Part shown: piece by piece, positions 1-64,000 of the stretch
Numbering within the stretch: the stretch's first letter is position 1
Layout of the letters: each line of letters opens with the position of its first letter
NCBI GenBank assembly: GCA_001858525.1
Contig: LAPX01000019.1
Location: forward strand, 1 to 64,000
Reading direction: 5' to 3'
Length of the DNA stretch: 64,000 nt
DNA from: Vampirovibrio chlorellavorus
Lineage (GTDB): Bacteria > Cyanobacteriota > Vampirovibrionia > Vampirovibrionales > Vampirovibrionaceae
Made by a program: the position numbers and the translations under genes
The notes under the pieces: generated by a model
The model's database searches: none
Told to the model about the DNA's origin: nothing
What the model saw: only the letters and a program-made list of their open reading frames with translations

Positions 1-312
1 AGAGAGATAAGTGGCTCACTTTTCAGTGGCCGCACTGGATCAGTTTTCGCTTGCCATTTGCACCCAGTCACTTTCCAGCGTGACGAAACAGGGTTCTGGT
101 TCAGAATTCCAGCAGACAAAGAAGATTGTTGAACTTGGAACTGCAGTGCCGTTGGTTAGATCGCTGTGAAAGGAATTCCAGTCGGGCAAGCCGTTAAAAA
201 GTACTATTACACGCTTAGGGAGCGGTTCGGGACTGTGCTATGATCCAAGATCAGCAATTTAAGTCTTAGCCGCACCGATTAGAAATTACCGTCAAAGAAA
301 AGTTCTGTTTTT
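1..312. other. left-edge region without a convincing gene
   Basis: No supported gene. A 52-codon open frame runs from a GTG at 11 to a stop at 167-169 on the plus strand, directly after an in-frame stop at 8-10. It has no ribosome site and no recognisable family. The general look of 11-70 reminded me of sequence downstream of IS21-type transposase genes, but I cannot support an insertion-sequence call. The promoter of the gene at 313 should lie here; I see no convincing -35/-10 pair. Confidence 0.3.
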
Positions 313-693
313 ATGAAAACCCAGCACACCATTCTTCAAGAAGCAATCACTAAACAGCTCTATCATTACCAGGAAATGGAACGGCTTGAAACCATTATTC
401 GCCAGTGCAAACAAATTGCATTCAAAAGCAAGGATGGAACATACACAACATTAAGCAAGGATGAGGCTCTCAACTGGGCTGAAATGATATTATACCAGCG
501 AGGTTTCGTAAACGATGCTTCTGATTTCCTCCAGGAATTTCAGGAGTACGGGTATACAGTTCCTTATAACATTACGATGGTTGGTTATCTGTCGGAAAAT
601 GATAAGGTTTATTACAACAAAGAGAAGTGTGCCTGGCTTCTAATTGGAAAGCCTGAGCCTGAAGAAAGAAATGATGATGATTTGCCGTTTTGA
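313..693 (+). CDS. small protein with SSB-like acidic C-terminal tail
   Basis: Unrecognised 126-residue protein, predicted mostly helical in the N-terminal third, with no OB-fold motif that I can see. Its last residues are NDDDLPF, preceded by an acidic stretch. This is the same form as the C-terminal tip of bacterial single-stranded-DNA-binding protein (DDDI/LPF), through which SSB recruits RecQ, RecO, PriA and other partners. That suggests, by inference only, that the protein docks onto SSB-binding repair or replication proteins. The ATG at 313 follows a weak AAAG-type ribosome site. It stands alone, convergent with the leftward defence operon. A chance acidic tail is the main alternative. 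Confidence 0.7.
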   Translation: MKTQHTILQEAITKQLYHYQEMERLETIIRQCKQIAFKSKDGTYTTLSKDEALNWAEMILYQRGFVNDASDFLQEFQEYGYTVPYNITMVGYLSENDKVYYNKEKCAWLLIGKPEPEERNDDDLPF

Positions 694-704
694 AAGTATA
701 TACC

Positions 705-726
705 AACCATAGCAAGAAGTATGGTT
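705..726. terminator. weak hairpin between convergent genes
   Basis: AACCATA (705-711) and TATGGTT (720-726) form a perfect 7-bp stem with an 8-base loop. It lies between the ends of the genes at 313-693 (+) and 789-1871 (-). There is no clean U-tract on either side, so termination is a guess from position. Confidence 0.3.
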
Positions 727-788
727 GCATTTAAAACCGCATATTTGCATTACTGTCTAGTTCGACCTTGGCCGGTTTATCAAACCTC

Positions 789-1871
789 TTATAACACCAG
801 TGTTGAGGTTAGTGCATATAGGCAAAACCCGTATGTCGAGCTTCCAGTAAGAACCTGACTTCCGTCACGCGAAAAATGTGCATGGCTGGTGTACTTGTCC
901 AGACGGCCTATCTCAACGCCCCTGGTAATATCCCAAAGGTGCGTGTAACCATCCGAGTAACTGATGCCCAAAGTGCCGTTATAGTTGATCTCGATGTGGC
1001 ACCCGCCTTGGGTTCCTCCCATGTTATTGGTTGTTCTCAACCTAACATGCTCTTTCCGCTTATCAATGTCCCAGATCCTAACAGAGTTTTCTCTTTTGGC
1101 GGCTTCGTAGCGGATGATTTCAGGTGGTATTTCAAAGTCGTCTGATACGCAGGCTTCCTCTTCGACTTTATCCATTTCGTCAAAGCAAACAGAACCGGAA
1201 AAGGCCACAAAGCTTCCATTCCCTGAGAAAGAGACTTCACCGGCTCCAGAACTTGAGCCTCCGAAACGTTCTACAAGTTTTCCAGAAGACAAATCCCAGA
1301 TGCAAACATACTCCCGCAAGCAGGCAGACAAGCCATATCGTCCATCAGGGGTAAATGCAACCCCAATAATATTTTCAATATGCCCGGTAAGAGTTTTCAA
1401 TATCTTACCTGAAGCAACATCCCATAGATGAACCAAGCCATCAGTATGCCCGGAAAGGGCATATTTATCACAGGTTGAAAATGTCGAGCAGTCAGAATAT
1501 GGAGTCTTTTCAAAGTCCCTAACAATACTAGCGTCAGTCAGGTTCCAGAGACGCATGGGCCGTTCAGAAACGATCCCTTCAGTGTAACCGGCGGTCAAAG
1601 CCAGATTCTCATCAGTCGAAACAGACAGAGCACTAAATACCTCATCCTCTCTTCCAAAACGGAGAGATTGACGTCCGGTGCTAATATCCCAAAGCCTAAT
1701 ATCGCTCAGGCAATCTGAAAGAGAACCACTGTCCCTATGTCGAGCAGAGCCAGCAATGACTTGTCCACGTCTTTGCAGGATTTGTAGAGTATGAAGGTAG
1801 AGAAAATGACTATTGCCAAAGTGCTGCAATTCTTGGAAACACAGCAAGTTTTCGGCCAATTTGGTATTCAT
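789..1871 (-). CDS. WD40 repeat protein, last gene of defence operon
   Basis: 360 residues with about six WD40 blades. The repeats are visible as recurring GH-(x)n-WD pairs, for example SGHTDGLVHLWDVASG, TGHIENIIGVAFTPDG and SVRIWDIDK. A beta-propeller of this kind normally serves as a protein-interaction or sensing platform; no enzymatic domain is present. The start overlaps the stop of the upstream DUF499 gene by one base (TAATG at 1873-1869), which implies translational coupling and membership in the operon. I do not know a defence operon of this gene content that ends with a WD40 gene. The role as sensor or scaffold is inference. Confidence 0.85.
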   Translation of the reverse strand: MNTKLAENLLCFQELQHFGNSHFLYLHTLQILQRRGQVIAGSARHRDSGSLSDCLSDIRLWDISTGRQSLRFGREDEVFSALSVSTDENLALTAGYTEGIVSERPMRLWNLTDASIVRDFEKTPYSDCSTFSTCDKYALSGHTDGLVHLWDVASGKILKTLTGHIENIIGVAFTPDGRYGLSACLREYVCIWDLSSGKLVERFGGSSSGAGEVSFSGNGSFVAFSGSVCFDEMDKVEEEACVSDDFEIPPEIIRYEAAKRENSVRIWDIDKRKEHVRLRTTNNMGGTQGGCHIEINYNGTLGISYSDGYTHLWDITRGVEIGRLDKYTSHAHFSRDGSQVLTGSSTYGFCLYALTSTLVL

Positions 1872-4800
1872 TAATGCGCCTCAAACCCATGTGATTTGAA
1901 TTTGAGTGTTTTACAATTTTCCGTAACTGTTCTAACAACCTGCTCTGAGACCCCATCAGGGATATAAACCTGAACTTCCATTGTAACTTCCACGGTTGCA
2001 CCGGGTAAGTCTGCCAAATGTTGAACGACTTCTTCCGCAATTCGACCAGCATCCCGGCCAATCCGAGACTCATCAATCTGAATCGAAGCATAGAAGCGTT
2101 TAGGTGTAATGGAACCGGGAATAGAAGGCTGGAGTCGTTGTGAATCGGAAGAAGATTGCTCTGGCCTGCTAATGGTCGGATTGCGAGTTGTTGAAGTCGG
2201 TGCTACAGGTGAACCAACGGGCTCCATAATCTTTTCTCTTTCACGAGTAATCTGAGCCGCTGCAACGTCTGTTTGAACCAGCAACCCATTAAGGCTTACC
2301 GTGAAGTGTCTTCCTGGTTCAGCAATCAATCCTAAATAATTATCCTTGGGTTCATCAAATCCAGTGGCGTATGCAAAACGGTCTGATAGGAAGTGCCCAT
2401 CGTAAACCCCTTCAATGGCTTTCAGAAGAGACTGTTGGTCCTTTAGTCGTGGTAAATAGGGATAGGTGGCATAGAACTCCCAAAGCTGACGGACTTCAAG
2501 GTGTTTTTTGCCTTGCCAGAGATTGAATCGTTCAAGGTCTAGCTTAAGACGATCTGCACCGTAAGTTACCATCAGATGCTCTTCGTCTTTTAGCTTTTTG
2601 CAAACCTTGCCAGCTAAGCCGTCTTGCTGCGCCTGAATCTTGATCTCTTCCCAGTCAATGCGGTTGATGGTTTCAAGTGTTTGATAAGGATAAACACACC
2701 AAATCCAGGTTTCTGCAATTCTTAAGCCAACGATGCCTTCAGCCTCAGTCCTTTTGTTAGCTACGTAATCTTTTTCACTGGATTTCAAATCTAGCTTGTC
2801 TGCTTCTTTATGAATGGAAGACCAAGCCAAATATTGACGAATAGAATCCTCTAGGTCGGCAAGCTTGGTTTGATCCGGGGCCAAGAAAACCAGCATATTT
2901 TTATAAAGCCTAGGCGAGTTACCACGCTCCTTCAAAATTTGTTGACAAATCTTTCGGGCAGGACTATCTTCCACATTCTTAACCAATGGATATTCTGGAC
3001 CTAAAATAACCAATCGGACTTCTTTTTCATCAGGAATTTCTTCTTGGGTGTAAGGTGGATTATAAACGTGAATACCCCCAACAAAATCAGCCCGTTTACG
3101 TCCATCAGCTTCTACTTTTAGTTGTCTAATAATCTCTGTTGTTAGAATATCTCGGTCAAGCTGATTAGCACGCTCTCTAGCCAACTGATCAACACTGGGC
3201 TGGGTAGAATACCAATAACGACGAGCTTCCTGATAGAGATAGGTCGCACGTTCTTCCAGACGACGAATGGCCGTATCGCCAAAAGTAGCGACTGATTCTC
3301 CCGGTTGGACACATCCCAGATTGATTTTCTTATCTATAATGCCGGGGTTGGCACCCTGCGCAATGGGTGCAGAGCCCATAAAGATGGTTCTGGCAACCCT
3401 ACGACATGCGGAATATCGTCCCAGCATGTCATTATTTCGGTCAACCTCCATAGGCAGAGAGTTGAGACCATCAATATCTTTGTCGATAACGGCTTTCCAC
3501 CCATCCGAGAGATAGTAGGTCAAGCTGTCACAGACTGTTCTGTCGTCAAGGGGAATGGATGACGGCATGATTAAGAGGCTTTTATCTCCCTGTTCCCACA
3601 AGGAGTGGATAACAGAAGCCATCAAACGCAGGACACCACGGGTTTGCTGGAATTTCTCCAACGTAGACCAATCACTATAAAGTCGTTCAAACAATTCAGG
3701 ATGAATGGGGTAACAGCTTTCCAGCTTTTGCTTGTAAGAGTATTCCTTGCATTCCGTTGGAAACTCGTTAGCGCTATCCTTGTACAACTTCATAAATGCT
3801 GAGATGACACCATCCCGGAACGCATGTTGCTCACCAGTCAAAGGTTCAAACAAGCGGCGACGGATAATTTCATAGCTTTCCTCGGAGTTGGCTGGACGCC
3901 AACTGGATTGCACTCGGTTGAATGTATGTTTCAGCGAAGCCAGGGCACGTTGACCACCCTCGCCACCAGTTTCAATATTGGAGACTGGTAAAGATGCTAC
4001 CAGTAATGTGTTGGGCGCGTCCTTAACTGCCTCAGTCATAGCTTGAGCAAACGTCAGGTTTGGGTCAAAGGAACCACCCGGAAGTCCTTGAGTATTATAG
4101 GTTTGGCGAATATAGGCAACCCATTCGTCAATTAAAATCAAAGATGGAGAGAATGCGGTAAACAGCTCAACCAGCTCTTGAGAGCCGGGGCTAATTCCAT
4201 TCTTATCGGCTTCCGCAACGTATTGCAGAGCCTCGCTTCCACCCAACTGCCAAGCCATTTCGCCCCAAATGGTATTGATAACTGAGCCATCAGGTTTTTT
4301 ACGAGGCTGGCCGGGACTTAATGCCGTGCCTACTAGAACTGCCCGGTGAACTTTGGGGAGTGTGGTTATATCCAGATCTTTTAAAAGCGGTTCCACACCG
4401 GGTAGTTCCGCCGCTTTGCCATTGGCAAACAGGTGGAATAAGGCGAGCATCGAGTGAGTTTTGCCCCCACCAAAGTTGGTTTGAAGCTCAATAACTGGAT
4501 CGCCACTATTCAGGCAAAACCGTTTAAGCGCATTTTTCAGTAAGTCTGACAGCCCTTGGGTCAAGTGCGTCCGACCATAGAACTCCTTAGGGTCTTGATA
4601 TTCGCTAGAGGCACCACCCCGATAAACCGCAGCCAAGTCGGCGGCGAATTCCGCCTTTTGATAATTACCAGAACTAACATCGGGATGAGGCGTGACCACT
4701 TCTCGCCAAGGCTTTAAGCCTGTTTGTGGCTGTCCTTCTACTTTGGCGACTGTTTTAGTTTTGCTCCGTGCCTCGCTGGAAAAAACTTCCCTCAATAGAT

Positions 4801-5209
4801 CATATTGAATTTTCTTGATGGCTTGTGCATATTCTGACGCCGAAATGCTCTCCAGGAAAAGTTGCATGGTATCCAATGCACGTCGGGCTTCGTCAGATGA
4901 AAAGGGCTTGTCATGAGCAAATTCGTTTCGCACATTCAGCATTTCAAACACCCAGGACCGATGAGCCTGGCTCAAGTTTTGACTAAATACTTCTTTCCAG
5001 AACACATCAATGCAACGAAGCAAGGCATAGTTATCCCAGCGAAGATTGCCATTTCTGTCCTCCTCGATGCGCGTTCCTAAACGTGCTTTGACTTGATCCG
5101 GCCAGTTTAAAGAAAGGTGTGAGCGCAATTGGGCTTCAACATAAATGGTCAGAGGCTCTTTTAAGACTTCCAGAGCTTTTGAAACACGATCCCGATTACT
5201 AAGAGCCAC
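1871..5209 (-). CDS. Swt1-type HEPN / DUF499 P-loop ATPase
   Basis: 1112-residue two-part protein. Residues about 1-150 look like the Swt1-family HEPN domain, with the R-x4-H motif RNEFAH at about 93-98; that motif marks HEPN ribonucleases. The rest is a DUF499 ATPase: Walker A FGGGKTHSM near residue 250 and Walker B LILIDEW near 358. DUF499-class ATPases are related to the BrxC/PglY group of phage-defence ATPases. The C-terminal region (about 960-1010) is low-complexity and rich in Pro and Ser. The gene lies 3 bases after the methyltransferase stop and overlaps the WD40 start. It is expected to be the energy-using or sensing component; RNase activity is inferred from the motif only. Confidence 0.85.
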   Translation of the reverse strand: MALSNRDRVSKALEVLKEPLTIYVEAQLRSHLSLNWPDQVKARLGTRIEEDRNGNLRWDNYALLRCIDVFWKEVFSQNLSQAHRSWVFEMLNVRNEFAHDKPFSSDEARRALDTMQLFLESISASEYAQAIKKIQYDLLREVFSSEARSKTKTVAKVEGQPQTGLKPWREVVTPHPDVSSGNYQKAEFAADLAAVYRGGASSEYQDPKEFYGRTHLTQGLSDLLKNALKRFCLNSGDPVIELQTNFGGGKTHSMLALFHLFANGKAAELPGVEPLLKDLDITTLPKVHRAVLVGTALSPGQPRKKPDGSVINTIWGEMAWQLGGSEALQYVAEADKNGISPGSQELVELFTAFSPSLILIDEWVAYIRQTYNTQGLPGGSFDPNLTFAQAMTEAVKDAPNTLLVASLPVSNIETGGEGGQRALASLKHTFNRVQSSWRPANSEESYEIIRRRLFEPLTGEQHAFRDGVISAFMKLYKDSANEFPTECKEYSYKQKLESCYPIHPELFERLYSDWSTLEKFQQTRGVLRLMASVIHSLWEQGDKSLLIMPSSIPLDDRTVCDSLTYYLSDGWKAVIDKDIDGLNSLPMEVDRNNDMLGRYSACRRVARTIFMGSAPIAQGANPGIIDKKINLGCVQPGESVATFGDTAIRRLEERATYLYQEARRYWYSTQPSVDQLARERANQLDRDILTTEIIRQLKVEADGRKRADFVGGIHVYNPPYTQEEIPDEKEVRLVILGPEYPLVKNVEDSPARKICQQILKERGNSPRLYKNMLVFLAPDQTKLADLEDSIRQYLAWSSIHKEADKLDLKSSEKDYVANKRTEAEGIVGLRIAETWIWCVYPYQTLETINRIDWEEIKIQAQQDGLAGKVCKKLKDEEHLMVTYGADRLKLDLERFNLWQGKKHLEVRQLWEFYATYPYLPRLKDQQSLLKAIEGVYDGHFLSDRFAYATGFDEPKDNYLGLIAEPGRHFTVSLNGLLVQTDVAAAQITREREKIMEPVGSPVAPTSTTRNPTISRPEQSSSDSQRLQPSIPGSITPKRFYASIQIDESRIGRDAGRIAEEVVQHLADLPGATVEVTMEVQVYIPDGVSEQVVRTVTENCKTLKFKSHGFEAH

Positions 5210-5212
5210 GCC

Positions 5213-8089
5213 CTATACCTCCATCAATTTTTGTTGAACCGGTGCGACCGGTTGCGCTTGCTTCAATTGGTTGGCCCGTTCGACAATATCCGGCCAGTTG
5301 GTGACCAGATTGTTGTAGGCCAGGGCTTCATCGGCCCATTTATTTCTTTCACAGATTGAATATAGTCGATAAGCCAAATCCCGAACGGCATCGGCTAGTG
5401 AGCCTAGCTGGTTATACAGCTCAGCAGCGGCGGTTTCGTTGTAACCATCATCGGCAAAGGCTCTTTTAATGAGATGCTGGACGGCTTCCCAGACGGTTGG
5501 CCGGTCATCGTGTTGCGGGTTCCAATCACCGGGCATGTCCTTGCGTGGAATGATTTGTACCTTGCCCGCTTTGGCGATGAGAATGCCGGAAGCCACAACA
5601 CCCTGAACCGAAACGTTACGGGCATTTGCGAGTTGTTCGGCCTGGCCGTAATCGCCTTCTTTCATCCCAAACTGTTCAAACCAGGTGATGGCAAAACGGG
5701 TATCGGCATCGTACTCGCCTTCCTGTTCCGCCAAATATTCATCCAGTGACTCGTTGATCAATTGCAAAGCGGTTTTGACCGACATGGCCGATCCATCCGC
5801 TTCCATGACCTTGGCGTAACGGGAAAAAATAGCCATGCCAGGGCCGATAGAAGCTTGTGCCATATCTACCGGAGCCAAGTTGCTATGCTGAAGGTTTTTG
5901 ATAGCCGCAGGTAGTTCCCGACGAAGATATTGGATAAAGTCTTTCCGGGTAATGGTTTTAGCTTCTTTTGGTTGCTTTCGACATACCAAAACTACAGATG
6001 AGGCCAGAAAATTCGCCCCCACTTTTACACCTGTTGGCCTCTCAGTTCTCATCGGCCAAGTTCCGTTTATGGATAATTTTGCGTTAATTATAGCCTCTAA
6101 GAATGTCGCCCAACCTGTCGAGGAAGTACCTGATTCATCTTTTTCTGATTGTTTAAAGGCGTAGTAGATTGTTATAGGAAATGATTCAGCTTGAGCGCTG
6201 GATAAGTTCTTCATAACGGAAGTCATACCGTTGAGAAAGAAATCTTCCGCTTTCATCTTATTTCCTTGATGTCGATAAGGCGTTGCTATTAATTCTTCAT
6301 TTTTAGGAACAAGTAATGTTGAAAATATCTCAGGATAAATATTTTTGAGAGAACGTCGCATCCAAATATAGAAAAAATCTGATAGATCTGCATAACCAAT
6401 ATTGTCATAATATGGAGGATCTGTTGAAAATATGGTTGAGTTTTTGTCTAGTTTTATTTGAGAAGCGTTTTTTTGAGAAATAGAAACAAAAGTATTTTTA
6501 GTTCGTAGACTAGCCAACATTTTACCAATGGATTTTGTTGTTTCTCCATAATCTCCAGCAGCTTCAGCAAAGGGATTCACCTCTGGAAAATCCCAATTCA
6601 TTGGTAACGCTTGTCTGCTAAAGACATTTACACTCTGATCTCGGCTAGTTGACCAAACGGCTAAGGTGCATATTGTGTTTGCGGAACGACTTGCAGCAAG
6701 GCCAAGATAAACGGATACAGCCTCTGAATATTTCTTCGCTTGTTTTGAATCGAGTCCAGCAGCTTCCGCATCAGTCAGAATTTGCGTGTAAGCACTAGGA
6801 ATACCGTGTTCGGAATTGCCCATAATTAGATCACTTAACGTTGTTAGCGCTGCTAACTGCCTAGATGTAAATAGTTGCTTATGTTTTAGCATGCCGTATT
6901 CTTGGATACGAAAGCCGAGAGCTTTTTCAGGAAGATCTGTTTCCGGTGGATTAATTGGTTGGGCTTGTTTAGCAATTCTTTCCATCTCAGAAGTAGGCGA
7001 TAAGTAAATCCGCCCTTTTTTACCTTCAGCAACCACCGCCATTAATCTTTGATCCATTCGACCAGCCTTGGCTTCCGCTCTTATCCAATCAAAAGGCACC
7101 GGAATATTCGTCAATAAACAGCACCCGCCAGTTCTTTCAACTGTTCCATTTTCCCATTTGCTCGAAACTTTTCCTTGTCTAATTTCAAAGTGATACGACC
7201 TGCTATCTTCAGCAATAACTGGTTCCACCCACGTTTCTTTATCTTTTTTACTTGAAAGCTTAAATGAACGAACTAAAGGAACATGAATTCCACTAATCGC
7301 CGGATTAGGGCTTGCTACTGTTCTAGTCCAAATCCAGGCTATAACCGTATACCCATTAGGGTCATCGGATGGTAAGGGATTGCCTACTTTATCCACCTTT
7401 GGGTACAAATGCCCAATCCTTTTAAAAGCCTCATCACGCATCCATTGGCCGTAATAGCGTACATCTTCTGCTAATCCTTTGGCATCTCTCCAGACAGAGC
7501 TCTTTCCTTTGGTGGTTTTTGTTTGGGCCTCAGGGTTAACAGGAGGCTGTCCGGCAAATTTCGGTGGTATTTCAATTAGGGCTTTCCCAATCATGACAGC
7601 AACCGGGTTCAAATCAGAGCCGTAAGCTTCCAGCCCCAATCGCTGGGCTTCCAACGGAATGGAACCGCCGCCTGAAAAGGGATCGTAAATAGGCGGTGGG
7701 TTGCCATTGCAACTGGCTGAAATTAAGGCATAAGCTTGGTTATAGAGGGCTTCATCCTGAATGTTGTCCCACTTCACCAAGCGTTCAATAAACCCAAACA
7801 GCTTAAACCGGCGTTCTTCGGCCTGTTTTTTGGCTTGGTCTTTATATTTGTCCACCAAGGGCAATTGATCGATCAACGCAAGATAGTCAGGGGCCAAGCC
7901 CTCCTGTTCAGGGTCATCCACCAATTGAGCAAACAAAACCGCTCGACAAGCCGCCAAAGGCCGTCGCGCCCACCACAAATGCAAAGTGCTGGGGTGCCCA
8001 TGCCGAATGGACTTCTCCCGCGCGGACTCTTTATTGATTTCTTCCAGCGGCAACGCCACTTCAATCAGTTTCTTTTTGAATGTCGTCAT
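5213..8089 (-). CDS. DUF1156 DNA methyltransferase
   Basis: Large SAM-dependent DNA methyltransferase of the DUF1156 type, probably modifying an amino group of adenine or cytosine. From the start chosen here it is 958 residues. The family N-terminus is seen at once (KKKLIEVALPLEEIN, then GHPSTLHLWWARRPL). The SAM-binding motif DPFSGGGS lies near 134-141 and the catalytic DPPYYDN near 555-561, in the order of a beta-class enzyme. The open frame extends back to 8197, but homology starts at the ATG at 8089, one base after the stop of the upstream gene. It would mark self DNA while the neighbouring helicase and ATPase act on unmodified DNA, as in DISARM/BREX-like systems. Confidence 0.9.
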   Translation of the reverse strand: MTTFKKKLIEVALPLEEINKESAREKSIRHGHPSTLHLWWARRPLAACRAVLFAQLVDDPEQEGLAPDYLALIDQLPLVDKYKDQAKKQAEERRFKLFGFIERLVKWDNIQDEALYNQAYALISASCNGNPPPIYDPFSGGGSIPLEAQRLGLEAYGSDLNPVAVMIGKALIEIPPKFAGQPPVNPEAQTKTTKGKSSVWRDAKGLAEDVRYYGQWMRDEAFKRIGHLYPKVDKVGNPLPSDDPNGYTVIAWIWTRTVASPNPAISGIHVPLVRSFKLSSKKDKETWVEPVIAEDSRSYHFEIRQGKVSSKWENGTVERTGGCCLLTNIPVPFDWIRAEAKAGRMDQRLMAVVAEGKKGRIYLSPTSEMERIAKQAQPINPPETDLPEKALGFRIQEYGMLKHKQLFTSRQLAALTTLSDLIMGNSEHGIPSAYTQILTDAEAAGLDSKQAKKYSEAVSVYLGLAASRSANTICTLAVWSTSRDQSVNVFSRQALPMNWDFPEVNPFAEAAGDYGETTKSIGKMLASLRTKNTFVSISQKNASQIKLDKNSTIFSTDPPYYDNIGYADLSDFFYIWMRRSLKNIYPEIFSTLLVPKNEELIATPYRHQGNKMKAEDFFLNGMTSVMKNLSSAQAESFPITIYYAFKQSEKDESGTSSTGWATFLEAIINAKLSINGTWPMRTERPTGVKVGANFLASSVVLVCRKQPKEAKTITRKDFIQYLRRELPAAIKNLQHSNLAPVDMAQASIGPGMAIFSRYAKVMEADGSAMSVKTALQLINESLDEYLAEQEGEYDADTRFAITWFEQFGMKEGDYGQAEQLANARNVSVQGVVASGILIAKAGKVQIIPRKDMPGDWNPQHDDRPTVWEAVQHLIKRAFADDGYNETAAAELYNQLGSLADAVRDLAYRLYSICERNKWADEALAYNNLVTNWPDIVERANQLKQAQPVAPVQQKLMEV

Positions 8090-8090
8090 G

Positions 8091-9203
8091 TTAATCGTCC
8101 TTCCCAAGCTGGTAGCCGACAGAGCCCTCACATTGAGAACATCCAAAGGCACCGCTAAAATCTTGCAAGTTAATTGAGCCTTCTCCACACCAGCCACAAG
8201 ATTCTATCCTATCTGAATCTTCAAGGCAGTTAAGGCAAATAAAGCTTTCATTATTCCTAATTACGGTATGATAACCGTCACACCATGAGCAGTTAAACTC
8301 CCAATCAGTAAAAGCGATATCACTATTTCGCATTCCCTCATGCGTCGTAGAAAGAATATCTTTTACTTCTTCAATATCGTACTCTTTTTTGCACTTCTCA
8401 CAACTGCCGTTTTCATCCTGGAAGATAACTTTCCCCTCACATTGAATGCAGTTAAATACCAAATATGGGTAGCTGTCATAACCACAAACTTTGCACATCT
8501 CACGCTGTATGCTGGGTTGTTCAAGCAACACCATTACTTTGGCTGAATGATTACCGCATGAGGAACAATCGTTATAAATCACTCCTTGAGCAATCTCTTC
8601 TTTTATATCCGACTCATAGTCACTCTCGAAAACAACTTGCAAATATGCACGGTGTTTTCTCATCTTCAGATCAAGCTCATCTATCTTTGATTGAAGTTGC
8701 TTGAAATGTTCTTTCCAATGTTCCGTCAGCAATGATTTGATAATATGCCAAGCTTTGCATTGCTCTGAAGCTACGTCTCTTAAAGCCTGGGGAACATTTC
8801 GATTCAATTCGTGATCAAAATGGAGAATACGGTTTCTGTGATCTGCCAAATCCATAAAAACTTTTTTCTGAGAAATTGGTTCATTTGCAATTTTCGCCAG
8901 TCGAAGAAATGATTCTTCTAAAGTTACACTATTACATTTACCCTTAATAAAATCATTCCAGTCTGCCTTATTCATGTCCCTGACCACTAAGGACCAGTGT
9001 TCTTTCATCAAACGGGCTTTAAGAAATAACTCCACTCCAGTACAAAAGTGGATAACCGAATATTTTGAATCCGTTTGAAATTCATCAATTCCTTTACCTA
9101 GAAAGTCAAAAGCATTGTTTGTTACCCAGTTACAAAGCTTTTTCGGGGTTGGAGGAAGTTCTGCTTTTGTTTTTAGCTCAGGAGTTTTACTCACTTTTGA
9201 CAT
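8091..9203 (-). CDS. HEPN-like protein with multiple zinc ribbons
   Basis: 370 residues. The N-terminal half is helical and carries HRNRILHF at about 121-128, which fits the R-x4-H signature of HEPN domains. The C-terminal half (about 214-364) holds a run of CxxC pairs (CSSC, CKVC, CIQC, CEKC, CSWC, CLNC, CGWC, CSQC), i.e. three or four tandem zinc ribbons that probably bind nucleic acid. It overlaps the stop of the helicase gene by one base (TGATG) and lies one base before the methyltransferase start. I do not recognise a named family. The operon thus carries two HEPN-type proteins. An effector or target-recognition role is inference. Confidence 0.75.
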   Translation of the reverse strand: MSKVSKTPELKTKAELPPTPKKLCNWVTNNAFDFLGKGIDEFQTDSKYSVIHFCTGVELFLKARLMKEHWSLVVRDMNKADWNDFIKGKCNSVTLEESFLRLAKIANEPISQKKVFMDLADHRNRILHFDHELNRNVPQALRDVASEQCKAWHIIKSLLTEHWKEHFKQLQSKIDELDLKMRKHRAYLQVVFESDYESDIKEEIAQGVIYNDCSSCGNHSAKVMVLLEQPSIQREMCKVCGYDSYPYLVFNCIQCEGKVIFQDENGSCEKCKKEYDIEEVKDILSTTHEGMRNSDIAFTDWEFNCSWCDGYHTVIRNNESFICLNCLEDSDRIESCGWCGEGSINLQDFSGAFGCSQCEGSVGYQLGKDD

Positions 9204-12200
9204 CAGAGAGGCTCTCCGGCCAAGTCAAGCAATTGCCGCAGACTAAAAGTCCGGGTAGTCTCGGCAAAATCTGGTTCTCCAAAGCAGTATTGCTTCAAAT
9301 ACCGGGGCGTCTTTGCCCCATTCTCATCCACCAGAACCAAGGCCAGCCGGAATTTTTCCGGTTCATTCCGAGAACATAGAATCTCGTTTTTGGTGAGCGT
9401 GACATCCTGCTTTTGGTGCCATTTGCCCTTGACCTCGATAAACATGAGCCCACCACTGGCGGGATCTTTCGATTCAATGTCATAGCCAATGCCTCGCTCC
9501 GCGGAAACATCTCGCGGCAAACGGCCAAGCTGCTTTTCAGTGGCAATGACTGCTTCCATAGCCAATCGTTCAATAACATCCCGACCCACGGGGCAAGCGT
9601 TATCATCCGGCGTGAAAATCGGGGTACCAAACCCATTCCCTAGGCCTGCACCCATTAGTTTGGTTAAAAGCCCTTTGGGAACAATGACCGCCCCACCTTT
9701 AACCACAGGCGGCAATGCACTAATCTGGCGCTCTTTTTCCAATTCCGTCAAGCGTCGCTGCAAACGGTCCGAAAGCTCCTCCGCCTTGGCAGAGGCATTA
9801 GAAGAGTTCAAGCGGTTGTTGCCTTTACCCGACCGCTCTTGGGCTTTCAAGTCTTCTGCCCTGCGATCCCAATGCGTTATTTCCTTACGAAGACGGGATG
9901 TTACCTCTTTTTCTACCTTCTCAATCAATGGCAGTCGAAGGTCTTGAACCTCCTTGACCTGCTTGGGAATAATGTGTTGAATGGTAAAGCCCAGGATCTG
10001 GGATTCAAAATCCTGTTTGAGCCACTCTGCAGATTCCAACACGGGCTGAAGGGCCAATTCCTCATCCTGATTGACAGGCCGATAATCCAGATAGGGAGCA
10101 GAACCGGCAGATTGTTGGTTGCCGGTCTCATCAATTTCCACAAACTGGAGTTGCTGGGAGACAACGGTTTGAATCCCGTTCTTATTGGTTCGGCCATCCT
10201 GAACTGCATGCTCCAGATAGAACAGCAATCTTAAGCTTTCACCCTCATCTGCTTCATCCACTAGCAGAGCGCCTTGTTTCAGCAATTCCCGATAGCGCTC
10301 AAGCACCAAGTCGATGGTGGAATCCAGCAGGGGATGCCCCGGACAAATAAACGCAGCCACAGGGCTTTGATTCACCTTGTCTTTTTCAAAGCAGACACGT
10401 TCATACCGAGGAAGTACCGGTTCCCCAATCCCAATTTGACGGTCTCGATCTCGAATGAGAGCAGGTACTCGGGTAATTTCAAACCGGTTCGACTCACGAG
10501 GAGCAATAGTGCCACCCAGCTTTTGGAATGCCTCCATGAAAAAAGACTGTATAAAGTGAGGCTGTAAGCGACGGGCATTGGCACGCTCCATGTCATCCCG
10601 AATCCGCTCTATTTTAGAAGCATCCATCGTATCCCGAACTAGCGCATGATCTTCCAAGAGGTCTTTTAGGTGCTCCCGATCCACAGCGTTATCAATGACT
10701 TGATTCAAGCGATCCTTTATTTCAGGGTCTTCTCCATAACGGATGGCTTGCATCAACAAGTCTCGCAAGCTGGTTTCTTCAAACAACTGCCCCAGAACGT
10801 CATAGACTCTTCCACCCAAAGCTGCGCGCTCTGCTTCCAGCTTCTCCAGTAACCTGTGATAAACCTCGCCTTCACGGGTTTCAAAAGCCATCATATTCCA
10901 GAGATGGCAAACCTCTTCCTGGCCAATTCGGTGAATACGACCAAATCGTTGTTCCAAGCGGTTTGGGTTCCAGGGCAAGTCATAGTTTACCATCAAGTGT
11001 GCGCGTTGCAGGTTGACGCCCTCGCCTACGGCATCGTTAGCCAGCATCACCATCACCTGTTTGTCCTGCTTAAATGCTTCAATCAGTTTCCGTCGCTCTT
11101 CCCTGCCTACACCGCCATGAACCACTACTACTGATTCTGGCTTGCCAAAGCGGTTGCGGATTTTATCAGCCAGGTAATAAAGGGTATCCCGGAATTCACT
11201 AAAAATAATCAGTTTACGGTGATTTCCCTGTGCGTCCTTCATCAAAGGGTTATCAAGGATTGATTCCAATTCATTCCATTTGCGGTCAACACCCGATAGT
11301 TTAACTCGCTTTGCTTCCTCTTCCAGTTTTTTTAGAGTTTCAATTTCGAGTTCTAATTCCTCGATGGTTCGAGCGGCAGTGGCCTGATCTACAACTTCTT
11401 GCTCAAATGCTTCTACCTCATCCTGAGGGGCATCTTCCAAATCGTCAAAGTATTCAGGGTTTGTCTTAAAGCTATACTCTGGTTGAGATATAGTGCTACC
11501 ACCACGTTGGAGAAGTCTCTCTTCATTTAGGCGACCCTCCAATCGTTCCCGACGATTGATAAGTGACTTATGAATAGATGCCGGAGAAGAGGCTAAACGG
11601 CGTTGCAGGATTTGAAGAGCAAAACCAACGTTCAGGCGGCGCTTCTGATCTTCATCGGCAAAGCGCTCTGCCCGGTTCATCTCTTCTCTTACATACTCGG
11701 TCACATCATGGTACAACACGGCTTCTGGATCGGATAAAGGATACTGAACCGTATAGGCTCGACGCTCCGGGAACAAGGGTCTTCCATCAAATTTGACCAA
11801 TTCTTCTTTGGTTAGTCGCCGCATTAAGTCGGTGACATCAATTCTGTGAACGCCGTCTCTGAATCGTCCTTCAAAGCGATCTGCATCCAATAGAGCCATG
11901 AACAGTTGAAAATCTGTTTCCTTACCATTGTGTGGGGTCGCGGACATTAACAAGAAATGGCGACAATGAGCCCCCAACAATCTGCCAAGCTGATAGCGTT
12001 GGGTATATTTAACATCTCCCCCAAAGTAACTGGCAGACATTTTGTGTGCCTCGTCACAGACCACAAGATCCCAATCTTTGGCAGCTTTCAATTTTGCTTG
12101 AAGATCTTCATTACGACTAAGCATGTCCAGACGTGCAATCAACAGGTTTTTTTCTTCAAATGGATTGCCGGAACGAGAGGATTCAATTTGATCGCGAGAA

Positions 12201-12745
12201 AGAATGTCAAAAGACAACCCAAATTTCGAATAAAGTTCATCTTGCCACTGTTCAACCAAACTACCAGGCGCAACAATCAAGCATCGCTCTAGATCACCGC
12301 GAATCACAAGTTCTTTGATAAGAAGGCCAGCCATAATCGTCTTTCCTGCTCCAGGATCGTCTGCAAGCAAGAATCGAAGTGGTTGTCGAGAAAGCATTTC
12401 ACCATACACAGCGGTAATCTGGTGGGGTAATGGATCAACCAGTGAGGTGTGGATCGCCAGATAAGGATCAAATAAATAAGCTAATCTGATTCGGTAAGCC
12501 TCAGAAACCAAGCGAAAAAGAGAACCATCCGAATTGAAAGACCATGGACGGCCTTGTGTAACAATTTCCAGCGTCGGCTCATCTGTTCTGTAGACCAGCC
12601 GATTCTTTACTGTGCCATGAGAGTCTTCAAAGATAACTTTGACCGCTTGATCTCCAAACCATTCAACGCTAACCACTTTCGCGATACCGTCTGGCGACAA
12701 CCCTTTTATCAACGCTCCTGCTTTTAGGTCATTCAGTGATGGCAT
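9203..12745 (-). CDS. SNF2-type helicase/translocase with C-terminal DUF3883
   Basis: 1180-residue superfamily 2 translocase. Motifs: I DDPGAGKT (about 127-134), II DEAH (about 229-232), III LLMSATPHNGK, then in the second RecA domain FSEFRDTLYYL and the motif VI region QRFGRIHRIGQ (about 597-607). The C-terminal 100 residues carry the DUF3883 pattern GYDIESKDPASGGLMFIEVKG, a nuclease-like fold in which D/E-x-K residues are retained. The architecture resembles DrmD of class 1 DISARM. It is expected to track along or remodel invading DNA. It sits 7 bases downstream of the EVE gene and overlaps the next gene by one base. Confidence 0.9.
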   Translation of the reverse strand: MPSLNDLKAGALIKGLSPDGIAKVVSVEWFGDQAVKVIFEDSHGTVKNRLVYRTDEPTLEIVTQGRPWSFNSDGSLFRLVSEAYRIRLAYLFDPYLAIHTSLVDPLPHQITAVYGEMLSRQPLRFLLADDPGAGKTIMAGLLIKELVIRGDLERCLIVAPGSLVEQWQDELYSKFGLSFDILSRDQIESSRSGNPFEEKNLLIARLDMLSRNEDLQAKLKAAKDWDLVVCDEAHKMSASYFGGDVKYTQRYQLGRLLGAHCRHFLLMSATPHNGKETDFQLFMALLDADRFEGRFRDGVHRIDVTDLMRRLTKEELVKFDGRPLFPERRAYTVQYPLSDPEAVLYHDVTEYVREEMNRAERFADEDQKRRLNVGFALQILQRRLASSPASIHKSLINRRERLEGRLNEERLLQRGGSTISQPEYSFKTNPEYFDDLEDAPQDEVEAFEQEVVDQATAARTIEELELEIETLKKLEEEAKRVKLSGVDRKWNELESILDNPLMKDAQGNHRKLIIFSEFRDTLYYLADKIRNRFGKPESVVVVHGGVGREERRKLIEAFKQDKQVMVMLANDAVGEGVNLQRAHLMVNYDLPWNPNRLEQRFGRIHRIGQEEVCHLWNMMAFETREGEVYHRLLEKLEAERAALGGRVYDVLGQLFEETSLRDLLMQAIRYGEDPEIKDRLNQVIDNAVDREHLKDLLEDHALVRDTMDASKIERIRDDMERANARRLQPHFIQSFFMEAFQKLGGTIAPRESNRFEITRVPALIRDRDRQIGIGEPVLPRYERVCFEKDKVNQSPVAAFICPGHPLLDSTIDLVLERYRELLKQGALLVDEADEGESLRLLFYLEHAVQDGRTNKNGIQTVVSQQLQFVEIDETGNQQSAGSAPYLDYRPVNQDEELALQPVLESAEWLKQDFESQILGFTIQHIIPKQVKEVQDLRLPLIEKVEKEVTSRLRKEITHWDRRAEDLKAQERSGKGNNRLNSSNASAKAEELSDRLQRRLTELEKERQISALPPVVKGGAVIVPKGLLTKLMGAGLGNGFGTPIFTPDDNACPVGRDVIERLAMEAVIATEKQLGRLPRDVSAERGIGYDIESKDPASGGLMFIEVKGKWHQKQDVTLTKNEILCSRNEPEKFRLALVLVDENGAKTPRYLKQYCFGEPDFAETTRTFSLRQLLDLAGEPL

Positions 12746-12752
12746 TCTTCAT

Positions 12753-13178
12753 TTATCTCGCTGTCACCGCCGCTTGAGAAAGAGCGTCTGCAATTTTTTT
12801 GTAATCGGCAAAAGGAATCTTTCTCATTCCTCCAGCCAGAGCACCTTGCCACTGAAGCTTGCCTTGGGAGAATTCAAGATTATCTGTTAGGCTCCAAGCG
12901 TTGATTGCATTATCTTGGGGAAATAATTCCAATTTGATGCCCACTCTGTTGGGGAACAGCCCACCTTCAAAGGCTGGTTTGTCATCCAAATAATATTCTT
13001 TAGTGACTTCCCCAATACCGGAGAAGGTTGTTTCTTTTCGGATATAGGCGACCAGCTTGTCTCCGACTCTCATTTTAGAGAGCTGAGAGCCATGGTTTAA
13101 TCCATAGACACCTATATTCGCACAGGCTTCCATGTTTTTCCTGTCGGCAACTATAATCCACGCTTGCTTTTCTGTCAT
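12753..13178 (-). CDS. EVE-domain protein, first gene of defence operon
   Basis: 141-residue single-domain protein of the EVE (PUA-like) fold, seen from the N-terminal AWIIVADRKN, the glycine/lysine segment RVGDKLVAYI, FSGIGEV, and the late LQWQGALAGGMRKIP. EVE domains bind modified bases in DNA or RNA and often sit beside modification-dependent restriction genes. Here it heads a methyltransferase operon, so it could read the mark made by the DUF1156 enzyme or a phage base modification. The ATG at 13178 follows a ribosome site (AAAGGG). The promoter should lie in 13179-13338. Confidence 0.85.
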   Translation of the reverse strand: MTEKQAWIIVADRKNMEACANIGVYGLNHGSQLSKMRVGDKLVAYIRKETTFSGIGEVTKEYYLDDKPAFEGGLFPNRVGIKLELFPQDNAINAWSLTDNLEFSQGKLQWQGALAGGMRKIPFADYKKIADALSQAAVTAR

Positions 13179-13225
13179 TTAGTTGGGGCCCTTTCAGTAA
13201 ATGCGGGGTCAACACCTCATCCTAG

Positions 13226-13252
13226 CTAAAAAGCAGCCTTTATAAAAGGGCT
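13226..13252 (-). terminator. possible terminator after the HNH-HIT gene
   Basis: On the minus strand AGCCC-TTT and AAAGGCT (13252-13235) pair into a hairpin with one bulged base, followed by GCTTTTT. It lies about 90 bases after the HNH-HIT stop and about 50 bases before the EVE start, so it may separate the two leftward transcription units. It is imperfect. Confidence 0.35.
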
Positions 13253-13338
13253 AAATCTTCGGATTTTGTAACGGATCGTTCAAATTAGCTTACCAAGCAA
13301 AAATCCACAGCTTAAGACTAGACATACGCTACAAATCA

Positions 13339-14376
13339 TCAATATATAGCCTTGTCAGCAAAAACACCTCTGACACCACCCCGAGGGTTGACAACGTCGC
13401 CCTCTCTCCTGGGAATCAGATGAACATGGGCATGAAAAATGGTCTGTCCCGCCACTTCACCAATGTTTATACCGACATTAAACCCCTGAACCTTTGGGTC
13501 AAGCTTAGCAACCGTCTCTTTTTGCCCATCCAGCAGCGCCAGTATGGATTGGTGTTCCGGCTTATAGAGGTCAAACCAACCCGCCACATGGCGCTTTGGA
13601 ATTACCAAGGTGTGTAAATCCGAGACAGGATAAGCATCTCGGATAACGTAGGCTAGCGCCGTTTCAGTCACGACACGGTGATTCTCGATATGGCAAAAAA
13701 GGCACCCTGTCTCCCGGTGATTATAACTGGCCTTGATGCTGGCAAAATCAGTATCATCCCTGTCTCGTTTCTGCCGGTTGCACTGATAGCAAAGGGCCTG
13801 GAGGTTCGAAGGGTCATCCAAGCCCCCTTTGTTGCGTGGAACAATATGATCGATATCGATAGCACGCTCTTCGGATGACACCCCGCAGCATTCACAACGC
13901 CCCTTGGCTCTTTTGAGTATGTCATAGCGGATGCTTCCGGAAATATAGCCCTCTGCCATAAACCGATGCTCCCAAACGGCCATTTTGCGCTTTTGAACAT
14001 AGTCCAGAAGCTTCACGTTGCAGATGGAGATAAGTTCTAGGCGCTTATCTTCACTCAGTTGGGCAAAGGACTCTTCCAGGTAATAGTCTTTCCCGTCCTT
14101 CTTGACGATACCGTGCTTGCTGAGGACCTGGGCCGGGTAACGCTTGACGATTTGCTCGTAGTATTCGATCTGGCTTTCATCTTCGATGAGGAATGCCTTT
14201 GCGATATCTCGAATGCCTGCCTGCCCTCCGTTTTCTAATAAAGTGCGGATCATCAATGGCTGATAGACATGCGACATGCGCATTTTCTCAGTCAAAAACG
14301 TTTTAAGGGCTTCAAAACCAGGGTCAATCATCAAACGTGGTCCAGGCAGATTTTCCGTTATTGTAGAGTGCTCCAT
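13339..14376 (-). CDS. HNH endonuclease fused to HIT hydrolase
   Basis: 345-residue fusion. Residues about 1-140 are helical and unassigned. An HNH nuclease with zinc-binding CxxC pairs follows (CECC at about 157, DIDHIVPRNKGG, then CYQC near 195). The C-terminal 120 residues are a HIT nucleotide hydrolase/transferase with HAHVHLIP near 314-321, the histidine-triad signature. HIT enzymes act on AMP-linked or dinucleotide substrates. Joining one to a DNA-cutting HNH domain suggests an immune effector tied to a nucleotide signal or an adenylylated intermediate; that is inference. The gene is divergent from the RecQ-like gene with 107 bases between, so the two may share a control region. Confidence 0.85.
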   Translation of the reverse strand: MEHSTITENLPGPRLMIDPGFEALKTFLTEKMRMSHVYQPLMIRTLLENGGQAGIRDIAKAFLIEDESQIEYYEQIVKRYPAQVLSKHGIVKKDGKDYYLEESFAQLSEDKRLELISICNVKLLDYVQKRKMAVWEHRFMAEGYISGSIRYDILKRAKGRCECCGVSSEERAIDIDHIVPRNKGGLDDPSNLQALCYQCNRQKRDRDDTDFASIKASYNHRETGCLFCHIENHRVVTETALAYVIRDAYPVSDLHTLVIPKRHVAGWFDLYKPEHQSILALLDGQKETVAKLDPKVQGFNVGINIGEVAGQTIFHAHVHLIPRREGDVVNPRGGVRGVFADKAIY

Positions 14377-14483
14377 TTCGAAATGCCAGTGCCTGACAGA
14401 GAAAACCGAGCATTTACCTGGTTAAGCTCAGCCATTTATGTCATAAACTACCAAGATCAACCCAAATCGATTTACTATTACGG
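14377..14483. promoter_or_regulatory. divergent intergenic region, HNH-HIT / RecQ-like
   Basis: 107 bases separate the two divergent starts. Both promoters must lie here or inside the gene ends. I do not see a strong consensus promoter or a clear operator palindrome. The plus-strand gene has no good ribosome site at its first ATG (14484). Confidence 0.4.
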
Positions 14484-17400
14484 ATGAGCAGCATTAATTC
14501 AGGGTCTGTTTTTAAAAGGCATGCGTGGAAATTGGTCATTCATTGTTTTATGAGATTAACAAATTATCAAGCCGGTTATGCTCTTAACCCATTGTTTGGA
14601 AAGAACGATGCTCTTCTCAAGCATCTTTCCACATTCGCGATCCAGTCCTCCATTGATCTAAAGAGGCGATCAGAGGATTCTCTAATCTGTATCCTTCACA
14701 ATCTCCTGATTCGAGGGGTTCCCACTAAACCCAGCACTTTTATAGAGGATGCATTTGCCTCGACACTTCAAAAGACCGCATATACTGTTAACTCGATAGG
14801 GTCAATCCGGTATGAGCTTGTGGGAGAGGACACGAAAAGGTTTGACGATCTGTTGGGTAAGGCCATGCATATCATTGAGCCAAGACTTGTCCCTGAGAAT
14901 ATCAGCTACGATGGATATGACCACCAGTCCGAAAAACAATTCCGAGAAAAGTTACTGCCCAAAGCAATGGGGGCTTTTGCTTCGCAACTCATCGAGCCCC
15001 AGCGGGAGCTAGATGGCTTGTTGAATTTCGATTCCGAAAAAAAGGATCGCTACGAAAGTATCTTGGGAAGATATGCCGCCCGGTTCTACCGGCAGCAAGT
15101 CGATTTCACTCTCACCCAACCAGGCGAAAAGGGATTAGTTATAGAAATCGACGGCAAGCAGCACCAAAATCCCGATCAAAGGGAACTGGATTCCCGCCGC
15201 AGGGGGGCTCTAAAAAACAAAGGCTGGCAACTGGCAAGAATACCGGCGAATAAAGCCATTCCTGAGATGGAACTTGGAATCATCGGTCAGTCTCTCTCTC
15301 TGGCATATGCCGAGAAATGCAAAGAGAACTATCAAAACCCTATATGGGAAGAGCCGGAAGGTATGGATGCCCTGCAATACGCGCTCAGCCCTTTTGCCAT
15401 CTCTCGTATCCAGATGGCGCTTATCGCTCTTATTCAGACAGAAACCCTGAAGTTGAGTAGCAAGCGGTGGAGGATATGCGTCTTTGAGCGCGATGTGCCT
15501 TGCGCGCACCTGGCTATCGAGGATTTCAAGCAGCAATATAAAAACCTGATCGTTCTGACGGGTCGGAAAAAGGGACTGCCTGAAATCGAACTGACCGTCA
15601 TCACCACGCCAGAATTTCGTAAGGCTGGCTTGCACACTCTCTTCCAACCTATTCTGATTGACGAATTGCCAACCGGAACCAAAGCGGATGTCCTGATCGA
15701 CGTATCGATTCTGGAGAGAACCCATCTGACGGGAATCCCCGATGTCCTGCTGGAAAAGATTATCTCTCCTGCCAATCTGATCATTCGTTCTGCTTACCAG
15801 GCATCCGATGACAGAAGGTTTCTGTGCGCCAAGCCGGTCAAATACGCTTCCTTTCTTGAGAATTTCGAACGGCTGGACGTTTTGCGATACTTTTTGAAAA
15901 ATATCTTCCGAAAAAGCGATTTCAGGCCGGGGCAGCTTGAAATCATGGAAAGAGTCCTCCAGCAAAAAGATGTTATCGGATTGTTGCCAACGGGCGCCGG
16001 GAAATCGCTGACCTATCAGCTCGCTGCACTGCTGCAGCCAGGGATTACTCTCATTGTGGATCCCATTAAGGCGTTGATGTATGACCAGGTCGATAACCTG
16101 AAGCGCACCTCTATCGATGCTTGTTGCTTCATCAGTTCGGCATTGTCCAGGCCGCAGAGGCAGTATGTGGAAAAGTCCCTGGAAGAAGGCCGTTACCTTT
16201 TTGTATTTGTTTCTCCAGAACGACTTCAAATTCAGGAATTCAGAGAAACCTTACTCTCCCTGAAAGATCTGTACTTTTCCTATTGCGTCATAGATGAGGC
16301 CCATTGCGTGTCCGAATGGGGCCATGACTTCAGGACGGCATACTTGCGCCTTGCGGAAAACGCACGGAAATACTGCAAGCACTACTATTCACAAGTACCC
16401 ATGGCTGCTTTAACAGGAACAGCGTCTTTTGACGTTCTGGCCGATATCCAAAGAGAGCTTGGAATCGGCTCCGAAGGAGTCATTACGCCTCCCACGTATG
16501 AACGAAAAGAACTCAGTTTCCATATCCTTCCATGCAAGCCAGAGCAGGAAATCATGAACCTGCCCCAAAAAGAGGCGGTTGCCCTGGTCAAGAAGCAGAC
16601 ATTATCCACTCTCATCCGTTCCATTCCAAGTTATTTTGGAGAATCTCAAGATTTTTTTGAAGCCGTAGGAGAAGAAAGCAAGGCAGGACTTGTCTTTTGT
16701 CCACATGTAGGATGGGAATTTGGCGTAAACAAAGTCGCTAGTCATTTGAAGGAAACATTGCCGGAGCTAAACGGATCTATTGGCACCTTTGCAGGTAGTT
16801 TCGATTCCAACAGCCCGGACGGTACTTCCTCTCAGGAAATCCAGGATCACTTCAAGGATAATCGGCTCAATTTACTGGTAGCTACAAAAGCCTTTGGAAT
16901 GGGCGTAGATAAACCCAATATTCGTTATACCGTCCATTTCAACATGCCTCCATCCATTGAGTCCTTCTATCAGGAAGCGGGGCGTGCCGGAAGGGATCGC
17001 AAAGACTCTCATTGCTTCATTCTCTTTTCCGATACCAAAGTAGCAGAAGGCCGTTTCGGGGAAGTTACCGTTGATAAAGGACTTATGCTCAGTTTCCATC
17101 AGAACTCCTATCGGGGTGAGGCAAAAGAGATACGGATCTTAATGGATCTTTTGCACAATCCAATCCAAATCGATGGGGACAAGTACCCCAGCATCTGCAA
17201 TTTGCTGGATGGCATGTCGATTGATGAAGAAAAGGAGATGGTCATCCCTTACGAGAATGAGGCCATTGCCAATATTCTTTCTTATCTTCAAAGGGAAGTC
17301 CATAGTGAATTCAGAGAGGATCACCTTCAGGAAGCGATTCGCTATTGTCAAAGCGTTGGGGAAATGCTCACTAAAGCAAGAAGTAAACTGTACAAGGATA

Positions 17401-18269
17401 TCCAAATATGGTCTTTTGAAGACGATGAGCAGGAAACCCATGAGAAGGCATTAAACGATCTTTTCATATCGATCCGCCAAGACGCGGACATGTACAAAGC
17501 CATCTTCAGGCTCTCTTTGATAGGTCTGATTACCGATTATGTGGTGAACTACAATACAAGAACCATCACTGCAAAGATACGAAGGCGGAATCCTGACTAT
17601 TATATCTGGGCATTAACCGACTATATCTCAAGATATGTGTCCGTCCCTGAGGTTAAACGGACGCCAGGCAAGATTGAAGCCACTGAGGGGGATTCGATCT
17701 TGATCAAATGCGTCCATTATTTGGTCGGTTTTATCTATAGTAACATCGTCCGTAAGCGCGAAGAAGCGATCAACATTATGGAGCGGGCTATCGAGCATGC
17801 CATCTCCGGAGGCGATTTCAAGGAATACGTCAATTCCTATTTTGATTCCAAATACACGACTGTTCTTAGGCCTTGTCTTTATGATTACTCTCTGAAAACC
17901 GTTTGGGAAATGATCGAGGACATCAAGGGGGAACCGGACGGACTGAAGCATTTGCTCGGCGCAACCAACCGGCTGCTGGTGGAAAACCCTGATAACCCGG
18001 TATTGCTTTTATTGCGCGCGTTCGCCGCATTGGGTGTCGAAATCAACACCACAGCTAGCACCGGCGATTTTATCAAAGGCTGGCAGATCTCAAAAAGAGA
18101 TGAGCTTTCCAAATCCCTGTCAAAAGACATGAAACGCTTTTATACGTATTGTCTCCAATATCATGGCCTAGAAGTAGAAGAGCACTTAGGTGCGGAAATA
18201 TTGAAATTCCATTTGACCTGGCTTAAAGATTTCAACAAACAACAAACGGGAGCCCTAACTGATGCCTGA
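14484..18269 (+). CDS. PD-(D/E)XK nuclease fused to RecQ-family helicase
   Basis: 1261 residues. The N-terminal 270 contain a PD-(D/E)XK-type nuclease core with VIEIDGKQHQ near 220-229, followed by a basic helix as in Vsr/DUF559-like enzymes. The helicase core has FRPGQ (about 480), LPTGAGKS (Walker A, about 502-509), VIDEAHCVSEWGHDFR (motif II and the RecQ aromatic loop, about 604-619), TGTAS, and QEAGRAGRDR (motif VI, about 830-839). No HRDC domain is apparent; the last 400 residues are unassigned. The product should unwind 3'-tailed DNA and could cut it. The start is uncertain: a second ATG lies about 70 bases downstream. The 3' end overlaps the next gene by 8 bases. Confidence 0.85.
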   Translation: MSSINSGSVFKRHAWKLVIHCFMRLTNYQAGYALNPLFGKNDALLKHLSTFAIQSSIDLKRRSEDSLICILHNLLIRGVPTKPSTFIEDAFASTLQKTAYTVNSIGSIRYELVGEDTKRFDDLLGKAMHIIEPRLVPENISYDGYDHQSEKQFREKLLPKAMGAFASQLIEPQRELDGLLNFDSEKKDRYESILGRYAARFYRQQVDFTLTQPGEKGLVIEIDGKQHQNPDQRELDSRRRGALKNKGWQLARIPANKAIPEMELGIIGQSLSLAYAEKCKENYQNPIWEEPEGMDALQYALSPFAISRIQMALIALIQTETLKLSSKRWRICVFERDVPCAHLAIEDFKQQYKNLIVLTGRKKGLPEIELTVITTPEFRKAGLHTLFQPILIDELPTGTKADVLIDVSILERTHLTGIPDVLLEKIISPANLIIRSAYQASDDRRFLCAKPVKYASFLENFERLDVLRYFLKNIFRKSDFRPGQLEIMERVLQQKDVIGLLPTGAGKSLTYQLAALLQPGITLIVDPIKALMYDQVDNLKRTSIDACCFISSALSRPQRQYVEKSLEEGRYLFVFVSPERLQIQEFRETLLSLKDLYFSYCVIDEAHCVSEWGHDFRTAYLRLAENARKYCKHYYSQVPMAALTGTASFDVLADIQRELGIGSEGVITPPTYERKELSFHILPCKPEQEIMNLPQKEAVALVKKQTLSTLIRSIPSYFGESQDFFEAVGEESKAGLVFCPHVGWEFGVNKVASHLKETLPELNGSIGTFAGSFDSNSPDGTSSQEIQDHFKDNRLNLLVATKAFGMGVDKPNIRYTVHFNMPPSIESFYQEAGRAGRDRKDSHCFILFSDTKVAEGRFGEVTVDKGLMLSFHQNSYRGEAKEIRILMDLLHNPIQIDGDKYPSICNLLDGMSIDEEKEMVIPYENEAIANILSYLQREVHSEFREDHLQEAIRYCQSVGEMLTKARSKLYKDIQIWSFEDDEQETHEKALNDLFISIRQDADMYKAIFRLSLIGLITDYVVNYNTRTITAKIRRRNPDYYIWALTDYISRYVSVPEVKRTPGKIEATEGDSILIKCVHYLVGFIYSNIVRKREEAINIMERAIEHAISGGDFKEYVNSYFDSKYTTVLRPCLYDYSLKTVWEMIEDIKGEPDGLKHLLGATNRLLVENPDNPVLLLLRAFAALGVEINTTASTGDFIKGWQISKRDELSKSLSKDMKRFYTYCLQYHGLEVEEHLGAEILKFHLTWLKDFNKQQTGALTDA

Positions 18270-19575
18270 ACTACTCGAAATAAACACAGCCCTGATTGAG
18301 CTTGAAAAGGAACTGGAGAAACTACAAACCCAAAATAGCGCCCTTGAAGCTGCAAGGGACACTTCGATCAAGGTGATCCGCAAATATGAAGAAAATATGC
18401 AATCAAGCATCAACCTCATCAATAAGCTTGTAAGCAGTGTCGAAGACGAAAAAGGGTCTTTGTCCAAAGGGTCCCAAGAGATACTGTCGGCTGCGAACTT
18501 CGCTTCCCAGAGCATCCAAGTTTTGATCTCAGGCTTGCAAGGGCAGCAGGAGGCGTTTTCAACGACGCTTGTCAACGCAAGACAAGAGATCGAGGGTTTC
18601 GATCTCAAAGGGCAGCAGATCCAAATAGAAAAGCAAATCAAAGCACTGTCCGATTCATCCGAGAACTTCTCAAACACGGTGAACCAATTTCTTCAGGAAA
18701 TCGAGAGTATTAGCCAGAAGCATTCAGATAAAGTTATCGCCGATCAAAAGGGCTATATCGAGACCGAACTCAAGGGTATACGACAAGCCGTAGGAGAGAT
18801 GGAAACTACGTTGCATGAACGGATAATATCAGAACTGGGATCGGTTTCTGGTACGCTTGCCAACCAAAAAGAGTATGTAGATAAAATATCCGCCGATCAA
18901 AAACACTTAATCGAGTCTGAAGGTAGGATGCTTCAACAATCTGTTGAAAAAATAGGAACGTCGCTAAAGACCGAACTGGGCTTGGTTTCTGATGTGCTTG
19001 CCAACCAAAAAGAGTATGTAGATAAAATATCCGCCGATCAAAAGCACTTAATTGAGTCTGAAGGTAGGATGCTTCAACAATCTGTTGAAAAAATAGGAAC
19101 GTCGCTAAAGACCGAACTGGGCTTGGTTTCTGATGCGCTTGCCAACCAGAAAGAGCAATTCGATCATCAGATTGAGCAGTTGAACGAAATGAGAAACTCA
19201 ATAAGTGATAACCTCAATGCTTTTGGAAAGAATGTCGAGGCTACACTAACATCTCATAATGTCGCTCTGGTGGACGAAAACAAACGCTTGCTCCAGGAAA
19301 AGGTGGTGATTCTGCAAGAGCATATCGCCGAACAGGATAAGAAACTAGAAAGCCATATCCATGCTGAGGTAGTTGAAGTCAAATATGAGCTTGGCAAATC
19401 GATTCAAGAATCCCAAAAAGTATCAAGCGAGGGCATTTCGGAATTGAAAAACACTCTCTCACAAACCGAAACCCAGCTTAAGGAAGAACTAAAAAGTCAG
19501 ACAAAGATGCAAAACATCCTGCTGGGCATCATTGTTTTGCAACTGATCCTGATGGTAGCTTTCCGGTTCATGTAA
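18262..19575 (+). CDS. long coiled-coil protein with C-terminal membrane anchor
   Basis: 437 residues, almost entirely heptad-patterned coiled coil and rich in Glu, Gln, Lys and Ser. It ends in a single hydrophobic segment (about 415-435) that would anchor it in the inner membrane with the coil in the cytoplasm. A 47-residue unit is repeated nearly identically in the middle. It overlaps the RecQ-like gene by 8 bases, which argues for joint function. The layout recalls membrane-anchored sensor or effector coils in some defence systems, but I see no ZorA-type motor motifs. Function unknown. Confidence 0.8.
   Translation: MPELLEINTALIELEKELEKLQTQNSALEAARDTSIKVIRKYEENMQSSINLINKLVSSVEDEKGSLSKGSQEILSAANFASQSIQVLISGLQGQQEAFSTTLVNARQEIEGFDLKGQQIQIEKQIKALSDSSENFSNTVNQFLQEIESISQKHSDKVIADQKGYIETELKGIRQAVGEMETTLHERIISELGSVSGTLANQKEYVDKISADQKHLIESEGRMLQQSVEKIGTSLKTELGLVSDVLANQKEYVDKISADQKHLIESEGRMLQQSVEKIGTSLKTELGLVSDALANQKEQFDHQIEQLNEMRNSISDNLNAFGKNVEATLTSHNVALVDENKRLLQEKVVILQEHIAEQDKKLESHIHAEVVEVKYELGKSIQESQKVSSEGISELKNTLSQTETQLKEELKSQTKMQNILLGIIVLQLILMVAFRFM
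18855..19155 (+). repeat. 141-bp tandem repeat inside coiled-coil gene
   Basis: Two nearly identical 141-bp units (18855-18995 and 18996-19136) and the start of a third (19137 on). Each encodes 47 residues, so the frame is kept. Differences are only a few bases, which points to recent duplication. The unit is a multiple of neither 7 nor 3.5 residues (47 = 6.7 heptads), so a stutter or skip is expected at each junction. Confidence 0.9.
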
Positions 19576-19634
19576 TCAAAACCGAAGATTTAGACCTTTA
19601 CAGAACCTGCTGTTGTAGCGGTTAATGAATCAGT

Positions 19635-20105
19635 ATGAAACTTAACTTTTCCATATTGCTCACATCCATTATCTTCTACTTGGCTCCGGCTTATGGAGAG
19701 GTGGTTTGCTCCATCCATGACGGAGATACGTTTAGAGTGGCCAAGAAGGATTGCAATAAGGAAGAAACTCGCTCCATCAGGCTTTGGGGAGTTGACAGCC
19801 CTGAATTGAGGCAGGAGTATGGTAGGGAATCCAAAGAATTTGTGACCAAACTGGTTAACGATAGGGAGGTGCGTCTTGATTGCGTGGGTAAGAGTTACAA
19901 AAGATTTGTTTGCCGTGTTGCCGTCATTGCTGGGGAAAGATCGCTGGATCTTGGGACGGAACTGGTGGGCTGGGGCCTGGCTTATGATGCGGTACGCTAT
20001 TCAGGGGGAGCGTATACATCAGCAGAACGGTTTGCCCAGAGAATGAACCGAGGTGTTTGGCAGCAACCTGAAGGGGGTGTTAGGCCCTGGGAATATCGCA
20101 AATAA
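19635..20105 (+). CDS. secreted thermonuclease-like nuclease
   Basis: 156 residues with an N-terminal signal peptide (hydrophobic core to about residue 20, cleavage near AYG-E) and an SNase/TNase OB-fold. The active-site residues are visible: DGDTFR supplies the calcium-binding Asp, RLWGVDSPE the first Arg and nearby acid, and a later RFVCRV the second Arg. Such exported, calcium-dependent, non-specific nucleases are common beside conjugation genes. It follows the coiled-coil gene by 59 bases on the same strand and is convergent with traM. It may belong to the conjugative backbone rather than to the RecQ module. Confidence 0.88.
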   Translation: MKLNFSILLTSIIFYLAPAYGEVVCSIHDGDTFRVAKKDCNKEETRSIRLWGVDSPELRQEYGRESKEFVTKLVNDREVRLDCVGKSYKRFVCRVAVIAGERSLDLGTELVGWGLAYDAVRYSGGAYTSAERFAQRMNRGVWQQPEGGVRPWEYRK

Positions 20106-20194
20106 TCTATGTCTAATCACCTAAAAGCGTTCGTATAAGGCTGTAAATAGCTCAAATCAAGCTGCAATAACAGTAATGGGTGTGGATAAAGAAT

Positions 20195-20626
20195 TCAGTT
20201 AAGAAAAAATGTTTTGAACATTATTCCCAAGACGAAAAAGCTGCAAGCTGTAATAGTATATACACCCCAATCACTGCTGCTGGTCATTTTGTGCCAAGCT
20301 TTATCTTTATATTGTAGGTTCTCAACATCAATTTCAGTTGTAAATTTATTGGTTACTTTAGGGGCATTCTCAGCTAAAGTTTGGCTTAAGGCTTCTAATG
20401 ACCGATTGACCATTTCGCTACCCATGGCAGATGCTTGGTTTAGTCTCTCTATCCCCTGAGATACCACCAGTTTATTTTGTTCCTCCAGCAAGGCTTGAAA
20501 CTTTTCCAGATATTGAGAAAGAAGCAGTTCATTCAGCGTAACCGCCACAAAAACCGGATCATCTGGCTTTAAGGTAATCTGGTGTTTTTTCTGAATTTCC
20601 TGTATTAGAACTTGCGTTTCCATCAT
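20195..20626 (-). CDS. traM: TraM-like conjugation protein
   Basis: 143 residues: a helical cytoplasmic part and one C-terminal membrane segment (about 122-141). By position it is the RP4 TraM counterpart, the third gene of the leftward traK-traL-traM set, 4 bases after the traL stop. Sequence similarity alone would not have been enough; the name rests on gene order, size and the C-terminal membrane helix. It is expected to improve transfer frequency and is not essential for nicking. Confidence 0.6.
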   Translation of the reverse strand: MMETQVLIQEIQKKHQITLKPDDPVFVAVTLNELLLSQYLEKFQALLEEQNKLVVSQGIERLNQASAMGSEMVNRSLEALSQTLAENAPKVTNKFTTEIDVENLQYKDKAWHKMTSSSDWGVYTITACSFFVLGIMFKTFFLN

Positions 20627-20630
20627 GAGC

Positions 20631-21356
20631 TTATACTGCTACCGCATCCATTTGTTCAAATAGGTTACGCTTAACCATCGTCAGGCGTTGCTTGGCCATC
20701 AACTCAAAGATGGGGTTTTCTTTCACTTCGGCGAAGGTGGCCCGATGCGCCAGCATCATTTCCACATCCTGGCCAAACGTGGATGATGTTTGGCGGGGAA
20801 TCCGGATTAGCCCGCTAATCCGGCTTTTATGCCTAGTGTACACTTTCATTTCTTCAAACGTTTTGCCCTCTTCACTGGCAATGGGGCCAAAGTATTCATT
20901 CAGCCAGACCATTAAATTGGCTTTCTCTGGTAAGTGTTCCGCCAATTTGCTAAATCCAGTCAGGGTATCCCGTAAACCTTGAGAGCCACTGATTAAGGTA
21001 TGAATATAGACTTCTTTCCCGTTGTCTGAAAGCAAGTTAATCACATCATTTTCCAGCAAATAATTGGAAAGCGGCAAAAACGAAGCCGCCCCATTATCAA
21101 TGACAAAATGACTATCTTGCTCAATCAACAGGGTCATCATTTGGTCAAACTTACGAGGGTTCAACTCATTCCCGTCCATCAACTCCAAGCGTTGAACATT
21201 GAAGGCTTTATAGCCTGAAAACGTAGCGTTTACGGGATCGGTATCAATGCAAATTACCTCCCGATCCTGCTCTTGGTGGTACTGGGCTAGCAAAGAGGCC
21301 ACGAAAGTTTTCCCAACCCCGCCTTTGCCCTGCAGTATAAAGTGCACTCGTTTCAT
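20631..21356 (-). CDS. traL: TraL, ParA/MinD-like conjugation ATPase
   Basis: 241 residues, the same length as I recall for RP4 TraL, with a deviant Walker A at the N-terminus (LQGKGGVGKTFVASLLAQY, about 8-26) and ICIDTDP as the A' motif. TraL proteins are ParA-superfamily ATPases of the IncP Tra1 region whose role in transfer is modest and poorly defined. The gene sits between traK and traM, all leftward from oriT. A chromosome-partition ParA is the alternative, but no parB partner is present. Confidence 0.85.
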   Translation of the reverse strand: MKRVHFILQGKGGVGKTFVASLLAQYHQEQDREVICIDTDPVNATFSGYKAFNVQRLELMDGNELNPRKFDQMMTLLIEQDSHFVIDNGAASFLPLSNYLLENDVINLLSDNGKEVYIHTLISGSQGLRDTLTGFSKLAEHLPEKANLMVWLNEYFGPIASEEGKTFEEMKVYTRHKSRISGLIRIPRQTSSTFGQDVEMMLAHRATFAEVKENPIFELMAKQRLTMVKRNLFEQMDAVAV

Positions 21357-21386
21357 CTGAATAAGCTCCTCTCACTGGTGTTTCTA

Positions 21387-21722
21387 TCAAAATAACTCGC
21401 TATCCGCTAAAGGGGTGGGATCGTTTAAGCCCTTCTTGGGTGTCACAGTTGGTGAAGTATATTTTGAGGGCCTTGCCTCAGTTTTGGTACTCTGCTCATT
21501 CGAGAGAGGTGCTTCGGTATTGGGCTTATTAACAGGGTCCCCAGTAATATATTTGCCCACGTAGCGGGTAAATTGGGTGTATGCGATTCCGAGCTTGTCT
21601 TTTCGTTTTTCATAGATTTGGGTTAACGGATAACCCGCTTCAATTTCCTGCTGAATCTCTGCAAAATGCGCCTTGAACGTGATGCGTCCCAGGCCATAGT
21701 GGCCCTTCGTTGTTTGGTTCAT
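21387..21722 (-). CDS. traK: TraK, oriT-binding relaxosome protein
   Basis: 111 residues. The N-terminal 60 match the TraK pattern (GRITFKAHFAEIQQEI, ITQxY-like LTQIYEKR, then YTQFTRYVGKYI), a helix-turn-helix-like DNA-binding region; the remainder is a polar tail. In RP4, TraK binds and bends the DNA on its own side of nic. Here the matching side carries a helically phased TGCA array. Ribosome site AGAGGG precedes the ATG at 21722. Confidence 0.85.
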   Translation of the reverse strand: MNQTTKGHYGLGRITFKAHFAEIQQEIEAGYPLTQIYEKRKDKLGIAYTQFTRYVGKYITGDPVNKPNTEAPLSNEQSTKTEARPSKYTSPTVTPKKGLNDPTPLADSELF

Positions 21723-21773
21723 GAAACCCTCTTGACATGAAAAATCGAGTCACTGCTCGCGAAAGCATGCGAA

Positions 21774-21802
21774 CGATAGCACGGGACTCATTCTTTTGAC
21801 AA
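21774..21802 (-). promoter_or_regulatory. predicted traK promoter
   Basis: On the minus strand TTGTCA (21802-21797) is followed after 17 bases by CTATCG (21779-21774), preceded by TG as in an extended -10. It reads toward traK, whose ATG is about 50 bases downstream. It overlaps the start of the TGCA array, so TraK could autoregulate; that is inference. Confidence 0.5.
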
Positions 21803-21806
21803 GTTT

Positions 21807-21934
21807 TGCATAGATTTGCATAGTTTGACCTTCTTGAGAATGCAAAACTCCGAAAAACTATGCAAAACAGTGCAATACAATGCAAACGTTGCATGAAAAA
21901 GGCCGGTGTGACATGAATATTGCATACTTTTGCA
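21807..21934. repeat. helically phased TGCA array in oriT
   Basis: TGCA tetranucleotides, mostly within ATGCAAA or TTTGCAT, occur at 21807, 21817, 21841, 21861, 21871, 21881, 21890, 21921 and 21931. Spacings are multiples of about 10 bases, one DNA turn, within each cluster. The array lies between traK and nic. It probably represents repeated relaxosome-protein sites on one face of the helix, or intrinsically bent DNA. Confidence 0.75.
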
Positions 21935-21949
21935 CAGATTTTCATAAAT

Positions 21950-21982
21950 AAAAATGGCAGGACAGGTATTGTAGGCCTACAA
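21950..21982 (-). other. oriT: oriT nic region, IncP type
   Basis: Minus strand reads GGCCTAC, three bases, ACCTGTCCTG, then CC. This aligns base for base in spacing with the RP4 nic region (GGCCTAC-N3-ACCTATCCTG/CC), with one change in the last block. The predicted cut on the minus strand is between 21958 and 21957. The perfect 14-bp palindrome TTGTAGGCCTACAA (21969-21982) abuts it and may be the TraJ site. The 5' end produced leads leftward, through traK-traL-traM and the defence genes; traJ, traI and traG enter last. Confidence 0.85.
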
Positions 21983-22097
21983 GCACAGCTTGCATCCCTC
22001 CAATACAGAGAAAGCTTATTCGGGGGAACCCCTCAACGCACGTCCTGTTTGGCTACCGCCAAGTGATTCAAGTGGTTAAAATTCAAGGGGAAATCCA

Positions 22098-22451
22098 ATG
22101 GCAGATCGGGAGATCCGGGATCGTCTGCATCCCATTAAAGTCTATGTTTCCGCCAGTGAGCGGGTGAAAATTGAACACCGGGCAAGCGCTGTCAAGTTGG
22201 CCCCTAGTGCGTTTATGCGTTCTCTGGCCTTGGGCTTTGAACCGAAAAGTGCCTTTGATAAAGTCGCCATTACAACACTCATCAAACTTCATGCGGATCA
22301 GGGCCGATTGGGTGGCTTGCTCAAGCTTTGGCTAACGGACAGGAAAGGGGATGGCCTGAATGCCAGTAACGTGCGTTCGGTGCTTCAGCAAATAGAATCA
22401 CTTCAGATTGAATTGGCGCAGATTGTGATGGCGGAGAAAAAGCGCTTATGA
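22098..22451 (+). CDS. traJ: TraJ, oriT-recognition relaxosome accessory
   Basis: 117 residues with a ribbon-helix-helix-like N-terminus (IKVYVSASERVKIEHRA, then LAPSAFMRSLALG) typical of TraJ/MobC accessory proteins that bind beside nic and recruit the relaxase. Good ribosome site AGGGGA before the ATG. The stop overlaps the traI start by 4 bases (ATGA at 22448-22451). Rightward counterpart to the leftward traK set, with oriT between them as in RP4. Confidence 0.88.
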   Translation: MADREIRDRLHPIKVYVSASERVKIEHRASAVKLAPSAFMRSLALGFEPKSAFDKVAITTLIKLHADQGRLGGLLKLWLTDRKGDGLNASNVRSVLQQIESLQIELAQIVMAEKKRL

Positions 22452-24409
22452 TTTCCAAGCGTATTGACCGGAAACTGAAAACCTCCGATTTTGACCGCTT
22501 GGGCCGCTATGTGCTGGAGGCCAAGAACGATGCGGCCACCATTTTGTGGACCCGTACCGCTGAATACGTGGTGGACTTAAAAGCAGAGACCGAAGGCGAG
22601 AAGGTGCTTTGGTATCGACTTTCCAATTGTGAGGCTGAAATTCCGGCAATGGCCATTGCCGAAGTGCTGGTCACTCAGTCTCAAAATACACGTTCTCAAG
22701 CGGATAAGACCTATCATTGTGTGATTTCATTTCCTGAGGGTGAGCAGCCCTCCCGAGCTCAATTGGAAGATATCGAAGACCAGATGTGCGAAGCCCTTGG
22801 CTTGGCGGAACACCAGCGGATTAGCGCGGTGCATCAGGATACGGATAATATTCATCTGCATTTGGCCATCAACAAGGTACATCCGGCTACATTCAAGCTC
22901 CATGAGCCTTATCGGGATTACTATGTCCGGGATAAGACTTGTCGAGCGCTGGAACTCAAACACGGATTAACCGTGGATAACGGCATGGGTCAGGGGCAAC
23001 GCTACGGCAAAGCCCAAGTCTTGGAGGCCCATACTGGGGAGCGAACCTTACTGGGCTGGATTCAGACGGAAGCCAAACCGGCCTTGGTTCAAGCAGTACA
23101 AGAGGAGAAAAACTGGGATGCGCTACACCAGGTTATGGCTGAGCATGGCTTGATAATTAAACCGCGTGGGGCTGGGTTGGTCATAACCTTGGCCGATGGG
23201 TCCATGGGGGTTAAAGCCAGTTCTGTTGATCAAAGTCTGTCCTTTAAAAGTTTGACTGAACGCTTTGGGGTGTATGTTCCCCCTGAAAACGTTCAATCGC
23301 CTGTGACCAAACAGGAAAACCCTAAAATGACTTACCAGAAAGGGCCAAAGCAGACGGATGAAGCAGCGCAAGAACTTTATACGAGTTTTCAATCTCAAAA
23401 ACAATCGGCTTGGCTGGCCAAAAGCCAACTCAAAGAACGCCTGGCAACTGAGAAAGAACGATTTGCCCAGCATTTAAAAGTCTGGCATGCTCAGGAACGA
23501 TTGAAAATTAAGCAATCCAGCCTGACTTCACAAGCCAAACGGCTGGCCTACCAGCAATTGGCGCAAAATCGCGAATCGGCATTGCAAGCGCAGCGCGAAA
23601 CAGTAAAACGCCAAAAACAGAATTTAAAAGCCTTGCGACCCGCGCCGACATGGGAAGAATTCCTGATTCAGCAAGCGGAACAAGGAAGTAGCAAGGCGCT
23701 TGAGCTACTACGCCATCGGAAAGCCAAGCAAGCTAACTTTGAAAAGGCCTTATTAACTGCGGATGACCTGACGCAAGCCAAGCAACTTATCTATCAGGAT
23801 TTGAAGCCCTTCATTCGTAAAAACGGCGATCTGATATACCAAGTCCAGGACGGGGGGGCTGTGACCGATGAGAAGCAATGGGTATCGGTCAGCACTGTAA
23901 CGACGGGATCAGCTATTTTGGCCCTCACAATAGCAGCTGAGCGCTTTCAAAATCATCCCCTGGATGTGCAGGGCAGCCCTGAATTCAAACGGCAAATTGT
24001 GCAGCTGGCCGCTCAACACAACATGGCGGTGACCTTCAAAGATGGAGCGCTGGAGCAAGAGCGTCAGCAGCTCATTCAGGGGCAACAAGCATCTCTGCGA
24101 CCAGAAAGCTCTATTTTACCTGCCTTGCAAGCTTATATCACCGAGCGAAATCGGATGCGGAAACGGGTTAACGATCTAAAACCCCATCGGGCCTGGACGG
24201 CTCAAGATGCAGGTCCTGTAACTTATCAGGGGCGGCGCACCTTAACGGACGGCACTGAAGCCGTGCTACTTGAAACCCAAGAAGCCATGTTGGTGAAACC
24301 CGTTCAGCGCTCAGAGGACTTTCAGAAAATTGCCGTGGGGCAGACGGTTCAATTGGATGAAAAAGGCCAATGGCAGCGCTCAAGCCAACTGAAAGGACGA
24401 GGGCGATGA
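22448..24409 (+). CDS. traI: TraI, MOBP relaxase
   Basis: 653 residues. The N-terminal relaxase has a likely nicking Tyr21 (DFDRLGRYV) and the metal-site motif HQDTDNIHLHLAIN at about 129-142, the MOBP three-histidine form. The middle region is charged coiled coil (about 300-420), followed by a C-terminal domain with NDLKPHRAW and YQGRRTLTDG seen in TraI/LPD-type tails. The relaxase cuts oriT on the minus strand, stays on the 5' end and is exported through TraG and the Trb channel. Coupled to traJ and traG by 4-base overlaps. Confidence 0.93.
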   Translation: MISKRIDRKLKTSDFDRLGRYVLEAKNDAATILWTRTAEYVVDLKAETEGEKVLWYRLSNCEAEIPAMAIAEVLVTQSQNTRSQADKTYHCVISFPEGEQPSRAQLEDIEDQMCEALGLAEHQRISAVHQDTDNIHLHLAINKVHPATFKLHEPYRDYYVRDKTCRALELKHGLTVDNGMGQGQRYGKAQVLEAHTGERTLLGWIQTEAKPALVQAVQEEKNWDALHQVMAEHGLIIKPRGAGLVITLADGSMGVKASSVDQSLSFKSLTERFGVYVPPENVQSPVTKQENPKMTYQKGPKQTDEAAQELYTSFQSQKQSAWLAKSQLKERLATEKERFAQHLKVWHAQERLKIKQSSLTSQAKRLAYQQLAQNRESALQAQRETVKRQKQNLKALRPAPTWEEFLIQQAEQGSSKALELLRHRKAKQANFEKALLTADDLTQAKQLIYQDLKPFIRKNGDLIYQVQDGGAVTDEKQWVSVSTVTTGSAILALTIAAERFQNHPLDVQGSPEFKRQIVQLAAQHNMAVTFKDGALEQERQQLIQGQQASLRPESSILPALQAYITERNRMRKRVNDLKPHRAWTAQDAGPVTYQGRRTLTDGTEAVLLETQEAMLVKPVQRSEDFQKIAVGQTVQLDEKGQWQRSSQLKGRGR

Positions 24410-26331
24410 GCAAAGCAGATCCCAAAACTCAGACTTCCCTGGATTTGACGATTATGGCCGTGGTCATGATTCTAGCCAGTACGGGAGCCACACAATTTGT
24501 GGCTGAGCGATTCCACTATAATCCAGCGTTTGGGAATCCCTGGTTTGACCGTTTTTATGCCCCTTGGAATTGGCTGGTTTGGCAGAATCAGTTTGCCAGC
24601 AGTGGCCCTCAAACGTTTTCAGTGGTCAACGTGTTCTTGCTGTTGACACTGGGAATCACTATTTTTTCGTACTTTACGCTGTTGAATCTCCGGGCACGGA
24701 ATCCTCAAGGTCACCAAGACGTGCATGGCACGGCCCATTTTGCCACCCAAGCAGAGATTGAAGACACTGGTCTACTGCCAAACCCACAGGAACCCAACGC
24801 CGGGGTTTATGTGGGCGGTTGGACAGATCAGAAAAAGCGGCTCCATTATCTGCGCCACAATGGCCCTGAGCATATTGCAGCCATTGCCCCCACAAGATCT
24901 GGGAAGGGCGTAGGCCTGGTTGTTCCCACCTTGCTGGCTTGGCCGCATTCGGTGGTGGTCAATGACATGAAGGCGGAACTTTGGAATCTAACGGCGGGTT
25001 ATCGAAAACATGAGTTGAACGGCACGGTTTTGAAATTTGACCCCGCTTCCGAGACTGGCAGTTGTGCTTTTAACCCGTTGGATGAAGTACGTCTTGGCGT
25101 GACCGAAGTGGGGGATGTGCAGAACCTGGCCAATATCATTGTCGATCCCGATGGGAAAGGCTTGGTGGATCACTGGGCCAAAACCGCGCATGCGTTTTTG
25201 ACCGGTCTCATCTTACATTTGATTTACCAGACCGGCAAAAAAGCCAGCTTATCGGATGTGGCCTATGCCATTTCTGATCCCACCCGGCCCATTGATGCCC
25301 TCTATGAGGAGATGGTGAATAACCGGCACAGCAGCCAAACCGCTCGACAAGTGGTGGCTTCAGCGGGTCAAGATATGCTCAACCGGCCAGAGCAGGAACG
25401 GGGCTCGGTGCTTTCTTCCGCTCAGGCCTTTTTGACCATTTACCGGGATCCACTGGTTGCCAAGAATATCAGCCGCAGTGATTTTTCCATTCATGATCTG
25501 ATGCACCAAAAGCATCCGGTTTCACTTTACCTGGTGGTTCGCCCGGCAGACAAAGATCGATTGAAGCCCCTAATGCGCCTGATTTTGAATCAGATTGTGC
25601 GCGTTTTGACCCGAGATGAGCAAAAATTTGAAGGCGGCCAGCCCGCCAAATCCTATGAACAGCGCCTGCTGTTAATGCTGGATGAGTTCCCCACCTTTGG
25701 CCGTCTGGAAGTGTTTCAGGAAGCCTTGGCGTTCATTGCAGGGTATGGCATGAAAGCCTATCTCATCATGCAGGATATCGCCCAACTTCAAGCCGCATAC
25801 GGGCAAAATGAAAGCATTCTTGCCAACTGTCATATTCGGGTGGCCTATGCGCCTAATAACGTACTAACGGCAGAATGGTTATCTAAGCTGTTGGGACAAG
25901 CCACGGTGGTGAAAGAGGACTACACCAGTTCGGGAAAACGCTCTGGGGGGATGCTGGGGCAAGTCAGCCGTTCGTTTCATTCGTTGGGCCGCCCATTGAT
26001 GACGCCGGATGAGGTGATGCGTTTAAAAGCGCCTAGAAAAGACCGGCTGGGCAATATTGAAAATCCTGGGGAAATGCTGGTTTTTGCGGCAGGCCACGCG
26101 CCAATTCAGGGGACTCAAATTCTGTATTTCCGCGATCCCTGGTTTAAAGAGGCTGCCAAAATTGCCCCACCCAAGCATTCCGATACAATCTTGGATACCA
26201 GGCAAATCAGGCTTAAACATATGGGCAATTTGGCGTCTTCAAGTGGCAGTTCTACAAGCCCTGCTCCCAAGCATCGGGTCCAGCCTGTGTTATTGGAGCG
26301 GATCCAACAACCGCCAACCCAAGCCCGATGA
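24406..26331 (+). CDS. traG: TraG, type IV coupling ATPase (VirD4 family)
   Basis: About 641 residues from the ATG at 24406, which has a ribosome site (AAGGA...GAGGG) and overlaps the traI stop; the open frame extends 12 codons further upstream. Two N-terminal membrane segments (about 14-35 and 65-85) are followed by the cytoplasmic ATPase with Walker A PTRSGKGVG (about 165) and Walker B LLMLDEFPTFG. It links the relaxosome at oriT to the Trb mating channel and pumps the DNA. Ends with a 4-base overlap with traF. Confidence 0.93.
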   Translation: MSKADPKTQTSLDLTIMAVVMILASTGATQFVAERFHYNPAFGNPWFDRFYAPWNWLVWQNQFASSGPQTFSVVNVFLLLTLGITIFSYFTLLNLRARNPQGHQDVHGTAHFATQAEIEDTGLLPNPQEPNAGVYVGGWTDQKKRLHYLRHNGPEHIAAIAPTRSGKGVGLVVPTLLAWPHSVVVNDMKAELWNLTAGYRKHELNGTVLKFDPASETGSCAFNPLDEVRLGVTEVGDVQNLANIIVDPDGKGLVDHWAKTAHAFLTGLILHLIYQTGKKASLSDVAYAISDPTRPIDALYEEMVNNRHSSQTARQVVASAGQDMLNRPEQERGSVLSSAQAFLTIYRDPLVAKNISRSDFSIHDLMHQKHPVSLYLVVRPADKDRLKPLMRLILNQIVRVLTRDEQKFEGGQPAKSYEQRLLLMLDEFPTFGRLEVFQEALAFIAGYGMKAYLIMQDIAQLQAAYGQNESILANCHIRVAYAPNNVLTAEWLSKLLGQATVVKEDYTSSGKRSGGMLGQVSRSFHSLGRPLMTPDEVMRLKAPRKDRLGNIENPGEMLVFAAGHAPIQGTQILYFRDPWFKEAAKIAPPKHSDTILDTRQIRLKHMGNLASSSGSSTSPAPKHRVQPVLLERIQQPPTQAR

Positions 26332-26879
26332 GAACGCTATTGATCCGGTATTTTAGTGGGGTTGCCCTCATTGGGAGCCTGTTATGGGTGTTCTATGCTC
26401 AGGGCTATCGGATTATTACCACGCCTTCTGTTCCACCAGGCGTATGGAAAGTTGAACCAATCCATGGCCCTATTCGGCAGGGACAGTTTGTCTGGCTTTG
26501 CCCGCCAGATACACAGCTTTTTCGATTAGCCAAGCAACGTGGTTATATTCCAGAAGGTGAGTGTCCTGGTGGTTACAGGCACTTATTGAAGCCTGTCGCG
26601 GCAGTCACAAGTGATAAAATTCTTATCAAAAAATCCGGAATTTTCGTGAATGGTGAGTTTATTCAAAACAGCCAAGTTCTCAAAAGGGATCAGAAGGGTC
26701 AGCCATTACCACAGGCTATATCGACTCAATATATGGTTCAGCCTGGCTTTATATGGGTAATTTCTCCTTTTGATTTAAAAAGTTTCGATAGCCGATACTT
26801 TCATGGGGTATCTACTACTCAGCTTAAAGGTATTGCCAGGCCAGTGTTGATCTTTAATGACGTGCACCCTTCAATCTAA
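26328..26879 (+). CDS. traF: TraF, conjugative pilin-processing peptidase
   Basis: 183 residues, S26 (signal-peptidase-like) fold: one N-terminal membrane helix, then the catalytic Ser in TTPSVPPGVW (about 33) and a general-base Lys in the HLLKPVAAV segment (about 87). In RP4, TraF trims and cyclises the TrbC pilin; a trbC gene is present at 47894. Start overlaps the traG stop (ATGA). Its last 9 bases overlap, tail to tail, the AT-rich gene on the other strand, which marks the right border of the Tra1 block here. Confidence 0.88.
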   Translation: MRTLLIRYFSGVALIGSLLWVFYAQGYRIITTPSVPPGVWKVEPIHGPIRQGQFVWLCPPDTQLFRLAKQRGYIPEGECPGGYRHLLKPVAAVTSDKILIKKSGIFVNGEFIQNSQVLKRDQKGQPLPQAISTQYMVQPGFIWVISPFDLKSFDSRYFHGVSTTQLKGIARPVLIFNDVHPSI

Positions 26880-29800
26880 ATATCTCTCACGCTGCCAGTT
26901 TAGCAAAAGAGTCATGACTTGAATTTTTGTAAATTCTATTTTTCGGAATCTAAAGGATATTAGCTTCTTAATAATTTTTAGAATCAAAGGTTCATAATTA
27001 AAAATATATGGAAGCTCAAGTTGCCATACTTTCTCATTTTTTAGTAGTTCATCAAGTTCATTCTTAATTTTGAAAATACCTTTGGATTTGATTCCATCCA
27101 TCAGCTTATTAAGTGAAAAGCTGAGAATTTCCTCTTTTTTCTCAACTGAAATATTTTGTTTCCACAGCTCAAAGAGGAATTGCGTTAAAACTCCAATACT
27201 GGATGTAATAGTGGTTTTCTCAGAAAAAATAATACCAGCAACTTTTTCAAAAACACCTTCGCATTTCCAGTCAGTTCTTCTGCAACTTTCAAGAATTGGT
27301 AACCAATTTAAAGATACGTAGTCATAACCAAGTTCTATCAAGCGTAAGACATAGTTAGAGAATTCGTCATTAGTGAGATGTTCACTTCTATGCATATCAA
27401 AAAGCAGGATCTGTACCCAAACCCCCGAAGTTTTGTAAGTGTGAAAAGCAATCTCGCGTAGTCTTTGATCATCAGAGCATAGAATATGATTAGGCTCCTT
27501 CGCTAGAACCATACAATCAAAAAAGCATCTTCCTATAGCTTCTCTAAACTCTTCTCTAATATTCTTATCAATTTCAAAATAGCCATACATTGGTTCTAAA
27601 GAACAGTTTCTCTTGATCCAGTTACACAATCCCTCAAGTGATTCAATTTCTTTTTGGATTTGCTCTGGACGTATTTCGTATCTGATGTACTGTTCGCCTT
27701 CCTTGTTAATAGTTATGTACCCACTTTCCAATGTCCATCGAGCTTCAATAATGTGCTCTTTGATTGTTTGTATAGTAGACCAAGGAGTTGCTAATTTTTC
27801 ATAGCATTGCTTAACCTTTTCAAGGATTCCTAATTCTTGCATAGTTAGCAAGGAAATTAAATCGAGGACAAGAGTTTTATCCTTATTCTGAATAACTTTG
27901 AGAGCATAATTTCTCTCATTTTCATTCCCTGTTGTTGAAATCAACAAGCGATCAGGTTTACCAACCAAGCCTCCCCATGCCTGAATTGGATTTAGCCCAA
28001 GATTCTCAGCTAATGAACCAATCGTAATGAATGGCCCCGTATTATAAATGCTTACAGCTTGGTTGATATTATCTGTTCTGGCGTCAATTCGCTCTAATAT
28101 TGGTTTCAAGTTATCAAGGGTACTATTTTCTGGATTGTTAGGTATTTCAACTAACTGTATTTCATTATTGGCTGGGAAGAACTCTTGATATCTTCCAACG
28201 CTTTCCTGATAGGCAAACAGATACTTGTGTTTTATCTCTAAAATCTTGGTTCCATCTGATGTTAAATCGCCAGCAACTTTACCAAAAATCTCTTTAAATA
28301 AAGGATGTTGCTCATTAATTTCCTTGAAACGTATATCTGTTTTGGATCTATCCTCTAGTATCAGCCAATCAGATTTACCTGTAGGGTATTCTACTTGCAC
28401 TGCTGTATCTGGCTCTACTTTTTCTCTTTTAAGCAGAGATTCTATATTTCGGGCTTGCTCATTAAATAGGCCAGCATATTTTAGATGGGCTTGTGGTTCA
28501 TTAAAATATGTTCTTCGCAACTCATAAAGAACCTGAAAGGCCTTCTCTAAAAAGCCTCGTTCCTTCAGCAGGAAAACATATAACAATCCATTATCAAATG
28601 AAGTTTTCTCATCAAATGCAAAGCTACGGCGTAGGAATTCATCAAGATCTGAAAAACATTCTAGCTGTATATTTAAAACAGCATTTCTAACCAGGATTTT
28701 AAAGTTAGAGGGTTGCTCAGCCAGAATCTGTTGATAGATCTGTTTGGCCTTTTCATAATCTCCCACTTTTTCAAACAGATTACCCTCAAGCTCAGCAGCA
28801 TACTCTACAATCCCACAGTTTTCCCTCAGCATTTTACAGATCACAAGAGCTTTACTTTCTTTGCCATCGAGAAGATAGCTATAGATAAGCTTTCTTGAGA
28901 TAAAAGTATCCCTGACTATGGGGTTTAGTTCCTCTAATAAAGGAGCAGATTTATCATACCTTTTAAGCTCATACCAGAGCATGGCCAAGTCCAGCTTCAG
29001 ACGAGCTGGTGCAGTACCCCCCAGTAGTGATTCTGCTTCTTCAAGTAACTTAGTTGCTTCTTCTTGATTGTTTTCCTCTGCAAAAACCCTTGCTCTGCCT
29101 GCCAAACTATCTACGTCTCTACATCTTTCAAGCGCTTGTTCCGCCTGTTCAGCAGCAGAATTCAGATCTCCTTTATCAATCAGAATATGGATCAATAATC
29201 TCTGTGCATCAAATCTATTATCTTCATCAGTAGTAAAGTCAGATTTATATATTTCCTTTTCCGCCTCTTCATGCCGCCCTTGAAATCGCAGTGTTTCAGC
29301 AAGCATAATGTGAGCTTCAAAGGACATCTCATCATCAGGAATCTGCCTTAAGAATCTCTCTGCCTCCACAAAATTATTCATGTCCAGCGCCAATAAAGCT
29401 CTTAACCTTAGAGCATCTATTTTTTGTTCTTTAGCAGGATACTTATCCACTGGAAGATTTTCCGTGACTGCAAAATATTTTTTAAAATCAAGAACAGCCG
29501 CCTCATACTCCCTTAAAATTCTGAGGCCATTTGCTTTATTAATCAGTAAATATGCTTTTGCTTGGTATAACTCTGGATCATCAGAAATCTGAGATAGAAG
29601 ATTATCAACTAACTGGTTGGCAGTTCTTATTTTTTCCTCAACTTCTACATTCTGCACCCCAAAATGTGAAAGTGTTGCCTTTTTAAAGGACCATTCATAC
29701 AAGGCCTGAGCATAGTATAGTTTTAGCTTATACGAGTTACTTGCTTGTACCGCCGTTTCCATCCAGACAATGCATAATTCAATATTGCCTTTTCTCCTCG

Positions 29801-30866
29801 CAACTTCTGCGATACCAAGAGCAACTCCGGGCTCACTTTTTTTATCTTCAGGAATGGGGCTTATAATTTCATCTATGCTCTTCTCTGGATATGCTTGAAC
29901 TAAAACCTGGTATGCAACTTCATCGCAAGGATCAACTGCGATCGCTTTTTCTGCATATAATCCGGCCTCTTTTGCATTGCCCTGTATAATCAAAGCCAAA
30001 GCTTTTAGTTTATTTGCACTTTTGTGATTAGGATTATTCTCATAAGCTTTCAAAAAATACGTTGCACATTCTTGCTGTTGATGTAATTCGTTAGCAATAT
30101 CTCCAAGGTAGTAGTAATATCGGAATTTCTCGTTATCACTGGATAACCCTAGGAAGTTTCCCTCAAATTGTTTTAGTTTTTTAGAAGCCTCATTTACTTT
30201 GTCAGAGTTTAGGTTATCTCTAATTTCATTTAGCAATTTGGAGGCTTCTGTGTCTGCCTGCTGCTTCTCAGGCTCTATTTCTGAAATGCCTCTTACAAAG
30301 CTAAATGTTTCATCATAGACTTTGAGAATAGGCTCACATCGTTGCACTTCACTTTGAGCAAGTTCTTGGGTCTTGAATTTCTTATAGATTCTACTTGAGA
30401 TCTTCGTTGCTGTGTCCAGATACTGTGGATAGAATAAAAGCGCTACTTCTGGATGCGTATCGACTAGCTCTTCGATATCGTCCCAACTATAAATCAGGAT
30501 TCTAAAAAAACCTTTATCCTGATATTCTCTGCTTAACTTCGCAACATAATCCTGAGTATCGGGATCTCTTCCAGCCGTGGTAGCAAAGATAAGTTCCTTT
30601 AAAGGAGGATCATGCTCTTGGGCTTTCACAGCATCCGCTTTTATATCTGCATTGGTTAACTTTTCACTTTTACTTCTTACTTTGCATTGTATTGCATGCC
30701 TTTCCCGTCCGCCCTCAGGATATCCTATGATATCAATTCCCTTCTGGCCTTTAGGATTTGTACTATATTTCTGTGCATGAGGATCATTCCAGACTTTTTT
30801 CCAGAGGGCTAGACAAAAGCTTTCAAACTCTTCATCATTTTGTGGGGGAGGTAACTTTTTATACAT
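26871..30866 (-). CDS. Mrr-like nuclease / TPR / PIN-like protein
   Basis: 1331 residues. N-terminal 150: restriction-endonuclease-like PD-(D/E)XK fold with QKGIDIIGYPEGG (about 43-55) and HAIQCKV (about 60-66), giving D and Q-x-K active-site residues. Middle, about 200-760: many helical TPR-type repeats (for example AKEAGLYAEKAIAVDPCDEV). C-terminal third: PIN-like segment with VLDLISLL and HILCSDDQRLREIA, supplying spaced acidic residues. Two nuclease-type ends joined by a TPR sensor suggests a single-gene defence effector; that is inference. The gene is markedly AT-rich compared with the tra genes and has no partner, pointing to separate acquisition. Confidence 0.75.
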   Translation of the reverse strand: MYKKLPPPQNDEEFESFCLALWKKVWNDPHAQKYSTNPKGQKGIDIIGYPEGGRERHAIQCKVRSKSEKLTNADIKADAVKAQEHDPPLKELIFATTAGRDPDTQDYVAKLSREYQDKGFFRILIYSWDDIEELVDTHPEVALLFYPQYLDTATKISSRIYKKFKTQELAQSEVQRCEPILKVYDETFSFVRGISEIEPEKQQADTEASKLLNEIRDNLNSDKVNEASKKLKQFEGNFLGLSSDNEKFRYYYYLGDIANELHQQQECATYFLKAYENNPNHKSANKLKALALIIQGNAKEAGLYAEKAIAVDPCDEVAYQVLVQAYPEKSIDEIISPIPEDKKSEPGVALGIAEVARRKGNIELCIVWMETAVQASNSYKLKLYYAQALYEWSFKKATLSHFGVQNVEVEEKIRTANQLVDNLLSQISDDPELYQAKAYLLINKANGLRILREYEAAVLDFKKYFAVTENLPVDKYPAKEQKIDALRLRALLALDMNNFVEAERFLRQIPDDEMSFEAHIMLAETLRFQGRHEEAEKEIYKSDFTTDEDNRFDAQRLLIHILIDKGDLNSAAEQAEQALERCRDVDSLAGRARVFAEENNQEEATKLLEEAESLLGGTAPARLKLDLAMLWYELKRYDKSAPLLEELNPIVRDTFISRKLIYSYLLDGKESKALVICKMLRENCGIVEYAAELEGNLFEKVGDYEKAKQIYQQILAEQPSNFKILVRNAVLNIQLECFSDLDEFLRRSFAFDEKTSFDNGLLYVFLLKERGFLEKAFQVLYELRRTYFNEPQAHLKYAGLFNEQARNIESLLKREKVEPDTAVQVEYPTGKSDWLILEDRSKTDIRFKEINEQHPLFKEIFGKVAGDLTSDGTKILEIKHKYLFAYQESVGRYQEFFPANNEIQLVEIPNNPENSTLDNLKPILERIDARTDNINQAVSIYNTGPFITIGSLAENLGLNPIQAWGGLVGKPDRLLISTTGNENERNYALKVIQNKDKTLVLDLISLLTMQELGILEKVKQCYEKLATPWSTIQTIKEHIIEARWTLESGYITINKEGEQYIRYEIRPEQIQKEIESLEGLCNWIKRNCSLEPMYGYFEIDKNIREEFREAIGRCFFDCMVLAKEPNHILCSDDQRLREIAFHTYKTSGVWVQILLFDMHRSEHLTNDEFSNYVLRLIELGYDYVSLNWLPILESCRRTDWKCEGVFEKVAGIIFSEKTTITSSIGVLTQFLFELWKQNISVEKKEEILSFSLNKLMDGIKSKGIFKIKNELDELLKNEKVWQLELPYIFNYEPLILKIIKKLISFRFRKIEFTKIQVMTLLLNWQRERYLD

Positions 30867-30939
30867 GTTTCTGGTTTCTCTATAACTGTTATGTAGCTCA
30901 GATTGCTTTAAAACCTAGTATATAGTTGTTCACGCAGCC

Positions 30940-31158
30940 CTATGTTGAAGCAGTAGTTTCTAGCATGCCCAACACTTTGAGAATGGCCAGAATCGAGGAA
31001 AGCTGAATGTCCTCTTTGTGGTTCTCAAAGCGGGATACCGTTGGCGTGCTGATACTGGCTAAAGCCGCTAGTCGTTGCTGAGTAAGTCCGAGAGCTTTGC
31101 GCCGCCGGAGGGCCTCTTCAACAAGTGCTGTCCAATTGAGCTGAAATTGCCGTTCCAT
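30940..31158 (-). CDS. hipB: HipB-like XRE regulator
   Basis: 72 residues with an XRE helix-turn-helix (LTQQRLAALASISTPTVSRFENHK, about 25-48, the second half being the recognition helix). It would be the antitoxin and repressor of the upstream hipA gene. The order hipA-hipB is the reverse of E. coli hipBA. Its start lies 91 bases inside the hipA frame, an unusually long overlap. Only one suitable start precedes the helix-turn-helix. Confidence 0.8.
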   Translation of the reverse strand: MERQFQLNWTALVEEALRRRKALGLTQQRLAALASISTPTVSRFENHKEDIQLSSILAILKVLGMLETTAST

Positions 31159-32327
31159 CGTTTCTCCATCAACTGTATTAGGTTATCTTTCAAGCTGGTT
31201 GGAACCTGCTCCGTTTGAAATATGGTTTCTTTTGTCTTTTCCAAACGTTTACCCAAATCATCCACGGCCAATTTGATGGCGGCATGCGGAAGTCCATAAG
31301 ACTCTCCTAACAGAATCAAATGTTTGGGCTTGATATCACCAATTCTGAGATCTCTGGCCCCCGCAATTCTTAAGGCCAAGGTTTGATACTCTTTATAGAT
31401 TGCAGCTGCTACCAGGTCATAGCAGGGCGTTAATCGAAGCCCTTCAGGGGTATGGAACATGGCAAAATTTTTCAAGTGGGCGTCCGTGTTTCCGGTGAGG
31501 ATTGCTACCAATATTCGACGGAACAACGTATCGGCTTCGGCTGGCACACACCGAGGGGTTTTACGGATAAACTGGCCCATGTCCTCATAAGCGCCTTCGT
31601 ACTTATCTTCGGAAAACTTTCCTAAAAGCTGGTTAAACTCTTCAAAATGCCGCTTGTTTCCCTCTGAATCCCGATCAAAACGCTTAATCAGCAGTGCTTT
31701 AGGGATTTGCTCCCCAACGGGCGCAATTTCAGCCTCGGCTATGTGGTCATCAGGCAACAAGGTAGCCGTTGCTCGGAGGGTTAAAAGCTCAAGTTCGAGG
31801 ATGTCAGGTAGCGCCCGAGAGGGAAGTTTGGCAATATGCGTTGAGCCAGAGTCTTGCGTGGAGGCTTCATAACCCTTGTCCGTCTTTTTAGCGGTCATTT
31901 TGGGTTGAACACCAGACAATGAAGCTCGACCGGCCAGGGCAGCTATCTGCTCCGGATCATCCAGATCAAAGGCGCGTATTTCCCGAGGTTCAGGGTCAAC
32001 AATGCTCACCGCCCCAATGCAGTCCCGGCCAAAAGCCAATAATAGACCGAAGCGATTATTCTGATGCACTCCTAAGGCTCTGGCCTGAGCATCCCGCAAC
32101 CAGCCTTCAGCCACCAAATTGTCAAAATAGGGGTGAAGCCCTCGTTCACAGTAATAAGTGTACTGACTCAAAGGCAGCGTGATGGATACAGGGGGATGCT
32201 TGGCCTCCAGATAGCTTTCATCATAAGTAAAGGCAAAGCGATTGCCCGGCTCTTCGGCTAAGATACCGGCATAGTGGTCATATAGGTAAACTTTTCCGTA
32301 CTGTCTGATCGCCATTATAAAATACAC
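31068..32327 (-). CDS. hipA: HipA-family kinase toxin, intact
   Basis: Up to 419 residues; a start at 32315 (MAIRQYGK) is more like the family. Features of the HipA Ser/Thr kinase: RFGLLLAFGRDCIGAVSI, ATP-loop SGVQPKM (about 155), catalytic GNTDAHLKNFAMF (about 293-305) and metal-site YDLVAA. HipA kinases phosphorylate aminoacyl-tRNA synthetases and arrest growth; the substrate here is unknown. Unlike the second HipA locus at 56 kb this frame is unbroken. The first of four operator palindromes (32316-32333) lies on its start region. Confidence 0.85.
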   Translation of the reverse strand: MYFIMAIRQYGKVYLYDHYAGILAEEPGNRFAFTYDESYLEAKHPPVSITLPLSQYTYYCERGLHPYFDNLVAEGWLRDAQARALGVHQNNRFGLLLAFGRDCIGAVSIVDPEPREIRAFDLDDPEQIAALAGRASLSGVQPKMTAKKTDKGYEASTQDSGSTHIAKLPSRALPDILELELLTLRATATLLPDDHIAEAEIAPVGEQIPKALLIKRFDRDSEGNKRHFEEFNQLLGKFSEDKYEGAYEDMGQFIRKTPRCVPAEADTLFRRILVAILTGNTDAHLKNFAMFHTPEGLRLTPCYDLVAAAIYKEYQTLALRIAGARDLRIGDIKPKHLILLGESYGLPHAAIKLAVDDLGKRLEKTKETIFQTEQVPTSLKDNLIQLMEKRWNGNFSSIGQHLLKRPSGGAKLSDLLSND

Positions 32328-32454
32328 TTTATATCGCGAAGGTCATTTTAGTCTTTTATAAACTATATTTTATATCATATTCCACGGTTTTAAAAATATA
32401 AAACATGTTTTATAAATAACCAAGCGGGCCGAAAAATATAAAGTATGCTTTATA
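32316..32454. promoter_or_regulatory. four evenly spaced HipB operators
   Basis: The pattern TATAAA-N6-TTTATA occurs four times: 32316-32333, 32357-32374, 32397-32414 (perfect 18-bp palindrome) and 32437-32454. Start-to-start distances are 41, 40 and 40 bases, close to four helical turns. They lie directly upstream of hipA. They probably bind HipB dimers on one face of the DNA and loop or coat the promoter. Confidence 0.85.
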
Positions 32455-32572
32455 CTTGTGAAAGAAGTGCTTGGGGTGATATTCGGAGCTATACAAGGAT
32501 TTGAGAATCTCTCCTCAATGAGAACTCCAAAATCCAGACTTTGACTACAGAAATGCACATTATTGTACATCC

Positions 32573-33805
32573 TCACAAATATCCAACCGGAATTGCATCC
32601 ACTCCTGGTGATAGAGGTAGCAAGGCTTTTGTGAAACAGAGCACACCGCCGTGACCGACTGGCATACCGAGCTTATCGAGTATGTCAAACCCTTTGAATT
32701 TTATATTCTGGATAGACGACGTTTTCTTGATTTCTATGGGATACAGCGTTCCGTTTTCCTCGATCAGTACATCCACTTCGCGCTTATCCTTATCCCGGTA
32801 AAAATAGATCCGAGGCGTTCGGCCATGATGTAGGTAGGATTTGATGATTTCCGAAACAACCCAGGTTTCCAGCATTGCACCGGACATAGCACCACGCTCC
32901 AGTACATCAGCACTGAGCCAGCCTGTCAGATATGAGGCTAGCCCCGTATCCATGAAATAGAGCTTGGGCGTTTTGACCAGTCGTTTTGTGTGGTTATTAA
33001 AATACGGCTGAAGTAATGTCAAAATCCCTGAGGCCTGTAATACGTTCAGCCACGTTTTGACCGTTGGCTCACTGATACCGGTATCCCTCGCCATGTCCGC
33101 ATAGTTAATGAGCTGTCCACTTCGTGCCGCTGCAATCTGCATAAATTTGTGAAAACTGGCCGTGTCCCTGATATCAAGATATTCCCGCACATCCCGTTGG
33201 ATATAGGTAGATATGTATGAGCTGTAAAAGCGCTCCCAGTGTTTGCCATTATTGATCACCACATCGGGGTAAGAGCCACGCCAGATAATGTGATAGGCTT
33301 CCGTCAAGGATAAAGGCTTGGCATTCTTTCTGGATTTCAACAAATCAGGCGTTGGCAGAAAAGGGGGATCGTTTGGACGGCCTTGTTCCTCTGCCAAAGA
33401 AATCCCTTGTAGGTTCAGAATGGCAACCCGCCCTGCAAGGGATTCGGTAACATTCTTCATCATTTCAAACTGCTGGGAACCAGTTAGCCAGAATAGTCCA
33501 GGCTTTTTGGTATTATCGACTACCATTTTGATATACGAAAACAAGTCTGGCGCATACTGGACTTCATCAATCAGGACCGGCAACGTCAGCCGATCAAGAA
33601 AGCCTGCCGGGTCATTCTGCGCAGAAACCCGTGCTCCCAGATCATCCAGAGACACATAGGAGCGCGAAGCTTTTTGGACTTCTTTTAGTAATGTTGTTTT
33701 CCCTACCTGTCTTGGACCGGTCAGTAGAAGTACTTTGAAATCCTCACTGGTTTCTTGAATGATGTCGGTTAGGGTGCGCTCAATCTCTAAAGTCATATCG
33801 GCCAA
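32573..33805 (-). CDS. DUF4143 AAA-type ATPase
   Basis: Up to 410 residues; an ATG three codons in (33796) is equally possible. P-loop TGPRQVGKTTLL near 29-40, Walker B PVLIDEVQYAP, sensor-like WLTGSQQFEMMK, a winged-helix region (SEPTVKTWLNVLQASGIL) and the C-terminal DUF4143 segment with the restriction-like REVDVLIEENGTLYPIEIK. A common stand-alone family of unproven function, often in accessory DNA. The transcript runs toward the hip operators but is separated from hipA by about 245 bases. Confidence 0.88.
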   Translation of the reverse strand: MADMTLEIERTLTDIIQETSEDFKVLLLTGPRQVGKTTLLKEVQKASRSYVSLDDLGARVSAQNDPAGFLDRLTLPVLIDEVQYAPDLFSYIKMVVDNTKKPGLFWLTGSQQFEMMKNVTESLAGRVAILNLQGISLAEEQGRPNDPPFLPTPDLLKSRKNAKPLSLTEAYHIIWRGSYPDVVINNGKHWERFYSSYISTYIQRDVREYLDIRDTASFHKFMQIAAARSGQLINYADMARDTGISEPTVKTWLNVLQASGILTLLQPYFNNHTKRLVKTPKLYFMDTGLASYLTGWLSADVLERGAMSGAMLETWVVSEIIKSYLHHGRTPRIYFYRDKDKREVDVLIEENGTLYPIEIKKTSSIQNIKFKGFDILDKLGMPVGHGGVLCFTKALLPLSPGVDAIPVGYL

Positions 33806-34219
33806 TCCTAAAATACACTTAAATATTAGCCGCTAATCGACTTTGTGGCAAGTAGAGCTTTCTATACAACTGATAACAAACCGTTTCGAGCGTTGCCCTT
33901 ATACATCTCTCACGTGGTATGTTGGCGGCTAAAACGCATAGTGGATGGGCCTATAACTCATCCAGGTTGCATCCAATGGTTTAAGCACAGCCGTTTTTGG
34001 TTGTTTGGCCGGAACTTTTCACTCCATTGGTCGGGATTGAATTACCGCAATACATCGTGCAGGTTCTTCACCGAACTGGTCAAGGACACCCTGAGAGACA
34101 ATTCTTATGGGCAAAAACGGGCTTGCTGAATGGATGCTTGGCCCCGATAATGCCTAGCCTGCCGCCAAGTAGTTGCGCTACCATATCGGATAAGACAATG
34201 GAGCATCTGTAATCAAGCG
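33806..34219. other. intergenic region with a 13-bp palindrome
   Basis: 414 bases between divergent genes. ATTAGC-C-GCTAAT (33825-33837) is a perfect palindrome just upstream of the DUF4143 gene and could be an operator. Short frames at 33845-34129 and 33997-34212 (+) begin with GTG and have no ribosome site or recognisable family; I treat them as non-coding or decayed. No other structure seen. Confidence 0.4.
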
Positions 34220-35482
34220 ATGAAGCCTCTCAAGCCCAAACCTCGAAAGCAAACCAAGCCAGGCTTGGAAACTCTGCTATCTCAGGCATCTCCCCAAGTT
34301 CTGTGTGAGTTGGTGATGACCTTATGCCACAAGCAAACCGATCTTCAGGCCCAAGCTTTTGAATATTTATATCCAAGGGTGATTCTAACGCCAGAAGAAC
34401 GGGGAGATGCAGCTGATCAAACCCTTTTGCATTATTGGAAAGATGTCAAAAAGGACTTAAACAAGCTGATAAAATCAGGTTTTGAGAGCCAAGCTCAGGA
34501 AACAAAGCTCGTTAAAAAACTGGAGACACTCTCTCAGAAAGCTCAGCAAGAAGTAATTTCACTCAAAAGCCGAATGCGCCTCATTGGTGAGATGTTTCAG
34601 TTTTTGGATTGTTTACCACTGATTAAAGAGATTACCCAAGCCATGCTGGCAGCAGCTCATTCTGACAATGAGCGTATGACGCTGGCAACCTGTTTTGATC
34701 AATCTCCCCATAATGGCTATTTAAAGCAACTTGCACGTGCGATTTACCGAGAAATAGGCGATGATGAAGCTTACTTGGCATCCCGACTGCCTAATATGAA
34801 CTCTGCCGAAGATTATTACGATTTAGCCCTGTTTTACAGGGACAAAGACAACCTGAACAAGGCCGTTGAAATTGCTGAACAGGGACTTACTATTCGTTTT
34901 GGCTCAAAGCAAGAACTCCGGGTTTTTCTGGCGGACTATGCGTTAAACCACCAGAGAAATCGTCAGCGCTACTTAAAGCTCATGTATGAAAATATGCTGG
35001 AGCGGTTTTCCCTGCAATCCTATATTACCTTTCATGCCTATTGCAGCCCGTCGGAATGGCTTGAATATGAACCCGGCATTTTAAAGAGACTAAAATCACA
35101 ATCAGTTTATACCCGCCTATCCATCTTTCTACATCGTCAGGAAAAACAGGCGGCATTAGCGATATTGCTAGAGACCTCAGATGGGGTTATTTTTCCTGAC
35201 GGCAAATTACTGGAGTATGCCCAATCGTTGGAGGCAGACTTTCCCACAGAAATACTGAGCTTTTATCAGGGTATCGTACAAAATGAACGCTTCAATACCG
35301 GGCGGCCTGCGTATACCAAACAAGCCAAACTCACGGTTCGGATTCGGGAGATTTACCTCAATCATCTCAAACAACCTGCAAAGTGGGATCAGTTCAGACG
35401 GGAGCTGAAACACCGGCACTTGAGTAAATCTGCTTATCAGGCAGTCTTTACCGACTGGGTTTATGATTGGACTAAACTCTAA
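34220..35482 (+). CDS. helical-repeat protein of unknown function
   Basis: 420 residues, nearly all alpha-helical, with TPR-like pairs in the second half (for example EDYYDLALFYRDKDNLNKAVEIAEQGL split over about 195-221). The N-terminus is basic (KPKPRKQTKP). It slightly resembles the helical part of SWIM zinc-finger-associated proteins but has no SWIM motif. Weak ribosome site. It is convergent with the traD-like gene, with 37 bases between the stops. No function can be assigned. Confidence 0.7.
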   Translation: MKPLKPKPRKQTKPGLETLLSQASPQVLCELVMTLCHKQTDLQAQAFEYLYPRVILTPEERGDAADQTLLHYWKDVKKDLNKLIKSGFESQAQETKLVKKLETLSQKAQQEVISLKSRMRLIGEMFQFLDCLPLIKEITQAMLAAAHSDNERMTLATCFDQSPHNGYLKQLARAIYREIGDDEAYLASRLPNMNSAEDYYDLALFYRDKDNLNKAVEIAEQGLTIRFGSKQELRVFLADYALNHQRNRQRYLKLMYENMLERFSLQSYITFHAYCSPSEWLEYEPGILKRLKSQSVYTRLSIFLHRQEKQAALAILLETSDGVIFPDGKLLEYAQSLEADFPTEILSFYQGIVQNERFNTGRPAYTKQAKLTVRIREIYLNHLKQPAKWDQFRRELKHRHLSKSAYQAVFTDWVYDWTKL

Positions 35483-35519
35483 AGTGGTAGGCAATGCCAA
35501 GCCCTTTTGTTGTTATCCA

Positions 35520-35972
35520 TTAAGCCTTTTTGGAGGTAGACTTTGAACGTTTAGTCGTGCTGGACTTCTTTGCTTTTGGCTGCTTGGCCGTCTTTTTGTC
35601 AGGATTATAGGTAGGCTTGGTCTTTTTTGTTTTTACGGCACTAGTCAAGGGTTGCTCAGAATTAGATGGCGAGGGGGCAATCGGTTCCAACATATCGACT
35701 TCAACATTGGCCAATGGCCCTGTCAGGGCTTTATGTAGTCGGTAATCTTTCAAACTACTGAGACAGGCAGATCTCCATGTTTCAGGGACTAATGCGCCAG
35801 ATTTCAATTGCTCTTCAATAACCATACCCCAAGCAAAGAGGCGGGCACTGCGCTCTTTACTCATTTCAGTTTGTAATCGGTTTTTGGCCAATTGAATTTT
35901 ATTTTTCAGTTGATTTTCTTGTTTAATCAGCTTATCAAGTCTGCTCTGAGGGTCTTTAGGGGGACGTGGCAT
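35520..35972 (-). CDS. basic TraD/MobC-like conjugation accessory
   Basis: 150 residues. The N-terminal half is a charged coiled coil (RLDKLIKQENQLKNKIQLAK, then RLFAWGMVIEEQ) of the type annotated as conjugal transfer TraD/TraC accessory proteins in IncP-like elements. The C-terminal 45 residues are an unstructured Lys/Ser/Thr tail like histone H1, which implies non-specific DNA binding. It lies at the end of the leftward traC set. The family call is tentative. Confidence 0.6.
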   Translation of the reverse strand: MPRPPKDPQSRLDKLIKQENQLKNKIQLAKNRLQTEMSKERSARLFAWGMVIEEQLKSGALVPETWRSACLSSLKDYRLHKALTGPLANVEVDMLEPIAPSPSNSEQPLTSAVKTKKTKPTYNPDKKTAKQPKAKKSSTTKRSKSTSKKA

Positions 35973-35985
35973 GGTAAAACTCCTT

Positions 35986-36261
35986 CTATTCGGGAATGAT
36001 ACTATTCGAAACCAGAGCCATTGCCTTTTTAATCAATGGAAGCAAGGCCTCTTCGACTTCATCCTTGAAGTTCCCTAAATAGGGATTCCGAATTGCATAA
36101 TCTGCAATGAGGTTGGCAATAAGCAGTTGATGGGCTTTCTGAAATAGCTTTTCCTCCTCTGGCATCAAGGGGAGGACATACGCGTAAAAAGCATACAAAG
36201 CCTGATCGACATCCGGGTTGGAAAGATCGCCTCGAATTAGTTTTAACTTGGGTCTCGGCAT
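35986..36261 (-). CDS. small conserved-looking protein between traC and traD-like gene
   Basis: 91 residues, helical and soluble, no recognised domain. The MPRPKLKL start resembles the MPRPPKD start of the next gene. Ribosome site AGGAG precedes the ATG. Stop-to-start distance to the next gene is 13 bases, so the two are probably co-transcribed from upstream of traC. Function unknown. Confidence 0.65.
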   Translation of the reverse strand: MPRPKLKLIRGDLSNPDVDQALYAFYAYVLPLMPEEEKLFQKAHQLLIANLIADYAIRNPYLGNFKDEVEEALLPLIKKAMALVSNSIIPE

Positions 36262-36308
36262 TAGAATCTCCTGTTTTCAATCAAAATACGGGATAAACAG
36301 TCTCGGGC

Positions 36309-38528
36309 TTATCGTGTCAGCACCTGTATTTTCTTAGTCAGGAGATGCGGTTGAGCCTCCTGATGGGGTAGGGCTTGGTGTTGAGTGAAAGTCTTGGATT
36401 GCGCCTTGATGAGCGCTAACCCCACTTGCAACTGCTTCTGCACAGCCTCTTTTCCTTTTTCCTGAGCCAGATCATTCCAGTCTGTGCCTGTCGAACCTTT
36501 TTCAAATTCAGGAATGAGTAGATGACCACTCACCTTTTGAGAAGCTTCTTGGGCTTTCAGGAGACCCACGTTCTTCTCAATGGGCTTGGTATGATCATTA
36601 TCCCCGGCGATTACCAAGGTGTTGGCTGGATATTTCTCTCGGAGCGCTTGCGCAACAGTCGGCAAATTCCCGGAATTAAACGCCACCACAACCGGCAATC
36701 CCAAAGCTTCATGCACGGTGGCAGCAGTTGCATACCCTTCTGCAAGTAAGATAGGCTTGCCCTCTTGAATATCGCCCAAGACATGATGCCCTCCCTGAAT
36801 TCGACCGCCGCGAGGGAAGCTCTTACGGCCTTGAGCGTCAATGGATTGAGCACCCCAGAAACGGCCCTCAATATCGACAATGGGAATTAACAGCTCCCCG
36901 TGTCCACTCCAGTGCTGGGCGGGCTCATCGGGTTGAGCCTGTCCAATTTCCACGGAGCCATGTTTATTAATCCTGACCCCATAGGCTTGAACCCCTTTTC
37001 GCTCCAGGTAAGGATGATTCTGCGCGGGAGCTGCCTTCAACCAGCATTCAGCTACTACATTGGCCGTTTGCACTTGGCTCTCATCTCGCTCTTGCGCCCG
37101 CTTCAACTGACGATGAGCCGCTTCTTGCTCCAGACGAATGCGATCGCTTTCGCTTAAACGATTCACCGGCAGCTCTGACTTCCAGGTGTTTTCCAGCCCT
37201 GTTTTGTAGTTGTTGATATAACCTGCGGGATGCCCGTCCATAAAGCCAACATAACCGCCGTTTTTTTGGCCTTGTTTGTCTCCGTCTACAGGCACCCGAT
37301 GTAGCTTGCCATCCATGATGGGCAAGCCTTTCAACTGCAAACCCGCGTCTTGAAGTGCTAGGGCAAATTCAGCTTGTGGATCTGTTGCAATGACTTTGGA
37401 AATCACTTGCGGACTCTGTACCCATTGCTTCAATGGTTCTAAAGCAACTCCTTCGGGCGCATACCAGGATTTCTCTTGTCGATCCCATTTGGCACCTAAT
37501 TTTTTGGCGGCTTCTTTTTCGGCATAAGGAACTTCCAAATAGACCCGTTCAGGCGTGACTCTCAATGCGCTCTCCTCCTGAATCTTGACAACCGGTATTA
37601 AAATTTTTGGCTCTTCCTGAGTCGCTTGGGTTTGCACCTTCAGCATCTCCCGACCCAAGAGATACTGGGTGATTTTTTCCGCATCGGCGGACGCCCTGAA
37701 GATTTCTCGGGGATCTTCTTGTAACACTTTGATCCAAGAACCCACGTAGGAAACATGTTGGCCTGGATCGTGGCCGATATTCAATTTTTCACCCAGCATG
37801 AGCGAGGCAATTTCAGCCCGCAATTCTTCCTTGGCATAAACTTCTGAACCAAATGGATGCTGTAAATCCCGGTTAAGGCGGGATTCATGCCCAGTCCAGT
37901 GCCCCAGTTCATGCAGCGCAGTGGCATAATAATTATCGGCGCTGGGAAATTGCTCTCTGAGTGGCAGAGTAATCTTATCGTTGGATGGACGGTAAAAAGC
38001 CCGATTTCCTGGTAAATGATCAATCTTGGCTTGAGAGTCTTTTAAAATTGCTTCAGCCTCTGTATGCCGTTCCCATTCCGTGAGGCCCGCTTTGAGTTCC
38101 ATTGCCGGTAAGCCGCTGATTTGTTGGGCGTTAAAGACGATGGCAGAACGCACCGTGGGGCATTGTAGGCGTACAAAAATTTTAAGGGGATTCCCGTTTT
38201 CATCTAGAACGGGATGGCCTTCTTCATCCCGCTTAGGGATTTCCTCGTGCCATTTCCAGAACTGAATCATGGTCCCTTTTTCGCCTTTATTAACCTGGGC
38301 ATCCAGACTGCCCGCTTGTTTATAGGTCATCCAGCGGGTATCGCCATAACCTCTGGCTTCTGAGGTAGAAAGCAACCAAACGGCGTTGATGCCCTTATAA
38401 GCGTTGCCTGTGGTAGGGTTGAAGGGCAGAAAGCGCTCTCCCGCTTGCCAGGGTTTAAGCCACGGGGCTGTTCCTTGTTCGAGTTGTCGGATGATGGATT
38501 CAGAAACCGTTTTGGCGTAATCGCTCAT
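36309..38528 (-). CDS. traC: TraC-like primase with ArdC antirestriction domain
   Basis: 739 residues in three parts. About 1-290: ArdC-type ssDNA-binding and metallopeptidase domain (start SESIIRQLEQGTAPWLKPW, zinc motif HELGH in ALHELGHWTGH, about 206-216). About 320-370: DUF5710 (VPYAEKEAAKKLGAKWD). About 480-720: TraC-type primase with a Toprim core (ILLAEGYATAATVHEALG; VIAGDND). ArdC proteins protect incoming single strands from restriction, and TraC primes or coats the transferred strand after entry. Start overlaps the small upstream gene by 4 bases (ATGA). Confidence 0.88.
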   Translation of the reverse strand: MSDYAKTVSESIIRQLEQGTAPWLKPWQAGERFLPFNPTTGNAYKGINAVWLLSTSEARGYGDTRWMTYKQAGSLDAQVNKGEKGTMIQFWKWHEEIPKRDEEGHPVLDENGNPLKIFVRLQCPTVRSAIVFNAQQISGLPAMELKAGLTEWERHTEAEAILKDSQAKIDHLPGNRAFYRPSNDKITLPLREQFPSADNYYATALHELGHWTGHESRLNRDLQHPFGSEVYAKEELRAEIASLMLGEKLNIGHDPGQHVSYVGSWIKVLQEDPREIFRASADAEKITQYLLGREMLKVQTQATQEEPKILIPVVKIQEESALRVTPERVYLEVPYAEKEAAKKLGAKWDRQEKSWYAPEGVALEPLKQWVQSPQVISKVIATDPQAEFALALQDAGLQLKGLPIMDGKLHRVPVDGDKQGQKNGGYVGFMDGHPAGYINNYKTGLENTWKSELPVNRLSESDRIRLEQEAAHRQLKRAQERDESQVQTANVVAECWLKAAPAQNHPYLERKGVQAYGVRINKHGSVEIGQAQPDEPAQHWSGHGELLIPIVDIEGRFWGAQSIDAQGRKSFPRGGRIQGGHHVLGDIQEGKPILLAEGYATAATVHEALGLPVVVAFNSGNLPTVAQALREKYPANTLVIAGDNDHTKPIEKNVGLLKAQEASQKVSGHLLIPEFEKGSTGTDWNDLAQEKGKEAVQKQLQVGLALIKAQSKTFTQHQALPHQEAQPHLLTKKIQVLTR

Positions 38529-38704
38529 TGGGCAACCTCCATATCAATTTCGGAGTCAATGGCGTCTTGTTCGGTGATGGCATCTTCTTTAAATGCGCCC
38601 CACGCTTCGGCTTCTATGGGGTCCACTTCGATGACCACGCCTGGGACTGTAAAATCGGCCATATTTCGACTAATGGCAAGTTTATTGGGTTGCTTGAGAT
38701 TCAT
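38525..38704 (-). CDS. 59-residue acidic protein coupled to traC
   Basis: Short gene in the trbI-traC gap: ATG at 38704 preceded by AAAAGGAGACATAAACC, a strong ribosome site, and a stop overlapping the traC start by 4 bases. The product is acidic, begins MNLKQPNKLA and ends IDMEVAQ. No known domain. Coupling to traC and the clear ribosome site make it real; a role in traC translation or as a partner is inference. Confidence 0.7.
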   Translation of the reverse strand: MNLKQPNKLAISRNMADFTVPGVVIEVDPIEAEAWGAFKEDAITEQDAIDSEIDMEVAQ

Positions 38705-38808
38705 GGTTTATGTCTCCTTTTCTATTCAGTAAGTTGAATGGTTAAAAATGGAAATCGGTCAAAATATTACTGCGTTTTTTTTGCCTCTAGCACTCAATGG
38801 CAAACGCT

Positions 38809-40317
38809 TTACCAGCGCTGTGCCGTTTGGCTCCCGCTTGCTGAAATGGGGCTCCTATTGGCCGACCAAGGGGGTAGCACTATATCTTTGGACACCATGA
38901 CATTGAAGCGATAACCGGGCCGAATGGTCAGTGTGGGAGCCATATTGGCCCGACCCTGATAACTGGACAGGCCGAGTTGATTGAGTTGCATGCCCAAAGA
39001 GCCTGCGATCATTTGCTGACTGGAGTAGACAGAATCCCCTTGCCTTGCTTGCGGTTGAGACAGTTGTACGCCTGCGGTAATGGCGGATAGCAGCAACGCG
39101 TTTCTGAATGTGGGCCAGACATGGTTATTGGTTTTGTCTTTAAATCCGGAATAGCCACTTTGATCCAATCCTGCCATTGCCCCTAAATCCAAGGATGAAG
39201 CATCCGGGTAAATCACCCGGTTCCAGGCAATTAAAACCCGCTTCTGACCACTTGAAATTTGATGATCATAAGTCCCGACCAGTTTGGCCCCTTGGGGGAT
39301 GAGCAAGTAATGCCCTTTGGCAGAATCATAGACATTCTGCACCACTTGGGCGACCAATTGCCCTGGCAATTCACTATTAATGCCGCTAATCATGACTGAG
39401 GGAATCACCGTACCGGCTTTGATTTCATATGGCGAAATGGCAGGGACACGGGTATGGGGCAGATAATTTGAGCCTTCTAAAGTGTTCAAGTGTCCTTTTA
39501 AAACTGGGCCAGAAGCTTGTTCATTGCTGGCTTCCAATATATCGGTAGCATTGGCCCCATTCAATTCCGCTCCATTCCTTTGCAACCGGGATGAACGAAA
39601 GTCATTGGACGAGGCCGCAGAATAAACCGTTGAATTGGAGTCTTGGGCACTTTGTAACCGGGCCTGCCGAACCGCTTCTCTTTGAGCGGCTTCCTGCTCT
39701 TGCTGAAGTTGTCGCTGTAACTGAGCCTGAGCTTGGTAGTCTATGGGTTCAGCGGATAAATCAGTAGTCGCATTCATGGGTGCTGAGTTGCTATTCATAG
39801 GGGCAACCGTTGGGATCAATGGATCCTCCTTTAGTGAAGGGTGATCCACCAATACCGTGTCTGGCGCTTTGTCCAGCAATTGTGTGGGTTGGCCAGGGCC
39901 AGGCTTTTGTTGAGCGCTTCCTCCATTTTGTGCACTCAGTGATGGCTTGGGCATGATCCAGCTATATAAAATCGTGCAAAGCGCCACGGCAACCAGCGTA
40001 CCTCCGAATACCACTGGCCATTTACTAAGCTGATCGCTGAAATGATGGCCTTGGATTGTGCCGGTTAAAAGTCCATTGGGTTCCTGCCCTTTGAGTTTGG
40101 CTTGATAAGCAGTATTTCTACTGTTTAGATTTTGGGACTGAGATCCCGTTTCCACTGGTTGAATCGGTTTAGATGCTGAAATTCGATACGTTTCATTGGG
40201 AATGTTTCTGGCCGCCTTCTCGGCTGGCGTTTCCTTGGTGGGCTCCGTTGAGACAGAGTCTTCGTTCGTGGCCTCCCCCAGCTCAGTTGGATTGGGATTC
40301 TGAATTTCTTTGTCCAT
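38809..40317 (-). CDS. trbI: TrbI, VirB10-type channel protein
   Basis: 502 residues. Disordered N-terminus, one membrane helix (about 102-122), a Pro/Gln-rich periplasmic linker, and the C-terminal VirB10/TrbI beta-barrel core (IKAGTVIPSVMISGINS, LIPQGAKLVGTYD, PDASSLDLGAMAGLDQSG). It spans the envelope and links the inner-membrane ATPases to the outer-membrane pore. Start overlaps the trbH stop by one base (TAATG). Last gene of the mating-pair block before traC. Confidence 0.92.
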   Translation of the reverse strand: MDKEIQNPNPTELGEATNEDSVSTEPTKETPAEKAARNIPNETYRISASKPIQPVETGSQSQNLNSRNTAYQAKLKGQEPNGLLTGTIQGHHFSDQLSKWPVVFGGTLVAVALCTILYSWIMPKPSLSAQNGGSAQQKPGPGQPTQLLDKAPDTVLVDHPSLKEDPLIPTVAPMNSNSAPMNATTDLSAEPIDYQAQAQLQRQLQQEQEAAQREAVRQARLQSAQDSNSTVYSAASSNDFRSSRLQRNGAELNGANATDILEASNEQASGPVLKGHLNTLEGSNYLPHTRVPAISPYEIKAGTVIPSVMISGINSELPGQLVAQVVQNVYDSAKGHYLLIPQGAKLVGTYDHQISSGQKRVLIAWNRVIYPDASSLDLGAMAGLDQSGYSGFKDKTNNHVWPTFRNALLLSAITAGVQLSQPQARQGDSVYSSQQMIAGSLGMQLNQLGLSSYQGRANMAPTLTIRPGYRFNVMVSKDIVLPPWSANRSPISASGSQTAQRW

Positions 40318-41102
40318 TAGGGGTGTTCTCCGGCTTTAAATTGGGTCATGGGTGAGGCGGCAACCAGCGCTCCGGTTTGAGATCGGGTATATAATCGCGT
40401 TGCTTCCTGTCCGTTAATTTTGATTTGAACCAAGAGGCCTTGCTTAAAAGCCCGAATGCGGTAACGCACCCAATAGACATTGGGCATAGTCGTGTCTTTT
40501 TTTGCAAGGGCGAAGCCTCGTTTTTCAAGGGCGTAGGCCAGGCTAGGAATTAAGGTGCTTTTTGCCTGAGCTTGAGGTGGATTGGCCAATACGAGTGTGG
40601 CGTTAGGCTTGGAAATTTGAGTTTGAATCCAATGTGAAATCAGTTCACTCAGGAAAGCCGTGTCCAAGGTCGATACGTGCTCAATCCAAGAATGCTGAGA
40701 AGTGATTTGCTCTGCCATAGAATGCTTTGCTTTCACTTTAATCCCAGTCGCATGCACATTCATTGGAGAATTTTCAGGGTGCGATGGAGCTAATACCGTG
40801 TCTTTAACGGGAAAGGATGGAGATGGATTGGTCAAAGTTTCGGGACTTACTTGCTGTTGCACGACCCTTCCTTGCAAGGGCATTTGAAGTTTCTGAATGA
40901 CGGCAGACGATTGTTTGGGCGGAATAAATGAAAAGTGCTGTTGAGTTTTAGGAGATGCTTTTCGGGGAGGCACTTTCCGTTTATTCGATCGATAAGCGGC
41001 GTGGGTCTTCCCATGCTGGGTACTTGCTGCGCTGGCTGAATCAGAAAAACTAACGAAAAGACTGCTCAATAAAAGCAAGGTTATTCCAAATCGTATGAGC
41101 AT
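40317..41102 (-). CDS. trbH: TrbH-like periplasmic conjugation protein
   Basis: 261 residues with a signal peptide (to about AASA, residue 26), then a long basic disordered region and a C-terminal folded domain of about 110 residues (LISHWIQTQI through YTRSQTGALVAA). It matches TrbH by position between trbG and trbI and by the C-terminal pattern. TrbH is usually a lipoprotein; I see no clear lipobox Cys here, which makes this member unusual. Confidence 0.65.
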   Translation of the reverse strand: MLIRFGITLLLLSSLFVSFSDSASAASTQHGKTHAAYRSNKRKVPPRKASPKTQQHFSFIPPKQSSAVIQKLQMPLQGRVVQQQVSPETLTNPSPSFPVKDTVLAPSHPENSPMNVHATGIKVKAKHSMAEQITSQHSWIEHVSTLDTAFLSELISHWIQTQISKPNATLVLANPPQAQAKSTLIPSLAYALEKRGFALAKKDTTMPNVYWVRYRIRAFKQGLLVQIKINGQEATRLYTRSQTGALVAASPMTQFKAGEHP

Positions 41103-42071
41103 TTAACTTCCCTCTTTCACAATGTCTACCCGTTCCTGATTGCGACCCACGCCACTGATTAATGAGGCCCGGTGAATGACTTTATCCACGATGAACCGAT
41201 CTCCATCCAGCCGGTAATTAACCAATTGTTCTGTAGAGCCTGGACCCAACAACACCAAGGCTGGAATCTCCTCGTTTTTAGCCGCTGGGGGGAGTTCGAT
41301 GTAGGTTTTCACTTGATCGGTATAAACTCGCATGGGCCGCCAAATTGGTTTATCGCCTTTTAAACGGTATTTAAAATCAAGTGCCGAAGTGGCTTGCATA
41401 TTACTGGCCAAATTGACAGTTGCATTGCTCTGAGATTGAGCAAAATAGGCGTTCCAATTGGCTTGCATATCATCGGGGTAAGCAAACGCCACTTTGGGCA
41501 TCCAGCTTCGTTCCTTTCGGCTCACCAACTGAATGGTATAGGTGCGCCTATCCGTAATGGCCACCAAATTACTCACAATACCTACTTCAGATGGCTTGAT
41601 AATTAAGTGCGAAGTTTCTACCCCATCGCGAACACTTCGGGCCAGTTTCACTTGCCAGCGCAAAGTATCGCCCACATCGATTTGCTGAATGGTTTCTCCC
41701 GGTTGCAGGCTAACTTCACACACATGCAGCGGTGCACAAATGACATTGGGCAAATTGGCACCAAAGGGAAAGACCAGGCTTCCATCTGGACTGAGCATCG
41801 GCGTCTCCGTCCGTTGCGGTTTGATCATAGATGATTGCGTGTTATTGGCGGGTTGAGCTTTGTTTTCTGCTGGCGCAATTTCAACCGGCTGAATTTTCGG
41901 CTTGGGTTGATAATTGAAATACGTTTTACTTATAGGAATCGGGGCATAACTACCCGGCATATAATTCGTTTGGATTTTCTCAATGGCGGAAAGGTCTTGC
42001 GCCAAAACCATGCTCAAGCTGTTACTCAGTAAGGCCAAGCCCAATGCAATCACCGATGTATGGATATTCAT
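41103..42071 (-). CDS. trbG: TrbG, VirB9-type outer-membrane pore protein
   Basis: 322 residues with signal peptide (cleavage near VLAQ, about 25). VirB9/TrbG/CagX fold: FPFGANLPNVICAPLHVCEVSLQPGE, split as the first beta strands near 100-125, AFAYPDD-like VAFAYPDDMQ near 200, and C-terminal LDGDRFIVDKVIHRASLISG. With TrbI and TrbH it builds the outer-membrane core complex. It abuts trbH with no gap. Confidence 0.9.
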   Translation of the reverse strand: MNIHTSVIALGLALLSNSLSMVLAQDLSAIEKIQTNYMPGSYAPIPISKTYFNYQPKPKIQPVEIAPAENKAQPANNTQSSMIKPQRTETPMLSPDGSLVFPFGANLPNVICAPLHVCEVSLQPGETIQQIDVGDTLRWQVKLARSVRDGVETSHLIIKPSEVGIVSNLVAITDRRTYTIQLVSRKERSWMPKVAFAYPDDMQANWNAYFAQSQSNATVNLASNMQATSALDFKYRLKGDKPIWRPMRVYTDQVKTYIELPPAAKNEEIPALVLLGPGSTEQLVNYRLDGDRFIVDKVIHRASLISGVGRNQERVDIVKEGS

Positions 42072-42083
42072 GAAATCCTCTCC

Positions 42084-42815
42084 CTATAAACGCTGTGACC
42101 AACTGAAGGAATCAATGTAAATTCCTAGCGGGTTCATTAAAATGGTGGCTTCATCCGATGGCGGGCTGATTACAATAGAGACTGTGGCCTGTTGCTCCAG
42201 GCTGCTAATCACGCGACCGTCTCTTGCCCGATGATCCTCTTGCCATTCAATTCGCCATGTTTTTTCACTGATGGGCTGAACGGATTCCACTTGCACACTG
42301 ACCGATTCATTTTCCGCTTGTTTAAACGGTTCATGGGCTTGAAAATAATCGTTCAACGTGGCCATAGCTGGGCCATGGTTATTGATGGACGCATAGGCTT
42401 CTTTGAGAGCCTGCTTTTCAGCGGCCACATCCAGGTAAATACTGCGGGTGTTTTGAATCCACCGGGCCAAATGGGCTTTTATAGCCGAGGTGTTTGGCAT
42501 CATTGGGACATCGGCCCGTTGCACAGCGATAGCCGCCCCCAGCTTGTCCACTTCCACCACATAGGGTACCATTTTGTTTTGAGCGCCAATATAGGCAGTG
42601 CCAGTGATAGCAAGAAGATTGACCACTAAACTAATCATGGCGACCCGTTGCCACACTTTTTTCTCATGAATAAAGCCGCCAAACTCTTCATTCCAACGCT
42701 TTTTGGCCAAATGATGCATGGCCATGACGGCTTCAGAATCGGTGTGACGTTGCTCATCTTTTGAAATCAGTGGGCGTGACAAAGTAGGCGGGCCGTGGCC
42801 CATCCAATGACTCAT
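42084..42815 (-). CDS. trbF: TrbF, VirB8-type assembly factor
   Basis: 243 residues: cytoplasmic N-terminus, one membrane helix (about 60-78, VAMISLVVNLLAITGTAYI) and a periplasmic NTF2-like domain ending PLGIYIDSFSWSQRL, typical of VirB8/TrbF. Expected to nucleate channel assembly at the inner membrane. It lies between trbL and trbG, as in Ti-type trb operons. Confidence 0.9.
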   Translation of the reverse strand: MSHWMGHGPPTLSRPLISKDEQRHTDSEAVMAMHHLAKKRWNEEFGGFIHEKKVWQRVAMISLVVNLLAITGTAYIGAQNKMVPYVVEVDKLGAAIAVQRADVPMMPNTSAIKAHLARWIQNTRSIYLDVAAEKQALKEAYASINNHGPAMATLNDYFQAHEPFKQAENESVSVQVESVQPISEKTWRIEWQEDHRARDGRVISSLEQQATVSIVISPPSDEATILMNPLGIYIDSFSWSQRL

Positions 42816-42867
42816 TTTTTTCTTCCTTTATTTATTTTTCTTTTAAATCGTTTCTAATAAATGCTTT

Positions 42868-44112
42868 TTAGACCCCAATCGTGTTGCGTTCTTCCTGTTT
42901 CCCACTAGGCACATCCTCACCGGGTTCATCGCCTCTAAATGCAGGTGTGATTTCATCCAACTTGCCCGGTGTAAATGAGCCTGGCATATATTGACCCAAG
43001 CTTCCCGCATTGGCGTCAAAAGAATGGCTGAACGCATCTCCCGCATGACTGCTTGCCCGGTTGGCCATGCCACCAGATGCGTTATAAAGTCCTTCAGCCC
43101 AGCCTTGCTGTCCCACCAGGCTGGACAATCCACCCAGTCCGGCAGTGGCAAGAGCGCCCACGCCATTGACTGCTGATGCCCCGACATTGGCCCCTGCCAT
43201 CGTGGTGTTGACCATCGTGGTAGCCGAACTGTAAGAAGCGCCATTGATCATGCCCTGCACCATGGAGGGAATCATTTTGGCCAACGCCAGGAATACGATG
43301 GAACCGCCTGCAATGCGGAGCACCAAGCCAATATCCAAAATGGCTTGATTGGCGTCAATATCGGCATCCCATTGCTTGACCAGCACCACGGCCAATCCAA
43401 TAATGAGTTGGATGACGAACAGTTTGGCTCCGACGGCCACAATGCCGACCAAGTAGCGTTGTGCGAAATCGCGTGTAAAACGGCTGCCACCGAAGCCCAG
43501 GAACAAAATACCCGCATAAGTGAAAATATAACTTTCCACCAAAGCCACCACCTGCAAAGCTGCAATCAGGGCAAAGCTGATTAGCATAATGACGGCCCCA
43601 AAGGCCATTGCCAAACTATCAATCGGCTTTTCAATTTTGAACGATTTGATGCACGTCACCGCAATATTGACACCTGAATCAAAAATATCGGAAGGTTGCA
43701 GGCCAGTTCTGCCGCTGGCAGCTGAACTGGCCGCATCCCCCGCCAATCGGAAGCTTTGAATCAACGCATTGGCCCATTCGGATGAATGGGTGAGCAAGGC
43801 ATAGAAAAAACCAATGGTCAGGAGTTGTTTGGCTACCGTAATGGCCCATTCCCCCAAATCGCTTTTATGAATAATCAGCTCCATGCCAGTCCAGACCACA
43901 TCGATCAGCACCAACAGCCAAAAGATGCTCATGGCAAAGCGTTGAAGCGGCCCTCCCCAAGCTGACGTATGATCCGCGTATTGATCGATAATGGGCTCCA
44001 AAAAATTATTGCTAATAGATTGAGCAAAAGCAGGAGCAGAACTACAAAAAATCAAACCCACTAAGCTCAAAAGTAGCAGTATAAAATATTTTGAATGCCG
44101 TATCTGAGGCAT
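42868..44112 (-). CDS. trbL: TrbL, VirB6-type polytopic membrane protein
   Basis: 414 residues from the start chosen here. Signal peptide (cleavage near APAFAQS), at least five membrane helices (about 55-280) and a Gly/Ala/Ser-rich cytoplasmic or periplasmic tail. TrbL forms the inner-membrane passage. The frame extends 13 codons upstream to 44151 (three Met in a row), but the ATG at 44112 gives a normal signal peptide and has AAAGGCG upstream. That matches the trbJ-trbK junction, where the same ATGATGATG sequence is not the start. Confidence 0.88.
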   Translation of the reverse strand: MPQIRHSKYFILLLLSLVGLIFCSSAPAFAQSISNNFLEPIIDQYADHTSAWGGPLQRFAMSIFWLLVLIDVVWTGMELIIHKSDLGEWAITVAKQLLTIGFFYALLTHSSEWANALIQSFRLAGDAASSAASGRTGLQPSDIFDSGVNIAVTCIKSFKIEKPIDSLAMAFGAVIMLISFALIAALQVVALVESYIFTYAGILFLGFGGSRFTRDFAQRYLVGIVAVGAKLFVIQLIIGLAVVLVKQWDADIDANQAILDIGLVLRIAGGSIVFLALAKMIPSMVQGMINGASYSSATTMVNTTMAGANVGASAVNGVGALATAGLGGLSSLVGQQGWAEGLYNASGGMANRASSHAGDAFSHSFDANAGSLGQYMPGSFTPGKLDEITPAFRGDEPGEDVPSGKQEERNTIGV

Positions 44113-44128
44113 TAAAGCTATTTCGCCT

Positions 44129-44356
44129 TTAGTAAGTTTTGCCATCATCATTAGGTACTCGATAGGAATTATGGTTTGGGGGCGGTTTCACAGGGGTAGG
44201 ACAGGAAGTTTGTTTGCAAGGCGGACAGGTTATTATTTGAGAAGAAGGTTGAGAAATAGATAATGTTGTAATCCACGTTGAAATAAGCGCTGTACCTACT
44301 ATTAACGTTATTAACATCCAAAGCTTCAACGTTAAAGCTTGAGTAAAAAGTGTCAT
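44129..44356 (-). CDS. TrbK-position small membrane protein
   Basis: 75 residues: one membrane helix (about 12-32), then a short periplasmic tail with CPPCKQTSCPTP and the end PNDDGKTY. Start taken at the ATG at 44356, seven bases after AAAGGAG; the open frame goes five codons further to a TTG. In Ti and RP4 elements trbK lies here and encodes entry exclusion. The size, place and Cys-rich tail fit, but I cannot identify a lipobox, so the trbK name is by position only. Its last seven residues are the same as those of TrbJ. Confidence 0.6.
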   Translation of the reverse strand: MTLFTQALTLKLWMLITLIVGTALISTWITTLSISQPSSQIITCPPCKQTSCPTPVKPPPNHNSYRVPNDDGKTY

Positions 44357-44367
44357 TAGGACTCCTT

Positions 44368-45120
44368 TCAATAAGTCTTTCCATCATCATTACGAACTCT
44401 CGGGGCATTCATAAAGCGCTGGTGAGCTGCTTCTTGAGTGGCCATTCGGTCTTGTTTCTGGGCCAAGTAATTGGCCTGCATCTGTAATTGCAGCATCATC
44501 ATTTGGCGGAGTTTCATGACTTGCTCCACGTTTTGGGCGGCCATCATGTTGGCCACTTGCAACGCTTGCATGCGACCCTCTGCCGATCCGGCCATGGACT
44601 GCAATTGCTGCATTAGGGCTTGCTCATTTTGCATTTGAGACGCTTGTAGCCCCAAACCTTTTAAGGCGTATCTAGCGTTATCCGAGCCCTCTTGGGACCA
44701 TTGAGCGTATTTATTCTGCCAATCCTTTGCATCCATTTTTCGATTCAGGTAAGCGTCATAGGTCCCATACTTGCTTGAGAATTGTCCATCCAGATTGCTT
44801 GCGGAATAGGCCATCGAACGGCTTTGACTCATTAAATTCTGGAGTTTTGAAAAATCCTGCATAGCCTGTCCCCAAACCTGCGTTGAAAGTCCTTTGGAAT
44901 TGATCAGCATATCTTTGTACTGATTAATTTGAGTACCAAGTTGCTGTGCCTGAGTGGCCACTTGCTTGGCCATCATGGCCTTATTCATCAGTTGAGTCCA
45001 TTCTGTACCGCAGTTGGTACAAATTACCGCATTTTGTGCCTTGACCGGCTGTTCTCCCAAAGTAGTTAGTATCAGACTCAATATAATGCATAAGTTTGTT
45101 TTAACCCACCAGTGCTTCAT
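44368..45120 (-). CDS. trbJ: TrbJ, VirB5-type pilus/adhesin protein
   Basis: 250 residues with a signal peptide (cleavage near VKAQN, about 29) and a long helical body rich in Gln, Met and Ala (QLGTQINQYKDML, LQSMAGSAEGRMQALQ), the TrbJ/VirB5 pattern. It acts at the pilus tip or in mating contact. Start overlaps the trbE end by 20 bases. C-terminus NDDGKTY is shared with the next gene. Confidence 0.88.
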   Translation of the reverse strand: MKHWWVKTNLCIILSLILTTLGEQPVKAQNAVICTNCGTEWTQLMNKAMMAKQVATQAQQLGTQINQYKDMLINSKGLSTQVWGQAMQDFSKLQNLMSQSRSMAYSASNLDGQFSSKYGTYDAYLNRKMDAKDWQNKYAQWSQEGSDNARYALKGLGLQASQMQNEQALMQQLQSMAGSAEGRMQALQVANMMAAQNVEQVMKLRQMMMLQLQMQANYLAQKQDRMATQEAAHQRFMNAPRVRNDDGKTY

Positions 45121-47584
45121 AATCTACCCCTCTCTTTTTCATCCAAACAAATGGCCACTTTGCTCCGTGTTCTGCTTTAAGCTGGTTCAGATGGGCCAGC
45201 TTTTCTTTGTCCGAAACAGCCACAAAGGACAACGCCAGTGGCCCCAAACCCAAATCAAATAGCCTGCGCCCTTCCGGGGACATGTAATAATATTGTCGCT
45301 TTTTGGTCGCCGTTTTAATGATCTGAATTTCAGCGGCATTCAAGCCCATCATGGCATACAGATCGCGGGGTCCTGGATGTTCGCTAGTGCCTTCCTTATC
45401 CGCCTCCTCATTAGGTAACAGGATTTTAGTCGGGCAACTTTCCAGCAACACATCATAAATCTGAGATTGCACAGCATCGGACAAGCTTTGCGTGGCCAAG
45501 ACCACAGCGCAATTTTTCTTTCTCAATTCTTTGAGCCATTGGCGGATTTTGCTGCGAAAGACCGGATGCCCCAGCATAACCCAGGCCTCATCCAGCAATA
45601 ACATGGCGGGTTGGCCTTGCAAATTCCGCTCAAACCGGCGGAAAAGATACAGCAATACCGGAATGGCAATCCGTTCTTTCATGGCCATTAACTCTTCAAT
45701 TTCAAACACCGTAAATGAACTGGTTTTGAGCCCGTCGGCTCTGGCATCCAATAAATTCCCGTATGGGCCGCTGAGCGTATAAAACGACAAGGCCGCTTTG
45801 AGATCATCCTCTGCCCCACATTGTTGCAGCGTCAGCAGGAAATCAGACAAAGAGCGTTCATGTGTCTGTTTGGTTTCCCGCAAAATGCTCATGGCCCGGT
45901 GGATTTCCTGATTCTGGCGGGGGGTGGTGGTTTTACCCGTCCGCGTTTCATAAGTCGTGGCAATCCAGTCTTCGGCCCAGGCCATATCGGCATCCGTATC
46001 AATCAAGGACAAAGGCGCAAACGACAAGCTTGCATTGTCACCACCAATGTCATAATGTTGGCCGTCACATGCCTCCACCAAGGCCCACATAGAACGGCCT
46101 TTATCGAATGCGGTAATCGTCGCCTTGGGATAGCGCCGAAATTGTGCCGCCAGGGTGGCCAATAATACAGATTTTCCAGCCCCGGTTGGCCCCATAATCA
46201 ACGTATGTCCCACATCGCTCACATGCAGGTTCAGGCGAAATGGGGTAGAACCCGTTGTGGCGGTATGCATTAGGGGTGGCAAATTGGGCGGAACAAGCGG
46301 ATTGGGGCAAAATGCCCGGCCTGACCAGATGCTGGTAATGGGAATCATATGCGCCAAATGGTTGGAATGAACCAAAGGACGGCGAATATTGGGTAAGGTG
46401 TGTCCCGGCAAGGTGCTGAGCCATGCTTCCATGGCATTCAAGGTTTCCAGCCTGCAATTAAAGCCCAATCGCTTAATTTCCCGGATGACCAATCGTGCAT
46501 TTTCCAATAGGGCATCTTGATTCGGGTTCATCAAGACCACCACTTGCGAGCAATACCCAAAGGCCATTTGCCCACTATGCACTTCAGTCATCACCGCTTG
46601 GGTGTCCAGCGTCATATTCAGCGCATCTTGATTCACCATTCCGCCCTTCATTTTGAAAATCTGGTGAAAGGGACTTTGCGCTTTTTGAATCCATTCCCGG
46701 TGTTCTTTTTTCAGCAGGCCAATGGCTTCATGGGCATCCACATAGATCATGCGGGTGACCCAGCGATACGCCAGCGGTAAATGATTCAAGGCTTCCAGAA
46801 TATTGGGATAAGACTCATTTGGCATCCCGGTGAGGCTGATACAGCCGATGAAATAATCGCCGATTTTTGGGGTGTCTCCAGGAATCAGATCTTGCGCACC
46901 TAAATACCCATCCAAATACATGCCACAGGCAGGCAAGTTGACCGGGTGATACTCCCCCGTAATGGTGAAATTCAGGTAATTCACCAAATCATCGCGCAGA
47001 TGCACCTGTCCGTATGCATCCGTCACCGAATAGCCTCGCATCCGGCGTACTTTCAAGATGCTGGAAAGCGCATCTTCCAGATTTTCCAATTGCCGCTCAA
47101 AGTATGCCAGATCGGATTCCAAAGACGTAACTGGTTCGGTTTTACGAGACTCATAGAACAGGTTTTTCAAGCGTGGACTCTGGAACGATGGGGATTTATA
47201 ACGTACCACCCAAATATTGGTGCTTTCAAAATGATTGCCTTCTTTCAGGAAATTGGCCCGGTTTTCTGCTTCAATCCCTCGACTAATGGGATCGGGAAAC
47301 GCAGAGGCTTCAGGCTCCGGGTAAGCCGCTGCTGGTTTGCGAATCAGTTCATGATGACTGACCCACCCGCCGCCAAAATGCTGAGTCAAAATGGTGTTTA
47401 AGGTGTCCGCCTGGTAATTCCGCTGGGCGGGTGTGGCGCTAGCAATGTCCAAACCTTCGCATTCAAAGGCTGCCGTTAAGGAACCGTCTTTGCCCAACAT
47501 GACCCCACTCTGAACCATGGCGGCATAGTTGAGCAAGGTCGCTAATCCTTGCGAATCCGTTTGAAATGCTTTGGTGGATAACAT
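45101..47584 (-). CDS. trbE: TrbE, VirB4-type secretion ATPase
   Basis: 827 residues. N-terminal CagE/VirB4 domain, then the P-loop ATPase with MGPTGAGKSVLLATLAAQF (about 465-483), FDKGRS, Walker B MLLLDEAWVMLG (about 660) and ATQSLSDA. It powers pilus biogenesis and substrate passage. It follows trbD with 25 bases between, and its 3' end overlaps trbJ. Confidence 0.94.
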   Translation of the reverse strand: MLSTKAFQTDSQGLATLLNYAAMVQSGVMLGKDGSLTAAFECEGLDIASATPAQRNYQADTLNTILTQHFGGGWVSHHELIRKPAAAYPEPEASAFPDPISRGIEAENRANFLKEGNHFESTNIWVVRYKSPSFQSPRLKNLFYESRKTEPVTSLESDLAYFERQLENLEDALSSILKVRRMRGYSVTDAYGQVHLRDDLVNYLNFTITGEYHPVNLPACGMYLDGYLGAQDLIPGDTPKIGDYFIGCISLTGMPNESYPNILEALNHLPLAYRWVTRMIYVDAHEAIGLLKKEHREWIQKAQSPFHQIFKMKGGMVNQDALNMTLDTQAVMTEVHSGQMAFGYCSQVVVLMNPNQDALLENARLVIREIKRLGFNCRLETLNAMEAWLSTLPGHTLPNIRRPLVHSNHLAHMIPITSIWSGRAFCPNPLVPPNLPPLMHTATTGSTPFRLNLHVSDVGHTLIMGPTGAGKSVLLATLAAQFRRYPKATITAFDKGRSMWALVEACDGQHYDIGGDNASLSFAPLSLIDTDADMAWAEDWIATTYETRTGKTTTPRQNQEIHRAMSILRETKQTHERSLSDFLLTLQQCGAEDDLKAALSFYTLSGPYGNLLDARADGLKTSSFTVFEIEELMAMKERIAIPVLLYLFRRFERNLQGQPAMLLLDEAWVMLGHPVFRSKIRQWLKELRKKNCAVVLATQSLSDAVQSQIYDVLLESCPTKILLPNEEADKEGTSEHPGPRDLYAMMGLNAAEIQIIKTATKKRQYYYMSPEGRRLFDLGLGPLALSFVAVSDKEKLAHLNQLKAEHGAKWPFVWMKKRGVDYEALVG

Positions 47585-47609
47585 AGTCCCCTCTTCTTCC
47601 CCTATCGTT

Positions 47610-47897
47610 CTATGGCGTTAATTTGGCTCTGGACTGGGCCGGATAAAAGCGCCGGTATTTCAAGCGGCGAAAATACACCTGGCTGAGATACGGATCCGCT
47701 TTGGCCATTTGCCGTAATAAGGCCAGACCGACTGTCCAAACGCCAACACCCAAAAGAATTTTAAACACGCTAATGTCAGACAGTATCAGCCCAGCAGCAA
47801 TGACGCCCAGCATAATCACCCAAGGGCGCTCTCCGCCCAACAGCAAGTTGGGCCGGTGCAAGGTACGCGAAAAAGGAAGTCGCCGCAGTCTGCTCAT
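47610..47897 (-). CDS. trbD: TrbD, VirB3-type inner-membrane protein
   Basis: 95 residues, two closely spaced membrane helices (about 25-60), N-terminal LPFSRTLHRPNLLLGGERP typical of VirB3/TrbD and C-terminal YFRRLKYRRFYPA. Works with TrbE at the channel base. Start overlaps the trbC stop by 4 bases. Confidence 0.9.
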   Translation of the reverse strand: MSRLRRLPFSRTLHRPNLLLGGERPWVIMLGVIAAGLILSDISVFKILLGVGVWTVGLALLRQMAKADPYLSQVYFRRLKYRRFYPAQSRAKLTP

Positions 47898-48247
47898 TGT
47901 CCCAACACGGCTCCTACCCCAAAGAGGCTATTAATAAAGGGCCGGGCGGCTATTAGGATAGAACCCGATAAGGCCATCACCACCATGGAGCGGACAAAGC
48001 CGTCCATCTCACCACCGGTCATAAAGCGCCAAACGCCTGCCACAAAACCAATCAGGCACATACCTACGGCGATGGGTCCCAGAAAACTATCCACAATCCG
48101 TTGAAGAGGTGTTTCCCAGGGTAAGCCTGTACCACCGGCAGTGGCTGCCTGGGCCACGCTGGGCAAGAGAATTCCGATAGCCAGCAAGCTGCCCACCAGG
48201 ACAACGGGCATCCACCGGCTAACGTTATAAGTTTGATATTTGTTCAT
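47894..48247 (-). CDS. trbC: TrbC, VirB2-type pilin precursor
   Basis: 117 residues: signal peptide with cleavage near VAQA-A (about 34), then two membrane helices (about 55-75 and 86-104) as in VirB2/TrbC prepilins. In RP4 the precursor is trimmed and cyclised by TraF; the traF gene is at 26328 in this window. Confidence 0.9.
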   Translation of the reverse strand: MNKYQTYNVSRWMPVVLVGSLLAIGILLPSVAQAATAGGTGLPWETPLQRIVDSFLGPIAVGMCLIGFVAGVWRFMTGGEMDGFVRSMVVMALSGSILIAARPFINSLFGVGAVLGQ

Positions 48248-48270
48248 GCTTTTCCCTCTCTAATTAACCT

Positions 48271-49233
48271 TCATTCCACGGTTTGAATTTGATACTGCTG
48301 ATTCCGGTAGCCATCGACGGCCAGCAACGTTTTGACTTTACGCCCACTGCCGGTTTTCTCAATGTAGACAATGGCATCCACCGCTTCCCCGATCAGCGTT
48401 TTCATAGGCGACTGAGTGGCCAGCTCCAAGAGTTGTTCCAGTCTTAAAAATGCGCCTTCTGCGCTATTGGCATGCAAAGACGCCACACCGCCGGGATGAC
48501 CGGTGGACCAGGCTGTTAACAGATCGAATGCTTCTTTGCCTCGAACCTCACCCACGATGATGCGATCAGGCCGATGGCGCAAAGTGGCCTTCACCAGCGC
48601 TTGCAAGGACACATCCCGGCTGCTACGCATCGCCACGATATTGGAAGCACCAGATTGCAGTTCGACGGTGTCTTCCAGCAGAATGAGGCGATGTTCCGGG
48701 CTGTGCTCGGTAATCGCTTGAATCACCGCATTGATGAGCGTGGTTTTCCCGCTGGAAGTGCCGCCCACAATCAAGATATTTTTGCGGGCTTTGATCCAAG
48801 TTTCAATCACGACCTTTTGCGCCTGGCTCAGAATGCCCGCAGCCACATAATCGTTCAAACTGAAAATCTGAATTGCCTTGCGCCGGATACTGAAAATGGG
48901 CCGCTCCACCACCGGCGGGATCATCCCGGCAAATCGGGAACCATCGTAGGGCAATTCGCATTCCAAAATGGGATTTTCTTTGGTAATGGCAGTATTACTG
49001 AGAGAAGCAATCACATTCAGGAGTGATTCTACTTGAGCCGCTTCAATGGTTCCCACCGACCGTTGGCCTGAGCGCAAATCATCCACCCAAACGCTGCCAT
49101 CCGGGTTGGCCATGATTTCGATAATAGCCGGATCGCTCATATAGTTTTGAATAAAATCGGGAATATCTTGCAGCAACCGCGCCTGATAGCGTTGATGTTG
49201 CTCTTCCCTCACAAAAGATACGACTTGTGTCAA
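48271..49233 (-). CDS. trbB: TrbB, VirB11-type secretion ATPase
   Basis: About 320 residues. Walker A VGGTSSGKTTL (about 155-165), Asp box LLEDTVELQ, Walker B RIIVGEVRGKEAFDLL and the His box TGHPGGVASLHANS, in the order of VirB11 hexameric ATPases. First gene of the trb operon. The start is not ATG: a TTG at 49233 gives the usual length, and a GTG seven codons in is possible. Neither has a strong ribosome site, so poor initiation may limit expression. Confidence 0.9.
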   Translation of the reverse strand: MTQVVSFVREEQHQRYQARLLQDIPDFIQNYMSDPAIIEIMANPDGSVWVDDLRSGQRSVGTIEAAQVESLLNVIASLSNTAITKENPILECELPYDGSRFAGMIPPVVERPIFSIRRKAIQIFSLNDYVAAGILSQAQKVVIETWIKARKNILIVGGTSSGKTTLINAVIQAITEHSPEHRLILLEDTVELQSGASNIVAMRSSRDVSLQALVKATLRHRPDRIIVGEVRGKEAFDLLTAWSTGHPGGVASLHANSAEGAFLRLEQLLELATQSPMKTLIGEAVDAIVYIEKTGSGRKVKTLLAVDGYRNQQYQIQTVE

Positions 49234-49714
49234 AATTTACATGCCTCAAAATAAGCGCGAAACCTAATGCGCTTGACTGTGAAACCACTTGCGAAAGTTA
49301 TTTTGAAAAACTTGCGCTCATGTTAACTACTAATCTAAAACCCATGCAAGCACCATGTTTCAGACATTTACAATCTGCTTAATACATGAAGGGAGGGAAA
49401 GTTAGTGGATTGAGCGGTTACTTTCCCGCTGGGCGGATTCAATGGCTTGATAAAGCTTGGAAATCAAGTTACCCGCTTGATGTGCGTGTGGCAATGTGTT
49501 TCTTTATGAAGTGTAGTATTTTCACGAGTGGACGCTACTTTGCAGGCAAACGACTCTCACTCAAAGATCAAGATTTCTGATAGGACGACAAATAAAGACA
49601 CTACTTAAAGTAGTGTCAGAACTACCAAAAGAAGTCTCAATGCAAAAGAGTCAAAGCTTATGGTTTTTATTTTATCGGCCATTTGTATTGATTTTAGAAA
49701 TTTGGATTTAATCT
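49234..49714. other. trb operon upstream region
   Basis: 480 bases that must hold the leftward trb promoter. Inverted repeats: GGGAAAGT/ACTTTCCC (49395-49402, 49420-49427), ATCAAG/CTTGAT (49463-49468, 49476-49481) and a 21-bp palindrome listed separately. A 64-codon frame at 49386-49580 (+) has a purine-rich stretch before and inside its start but no family; I do not call it. No clear promoter. Confidence 0.45.
49597..49617. promoter_or_regulatory. 21-bp palindrome
   Basis: GACACTACTT-A-AAGTAGTGTC is a perfect inverted repeat with a one-base centre, about 100 bases past the end of the AbiEii gene and 360 bases upstream of trbB. No U-tract follows on either strand, so a protein-binding site for control of the trb operon is more likely than a terminator. 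Confidence 0.6.
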
Positions 49715-50764
49715 TTAATCAGGCTGGTTGATACGGTTTTCTAGGGTTCTCAATCTAGATATTATTTCCTTAAAAGCGGGAACATCTCCCATAAACATCT
49801 CACTCATCGCCTGATAATCATTGCTTAAACTTGTCAGCAGCTCTTCACCAGGCACCAGCCTCAGAGAGCCAATACGGGCAGTTTCATAGGAGGCGCTGTT
49901 GTCGGAAAATAACAAGCTCTTATTCCGTACTACTTGTTCCAGTAAGTTTGTATTGGCAAGCGCAGAGTCCGCGACGCCTCTTTCCGCCATCATATAGGTG
50001 TCATAGTAATGACGTGACATACGATCTCGCTGTCTTGAGCCATGGTGGAGAGCATGTAGAATGGTCGCTTTTTCCCAAAAACTGCGCTCAGCAGCTAAAG
50101 TTGATACTTGAACAGCAACGTCTGTAAACAGTTGTGGAAAAGTTTCGGCAACGTATGGTCGAATCAGTTTGCTTTCGTTGGGTTCAATTTCACCCCGAGC
50201 GCCAAACTCTAGTTTGATTTGTGGCTGTATATAACCACCAACTTCCACAGGAAAACGGAGTGGAAAAGTCGCACCATAGTTCAATGTTTTAGGATAATGG
50301 AACAGCAAAGTTTGCTGCTCTGGATCCGACTCATCCAAGACAACTTCCCAGCCATCTGATTGCCCCAGCGTCTGACGAATGGCCTCAATCAGGTTAGGCA
50401 GAGCTTCACCTTCCACAAAACGTTGGGCGTTTTGTTTTAGGGCATCAATACGTCGTTTGCGCTCCTTCCCTGAGATATTGGCAGCCATTGGGTTTTCGAC
50501 TTCCCGCACATAAGGGGCAGTTCGGCTAATGGTCAGATCGATATCCTCCGAAAACCGCTCTATCAAGCCAAATGCCTTTGATAGAGACGTACCACCCTTG
50601 AATGTGAGGTAAGACGCAAGCTCTGGACATTCGTAGAGTCTTTTCAGCGTCCAGCAGACCCAAAAATCTTTTTCAATAATAATCGGTGTTACGCCACGGC
50701 TATTTGCAGCTTCTTGAAAGATTACTTGCCTTTCAGAGTCAGCCTTGTTTGAGAAGAGATCCAT
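49715..50764 (-). CDS. AbiEii-type nucleotidyltransferase toxin, intact
   Basis: 349 residues of the AbiEii/AbiGii family: FKGGTSLSKAFGLIERFSEDIDL near 56-79 (split: GGTSLSKA and SEDIDL are the nucleotidyltransferase G-S and D-x-D motifs). These toxins add nucleotides to tRNA ends and stop growth when not balanced by their antitoxin. It overlaps the DUF6088 gene upstream by 26 bases, so translation is coupled. The long form (about 350 residues) is complete. Confidence 0.88.
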   Translation of the reverse strand: MDLFSNKADSERQVIFQEAANSRGVTPIIIEKDFWVCWTLKRLYECPELASYLTFKGGTSLSKAFGLIERFSEDIDLTISRTAPYVREVENPMAANISGKERKRRIDALKQNAQRFVEGEALPNLIEAIRQTLGQSDGWEVVLDESDPEQQTLLFHYPKTLNYGATFPLRFPVEVGGYIQPQIKLEFGARGEIEPNESKLIRPYVAETFPQLFTDVAVQVSTLAAERSFWEKATILHALHHGSRQRDRMSRHYYDTYMMAERGVADSALANTNLLEQVVRNKSLLFSDNSASYETARIGSLRLVPGEELLTSLSNDYQAMSEMFMGDVPAFKEIISRLRTLENRINQPD

Positions 50765-51365
50765 GATGGTGCCGTTGTATCCTTAAAACCGTATCTGCCA
50801 GCCACCCAGGAAGCTGTGGAGTTGCACTAATTAACCCACGAATATCCTGATTATTCAGGAGCTTAGCACAGTGATGGATTACCTGATCATCGATATTACT
50901 CTTTCCCAGATATGATAAAGCTTGAAGCACGGAATTGCCCTTTGAAGACAAGCGATCCAGTAGTGGCACGCGGGCATGTTTGAAGACAATGCTACGTCCA
51001 CCAATCTGCTTAGTCCTAGAAGGACCATTGGTCATATAAAGCGGCTTAGCGGGAACTTGGGTAGATAGTCCCAGTAGGTTAGCGGCTATCGCGCCAGATG
51101 GAAAGACTTTGTCACCAACCTTGGCCGTGATGGCCTGTGCTAGCTTATCTGTGTCAGGCGAAAGTAAGCCCAAAATCTTATGCTGTCTTGGGTAATCATA
51201 GAACCCTCTATCCAAGCGCCGAATCAAACCCTGCTTTGCCAGGCGGGAGAGCGCCTGATCCACCGCTGTACGAGGACCAAGGTCCAAGAAATCCTTGGGC
51301 GTAAAGATCCACCCGCGTTTTTTAGCGCGAATTCTTTTTTTGATGTGATCAGTTACAAGACTCAT
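50739..51365 (-). CDS. DUF6088/AbiEi-like antitoxin
   Basis: 208 residues. N-terminal winged helix (RGWIFTPKDFLDLGPRTAV, then LIRRLDRGFYDYPR) and a C-terminal domain, as in the DUF6088/AbiEi type of antitoxin that pairs with AbiEii toxins. It is expected to repress its own operon through the inverted repeat just upstream. Confidence 0.82.
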   Translation of the reverse strand: MSLVTDHIKKRIRAKKRGWIFTPKDFLDLGPRTAVDQALSRLAKQGLIRRLDRGFYDYPRQHKILGLLSPDTDKLAQAITAKVGDKVFPSGAIAANLLGLSTQVPAKPLYMTNGPSRTKQIGGRSIVFKHARVPLLDRLSSKGNSVLQALSYLGKSNIDDQVIHHCAKLLNNQDIRGLISATPQLPGWLADTVLRIQRHHHGSLLKQG

Positions 51366-51378
51366 AAAGTTCGTCTCC

Positions 51379-51412
51379 TATGTCAGATAATAGCATATGT
51401 TTTTCTGACATA
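51379..51412. promoter_or_regulatory. operator of the DUF6088-AbiEii operon
   Basis: TATGTCAGA (51379-51387) and TCTGACATA (51404-51412) are perfect 9-bp arms 16 bases apart, 14 bases upstream of the antitoxin start. AbiEi-type antitoxins bind inverted repeats in this place. Confidence 0.7.
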
Positions 51413-51443
51413 CAATCCTCCAGAAAGGCTCTCATACAAATAG

Positions 51444-51949
51444 ATTATGGAAAAACAGTTGTCCTAGAATAAAAAAGACTCTGATATGTCCATTTTGTTG
51501 AGTTACAGCATTGAACAGGATGGCCTCAGAAGGAGGCTGGTTTTCGTAATATAAAGAGCTTTTTGTAAAATTTTGTTACAAGAGCTCCTTGATAGGGAAA
51601 GCCAATGGCGTCCGAATAGGTCTTTATGGGTCAAAGCAAATTGATCGGCAATAAGATCGGCAATTTTCAAGAATCAAACAGTCTGAAATTAGAGCTATTA
51701 CTGCATTTTCAATGTTAGCAAGATCGGCAAATCTTCTGTCGTTCCCATTGCTAGCCCTATTTATATGGATCGGCCCCGGAGTATCGGTACTAGTACTAGG
51801 GTTTGTCTCATTCGGTTTATAAAAACTTGTATATTGGTACTATTAGTACCCAGAAAGTACAAAAAATTAAACCAATTGTCGAAAGTTTCCAAGCTTGACT
51901 CTGCTTCGGGCTTCAGTCACCTGCAACGCCTTCATGAAAAGACCTTTAA
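51444..51949. other. non-coding stretch between AbiE loci
   Basis: About 500 bases of AT-rich sequence between the first AbiE operator and the gene remnant. It holds a short repeat of GATCGGCAA (51634, 51655 and 51722 areas). I see no gene. Confidence 0.4.
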
Positions 51950-52138
51950 GGGAACTATGGTGAGGCTAAAAAAACGGCCAGACAGCTCAACATCCCGGAG
52001 AAGCAATTGCCTGTACTCTTGCATCACTTGGCCAAAGATGAGTGGATTATCGGAGACTCAAACGAGGCCTGTATTCAATGTCGCACTAATCCTCAAAGGA
52101 GGAATCGTGCTTGGTTAAATCTCACTCATAACGCTTGA
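51950..52138 (+). pseudogene. C-terminal remnant of a small regulator-like gene
   Basis: A 62-codon frame reads plausible protein (GEAKKTARQLNIPEKQLPV near its start; WIIGDSNEACIQCR later) and ends at 52136-52138. It has no start codon in place. The preceding coding-like text (HLQRLHEKTFKG, about 51920-51955) is in another frame, so a frameshift near 51950 has probably split a gene. The text looks like a helix-turn-helix followed by a short tail. Low certainty. Confidence 0.35.
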
Positions 52139-53038
52139 AGGCTCTATTAAGCTTGTCTAATGCCAGCGTATGCTTCTCTTCAGGCATTTTGTTTAGGTTG
52201 AGAAGCTTCCATTTTACCGCTGGCAAGTCGCCAATTCCTTTCAGTCCCAGTAATGACCAGTTGGGTGAGCGGCCCTTAAAAGATATTAGAAAGTGTTTTC
52301 ATCTTCTGTCAGACCTTTGTGAATCGATTGAATTAAATTTTCACGAGCCACTTCCAGTTCTTCGACCGATACATGCACCTCTGCCATATTGGCAAATTCT
52401 CCATCGTATACGGAACGGATGTCTTTTCGGTGTGGATTTAATAGCTCTGCCATAGGGCGGTTAGCACTGATTAGATAAACCAGAAAGGTTTTACGGAGGT
52501 CATCCGTAATGCCCTCGTTCTCTAACAGCCATTTAATGTCAAAGAGATCCCGTGGGTGTTGACGATCCAATGCCGCACAGATTTTACCGGCATAAACATC
52601 GGAGAAGGACATAACCTGCATACTGGCATAGCCAAAGGTTGCTTCTACCGCATCCACAACGTCTTTTTCTTCTGGTGGGAACACACTCCCTCGCAATACC
52701 GGTGATAACTCCACTTTAATTTGGACACCTTGCTGAGCAATCAGTAAACGAAGTCCATCTGGGGCTTGATTGGGGCGACCCACTTGAACACCTGGCAAAC
52801 TAGCTTTAATATCTTGGATTATTCTCTCCAATGCCTCGCTAACCCGTTGAAGCGCTATTGTTCTATCATCCATTGGGAGATAAACCAAATCGATGTCAAC
52901 GGAAAGCCTTGGAAAATCTCTCAAGAACAGATTGATTGCAGTTCCCCCTTTTAACGCAAAGCACTTTTCTTTGGCCACCAAGGGTAAAATACGAACCAAA
53001 AGCTGAACTTGCTTGTAATGGATTCTATTCCTGTCCAT
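52122..53038 (-). pseudogene. AbiEii-type toxin with a frameshift near its C-terminus
   Basis: The first frame (53038-52286) gives 250 residues of an AbiEii nucleotidyltransferase: ALKGGTAINLFLRD and LSVDIDLVYLP supply the active-site motifs. It stops at 52286-52288. The family C-terminus continues at once in another frame: LISFKGRSPNWSLLGLKG, then LPAVKWKLLNLNKMP, to a stop at 52124-52122. Restoring one base near 52288-52293 joins both into 305 residues with a single stop. So the toxin has lost about 55 residues; activity of the shortened form is unknown. It overlaps the antitoxin gene by 14 bases. Confidence 0.8.
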
Positions 53039-53852
53039 ATTTTTCTTCTTCTTGCATCTCTTCCGGGACAGTAATCAGATACTTGGAATCCAGTTTCCCA
53101 CCCTTGGCCAATACTCTTTTGCCAGAGCCCAATGAGCCACTTTCCCACGTGTAACTTTCAATGTCCAGTTTTTCAAACCAGGCGTGCCGATGACGCTCTG
53201 CAAACCATAGGAACAGACGCCGAACTTTCACATTTTGGCAAAGTGCTAAGAGTTTATTCAGGCGCTTTGGCGATAAATTCACCAAGCCTTGCATTAACTG
53301 ATCGGCATGCTCAAACGATATTTTCTCTGGCACATCCAGTAAGATTTCAAACCAAGCTCTCTCTGGGGAGGATGCCACTATATCACTGAAGGATAAAGCC
53401 ATGTCTGTGGGCATTTTTGTTTCAAACTCATTCAGGGCATCAAAGCCATTCTGATTATGCCTTCCTAGTAACTGGGCTTCATTATGCCTAACAAAGGTAA
53501 CATCGGGCAGCAATTTATTGAGCCATACCGGCAAGTGTTCTTGCCCATATAGGTGAACAGTTTGATGCTTTCCCAGCTCAAGGTAGTGTCCCAATCCTTG
53601 ATAGATCAACGCGGTTATGCCCCCCGGACGCAAGTCACTACCCATTCTCTGCAAGGAGTAAACCACTCCTTGCCACGTAAGCTTGGTATCGGGTCTTTTG
53701 TAGACGCCGTAGACAACAGAAGCCAACTGACCACTTTTGACCCAGTTATCCAGCGTATGGCGCGATAATCCTTGCGCCAACAGCCAGGACTTGGTGACAA
53801 CCAAGCCATAAGGGACATAATCGTGGGGTTTCAGTTTCTGAGTTACTGCCAT
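53025..53852 (-). CDS. AbiEi-type antitoxin, intact
   Basis: 275 residues: an N-terminal winged helix (SWLLAQGLSRHTLDNWVKSG, then LASVVYGVYKRPDTKLTWQ) and a long C-terminal domain, the AbiEi_3 type. Partner of the frameshifted toxin downstream, with which it overlaps by 14 bases. It remains fully open although its toxin is broken. Confidence 0.85.
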   Translation of the reverse strand: MAVTQKLKPHDYVPYGLVVTKSWLLAQGLSRHTLDNWVKSGQLASVVYGVYKRPDTKLTWQGVVYSLQRMGSDLRPGGITALIYQGLGHYLELGKHQTVHLYGQEHLPVWLNKLLPDVTFVRHNEAQLLGRHNQNGFDALNEFETKMPTDMALSFSDIVASSPERAWFEILLDVPEKISFEHADQLMQGLVNLSPKRLNKLLALCQNVKVRRLFLWFAERHRHAWFEKLDIESYTWESGSLGSGKRVLAKGGKLDSKYLITVPEEMQEEEKYGQE

Positions 53853-53873
53853 CTTTAGTTTACAACTTTCAAA

Positions 53874-53971
53874 AAATGCGGCAAAAATCGCCGTAAATTC
53901 CTATATTGTTAAACTTTATCATGTTTTTAGGTTTATTCAAGGTTCTATTTGCGGCAAATTTCGCCGTAAAT
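53874..53971. promoter_or_regulatory. two AbiEi operator repeats
   Basis: TGCGGCAAA(A/T)(A/T)TCGCCGTAAAT occurs twice, at 53877-53898 and 53950-53971, 73 bases apart (about seven helical turns). Each has CGGC/GCCG arms; in the second the arms extend to ATTTGCGGC/GCCGTAAAT with one mismatch. They flank the expected promoter of the AbiEi operon. AbiEi antitoxins are known to bind two inverted repeats. Confidence 0.75.
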
Positions 53972-54202
53972 ACATAAATATTTAAACCTGGTTGGGTTTG
54001 TCCACCGCTTTCGATTGGCCAAAATTTCGAACGCCTGTCAGGACTTTCTGGCCGACCATATGCGAGAGATGAAGCGGCCATAAGCCCTTATCGAAGAGGC
54101 AGAACCCAGTTCTTTGGGCTAAAATGTACTGTGGGGATTGTACATTGCCAGAAAGTCTGGATTTCAAGGATACTTATTGAAGTTTATTAGAGAAAGCTGG
54201 CC
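53972..54202. other. intergenic region before the phosphoesterase gene
   Basis: 230 bases. GTACTGTGGGGATTGTAC (54125-54142) has GTAC ends but no extended symmetry. A 61-codon minus-strand frame (53982-54167) has no support. The promoter of the gene at 54203 is not clear. Confidence 0.35.
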
Positions 54203-54958
54203 ATGAAGCTGAACATCTTGAGCGATGTCCATAACGAATTTTCGGTTCTGCCAATTCCACATACCGATGCGGATGTTGTCATTCTGGCAGGGGATATTGA
54301 TCTGGATGCCCGAGCCATCGAATGGGCTAAAGGTTTTGACAAGCAGGTTGTTTATTTGCCTGGAAACCACGAATACTACAAAGGACATTTGGAAACGGTA
54401 GATCAGCGTATCAGGGATGCGGCAGCAGGCACCAATGTCTCGATTCTGGATGGGGAATTGATTATCGATAATGTTCGTTTTCTGGGCGGGATACTCTGGA
54501 CGGATTTTAAATTATTTAGCGAGGCTCAGGCAGAATTCGCCAAACTGGATGCCCAAGCCAGCATGAACGATTATCGTCTGATTAGAACAGGGGCGGGGTA
54601 TAGAAAATTAAATCCCAATGACACGCAGCTCATCTTCCACAAGACTGTAGTCCTATTGGAAACGCGATTAAAGGAGCCTTTCCCTGGCAAGACGGTGGTT
54701 GTTACCCATCATGCCCCATCCTTTCAAAGTATCGCTCCTATGTATCGGCAAGACAGTTTAACACCTGCCTTTGCGTCCAACCTCGATTATTTAATGGGAG
54801 AGCCTATCTCTCTCTGGATACACGGACATGTACACCACAGCAATGATTATGAAATTAACGGAACACGAATCATTTCAAATCCCCGAGGCTACCAGCTCAA
54901 GGGTGACGCGTCTCCAGAAAACCCAGACTTTAAAGCAGATCTCATTATCGAAGTATAG
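54203..54958 (+). CDS. calcineurin-like metallophosphoesterase
   Basis: 251 residues with the metal-site series of the family in order: SDVHNEF (about 6-12), LAGDIDLD, LPGNHEYYKG, VVTHHAPS and HGHVHHS near 207-213. Substrate unknown; such enzymes cleave nucleotides, cyclic nucleotides or nucleic acids. It stands alone between toxin-antitoxin loci, convergent with higA with 5 bases between the stops. No feature ties it to a pathway. Confidence 0.88.
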   Translation: MKLNILSDVHNEFSVLPIPHTDADVVILAGDIDLDARAIEWAKGFDKQVVYLPGNHEYYKGHLETVDQRIRDAAAGTNVSILDGELIIDNVRFLGGILWTDFKLFSEAQAEFAKLDAQASMNDYRLIRTGAGYRKLNPNDTQLIFHKTVVLLETRLKEPFPGKTVVVTHHAPSFQSIAPMYRQDSLTPAFASNLDYLMGEPISLWIHGHVHHSNDYEINGTRIISNPRGYQLKGDASPENPDFKADLIIEV

Positions 54959-54963
54959 CGAAA

Positions 54964-55296
54964 CTAGGCTTGTGCCAAATTGCGGCTTTTGTTGGACGCT
55001 TTGCCGGTTGGCTGCATGCTGATTACCAGTTCATACCCTGTTGCTTCAGCGATTTTAGATAATGTCGCCACCGTAATATTGGAACTGCCTTTTTCGGCCC
55101 TTGAGATATTGGCTTGCCTGGTTCCAATACGCTTGGCGAGTTGCTCTTGAGTCAGATTAGCCTCTGTTCGAGCATTATAAATCATCTTGGCGATGTCATA
55201 ACTTTTCTGTAAGGCGTCATAAGCCTGTTTAACTTCCACATCTTCCAGAAGTTCTTGCTTATAGTCTTTAAAGCTTCTTCCTGCTTTGCTTGTCAT
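54964..55296 (-). CDS. higA: HigA-like XRE antitoxin
   Basis: 110 residues with an XRE helix-turn-helix (LTQEQLAKRIGTRQANISRA, about 48-67) and the downstream TVATLSKIAEATGYEL typical of HigA. It follows the toxin gene by 21 bases with a ribosome site (AGGAAA). Intact, unlike its partner. Confidence 0.85.
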   Translation of the reverse strand: MTSKAGRSFKDYKQELLEDVEVKQAYDALQKSYDIAKMIYNARTEANLTQEQLAKRIGTRQANISRAEKGSSNITVATLSKIAEATGYELVISMQPTGKASNKSRNLAQA

Positions 55297-55317
55297 TTCT
55301 ATTTCCTCCGAAGGTAC

Positions 55318-55677
55318 CTATTTCGAGTATCTTCTCAAGTGATCTTCTTTGTAGTCCTTGGCTTTCTGGATTTCACTGGGCGGTGTCTTTTGCGTTTTCT
55401 TGGTGAAACCATTTAAAAGAACAAACTGGGTGCCATCAAACAGGAAATAAAAGATCCGTTGGGCATTGTTACTGAAGATGCTGCGAAGCTCATAGAGGTT
55501 CTTTTCTCCTTTGATGGACTTGACCAGTGGTTCTCTGGCCTTGGTTCCAAGCTCTTCTAGAAGGTCAATATCTCGTAAGAGTTTGGCTTTTTCCTTTTTG
55601 GGCAGACTGTCTATGAACTCGAACACCGGACAATCGCCATTGGCTTATTCATAGAGCCTGACTTCAAATGAACTCAT
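55318..55677 (-). pseudogene. higB: HigB/RelE-type toxin with an early nonsense codon
   Basis: RelE/HigB (phage Gp49-like) ribosome-dependent mRNA interferase. The readable open frame begins at a GTG (55626, 102 residues). In the same frame upstream there is ATG at 55677, then MSSFEVRLYE, a TAA at 55647-55645, and ANGDCPVFEFIDSL. The N-terminal text is the first beta strand of the family, so the TAA at codon 11 is a nonsense mutation in a gene of about 119 codons. Translation from the internal GTG would lack the first strand. The C-terminal body (LYELRSIFSNNAQRIFYFLF) is intact. Confidence 0.75.
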
Positions 55678-55682
55678 TAAGC

Positions 55683-55733
55683 ATATCTTTTATGATATGA
55701 CACTACACTTTTATTTTATATCATTTAAGATAT
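55683..55733. promoter_or_regulatory. paired inverted repeats upstream of higBA
   Basis: ATATC-N6-GATAT occurs at 55683-55698 and 55718-55733, 35 bases apart; the second extends to TATATC/GATATA. They sit just upstream of the original higB ATG and probably bind HigA. The hip gene at 55882 points the other way, so they could serve both directions. Confidence 0.65.
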
Positions 55734-55881
55734 AGTGCAACCCCTATGTCTCCCAATGTTACAAAATACGGGAGATATAAGCCTCTTCAAGAAGAGAGCC
55801 TGATAAGAATAAATGATCCCGAACAGGACTATTTAATTAGTGCAAAATGGGCCAACGGGACAAAAAGCACCGTACAGGATC

Positions 55882-56334
55882 ATGTTTATGCGCCTTCACA
55901 ATGCCCAAGACTTTGGTAAGCTAATCCGGGAAACCAGGAAGGCCAACAAGGTGACCCAAAAAGAACTGGCTGCTGCCTGCGGTACTGGCATCCGTTTTAT
56001 CCGAGAGCTGGAAAAGGGAAAGGCCAGTTGTGAATTGGGAAAAGCCCTACTGGTTGCCCTGATGCTCGGTATTAAGCTGGAAGCTTCACCTCCCAAGCCA
56101 ATGCTGTTTCATCTCCTCCAGATAAAGGCACAGCCAATGACAACTGATGATAAAGTCCTCGCGGTACACCTGAATGGAGAGCCAATCGGCCTGCTGGAGC
56201 AAACGGTTTCCGGAAAAATGTGCTTTACTTATAACCCGGATGCGGTCAGGCCACTTTCCATTGGTATGCCGGTTCAGGCAAAAGCCTATGATGAGATTCA
56301 AACAGAAGCTTATTTTTTTGGGGCTGCTACCTGA
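55882..56334 (+). CDS. HipB-like XRE protein running into HipA N-terminus
   Basis: 150 residues from the ATG at 55882 (a second ATG at 55888); AGGA lies upstream. The first 70 are a HipB-like XRE domain (FGKLIRETRKANKVTQKELA, then CGTGIRFIRELEKGK). The frame does not stop where hipB normally does but passes into MTTDDKVLAVHLNGEPIGLL, the N-terminus of HipA, and ends after a frameshift at 56313-56323. So hipB has been joined to the start of hipA. The repressor part looks functional. Confidence 0.75.
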   Translation: MFMRLHNAQDFGKLIRETRKANKVTQKELAAACGTGIRFIRELEKGKASCELGKALLVALMLGIKLEASPPKPMLFHLLQIKAQPMTTDDKVLAVHLNGEPIGLLEQTVSGKMCFTYNPDAVRPLSIGMPVQAKAYDEIQTEAYFFGAAT

Positions 56335-57458
56335 AAGCGAAATGGCGAGGAAAGCCATCGGCAAGCGTTACGGGGTTAATTTCCATAACAGTTTTTCTCT
56401 CCTGAAGGCGATTGGTTACGATTGTGCGGGCGCTGTCTCATTGCATGCACTGGAAGAGCAGGGTCAGCCGGAAAGCGCCAAATTCTTTCCATTGGAAGGG
56501 CGTGTACTTTCTGAACAGGAACTCTACCAGCACATCCGGGAGCTGCCTCAAAAGCCTCTATTCTTGGGTGTGGAAGGCCTGAGGCTTTCATTGGCGGGGG
56601 CTCAGGACAAGGCGGCGGTTTGCCTGATTGATAACGAAGTAGCATTGCCTCAAAACGGCTGCCCAACCACTCATATTCTTAAGCCTGTCATTCAGGGTTT
56701 TGATGGCATGGTTCAGAATGAATACCTGTGCCTGAAATTGGCTCAGCGGATCGGTCTGAGTGTACCCCATGCGGAAATCCGCTGGGCGCAGGATATGCCT
56801 TACCTCTTGATTGAGCGTTATGATCGCCTTGTTCATATCAATGGCCAAAACAATCAGGTTCAGCGCATTCATCAGGAGGATTTCTGCCAGGCGCTGGGTG
56901 TTGTTTCCTCCCGGAAATACCAAAGTGAAGGCGGGCCTGACTTCAAAGCGTGTTTTGACCTACTCTACAATACGACCCAGCCGGTCAAAGATCGTAAGGC
57001 ACTTGCAGCGTTAATGGTATTTAATTATCTTATCGGCAATATGGATGCCCATGGAAAAAACTTTTCCTTGGTTCATCGACCTATCCGAGGGCAGCCAGTG
57101 GGAATGTTGTTAGGCCTGACTCATCCTGAAGACTTTGTAGAACTCACTCCCGTTTACGATGTCGTGTGCACTAGGGCTTATCCTGATTTGACTGAAAAAA
57201 TGGCCATGAAAATTGGCGGCTACGTATGAATGGGACAAAATATTGCCTCGCCATTGGGAACGCCACTGCAAAGAGATAGGCTACTCATATCCTGCCTTAA
57301 GAGAAGTCTTGCATCAACAAGCTCTAACTATCCTGGATGCCGTTCAAACTGAGCGGAACAAGCTCATTGAAGCAAACTTGTCCCATCCAATTGTTGAGGA
57401 AATGACGCGCCTTTTCGAACGGCATATCCAGAAAACGCTGGAAAAGTTTAATGCTTAA
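56137..57458 (+). pseudogene. hipA: HipA kinase toxin, two frameshifts
   Basis: HipA Ser/Thr kinase spread over three frames. Frame 1 from ATG 56137 ends at TTTTTTTGGGG (56313-56323). Frame 2 carries LSLAGAQDKAAV (the phospho-Ser loop), VQNEYLCLKLAQRIGLSVP and the catalytic NMDAHGKNFSLV, and ends at 57227-57229. Frame 3 continues TYEWDKILPRHWERHCKE to 57458. Removing one base at each break gives 439 codons, the length of E. coli HipA (440). Both breaks are single-base insertions, the first in a homopolymer run. Confidence 0.85.
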
Positions 57459-57530
57459 GATGTGTGTTGTTACTAATGAGTACCCTGACAATCAGTAAAT
57501 ACAAAACTCGCAGAATAATGGATTTTAGTA

Positions 57531-60500
57531 TTATGCGCCTTCACACGCTTCTGGCTGACCGAAAAGGCCATACATCACAGGTAGGATAAACAAGTTCAAG
57601 ATCGTTGAACTGATCAATCCACCGACAATCACGATGGCCATTGGATGTTCGATTTCTTGTCCCGGCTTCTCACCACCGAAAACCAGGGGTAACAGGGCCA
57701 GCATGGCCGCTAATGCGGTCATGAGGATGGGTGAAAGTCGCTCCTTGGCTCCCTGGATAATCAAGGCGGCATCAAACGACTTTCCCTCTTCCAGCTGAAG
57801 ATGCCGGTAGTGGCTTATTAGCATGATGCTGTTCCGGGCGGCAATGCCCAAAACCGTGACAAACCCGATCAACGATCCCAAGGACAAAACCCCTCCGGTC
57901 AGAATCACGCCGACTAACCCGCCAAACAAGGCAAAGGGAAGACTGAGCAGAATCAAAAGCGTTAAGCGAATTGAACGGAAGTCCGCATGCAGAATGATCA
58001 TGATGCCAATCAGGGATATGAAGGAAAAGAGCATGATTCGGTCTTTGGAAGCTTGTTGTGCGGCATATTCGCCCAACAATTCCGGATGATAGCCTTTGTC
58101 GAATGGAACGGACTTGAGCTTTTGTTCAATGTCCCGGGCCACGCCTCCCAAATCCCGACCGGCGACGTTACACGTTACTTCGGTATAACGGGAAGCCATT
58201 TCCCTTGAAATCAAGTTGGGTGTCGGGGCAATGATGACATCTGCCACGTCTCGCAGGGGAACGGTTTCCCCGGTGGGCGTCGTGATTAGAACTTGCCGCA
58301 AGGCCGATAAATCCTGACGCATGGACGGTGTACCCGTCACCACAATATCGAATGAATTTTGATCTTCATGAAACTCGCCGACTTTGATCCCCTTGAGGAA
58401 AATACCGGCGGTTCGGCGGACATCGCCGGGGGTAATGCCAAATTGGGAAGCCGCTTCGTTTCGGACATGCACCTCAACTTGCGGAACCAAGACTTGCGGC
58501 TGAACCTTCAGATCCACCACGCCTTTAACGGGTTTCATCGCGGCATACACTTCTTGGGCTTTGCCCCGAAGAACATCCAGGTTATCCCCGTAAATTCTGA
58601 CAACCAGCGTTGCGCTGGAGCCCGTCAAAACCTCTTTGATACGTTCCCGCAGGTAGGTCAATACATCGCGGTATAGCCCTGGATAGCCGTCGATTACATT
58701 TTGGATTTTTGCCACGGTGGATTCATACGGCACCTTTGGGTCCAGGCTTACCCACAATTCGGTAAAGTTGGGACCAACCACTTCATCGGCCACTTCCGCC
58801 CGTCCAATATGTGCTCCAAAATTGCGGACACCCGGTACTGCCAACAACTCATCGCTGACTTGGATCGTAATCCGTCGCATGGCATCAATGGACGTTCCCG
58901 GCTTTTCGACCCAGTGCATCAGGAAATCGTATTCCTTGAAGTTGGGCAAAAATTCCTCTCCCAGAAAAGGCATGGCTAAAAGCCCTGTCAGAATGGTAGC
59001 CGCCATGATGCCTGTGACCTGCTTTTTGCGATCCAGCAATCGGGTTAAATGTTTTTCATAACGAGGCTTGAGCCAATTCACCAAAGGCGGTTCCTTTTGT
59101 TTTCCTGCCGACTTCGGGAGCAACAGCAAGGCCAAGGCGGGTGTTAGCGTCAACGCCACAAACAGGGAAGCAATGATAGCAGTCATGTAAGACAAGGCCA
59201 ATGGTCTGAAGAAAGACCCTGAAACCCCTTCCAACATCAAGACGGGAAGCAATACCAGGGCCACGATCACGCTGCCATAAACCACGGCGCTCCGGACTTC
59301 CAGAGAGGCATTCAGAACAACCATGAAGGGAGATTGCGGGCTCTCGCTTGCCTTGTTCAGCTTCAGACGCCGCATGATATTTTCCACGTCAATAATGGCG
59401 TCGTCCACTACTTCGCCTAAGGCAATGATCAACCCGGCCAATACCATTGTGTTCAATGTCCCGCCTTGATACTGAAGAGCGAGCGCGGCAACCAGCAAGG
59501 ACGTTGGAATTGCCAAGACGCTAATCAGCGCCGTTCGCCAGTTGTTCAGGAAAAAGGCCAGCACCAGAATGACAAGCAGGCATCCCAGCAACATGGCATG
59601 GTTCAGGTTGTGCAAGGACATTTCAATAAACGTGGCGGGCCTGAAAATGGAGGAATCAATTTCCAGTCCTTTTAAACCGGGACGGAGTGAATCCAGGGCC
59701 TTTTCCACCTTATGCGTGACTTCCAGAGTATTACCCCACGGCTGCTTTTCTACAATGAGCAAAAGCCCCGGCCCGTGATTCACCACCGCATCCCCAATCG
59801 GCGGAGGAAAACCTTCCGTGAGCGTTGCCACGCGATCCAGGTTCAGGGGAACACCGTTATTAAGGCCGACTGGGATTTTTGCCAGATCCTGGGCTGATGT
59901 TAGGTTCATCATGTGGGAAACGGAAAGCCGTTGGTTCGGCGTATCAATAAATCCGCCCCCTTCAATTCTCAAGGCATCCTGGCTGGCCTTCACGATTTGA
60001 TCAACACTGACGCCGTGGGTCCTCAATCGCTCCGGATCAATCTGAATTTGAAACTGCCGGTCTCGCTGCCCCCAAATCGCCACGTTCGCCACGCCTGGAA
60101 CGGCCATCAAGCGGGGACGGATAGTCCACTTTGCTAGCGTGGTCATGTCTATCTGAGACATGGTTTTAGAGGAGACACCGATTTTCAAGACCCGGCTGGT
60201 GGAAGATAGCGGCGATAAAATGACCGGCGGTTTGGCGGCAACCGGCAACGTGGCGGAAAGATGGGTCAAGCGCTCCTGCACCAGTTGACGGACTTGGGTT
60301 AGGTTTGCGTCTTTCTGGAAATAAAGCACGACAGATGATAATCCTAAAACCGATTTAGAGCGAATTTTATCCAGCTTGGCAACCCCGCTGAGCGCGTTTT
60401 CAATCGGCACCGTCACCAAAGCCTCGACGTCCGTGGTGGATAGCCCTTGCGCTTCTGTTTGCACTTCAACCAGTAGTGGCGCGAATTCTGGGAAGACATC

Positions 60501-60611
60501 AAAAGCGGTTGACTCCATCAACGTGCGACTGCCCAGAAACATGAGAATGACCGTGATCGCTACGACAGCAATACGCAATTGCAGAGAGGTTTGAATCAGC
60601 CAGCGGATCAT
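57531..60611 (-). CDS. heavy-metal RND efflux pump (CusA/CzcA type)
   Basis: 1026 residues, 12 membrane helices and two large periplasmic loops. [20 protein letters not shown] in helix 4 (about 398-417) carries the paired Asp of proton relay in heavy-metal RND pumps; [13 protein letters not shown] at 31-43 is typical of the class. It exports metal cations from periplasm or cytoplasm through the outer-membrane channel. The metal (copper/silver, or cobalt-zinc-cadmium) cannot be decided by eye. Start overlaps the adaptor stop by 4 bases. Confidence 0.92.
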
Positions 60612-61792
60612 TTTCCAACTCCAAACTCGGTGCCGAAGAGTTCAGCCGCACCGATATAGACAATTTTTGATTCCGGCTCAATGCCGTTCGCCAGAATGGC
60701 TTTGTCTCCAATGACCCGGCTGATTAAAACCCGTTTTCGGGCATACGTGTGTGGGGCCACTTTCCGGTAGATCCAAGTCCCGCCGTCAATATCATAGACA
60801 ACGGCGGAAAACGGAATTGTCAGGCCGGATTGGCTTCCTTTTTCGGTTAAAGTGACGCTGACTTTTTGCCCGACCTGAAAGGCGTTATCGCTATTGGACA
60901 ACTCATAGAACAAATCAGTTGAAATGGCTTGAGGATTCGCTGTAGGTGGTCCCGGAACAAAACGGGCGACCCTGGAGCCGCTCCCAGCATTTTCACCCAA
61001 CGGCTGTACCAATGCGGTTTGAGAACTGCTAACGCTCGACAAGTCACCCGCGTAAACAGGTACTCGGACCCAAACCGGATTCAAGCTGCTGACCTCAAAG
61101 AGTGGCGTTCCCCCGGAGATAATCTGAGTGGGGGTCACATAAATCTTTTGAACCATGCCAGTAAGTGGCGCTTTAATGCCCATGACGGAAAGCTGAGGCG
61201 TGTCTGAACGCGTAATATGTCCATTTAAAAATCGTTGACGCGATTGGGCCGCATTCAAAGCCGCCTGGGCGTTTTCCAGTGCCGCTTGAGATTCCTGCAA
61301 TAATCGTTGACTGGTACTTTGATCCTGGACGAGTTGCTGATAACGATTCACCTGAGCCTGGGTCACTTCCAACTGCTTTTGGCGAACCGTAACCTCTTGC
61401 TGCGCTCCCAATCCGCTGGTGTCATTGGGGAGTGCAACCAGATTGAAAAGCGTTTGTCCCTTGTGGACGGTACGGCCTGCAACCAGGGTGTTTCCAGTCA
61501 ATTTCCCCGTAAAAGGAGCCGTAACGGTGACTGTAAATCCGGGAACCGCCAGAACCTCTCCATGCTGGGTGAGCGTCCTGGAGATATTTTGGCTCTGTAA
61601 CGTTGTGGTTTTAATACCTAATCGTTTTTCGGCTTGTGCCGTTAAGGTAATGGTGGTGAGCTGGCTTTCCGGCACGGGGTTTTTGACTTCAGCGGGTGAA
61701 GGAGTTTTATGGGAATCCGAAGAACCACTGGTGCAACCGGTCAAACCCGTTGCGATGATAAGTATTAACAGAAGGGATACGTTTTTTTTCAT
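60608..61792 (-). CDS. RND periplasmic adaptor lipoprotein
   Basis: 394 residues. Lipoprotein signal with lipobox LTGC (Cys about 20), then the membrane-fusion-protein order: barrel-sandwich halves around a helical hairpin ([20 protein letters not shown], about 135-154) and a C-terminal membrane-proximal domain ([20 protein letters not shown]). It bridges the pump and the TolC-like channel. 4-base overlaps on both sides show one operon. Confidence 0.9.
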
Positions 61793-63240
61793 GGCGCTGT
61801 TTGTCCTAAACGGGGAATAGCTTGTAAATCTTCCGGCAAAAGCCGAACCGAAGTCAGAGGGCGCTGAATCGAATCTTCCAGCATGCCCAATGCTTGTTGT
61901 GCTTGTGTTAAAGCATCAAGCTGATTAAGCTTGGCTGTCTGTAATTCGATTTCAGCCAACAGTAAGACCAAACGATCCAACTCTCCCACGGCTAACTGCT
62001 TTTGTAGGATCTGTCTTCGGTGGTCTTGTTGAGCAAGTAGGGTATCCGCCGCAGAGAGTTTTTCAAGCGCTCCTTCATAGGCCATATAGCCACGGTCCAC
62101 TTCCGCAATGACTTGGGCTTGTAAGGCGGTAAACCTTGCCGCCACTTCACTTCGTCTTGCTAATGCTTCTTTGACGGCTCCCTTGGTACTCAAGTGAGTC
62201 GGAAAAGCCAAGTCTAACGGGAGTGCCCAAAACTTTTGCCCCTGGTTCCATAAAAAGCCGGGACCAATGCGAATGTCCGGATACCGTTGGCTGATCGCCA
62301 GTTTTAATGCCTCATGACTGGCTTGATACTCTTGAATCAAGGCTAAAATGTCCGCCCGTCCCAAAAGCGCTTCCCGGCGCAAAGCCATCCTGGAAATATC
62401 GAATAACGGTTGCCGATGGTCAAACCAGCTCGTCGTCAACGGCAATTCTTTCAGGGTATCCACCGGGATACCTACGGCCTGGGCAACCAAAGCCAGATTT
62501 TCCAGACGTTGCCGTTCCGCCTCCTGGATCTGAAGATGGATCTGCTCCAAGAGTATTTGCGTCTGCGTGGCTTCCAGGTGAGAGGATTCCCCCACGGCCA
62601 CCCGATGTTGAATGCCCTTCAGGACATCTTGTTGATAGCTCTGTTGTTCCTTTAATACCTCTAATCGCTCCAAAGCGCTGAGATAATTGACAAGACTACT
62701 CCGTAACCGGCTTCTGACCAGCCAAGCGACTTGACCAATCCGAGCCCGGCTGGCCTCAGACAAAGCTTTGGCCTGTTCAATGCGATAATGCCGCTTTCCG
62801 GCTGTTTCAATCACAAAGCCCGAGAACAGTTGAAGATACCAAGGGGTTAATTCGGGCGCTGGGTTGATGCTATAGCGTCCTTGACTCTGCAAGAGAGGAT
62901 TGGGCCTTGAGCGGGCGTTCTCAATGCCGCCTAGTGTGGTTTTCCACTGGGCACGGGCTATATCCAGGTCTGGATGGTAATAAAATGCCGCCAATGTCAG
63001 GAGTTCCAAGTCCCATAAGCCTGGAGACCATTCAATCGTTTCCTGCTCCTGAACTTTCTTAACGTAGACCTTGAAGAGTGGGTCATTCAAGGTTCTGTTC
63101 TCGTATTCTAAGGCCGTCTCTGCTGGCGATAAGGTTTTCTCTGGAACCTTTGCAATGCTCGACATAGCTGTAACCAGCAAACAAAGGGGGATTATGGCTA
63201 TCTGTATTGTTAGAGCGCGGATGAGACGTGAGTTTTGCAT
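61789..63240 (-). CDS. TolC-family outer-membrane efflux channel
   Basis: 483 residues with a signal peptide (cleavage near SSIAK, about 30) and the duplicated helical-hairpin pattern of TolC/CusC proteins (LTLAAFYYHPDLDIARAQW near 83-101; LAVGELDRLVLLLAEIELQ near 415-433). First gene of the leftward efflux operon, coupled to the adaptor by 4 bases. Its promoter shares the 150-base divergent region with the regulator. Confidence 0.9.
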   Translation of the reverse strand: MQNSRLIRALTIQIAIIPLCLLVTAMSSIAKVPEKTLSPAETALEYENRTLNDPLFKVYVKKVQEQETIEWSPGLWDLELLTLAAFYYHPDLDIARAQWKTTLGGIENARSRPNPLLQSQGRYSINPAPELTPWYLQLFSGFVIETAGKRHYRIEQAKALSEASRARIGQVAWLVRSRLRSSLVNYLSALERLEVLKEQQSYQQDVLKGIQHRVAVGESSHLEATQTQILLEQIHLQIQEAERQRLENLALVAQAVGIPVDTLKELPLTTSWFDHRQPLFDISRMALRREALLGRADILALIQEYQASHEALKLAISQRYPDIRIGPGFLWNQGQKFWALPLDLAFPTHLSTKGAVKEALARRSEVAARFTALQAQVIAEVDRGYMAYEGALEKLSAADTLLAQQDHRRQILQKQLAVGELDRLVLLLAEIELQTAKLNQLDALTQAQQALGMLEDSIQRPLTSVRLLPEDLQAIPRLGQTAP

Positions 63241-63311
63241 AATGGGACCCGAAACAACTCCAATTCTGGTGATATGTATTCTGATGGCTCATCCATCTTA
63301 AAGATAGAAGC

Positions 63312-63350
63312 TGACAGTAACTTGACAGACGAGAAGGGGTGGATTTTGCT
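63312..63350 (+). promoter_or_regulatory. direct repeat and promoter of the regulator gene
   Basis: TGACAG at 63312-63317 and 63323-63328 form an 11-base-spaced direct repeat, the spacing usual for OmpR-family regulators. The second copy overlaps TTGACA (63322-63327), which with TTTGCT 17 bases on (63345-63350) could be the promoter of the regulator. The efflux operon would be read the other way from the same region. Confidence 0.5.
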
Positions 63351-63390
63351 AGCATGTCATTAGGTAACTGTTGAGGAGAATCAACCCTTC

Positions 63391-64000
63391 GTGCGTGTTC
63401 TTTTGGCAGAAGATGATACCGTTCTGGCGGATGGCATTATACAGGCGCTGAGACAAAGCGGCTACGTGGTTGATCATGCTGAAAGCGGGCCGGATGCGGA
63501 GCATTTGCTTTCCTGTACCCAATATGACACAGCAATCCTGGACCTTGGCTTGCCGGATCAGGACGGATTAGAAGTATTGAAGCAGGTTCGGGCCAAGAAG
63601 AACTCCGTTCCGATTCTGATCCTGACGGCTAGGGATACCCTGGAAGATCGGGTGCAGGGGCTGGACTTGGGAGCGGATGACTATTTAACCAAGCCTTTTA
63701 AGCTCCAGGAACTGGAAGCGCGAATCAGGGCATTGATCCGCCGGAAACATTTTTCCACCGAAACCGAAATCAAGCTGGGCGTGATGCGCTTTGATCCGAA
63801 TGGACGCCGGGTATATATCAACCAGCAACCGCTTGAGCTATCCTCCCGTGAAACGGACGTTTTGGAATTGCTGCTGATGAATGCGGGAAAAGTTGTCAGT
63901 AAGGCCAAATTTATTGAGCATCTTTGCGGTTGGCAAGAGGAATTGACCACTAACGCCGTTGAAGTCTATCTGTCCCGTGTCCGGCGAAAGCTAGAGCCCT
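63391..64000 (+). CDS. OmpR-family response regulator, cut by window end
   Basis: Starts at GTG 63391, 11 bases after GAGGAG; open to the window end (203 codons). Receiver domain: acidic pair in LLAEDD (about 4-9), phospho-Asp in AILDLGLPDQDG (about 51), conserved Thr in ILTARD and Lys in YLTKPF. C-terminal winged helix follows (LSSRETDVLELLLMNAGKVV), with the recognition helix in NAVEVYLSRVRRKLE. QseB/PmrA/CusR-like. Divergent from the metal-efflux operon, which it probably controls; a sensor kinase is expected just beyond the window. Confidence 0.9.
   Translation, partial: MRVLLAEDDTVLADGIIQALRQSGYVVDHAESGPDAEHLLSCTQYDTAILDLGLPDQDGLEVLKQVRAKKNSVPILILTARDTLEDRVQGLDLGADDYLTKPFKLQELEARIRALIRRKHFSTETEIKLGVMRFDPNGRRVYINQQPLELSSRETDVLELLLMNAGKVVSKAKFIEHLCGWQEELTTNAVEVYLSRVRRKLEP

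Follow-up and report, generated by a model that had tools for sequence, protein, structure and literature searches.

A six-gene operon at the contig edge

The window, a stretch of 64,000 nucleotides from Vampirovibrio chlorellavorus, carries at its contig edge an operon of six minus-strand genes, bordered on its other flank by transfer genes. The RpoB of this genome has as best matches the chains 8syi, 8h3v and 8gzg, which are cyanobacterial and would fit a place in Cyanobacteriota, perhaps Vampirovibrionia. The features are given below in operon order; L010 is the closest relative found, from the same order as the window.

12753..13178, minus strand: EVE-domain protein, 141 aa, first gene of the operon (Pfam EVE)
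9203..12745, minus strand: HmaA, SNF2 helicase with C-terminal NOV_C/DUF3883, PD-(D/E)XK-like nuclease (PADLOC HmaA)
8078..9257, minus strand: exchanged stretch without DNA match to L010 (blastn, window against L010)
8091..9203, minus strand: HEC-08, DUF3644-like HEPN with zinc-ribbon region, in the HmaA-HmaB slot (PADLOC HEC-08)
5213..8089, minus strand: HmaB, DUF1156 DNA methyltransferase (DPPY, N6-adenine type; PADLOC HmaB)
6410..7249, minus strand: diverged HmaB stretch between motif I and DPPY (identity to L010)
1871..5209, minus strand: HmaC, Swt1-type HEPN fused to DUF499, BrxC-like AAA+ ATPase (PADLOC HmaC)
789..1871, minus strand: WD40 repeat protein, 360 aa (Pfam WD40)

All six are open reading frames at these places, and the junctions, in operon order +7, -1, +1, +3 and -1 bases, are as the earlier note claimed. 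The +1 junction depends on HmaB starting with the ATG at 8089; a GTG at 8197 would give a longer gene, but the L010 relative aligns from the ATG, which supports the shorter one. HmaC and WD40 share one base, the stop of the former running into the start of the latter in TAATG. GC content is 0.386 in the HEC-08 gene versus 0.446-0.480 in the other five.

The domains previously assigned from the letters alone hold in Pfam for the EVE, SNF2-DUF3883, DUF1156, HEPN-DUF499 and WD40 genes. For the HEPN/zinc-ribbon protein Pfam gives no match at E 0.01; that call is upheld by the PADLOC models for HEC-08 (8.4e-78, residues 20-364, model positions 12-355 of 358) and DUF3644 (5.1e-44), and by eight CxxC pairs.

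The core is Hma

HmaA, HmaB and HmaC score 1625, 1200 and 1021 bits against their PADLOC models (E = 0 for all three), and these matches, like that of HEC-08, are near full length. The three proteins are present in order, catalytic motifs included. By sequence, the three large genes correspond to the catalogued defence system Hma (helicase-methylase-ATPase; Payne et al. 2021, PMC8565338), which is related to BREX and was renamed the Type-1 DUF499-centred BREX-related (BR) system in 2026 (PMC12839542). A HEPN-DUF499 gene in an operon with SNF2-DUF3883 has been known since 2013 (PMC3710099). The expectation of a defence-type operon with methylase, helicase, ATPase and HEPN parts was thus borne out, but its description as a DISARM-related system of unusual make-up gives way to a catalogued one.

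It is barely credible that the operon is instead a DISARM variant, with the SNF2-DUF3883 gene as its DrmD and the other genes derived from DISARM. HmaA does match DrmD models (413 bits at most) and one DrmA model (246 bits) among the best 25 of its 63 PADLOC matches, but these helicase-level matches are weaker than that of the same protein to the HmaA model, and DISARM membership was rejected. No DrmB, DrmC or PglZ is found among the PADLOC matches listed for seven proteins (for HmaA, the best 25 of 63). The earlier note, which counted DrmA, DrmB, DrmC and PglZ as missing, was right for the last three within these lists.

In HmaA, NOV_C/DUF3883 is matched at 1.4e-19, and D1089, E1104 and K1106 are kept in 45/45 aligned relatives of at least 900 aa; position 1108 is K in the window versus R in all 45. 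The N-terminal part, where the Type-1 BR helicase has its TUDOR domain, has no Pfam match. HmaB matches DUF1156 at 2.8e-27, with the DPPY motif kept in 64/64 aligned relatives of at least 700 aa. Its stretch at 6410..7249 is only 38-58% identical to L010 per 40-residue block, compared with 52-95% (mean 77%) in other blocks, and the DNA match to L010 is lost between 7391 and 6429 (blastn). This is presumably the target-recognition region, although it is also least conserved against the more distant G028 and so may simply evolve fast.

HmaC matches HEPN_Swt1 at 2.9e-27 and DUF499 at 2.3e-32. Among aligned relatives of at least 900 aa, the HEPN residues R94 and H99 occur in 84/86 and the P-loop K250/T251 in 86/86. 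With its predicted structure (mean pLDDT 85.1) as query, Foldseek ranks the BrxC chains 9zll and 9zdx at the top (4e-7), and VIA-align likewise puts solved BrxC ahead (Z 16.1 over 424 residues, against 12.3 for the next family), so that HmaC is predicted to have a BrxC-type ATPase core. The model also has a folded end after residue 1036, which may or may not correspond to the C-terminal RRM-like domain of the Type-1 BR ATPase. Relatives of HmaC occur in 146 plasmid records; a search of viral contigs gave two pattern matches and no relative.

An exchangeable slot and a solitary WD40 gene

HEC-08 is an Hma-embedded candidate in PADLOC-DB (Payne et al. 2024 preprint, as cited in PMC12988326), and the window gene agrees with it in an almost full-length model match and a place between HmaA and HmaB, with no difference found. 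The protein carries an R123-H128 motif, and by its HEPN family this swappable gene probably cuts RNA. In L010 its place is taken by the NYN-type HEC-09, and the blastn match between the two loci stops and resumes at the slot edges, 8078 and 9257. On either side the operons are alike, with identities of 72% for EVE, 77% for HmaA, 66% for HmaB and 74% for HmaC; HmaC of L010 runs to the contig edge, and the 3' slot of that locus lies beyond it.

All counts of loci leave out L001-L005, the operon's own locus and its short duplicates. The HmaA-HmaB gap measures at least 300 bp in 47 of the 53 loci in which both genes are seen, and a Hydrogenedentota locus has a 31% identical HEC-08 relative after HmaA and before HmaB pieces. 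One Pfam scan covered 110 of 117 pooled proteins encoded in the HmaA-HmaB and HmaB-HmaC gaps, once seven ORFs of L061 that overlap had been set aside; another covered 65 of 67 proteins before HmaA or after HmaC, without the edge-cut ones of L038 and L054. Both scans took ORFs of at least 90 aa. The gap proteins belong to varied families (best 25 of 81 listed), which among the matches listed include AAA/OLD-type (8), Schlafen AlbA (6), PIN (5), NYN (2) and DarT (1). One flank protein is a DUF3644 protein (1.7e-52) that the HEC-08 model missed, so there are at least as many HEC-08-like genes as were counted, and perhaps more. Relatives of HEC-08 are also found in 191 plasmid records; of the two examined (Vibrio, Pantoea), neither has a listed Hma gene within 7-8 kb.

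The WD40 protein (PF00400 at 2.4e-10) is the only PF00400 match of its genome. A counterpart was found in 0/87 other Hma loci, 65 of them with at least 1.2 kb after HmaC, and not in the genome of L010. These absences, and those of EVE below, rest on separate searches and not on the slot Pfam scans, of which the best 25 of 81 families each are listed. A single-sequence structure prediction of the WD40 protein (mean pLDDT 38) was left out of the interpretation. Conservation gives WD40 no support as part of the system.

The earlier note saw a distinct six-gene system, but the conservation check went largely against it, because HEC-08 is replaced in L010 and WD40 was found in none of the 87 other loci. 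The widely kept unit is HmaABC, which EVE accompanies in one relative, from the window's order, and the six genes as one conserved unit are not supported. We accordingly regard as very unlikely an integrated system that needs EVE, HEC-08 and WD40 as obligatory subunits and whose novelty lies in their combination. The close junctions between the six genes, some of them overlapping, and the retention of EVE with the core in L010 would fit such a system, but an unrelated NYN-type gene replaces HEC-08 there, HEC-08 relatives occur in plasmid records of which those examined list no nearby Hma gene, and WD40 was not found in the other loci. The core is ordinary, and the putative EVE reader and the swappable slot are the parts of interest. 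The window and L010 form a natural experiment, with the same EVE-HmaABC chassis, another embedded nuclease-like gene and another HmaB recognition stretch, and the pair makes it possible to ask directly if embedded genes defend on their own or rely on the system that hosts them.

The EVE gene and relation to known systems

The EVE domain is matched at 5.8e-6 (26.8 bits against a Pfam cut-off of 23), and PDB matches are PH1033 and MJECL36; on this basis the protein is a probable modified-base reader. Three loci are led by this EVE subfamily: the Hma operons of the window and L010, and a type-2 BREX operon in L100, from the same phylum as the window, which is opened by a 56% identical EVE. As far as searched, an EVE before a type-2 BREX operon as well as Hma is new. 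By contrast, the combination of EVE with the trio, put forward in the earlier note as the new element, is on record: a standalone EVE beside the COG1743-DUF499-SWI2/SNF2 trio in diverse archaea, and PIN-GNAT-EVE fusions near such operons, were reported by Bell et al. 2020 (PMC7641849), where EVE was proposed to discriminate foreign modified DNA.

In the searches made, the gene is rarely found. Among 27 other loci with more than 600 bp before HmaA, only L010 has an EVE of the window's kind there. Of 34 genomes searched, the window's own and 33 others behind named loci, only the first has it, and the gene may therefore be optional or clade-specific. In the window's phylum, 4 of 292 sampled genomes have EVE matches, the window's own included, in a sample evidently without G010, the genome of L010. 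The EVE of G076 stands before BREX type 2, and the weak EVEs of G074 and G249 (35% and 31% identical) have no Hma-model match in their 20 and 12 kb. At E 1e-12, searches without a positive control gave 0/400 genomes in the phylum of G049 and 0/398 in that of G044. The phylum of an archaeal locus gave 1/349 at E 1e-10, near a contig end and with no match to Hma models in 11 kb. An IMG/VR contig breaks off right after a 54% identical EVE, the next gene lying beyond the contig; 50,697 phage records gave no match. The one plasmid match, 31% identical, comes from an archaeal plasmid whose displayed 12 kb carry no annotated Hma gene.

WD40 and EVE might also be unrelated neighbours, trapped in a defence island beside a conjugative element and without a part in the system. 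The lack of a WD40 counterpart beside other Hma loci and the position of the operon between contig edge and transfer genes are consistent with this. Against it stand the overlap of WD40 and HmaC, the retained position of EVE in front of HmaA in L010, where its identity is close to that of HmaA (72% versus 77%), and the like position of an EVE before the type-2 BREX operon in L100. We think this reading rather unlikely.

Our preferred reading, which we consider likely, is an Hma (Type-1 BREX-related) defence operon that works in a restriction-modification-like manner. HmaB would methylate adenines in a motif and so mark self, HmaC would assemble on DNA and survey it, and HmaA would move along DNA and cut what is unmarked with its DUF3883 nuclease. 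EVE could provide a second recognition route through modified bases in phage DNA, or check the mark. HEC-08 and the HEPN end of HmaC may act as backup RNases; for these HEPN parts as for EVE, the roles are inferred from protein families. The HmaA-HmaB gap and the operon end would be cargo positions, with HEC-08 and probably WD40 as passengers, the latter perhaps a protein-binding sensor or scaffold.

In three loci EVE opens an Hma or type-2 BREX operon, and it may therefore be a rare reader module common to BrxC-type machines. Tentatively, it is possible that EVE is an exchangeable reader subunit letting such machines, which would restrict unmarked DNA, also strike modified-base phages, with both the RNase cargo and the recognition stretch of the methylase varying underneath. 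If EVE is a reader shared by Hma and BREX, it would illustrate one route by which methylation-based defence confronts phages whose DNA is shielded by modified bases.

Compared with Hma/Type-1 BR, the window operon has the same three proteins in the same order. A helicase with a predicted C-terminal PD-(D/E)XK nuclease is recognizable in HmaA from its NOV_C match, a predicted DUF1156 N6-type methylase in HmaB, and a BrxC-related DUF499 ATPase in HmaC from its DUF499 match and best fold. The HEPN-fused DUF499 ATPase, the helicase-nuclease fusion and added HEPN genes are all described in PMC12839542. No bacterial Hma operon that starts with an EVE gene or finishes with a WD40 gene is known to us from PMC8565338 or PMC12839542. 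The marks of Type-2 BR, a standalone DUF3780 and an N-terminal HKD nuclease, are absent from the Pfam results for the seven scanned proteins, and PglZ, the mark of Type-3 BR and BREX, from the PADLOC matches listed for them.

With the archaeal loci of Bell et al. (PMC7641849) the operon shares a standalone EVE beside the same trio, but it belongs to a bacterium and has EVE as the 5' gene; a 56% identical EVE precedes a type-2 BREX operon, and the words BREX and Pgl are absent from the main text of that paper. From BREX the window operon differs in having no PglZ, BrxA or BrxB among its listed PADLOC matches, a DUF1156 methylase and a nuclease fused to the helicase. It resembles BREX in its BrxC-type ATPase fold, adenine methylase and SNF2 helicase, and in the EVE module common to it and the type-2 BREX operon of L100.

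Operon composition and assignment to Hma

The six-gene operon described in the earlier note, on the minus strand at 789-13178 (EVE, HmaA, HEC-08, HmaB, HmaC and WD40), was confirmed in the sequence, with junctions of +7, -1, +1, +3 and -1 bases, and domain searches bore out the domains assigned to it. The +1 junction requires the DUF1156 gene (hmaB) to start at the ATG at 8089, a start supported by alignment with L010, the closest relative locus. The WD40 start overlaps the HmaC stop, and the two proteins are therefore likely translated together. PADLOC identifies HmaA, HmaB and HmaC at 1625, 1200 and 1021 bits (each E = 0) and the small HEPN/zinc-ribbon protein as HEC-08 (8.4e-78), one of the 'Hma-embedded candidates' that originate in a 2024 preprint (as told in PMC12988326).

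The novelty proposed for this operon has mostly been anticipated. A 2021 study (PMC8565338) defined Hma as an operon of three genes and counted 1,638 instances across 26 phyla. HEPN-DUF499 was reported in 2013 to share an operon with SNF2-DUF3883, in a paper that mentions both WD40 and DUF499 (PMC3710099), and an archaeal EVE was described in 2020 with the same helicase-methylase-DUF499 trio, with PIN-GNAT-EVE fusions nearby (PMC7641849). A 2026 BREX survey counts 1370 taxa in which a HEPN is fused to DUF499, and finds the helicase fused to a nuclease in 79% of taxa (PMC12839542).

Both HEPN domains carry the R-x4-H motif (HmaC R94-H99, HEC-08 R123-H128). HmaA has a PD-(D/E)XK-like set (D1089, E1104, K1106); its position 1108 is K in the window and R in 45/45 relatives. 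HmaB was described as an m5C enzyme (PMC8565338) and is labelled an adenine methylase in PADLOC-DB. It retains DPPY, present in 64/64 aligned relatives, which fits an adenine methylase. Judging from the protein families, methylation may serve as the self mark, HmaC and HmaA would survey DNA and cut, EVE could read modified bases, and the HEPN parts might act as backup RNases. The WD40 protein, a putative member, could be a scaffold or sensor. Alternatively, EVE may read the system's own mark.

Genomic setting and distribution

The contig starts at window base 1, and the operon's 3' end lies 788 bases from this edge. On the other side are conjugation genes and further defence-like genes, so transfer between hosts is likely.

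Other features of the window
13339-14376, minus: HNH-HIT fusion protein, 160 bases ahead of EVE on the same strand
14484-19575, plus: DpdF-like helicase (1261 aa, weak DUF559/MTES_1575 nuclease match), then a 437-aa protein
21955-26331 and 38809-47584: conjugative element (traJ-II RNA, relaxase, VirD4-like coupling protein, VirB4/6/8/9/10-like genes)
26871-30866, minus: 1331-aa protein combining TPR repeats, a PIN (TPR-GreABC) domain and a weak match to Mrr nuclease
36309-38528, minus: gene of anti-restriction type near the restriction-like operon, with ArdC N-terminal, metallopeptidase and Toprim domains
49715-50764, minus: AbiEii nucleotidyltransferase (type IV toxin-antitoxin)
57531-63240, minus: genes for an RND efflux pump (AcrB family) and an outer-membrane efflux protein

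The DpdF-like helicase and the 437-aa protein are perhaps another two-gene defence system. The latter has weak ZorA matches, and its gene overlaps that of the helicase by 8 bases. In L010, the gene ahead of EVE encodes an IMS-family (DinB-like) polymerase in place of the HNH-HIT fusion.

HmaC is patchy near the host, occurring in 3/18 genomes of the order (the window's included) but missing from all four further genomes of the genus. A scan of genome contigs confirmed at least 580 HmaC relatives; the best 80, four plasmid loci and three loci from related genomes gave 87 loci besides the window, whose open frames were searched with models built from the window's proteins. The co-occurrence that the earlier note's distinct system implied was not recovered. 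HEC-08 appeared in 1/87 loci (in Hydrogenedentota, 31% identical, between HmaA and a fragmented HmaB), EVE in 1/87 (L010; 27 loci have more than 600 bp ahead of the detected HmaA), and a WD40 counterpart in 0/87, even at E = 10, with at least 1.2 kb past HmaC in 65. The 360-aa WD40 protein is the sole PF00400 match of its genome. Across 146 sampled genomes of the class, its own among them, no close counterpart was found (the best match outside itself reaches 43% over 94 residues), and L010's genome, where the contig ends within HmaC, gave no match to this protein.

The gap between HmaA and HmaB reaches at least 300 bp in 47 of the 53 loci showing both genes, and a co-directional ORF of at least 90 aa closely follows HmaC in 29/63 loci examined. 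Pfam families listed for 110 pooled proteins from internal gaps (HmaA-HmaB and HmaB-HmaC) include AAA/OLD-type ATPases (8), Schlafen AlbA (6), PIN (5), 23S-IVP four-helix (4), Uma2 (3), NYN (2), Macro (2) and DarT (1); PADLOC models matched include AriA (8), HEC-01A (6) and PtuA (5). The gaps were drawn from mechanically called ORFs and may contain pieces of a split HmaB.

Divergence between the window and L010

L010, which belongs to the window's order, is 72% identical to the window in EVE, 77% in HmaA, 66% in HmaB and 74% in HmaC (806 residues, then the contig end). Its gene between HmaA and HmaB encodes HEC-09 (6e-25), NYN-type (6e-4, below Pfam's cut-off), with no similarity to the window's HEC-08. 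The DNA match ends at window 9258, 55 bases ahead of the HmaA stop, and restarts at 8077, twelve bases into HmaB. HEC-08 has a GC content of 0.386 (third-position 0.358), against 0.446-0.480 (0.412-0.462) in the other five genes. The match is lost a second time within HmaB, from 7391 to 6429, where protein identity per block is 38-58%, against 52-95% (mean 77%) elsewhere. This stretch sits between motif I and DPPY, the region where the 2026 survey puts a target-recognition insert, after strand 2 (PMC12839542).

We read these differences as exchange of the cassette in the HmaA-HmaB gap together with a diverged methylase specificity. Fast evolution alone could explain the HmaB stretch, which is also the least conserved against G028, a more distant relative. 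The cassette exchange between the window and L010 is clean, and is one of two points still of interest.

Links to BREX

The other is a link through EVE between Hma and BREX, resting on three loci. L100 comes from another genome of the phylum. Its EVE shares 56% identity with that of the window, and directly downstream, in the same orientation, come PglW, PglX and BrxC, then PglZ, BrxD and BrxHI, a set that we take to be type-2 BREX. This EVE-led gene set is represented by L100 and L116. The close EVE subfamily (at least 54% identity) has four members seen, and all three with visible downstream genes open a BrxC-type operon (two Hma, one BREX). Three is a small number, two of these loci belong to a single lineage, and weaker homologues of EVE occur in other places. 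The fourth member (54%; L117:9968-10423) lies at a contig end (IMG/VR).

The main text of the EVE paper names neither BREX nor Pgl (PMC7641849), passages of the 2026 survey mention EVE only with DUF499 (PMC12839542), and PMC12707154 describes no EVE-BREX link where it treats EVE; a supplement may yet carry it. CoCoNuTs, another kind of system, share superoperons with BREX (PMC11090510).

A PDB sequence search found no match for HmaB or HEC-08; one for HmaC, to a peptide-binding protein (E 0.016), was taken as chance. A model of HmaC built on 43 aligned sequences (mean pLDDT 85.1) has a predicted BrxC fold. Among solved structures the model is closest to BrxC from the BREX system of Acinetobacter (Foldseek 4e-7), which matches HmaC residues 166-668, with a VIA-align Z of 16.1 over 424 residues (rmsd 4.3); the next family is ORC/Cdc6 (Z 12.3). 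The 2026 survey names Hma the Type-1 DUF499-centred BREX-related system (PMC12839542).

Follow-up and report, generated by a model that had tools for sequence, protein, structure and literature searches.

We find that positions 21956-21977 of the window, by which we mean the 64,000 nucleotides of Vampirovibrio chlorellavorus DNA analysed here (C13:1-64000, from a contig of 108,064 bp), are most probably the nic region of an IncP-like oriT (MOBP, TraI-type) belonging to an ICE that carries variable cargo in its leading arm, a reading to which we assign a probability of about 0.85. TraJ and TraK would bind beside nic, and TraI would cut the minus strand between 21958 and 21957, stay on the 5' end and lead the DNA out. 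Entry would begin with traK, traL and traM and continue with a helicase-nuclease operon, the HIT-HNH and EVE genes, the Hma operon and, across an IS, DUF3768, umuC, umuD, the integrase and attL, with the traI side entering last; the defence genes along this path would make up the variable cargo of a hot spot in the leading arm. On this reading, a mating element of a non-photosynthetic, predatory (on algae) cyanobacterial lineage would now have its origin, direction and borders fixed.

Positions 21950-21982 read aaaaatggcaggacaggtattgtaggcctacaa, the complement of which contains GGCCTACAATACCTGTCCTG immediately followed by CCATTTTT. Read from 21977 to 21956, the minus strand is GGCCTACAATACCTGTCCTGCC, an IncP-type nic region consisting of GGCCTACAATACCTGTCCTG plus CC; the strand carries GGCCTACAATACCTGTCCTG before and CCATT after the predicted cut, with the nic-type G at 21958 and C at 21957. 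The reference was the nic 22-mer GGCCTACTTCACCTATCCTGCC of the IncP-1alpha plasmid pBS228, whose oriT was located with an IncP-1alpha query that matched the record at 100%. The window sequence differs from this 22-mer by 4 mismatches (18/22 bases the same), and nowhere else in the window is there a match with up to 6. Among 300 Markov-1 control sequences of 64 kb the closest match had 5 mismatches, and of 20,000 simulated intergenic regions between traK and traJ none reached 4. A nucleotide-level comparison of the oriT region with plasmids returned a chance-level match only.

The surroundings of nic were compared among four elements: the ICE of the window, the V. chlorellavorus contigs C2 and C1, and the ICE of a genus relative (G009), which carry relaxases of the same type (identities to that of the window of 56%, 55% and 82%, respectively). 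The core AATACCTGTCCTGCC is identical and in the same place in all four. Adjoining nic is a perfect inverted repeat (21970-21981), which is TGTAGGCCTACA in both ICEs, TGTTGGCCAACA in C2 and TGTACGGGTACA in C1; its pairing is retained in these relatives despite changes on both sides, with five outer pairs kept in C1. A traJ-II RNA (Rfam RF01760; 21955-22054, plus strand, E=1.8e-5) overlaps nic and lies upstream of traJ, an arrangement found in 4/4 elements. On the leading (traK) side of nic, 21789-21946 is A+T-rich and filled with an array of TTTTGCATA-like repeats, both direct and inverted, which we infer, by analogy with RP4 (PMC7314908), to be the TraK-binding region.

Around this site, the nic consensus on one strand is flanked by divergent traK and traJ. 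To its left, on the minus strand, are a traK-position gene of 111 aa (21387-21722; DUF5338, weak; order as in pBS228), traL (20631-21356; NCBIfam TraL, E=1.7e-93, 313 bits versus a curated cut-off of 360) and traM (20195-20626; NCBIfam TraM, E=6.5e-10, 39 bits versus 139). To its right, on the plus strand, are traJ, NikA-like (22098-22451; NCBIfam TraJ, E=7.3e-25, 88 bits versus 134), traI, encoding a MOBP relaxase of 653 aa (22448-24409; NF041893, 458 bits, above the curated TraI/MobA(P) cut-off of 250), and genes for a traG-type coupling protein (24370-26331) and a traF-type S26 signal peptidase (26328-26879). The order traM-L-K (minus), nic, traJ-I-G (plus) matches that of pBS228. Since TraJ, TraL and TraM fall below the curated IncP cut-offs, being related to but not IncP proteins proper, we regard this as an IncP-like relaxosome and not as an IncP plasmid. 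No replication initiator was found among the subset of C13 ORFs that was scanned with regard to an IncP replicon (trfA/oriV). The likeness to IncP-1 (RP4/RK2, pBS228) thus comprises 18 of the 22 nic bases, the inverted repeat beside nic, the order and orientation of traK-L-M, oriT and traJ-I-G, and the MOBP TraI. Unlike IncP-1, however, the present element is integrated at a tRNA gene in a host of the Cyanobacteriota, and its leading arm is filled with defence cargo, with no kfr/kor-type leading genes seen.

The original prediction had named an IncP-type nic at this place, a cut on the minus strand at 21958/21957, and transfer in which traK-L-M and the islands of 1-20 kb go first and traI last. 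The first claim is borne out by the 4-mismatch match, the poorer controls, the conservation in four elements and the overlap with traJ-II; the coordinates of the second are right, the cut itself being predicted by homology, and the precedent of RP4 (PMC7314908) supports the direction. It had also placed 1-20 kb in the leading region, and the borders of the element, which we checked, do not put this segment far from the leading end. Integration is at tRNA-Glu(TTC): an att core, TTCGAATTCCCCTGGGGGTACCA, occurs at C11:11109-11131, within the tRNA-Glu gene, and at C13:72998-73020, these being the only two copies genome-wide. The latter copy is attR, and attL lies on contig C11 together with the integrase, which is 98% identical to that of G009. 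Window positions 1-62 hold one end of an IS that is 2.36 kb long (a complete copy lies at C1:24094-26450), and contig C11 closes with its other end; the right end of C11 and the left end of C13 are thus the two ends of one IS in consistent orientation, the simplest view being that a repeat has separated two adjacent contigs. From these IS ends and the logic of the att sites we infer that C11 and C13 join, and the leading arm would therefore extend leftward from nic over 1-22 kb of the window, continue for about 7 kb in C11 and reach attL. The alternative of C13 as a closed circle was rejected, its ends showing no overlap.

The arrangement that depends on this join in the window element is found on a single contig in G009, where tRNA-Glu, the integrase and both att copies flank 52 kb. 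Its order is tRNA-Glu(TTC), with the 3' end repeated as the att core, integrase, leading cargo, traM-L-K/oriT/traJ-I-G-F, and, after traF, cargo, the ArdC-TOPRIM protein, T4SS, cargo, efflux genes and the second att copy. With an integrase at a tRNA gene, flanking direct repeats, a relaxase and a T4SS, the window element, given the C11-C13 join, has the features of an ICE. Conjugative plasmids of about 72 and 50 kb, and a third T4SS on an unclosed contig, were previously reported from V. chlorellavorus (Soo et al. 2015, PMC4451040); the two plasmids correspond to C1 (71,965 bp) and C2 (50,153 bp), which belong to the same genome and share the nic core, traJ-II and a T4SS of the same type. Our analysis goes beyond that account, which put the third T4SS on a contig and not on a plasmid, by assigning it to an ICE inserted at tRNA-Glu; the passages considered do not describe oriT, borders or cargo.

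To the right of attR stands a sequence resembling the left end of the ICE itself (together with attR, C13:72998-73100, that is L005:12998-13100), with 94% identity to G009 and 88% to the strain's own C11, which suggests a tandem or accreted second element. The far end of this putative element was not found, no second att core was present right of 73.1 kb with up to 7 mismatches allowed, and a search for the chromosomal right flank by synteny with G009 found nothing. Heavy-metal P-type ATPase/RND efflux cargo is common to the region right of the ICE (C13:73.3-83.2 kb) and to the 50-kb plasmid (C2:23.4-34.1 kb).

Because the transferred strand (T-strand) corresponds to the minus strand of the window, only plus-strand genes are readable from it, and the genes of the leading arm divide accordingly. 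Those for which the T-strand is template are an SNase-family nuclease gene (19635-20105), a two-gene defence-like operon (14484-19575), encoding a 1261-aa DpdF/PsyrT-like protein with a DEAD/DEAH helicase and an REase-like domain and a 437-aa protein weakly resembling ZorA, a gene for a 126-aa orphan ending in the SSB-like tip DDDLPF (313-693), and, on C11, DUF3768, umuC and umuD. The C11 part of the arm reads DUF3768 (plus), umuC (plus), a group II intron (plus), umuD (plus) and integrase (minus). Lying on the minus strand, like traK-L-M, are the genes for an EVE-domain protein and an HNH-HIT protein (12753-14376) and the Hma defence operon (789-12745, 0.8-12.7 kb), which comprises HmaA, DUF3644/HEC-08, HmaB, HmaC and a WD40 protein, with HmaA, HmaB and HmaC all present (PADLOC, 1626, 1201 and 1021 bits). 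For the SSB-tail orphan no family or homologue was found in Pfam, NCBIfam, PDB or plasmids, and no OB fold was detectable; P0001 had no solved relative by sequence. The HNH-HIT protein (13339-14376) is an unusual defence-like fusion beside the EVE gene, its HNH domain being closest to IscB/Cas9d HNH models.

Early expression of leading-region genes is known (PMC11541004, PMC9849209), and the original prediction had taken the leading position of the defence genes to suggest it here. A strong form of this idea, that the leading defence islands are functional by position and expressed at once in the new host, appears unlikely to us, despite the location of the islands within the first ~20 kb, the T-strand-templated orientation of the helicase operon, SNase and SSB-tail genes, and the zygotic induction of leading operons in RP4. 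In that plasmid, leading operons for which the transfer strand is template mostly show 7-16-fold increases, against changes of only 2-3-fold for traK-L-M (PMC7314908), and an anti-CRISPR of F gives much weaker protection from the complementary strand (PMC11541004). Here, however, Hma, EVE and HIT-HNH are read the other way, as are all the leading defence genes of G009 (type I R-M, a GmrSD-like protein and a Lamassu/ABC-3C-like set, with DUF3768 on the plus strand). Furthermore, single-strand promoters, which had been proposed as something to look for in the 1-20 kb genes, were not found in the window: DNA folding upstream of its plus-strand genes yielded no Frpo-like hairpin clearly beyond shuffles, and structural models R1 and R2 (of the element discussed below) had no match in the window or the rest of C13. 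Early expression of the largest defence set, Hma, is consequently not supported, and as most leading defence genes are on the minus strand, they would be expressed only after second-strand synthesis; the helicase-nuclease operon, the SNase and the SSB-tail gene are possible early genes. A leading position is thus insufficient for inferring early expression, and strand must be checked.

The literature on leading regions also differs from what we observe in content. The anti-defence islands described by Samuel et al. 2024 (PMC11541004) resemble the present arm in having umuDC near the far boundary, umu genes being the terminating boundary of such islands, as well as small leading genes and structured intergenic elements. 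Yet those islands are anti-defence, whereas the genes of the window are mainly defence systems, many in the non-template orientation, and the arm does not form an anti-defence island read from the T-strand; a look through the window yielded no ardA, psiB or ssb. Only one protein with a clear anti-restriction domain was detected there; this ArdC-zincin-DUF5710-TOPRIM polyvalent protein (36309-38528, minus strand), is backbone conserved in 4/4 elements on the trailing side and may, by analogy with translocated plasmid primases, be delivered as protein.

Defence genes are, moreover, as conspicuous in the trailing cargo, and the comparable load of that arm, which includes toxin-antitoxin pairs, further argues against a function of the leading islands by position. 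One trailing hot spot (26871-35482) contains a TPR-PIN-GreABC protein with an Mrr-like domain, HipA, AAA-DUF4143 and an unknown protein of 420 aa, and another (49715-57229) contains two AbiE pairs, an HTH/Gp49 pair and HipBA; these lie on either side of the ArdC-TOPRIM gene and the trb-type T4SS block (38809-49233, minus strand), which is conserved backbone. Both arms likewise carry defence in G009, with LmuA/LmuB in the trailing arm, although two elements are too few for an enrichment test of leading against trailing defence. The two ICEs share conserved backbone blocks and differ in cargo, from which we take defence genes to be markers of hot spots for cargo in either arm around oriT. The defence genes of the leading arm would enter a new cell early. 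The TPR-PIN-GreABC protein (26871-30866, 1331 aa), whose Mrr-like nuclease domain is N-terminal, had no PADLOC match.

A shade less likely again than immediate expression is that the element has lost its mobility and what resembles nic is only a decayed remnant. There is an IS within the leading arm, and the second left-end-like sequence (C13:73021-73100) does point to a complex history, but the nic core, traJ-II and the relaxase frame are intact, with TraI open over its full 653 aa, the T4SS block is collinear with that of G009, and the integrases of the two elements are nearly identical. Finally, that the nic match arose by chance and the real oriT lies elsewhere is scarcely credible: the 12-base core alone would be expected 0.37 times per window at one mismatch, for which reason we rejected any significance drawn from it, but what makes nic significant is the greater length of the match, where it lies, and the compensatory changes that accompany its conservation in four elements, together with the traJ-II overlap. 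We retain the reading of an IncP-like nic in an ICE.

Nic and ICE are of a known kind, and the part of these results most worth following is a structured element outside the window. If any early transcription occurs from the entering strand, it would most likely start here, at the far leading end, where a non-coding element of about 118 nt precedes DUF3768 (toward oriT) in both ICEs and in plasmid C1; in C2 the copy precedes a 173-aa ORF, after which comes a DUF3768-like ORF, and each ICE has a further copy, in inverted orientation, on the integrase side. The copies are at L045 (C11):17318-17435 and 12796-12913, L016:12697-12814 and 13038-13155, L019:16133-16250, L020:11996-12111 and L058:576-692. 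In an alignment of six copies, 28 pairs show 94.6% paired cells and 8 pairs are changed on both sides, compared with a mean of 4.1 in controls by shuffling and 0-2 by sliding; folding relative to shuffles is modest in several Vampirovibrio copies (z -0.2 to -2.9). A covariance search recovered the element in V. chlorellavorus (C11, C2, C1 and C18) and in G009 (on the ICE), and in both genomes all copies found are on or close to mobile elements; none was found in the other 8 family genomes or, under stricter filters, in other genomes of a 386-genome phylum sample. No Rfam identity was found for the element, nor, in the literature searched, any account of DUF3768 on plasmids.

A near-invariant core, CAAGGGTAAAGGCTnCGCCC, lies in a covarying stem, and Burkholderia savannae pMSMB0852 and B. 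glumae bglu_4p carry this core in that stem too, in very stable hairpins (z ~ -11) beside DNA methyltransferase genes, the bglu_4p copy also being upstream of mobF. With E from 9e-10 to 0.011, model R2 matched Xanthomonas pXap41, Anaerococcus pAPRE01, Salmonella pRSE40, Bradyrhizobium and pIPO2 plasmids, yet as the plasmids of both sets were preselected through a BLAST match to the core, only the added stem is independent evidence, and the R2 scores of the two Burkholderia sequences, which helped to build the model, are not independent. Weak blastn matches of the element to plasmids and phages were meaningful only with the covariance model.

Like the Frpo/ssi sites of F and ColIb-P9, the element is conserved structured intergenic DNA in the leading arm before genes read toward oriT. 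However, no recognisable relation in sequence or structure to F Frpo1/2 was detected, the models not recovering them (no match at E<=10 for R1 or E<=5 for R2), and matches of R2 upstream of the ard genes of ColIb-P9 and F were weak and not significant (E 0.4-0.6). We regard the element before DUF3768 as a candidate Frpo/ssi-type site, with a primer site for second-strand synthesis an equal possibility. It supplies a candidate start point for early expression, with a core shared by plasmids of other phyla. We suggest tentatively, and at somewhat less than even odds, that it represents an unnamed, widespread family of single-strand switches (promoter or primer) in conjugative elements of Vampirovibrio, alpha-, beta- and gammaproteobacteria and Bacillota; if so, early expression from entering DNA would extend well beyond enterobacterial plasmids. 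The Salmonella pRSE40 copy is upstream of DUF932, near mobA/traI. On C11, the group II intron (L045:13646-15985), which carries a reverse transcriptase, is situated between umuD and umuC.
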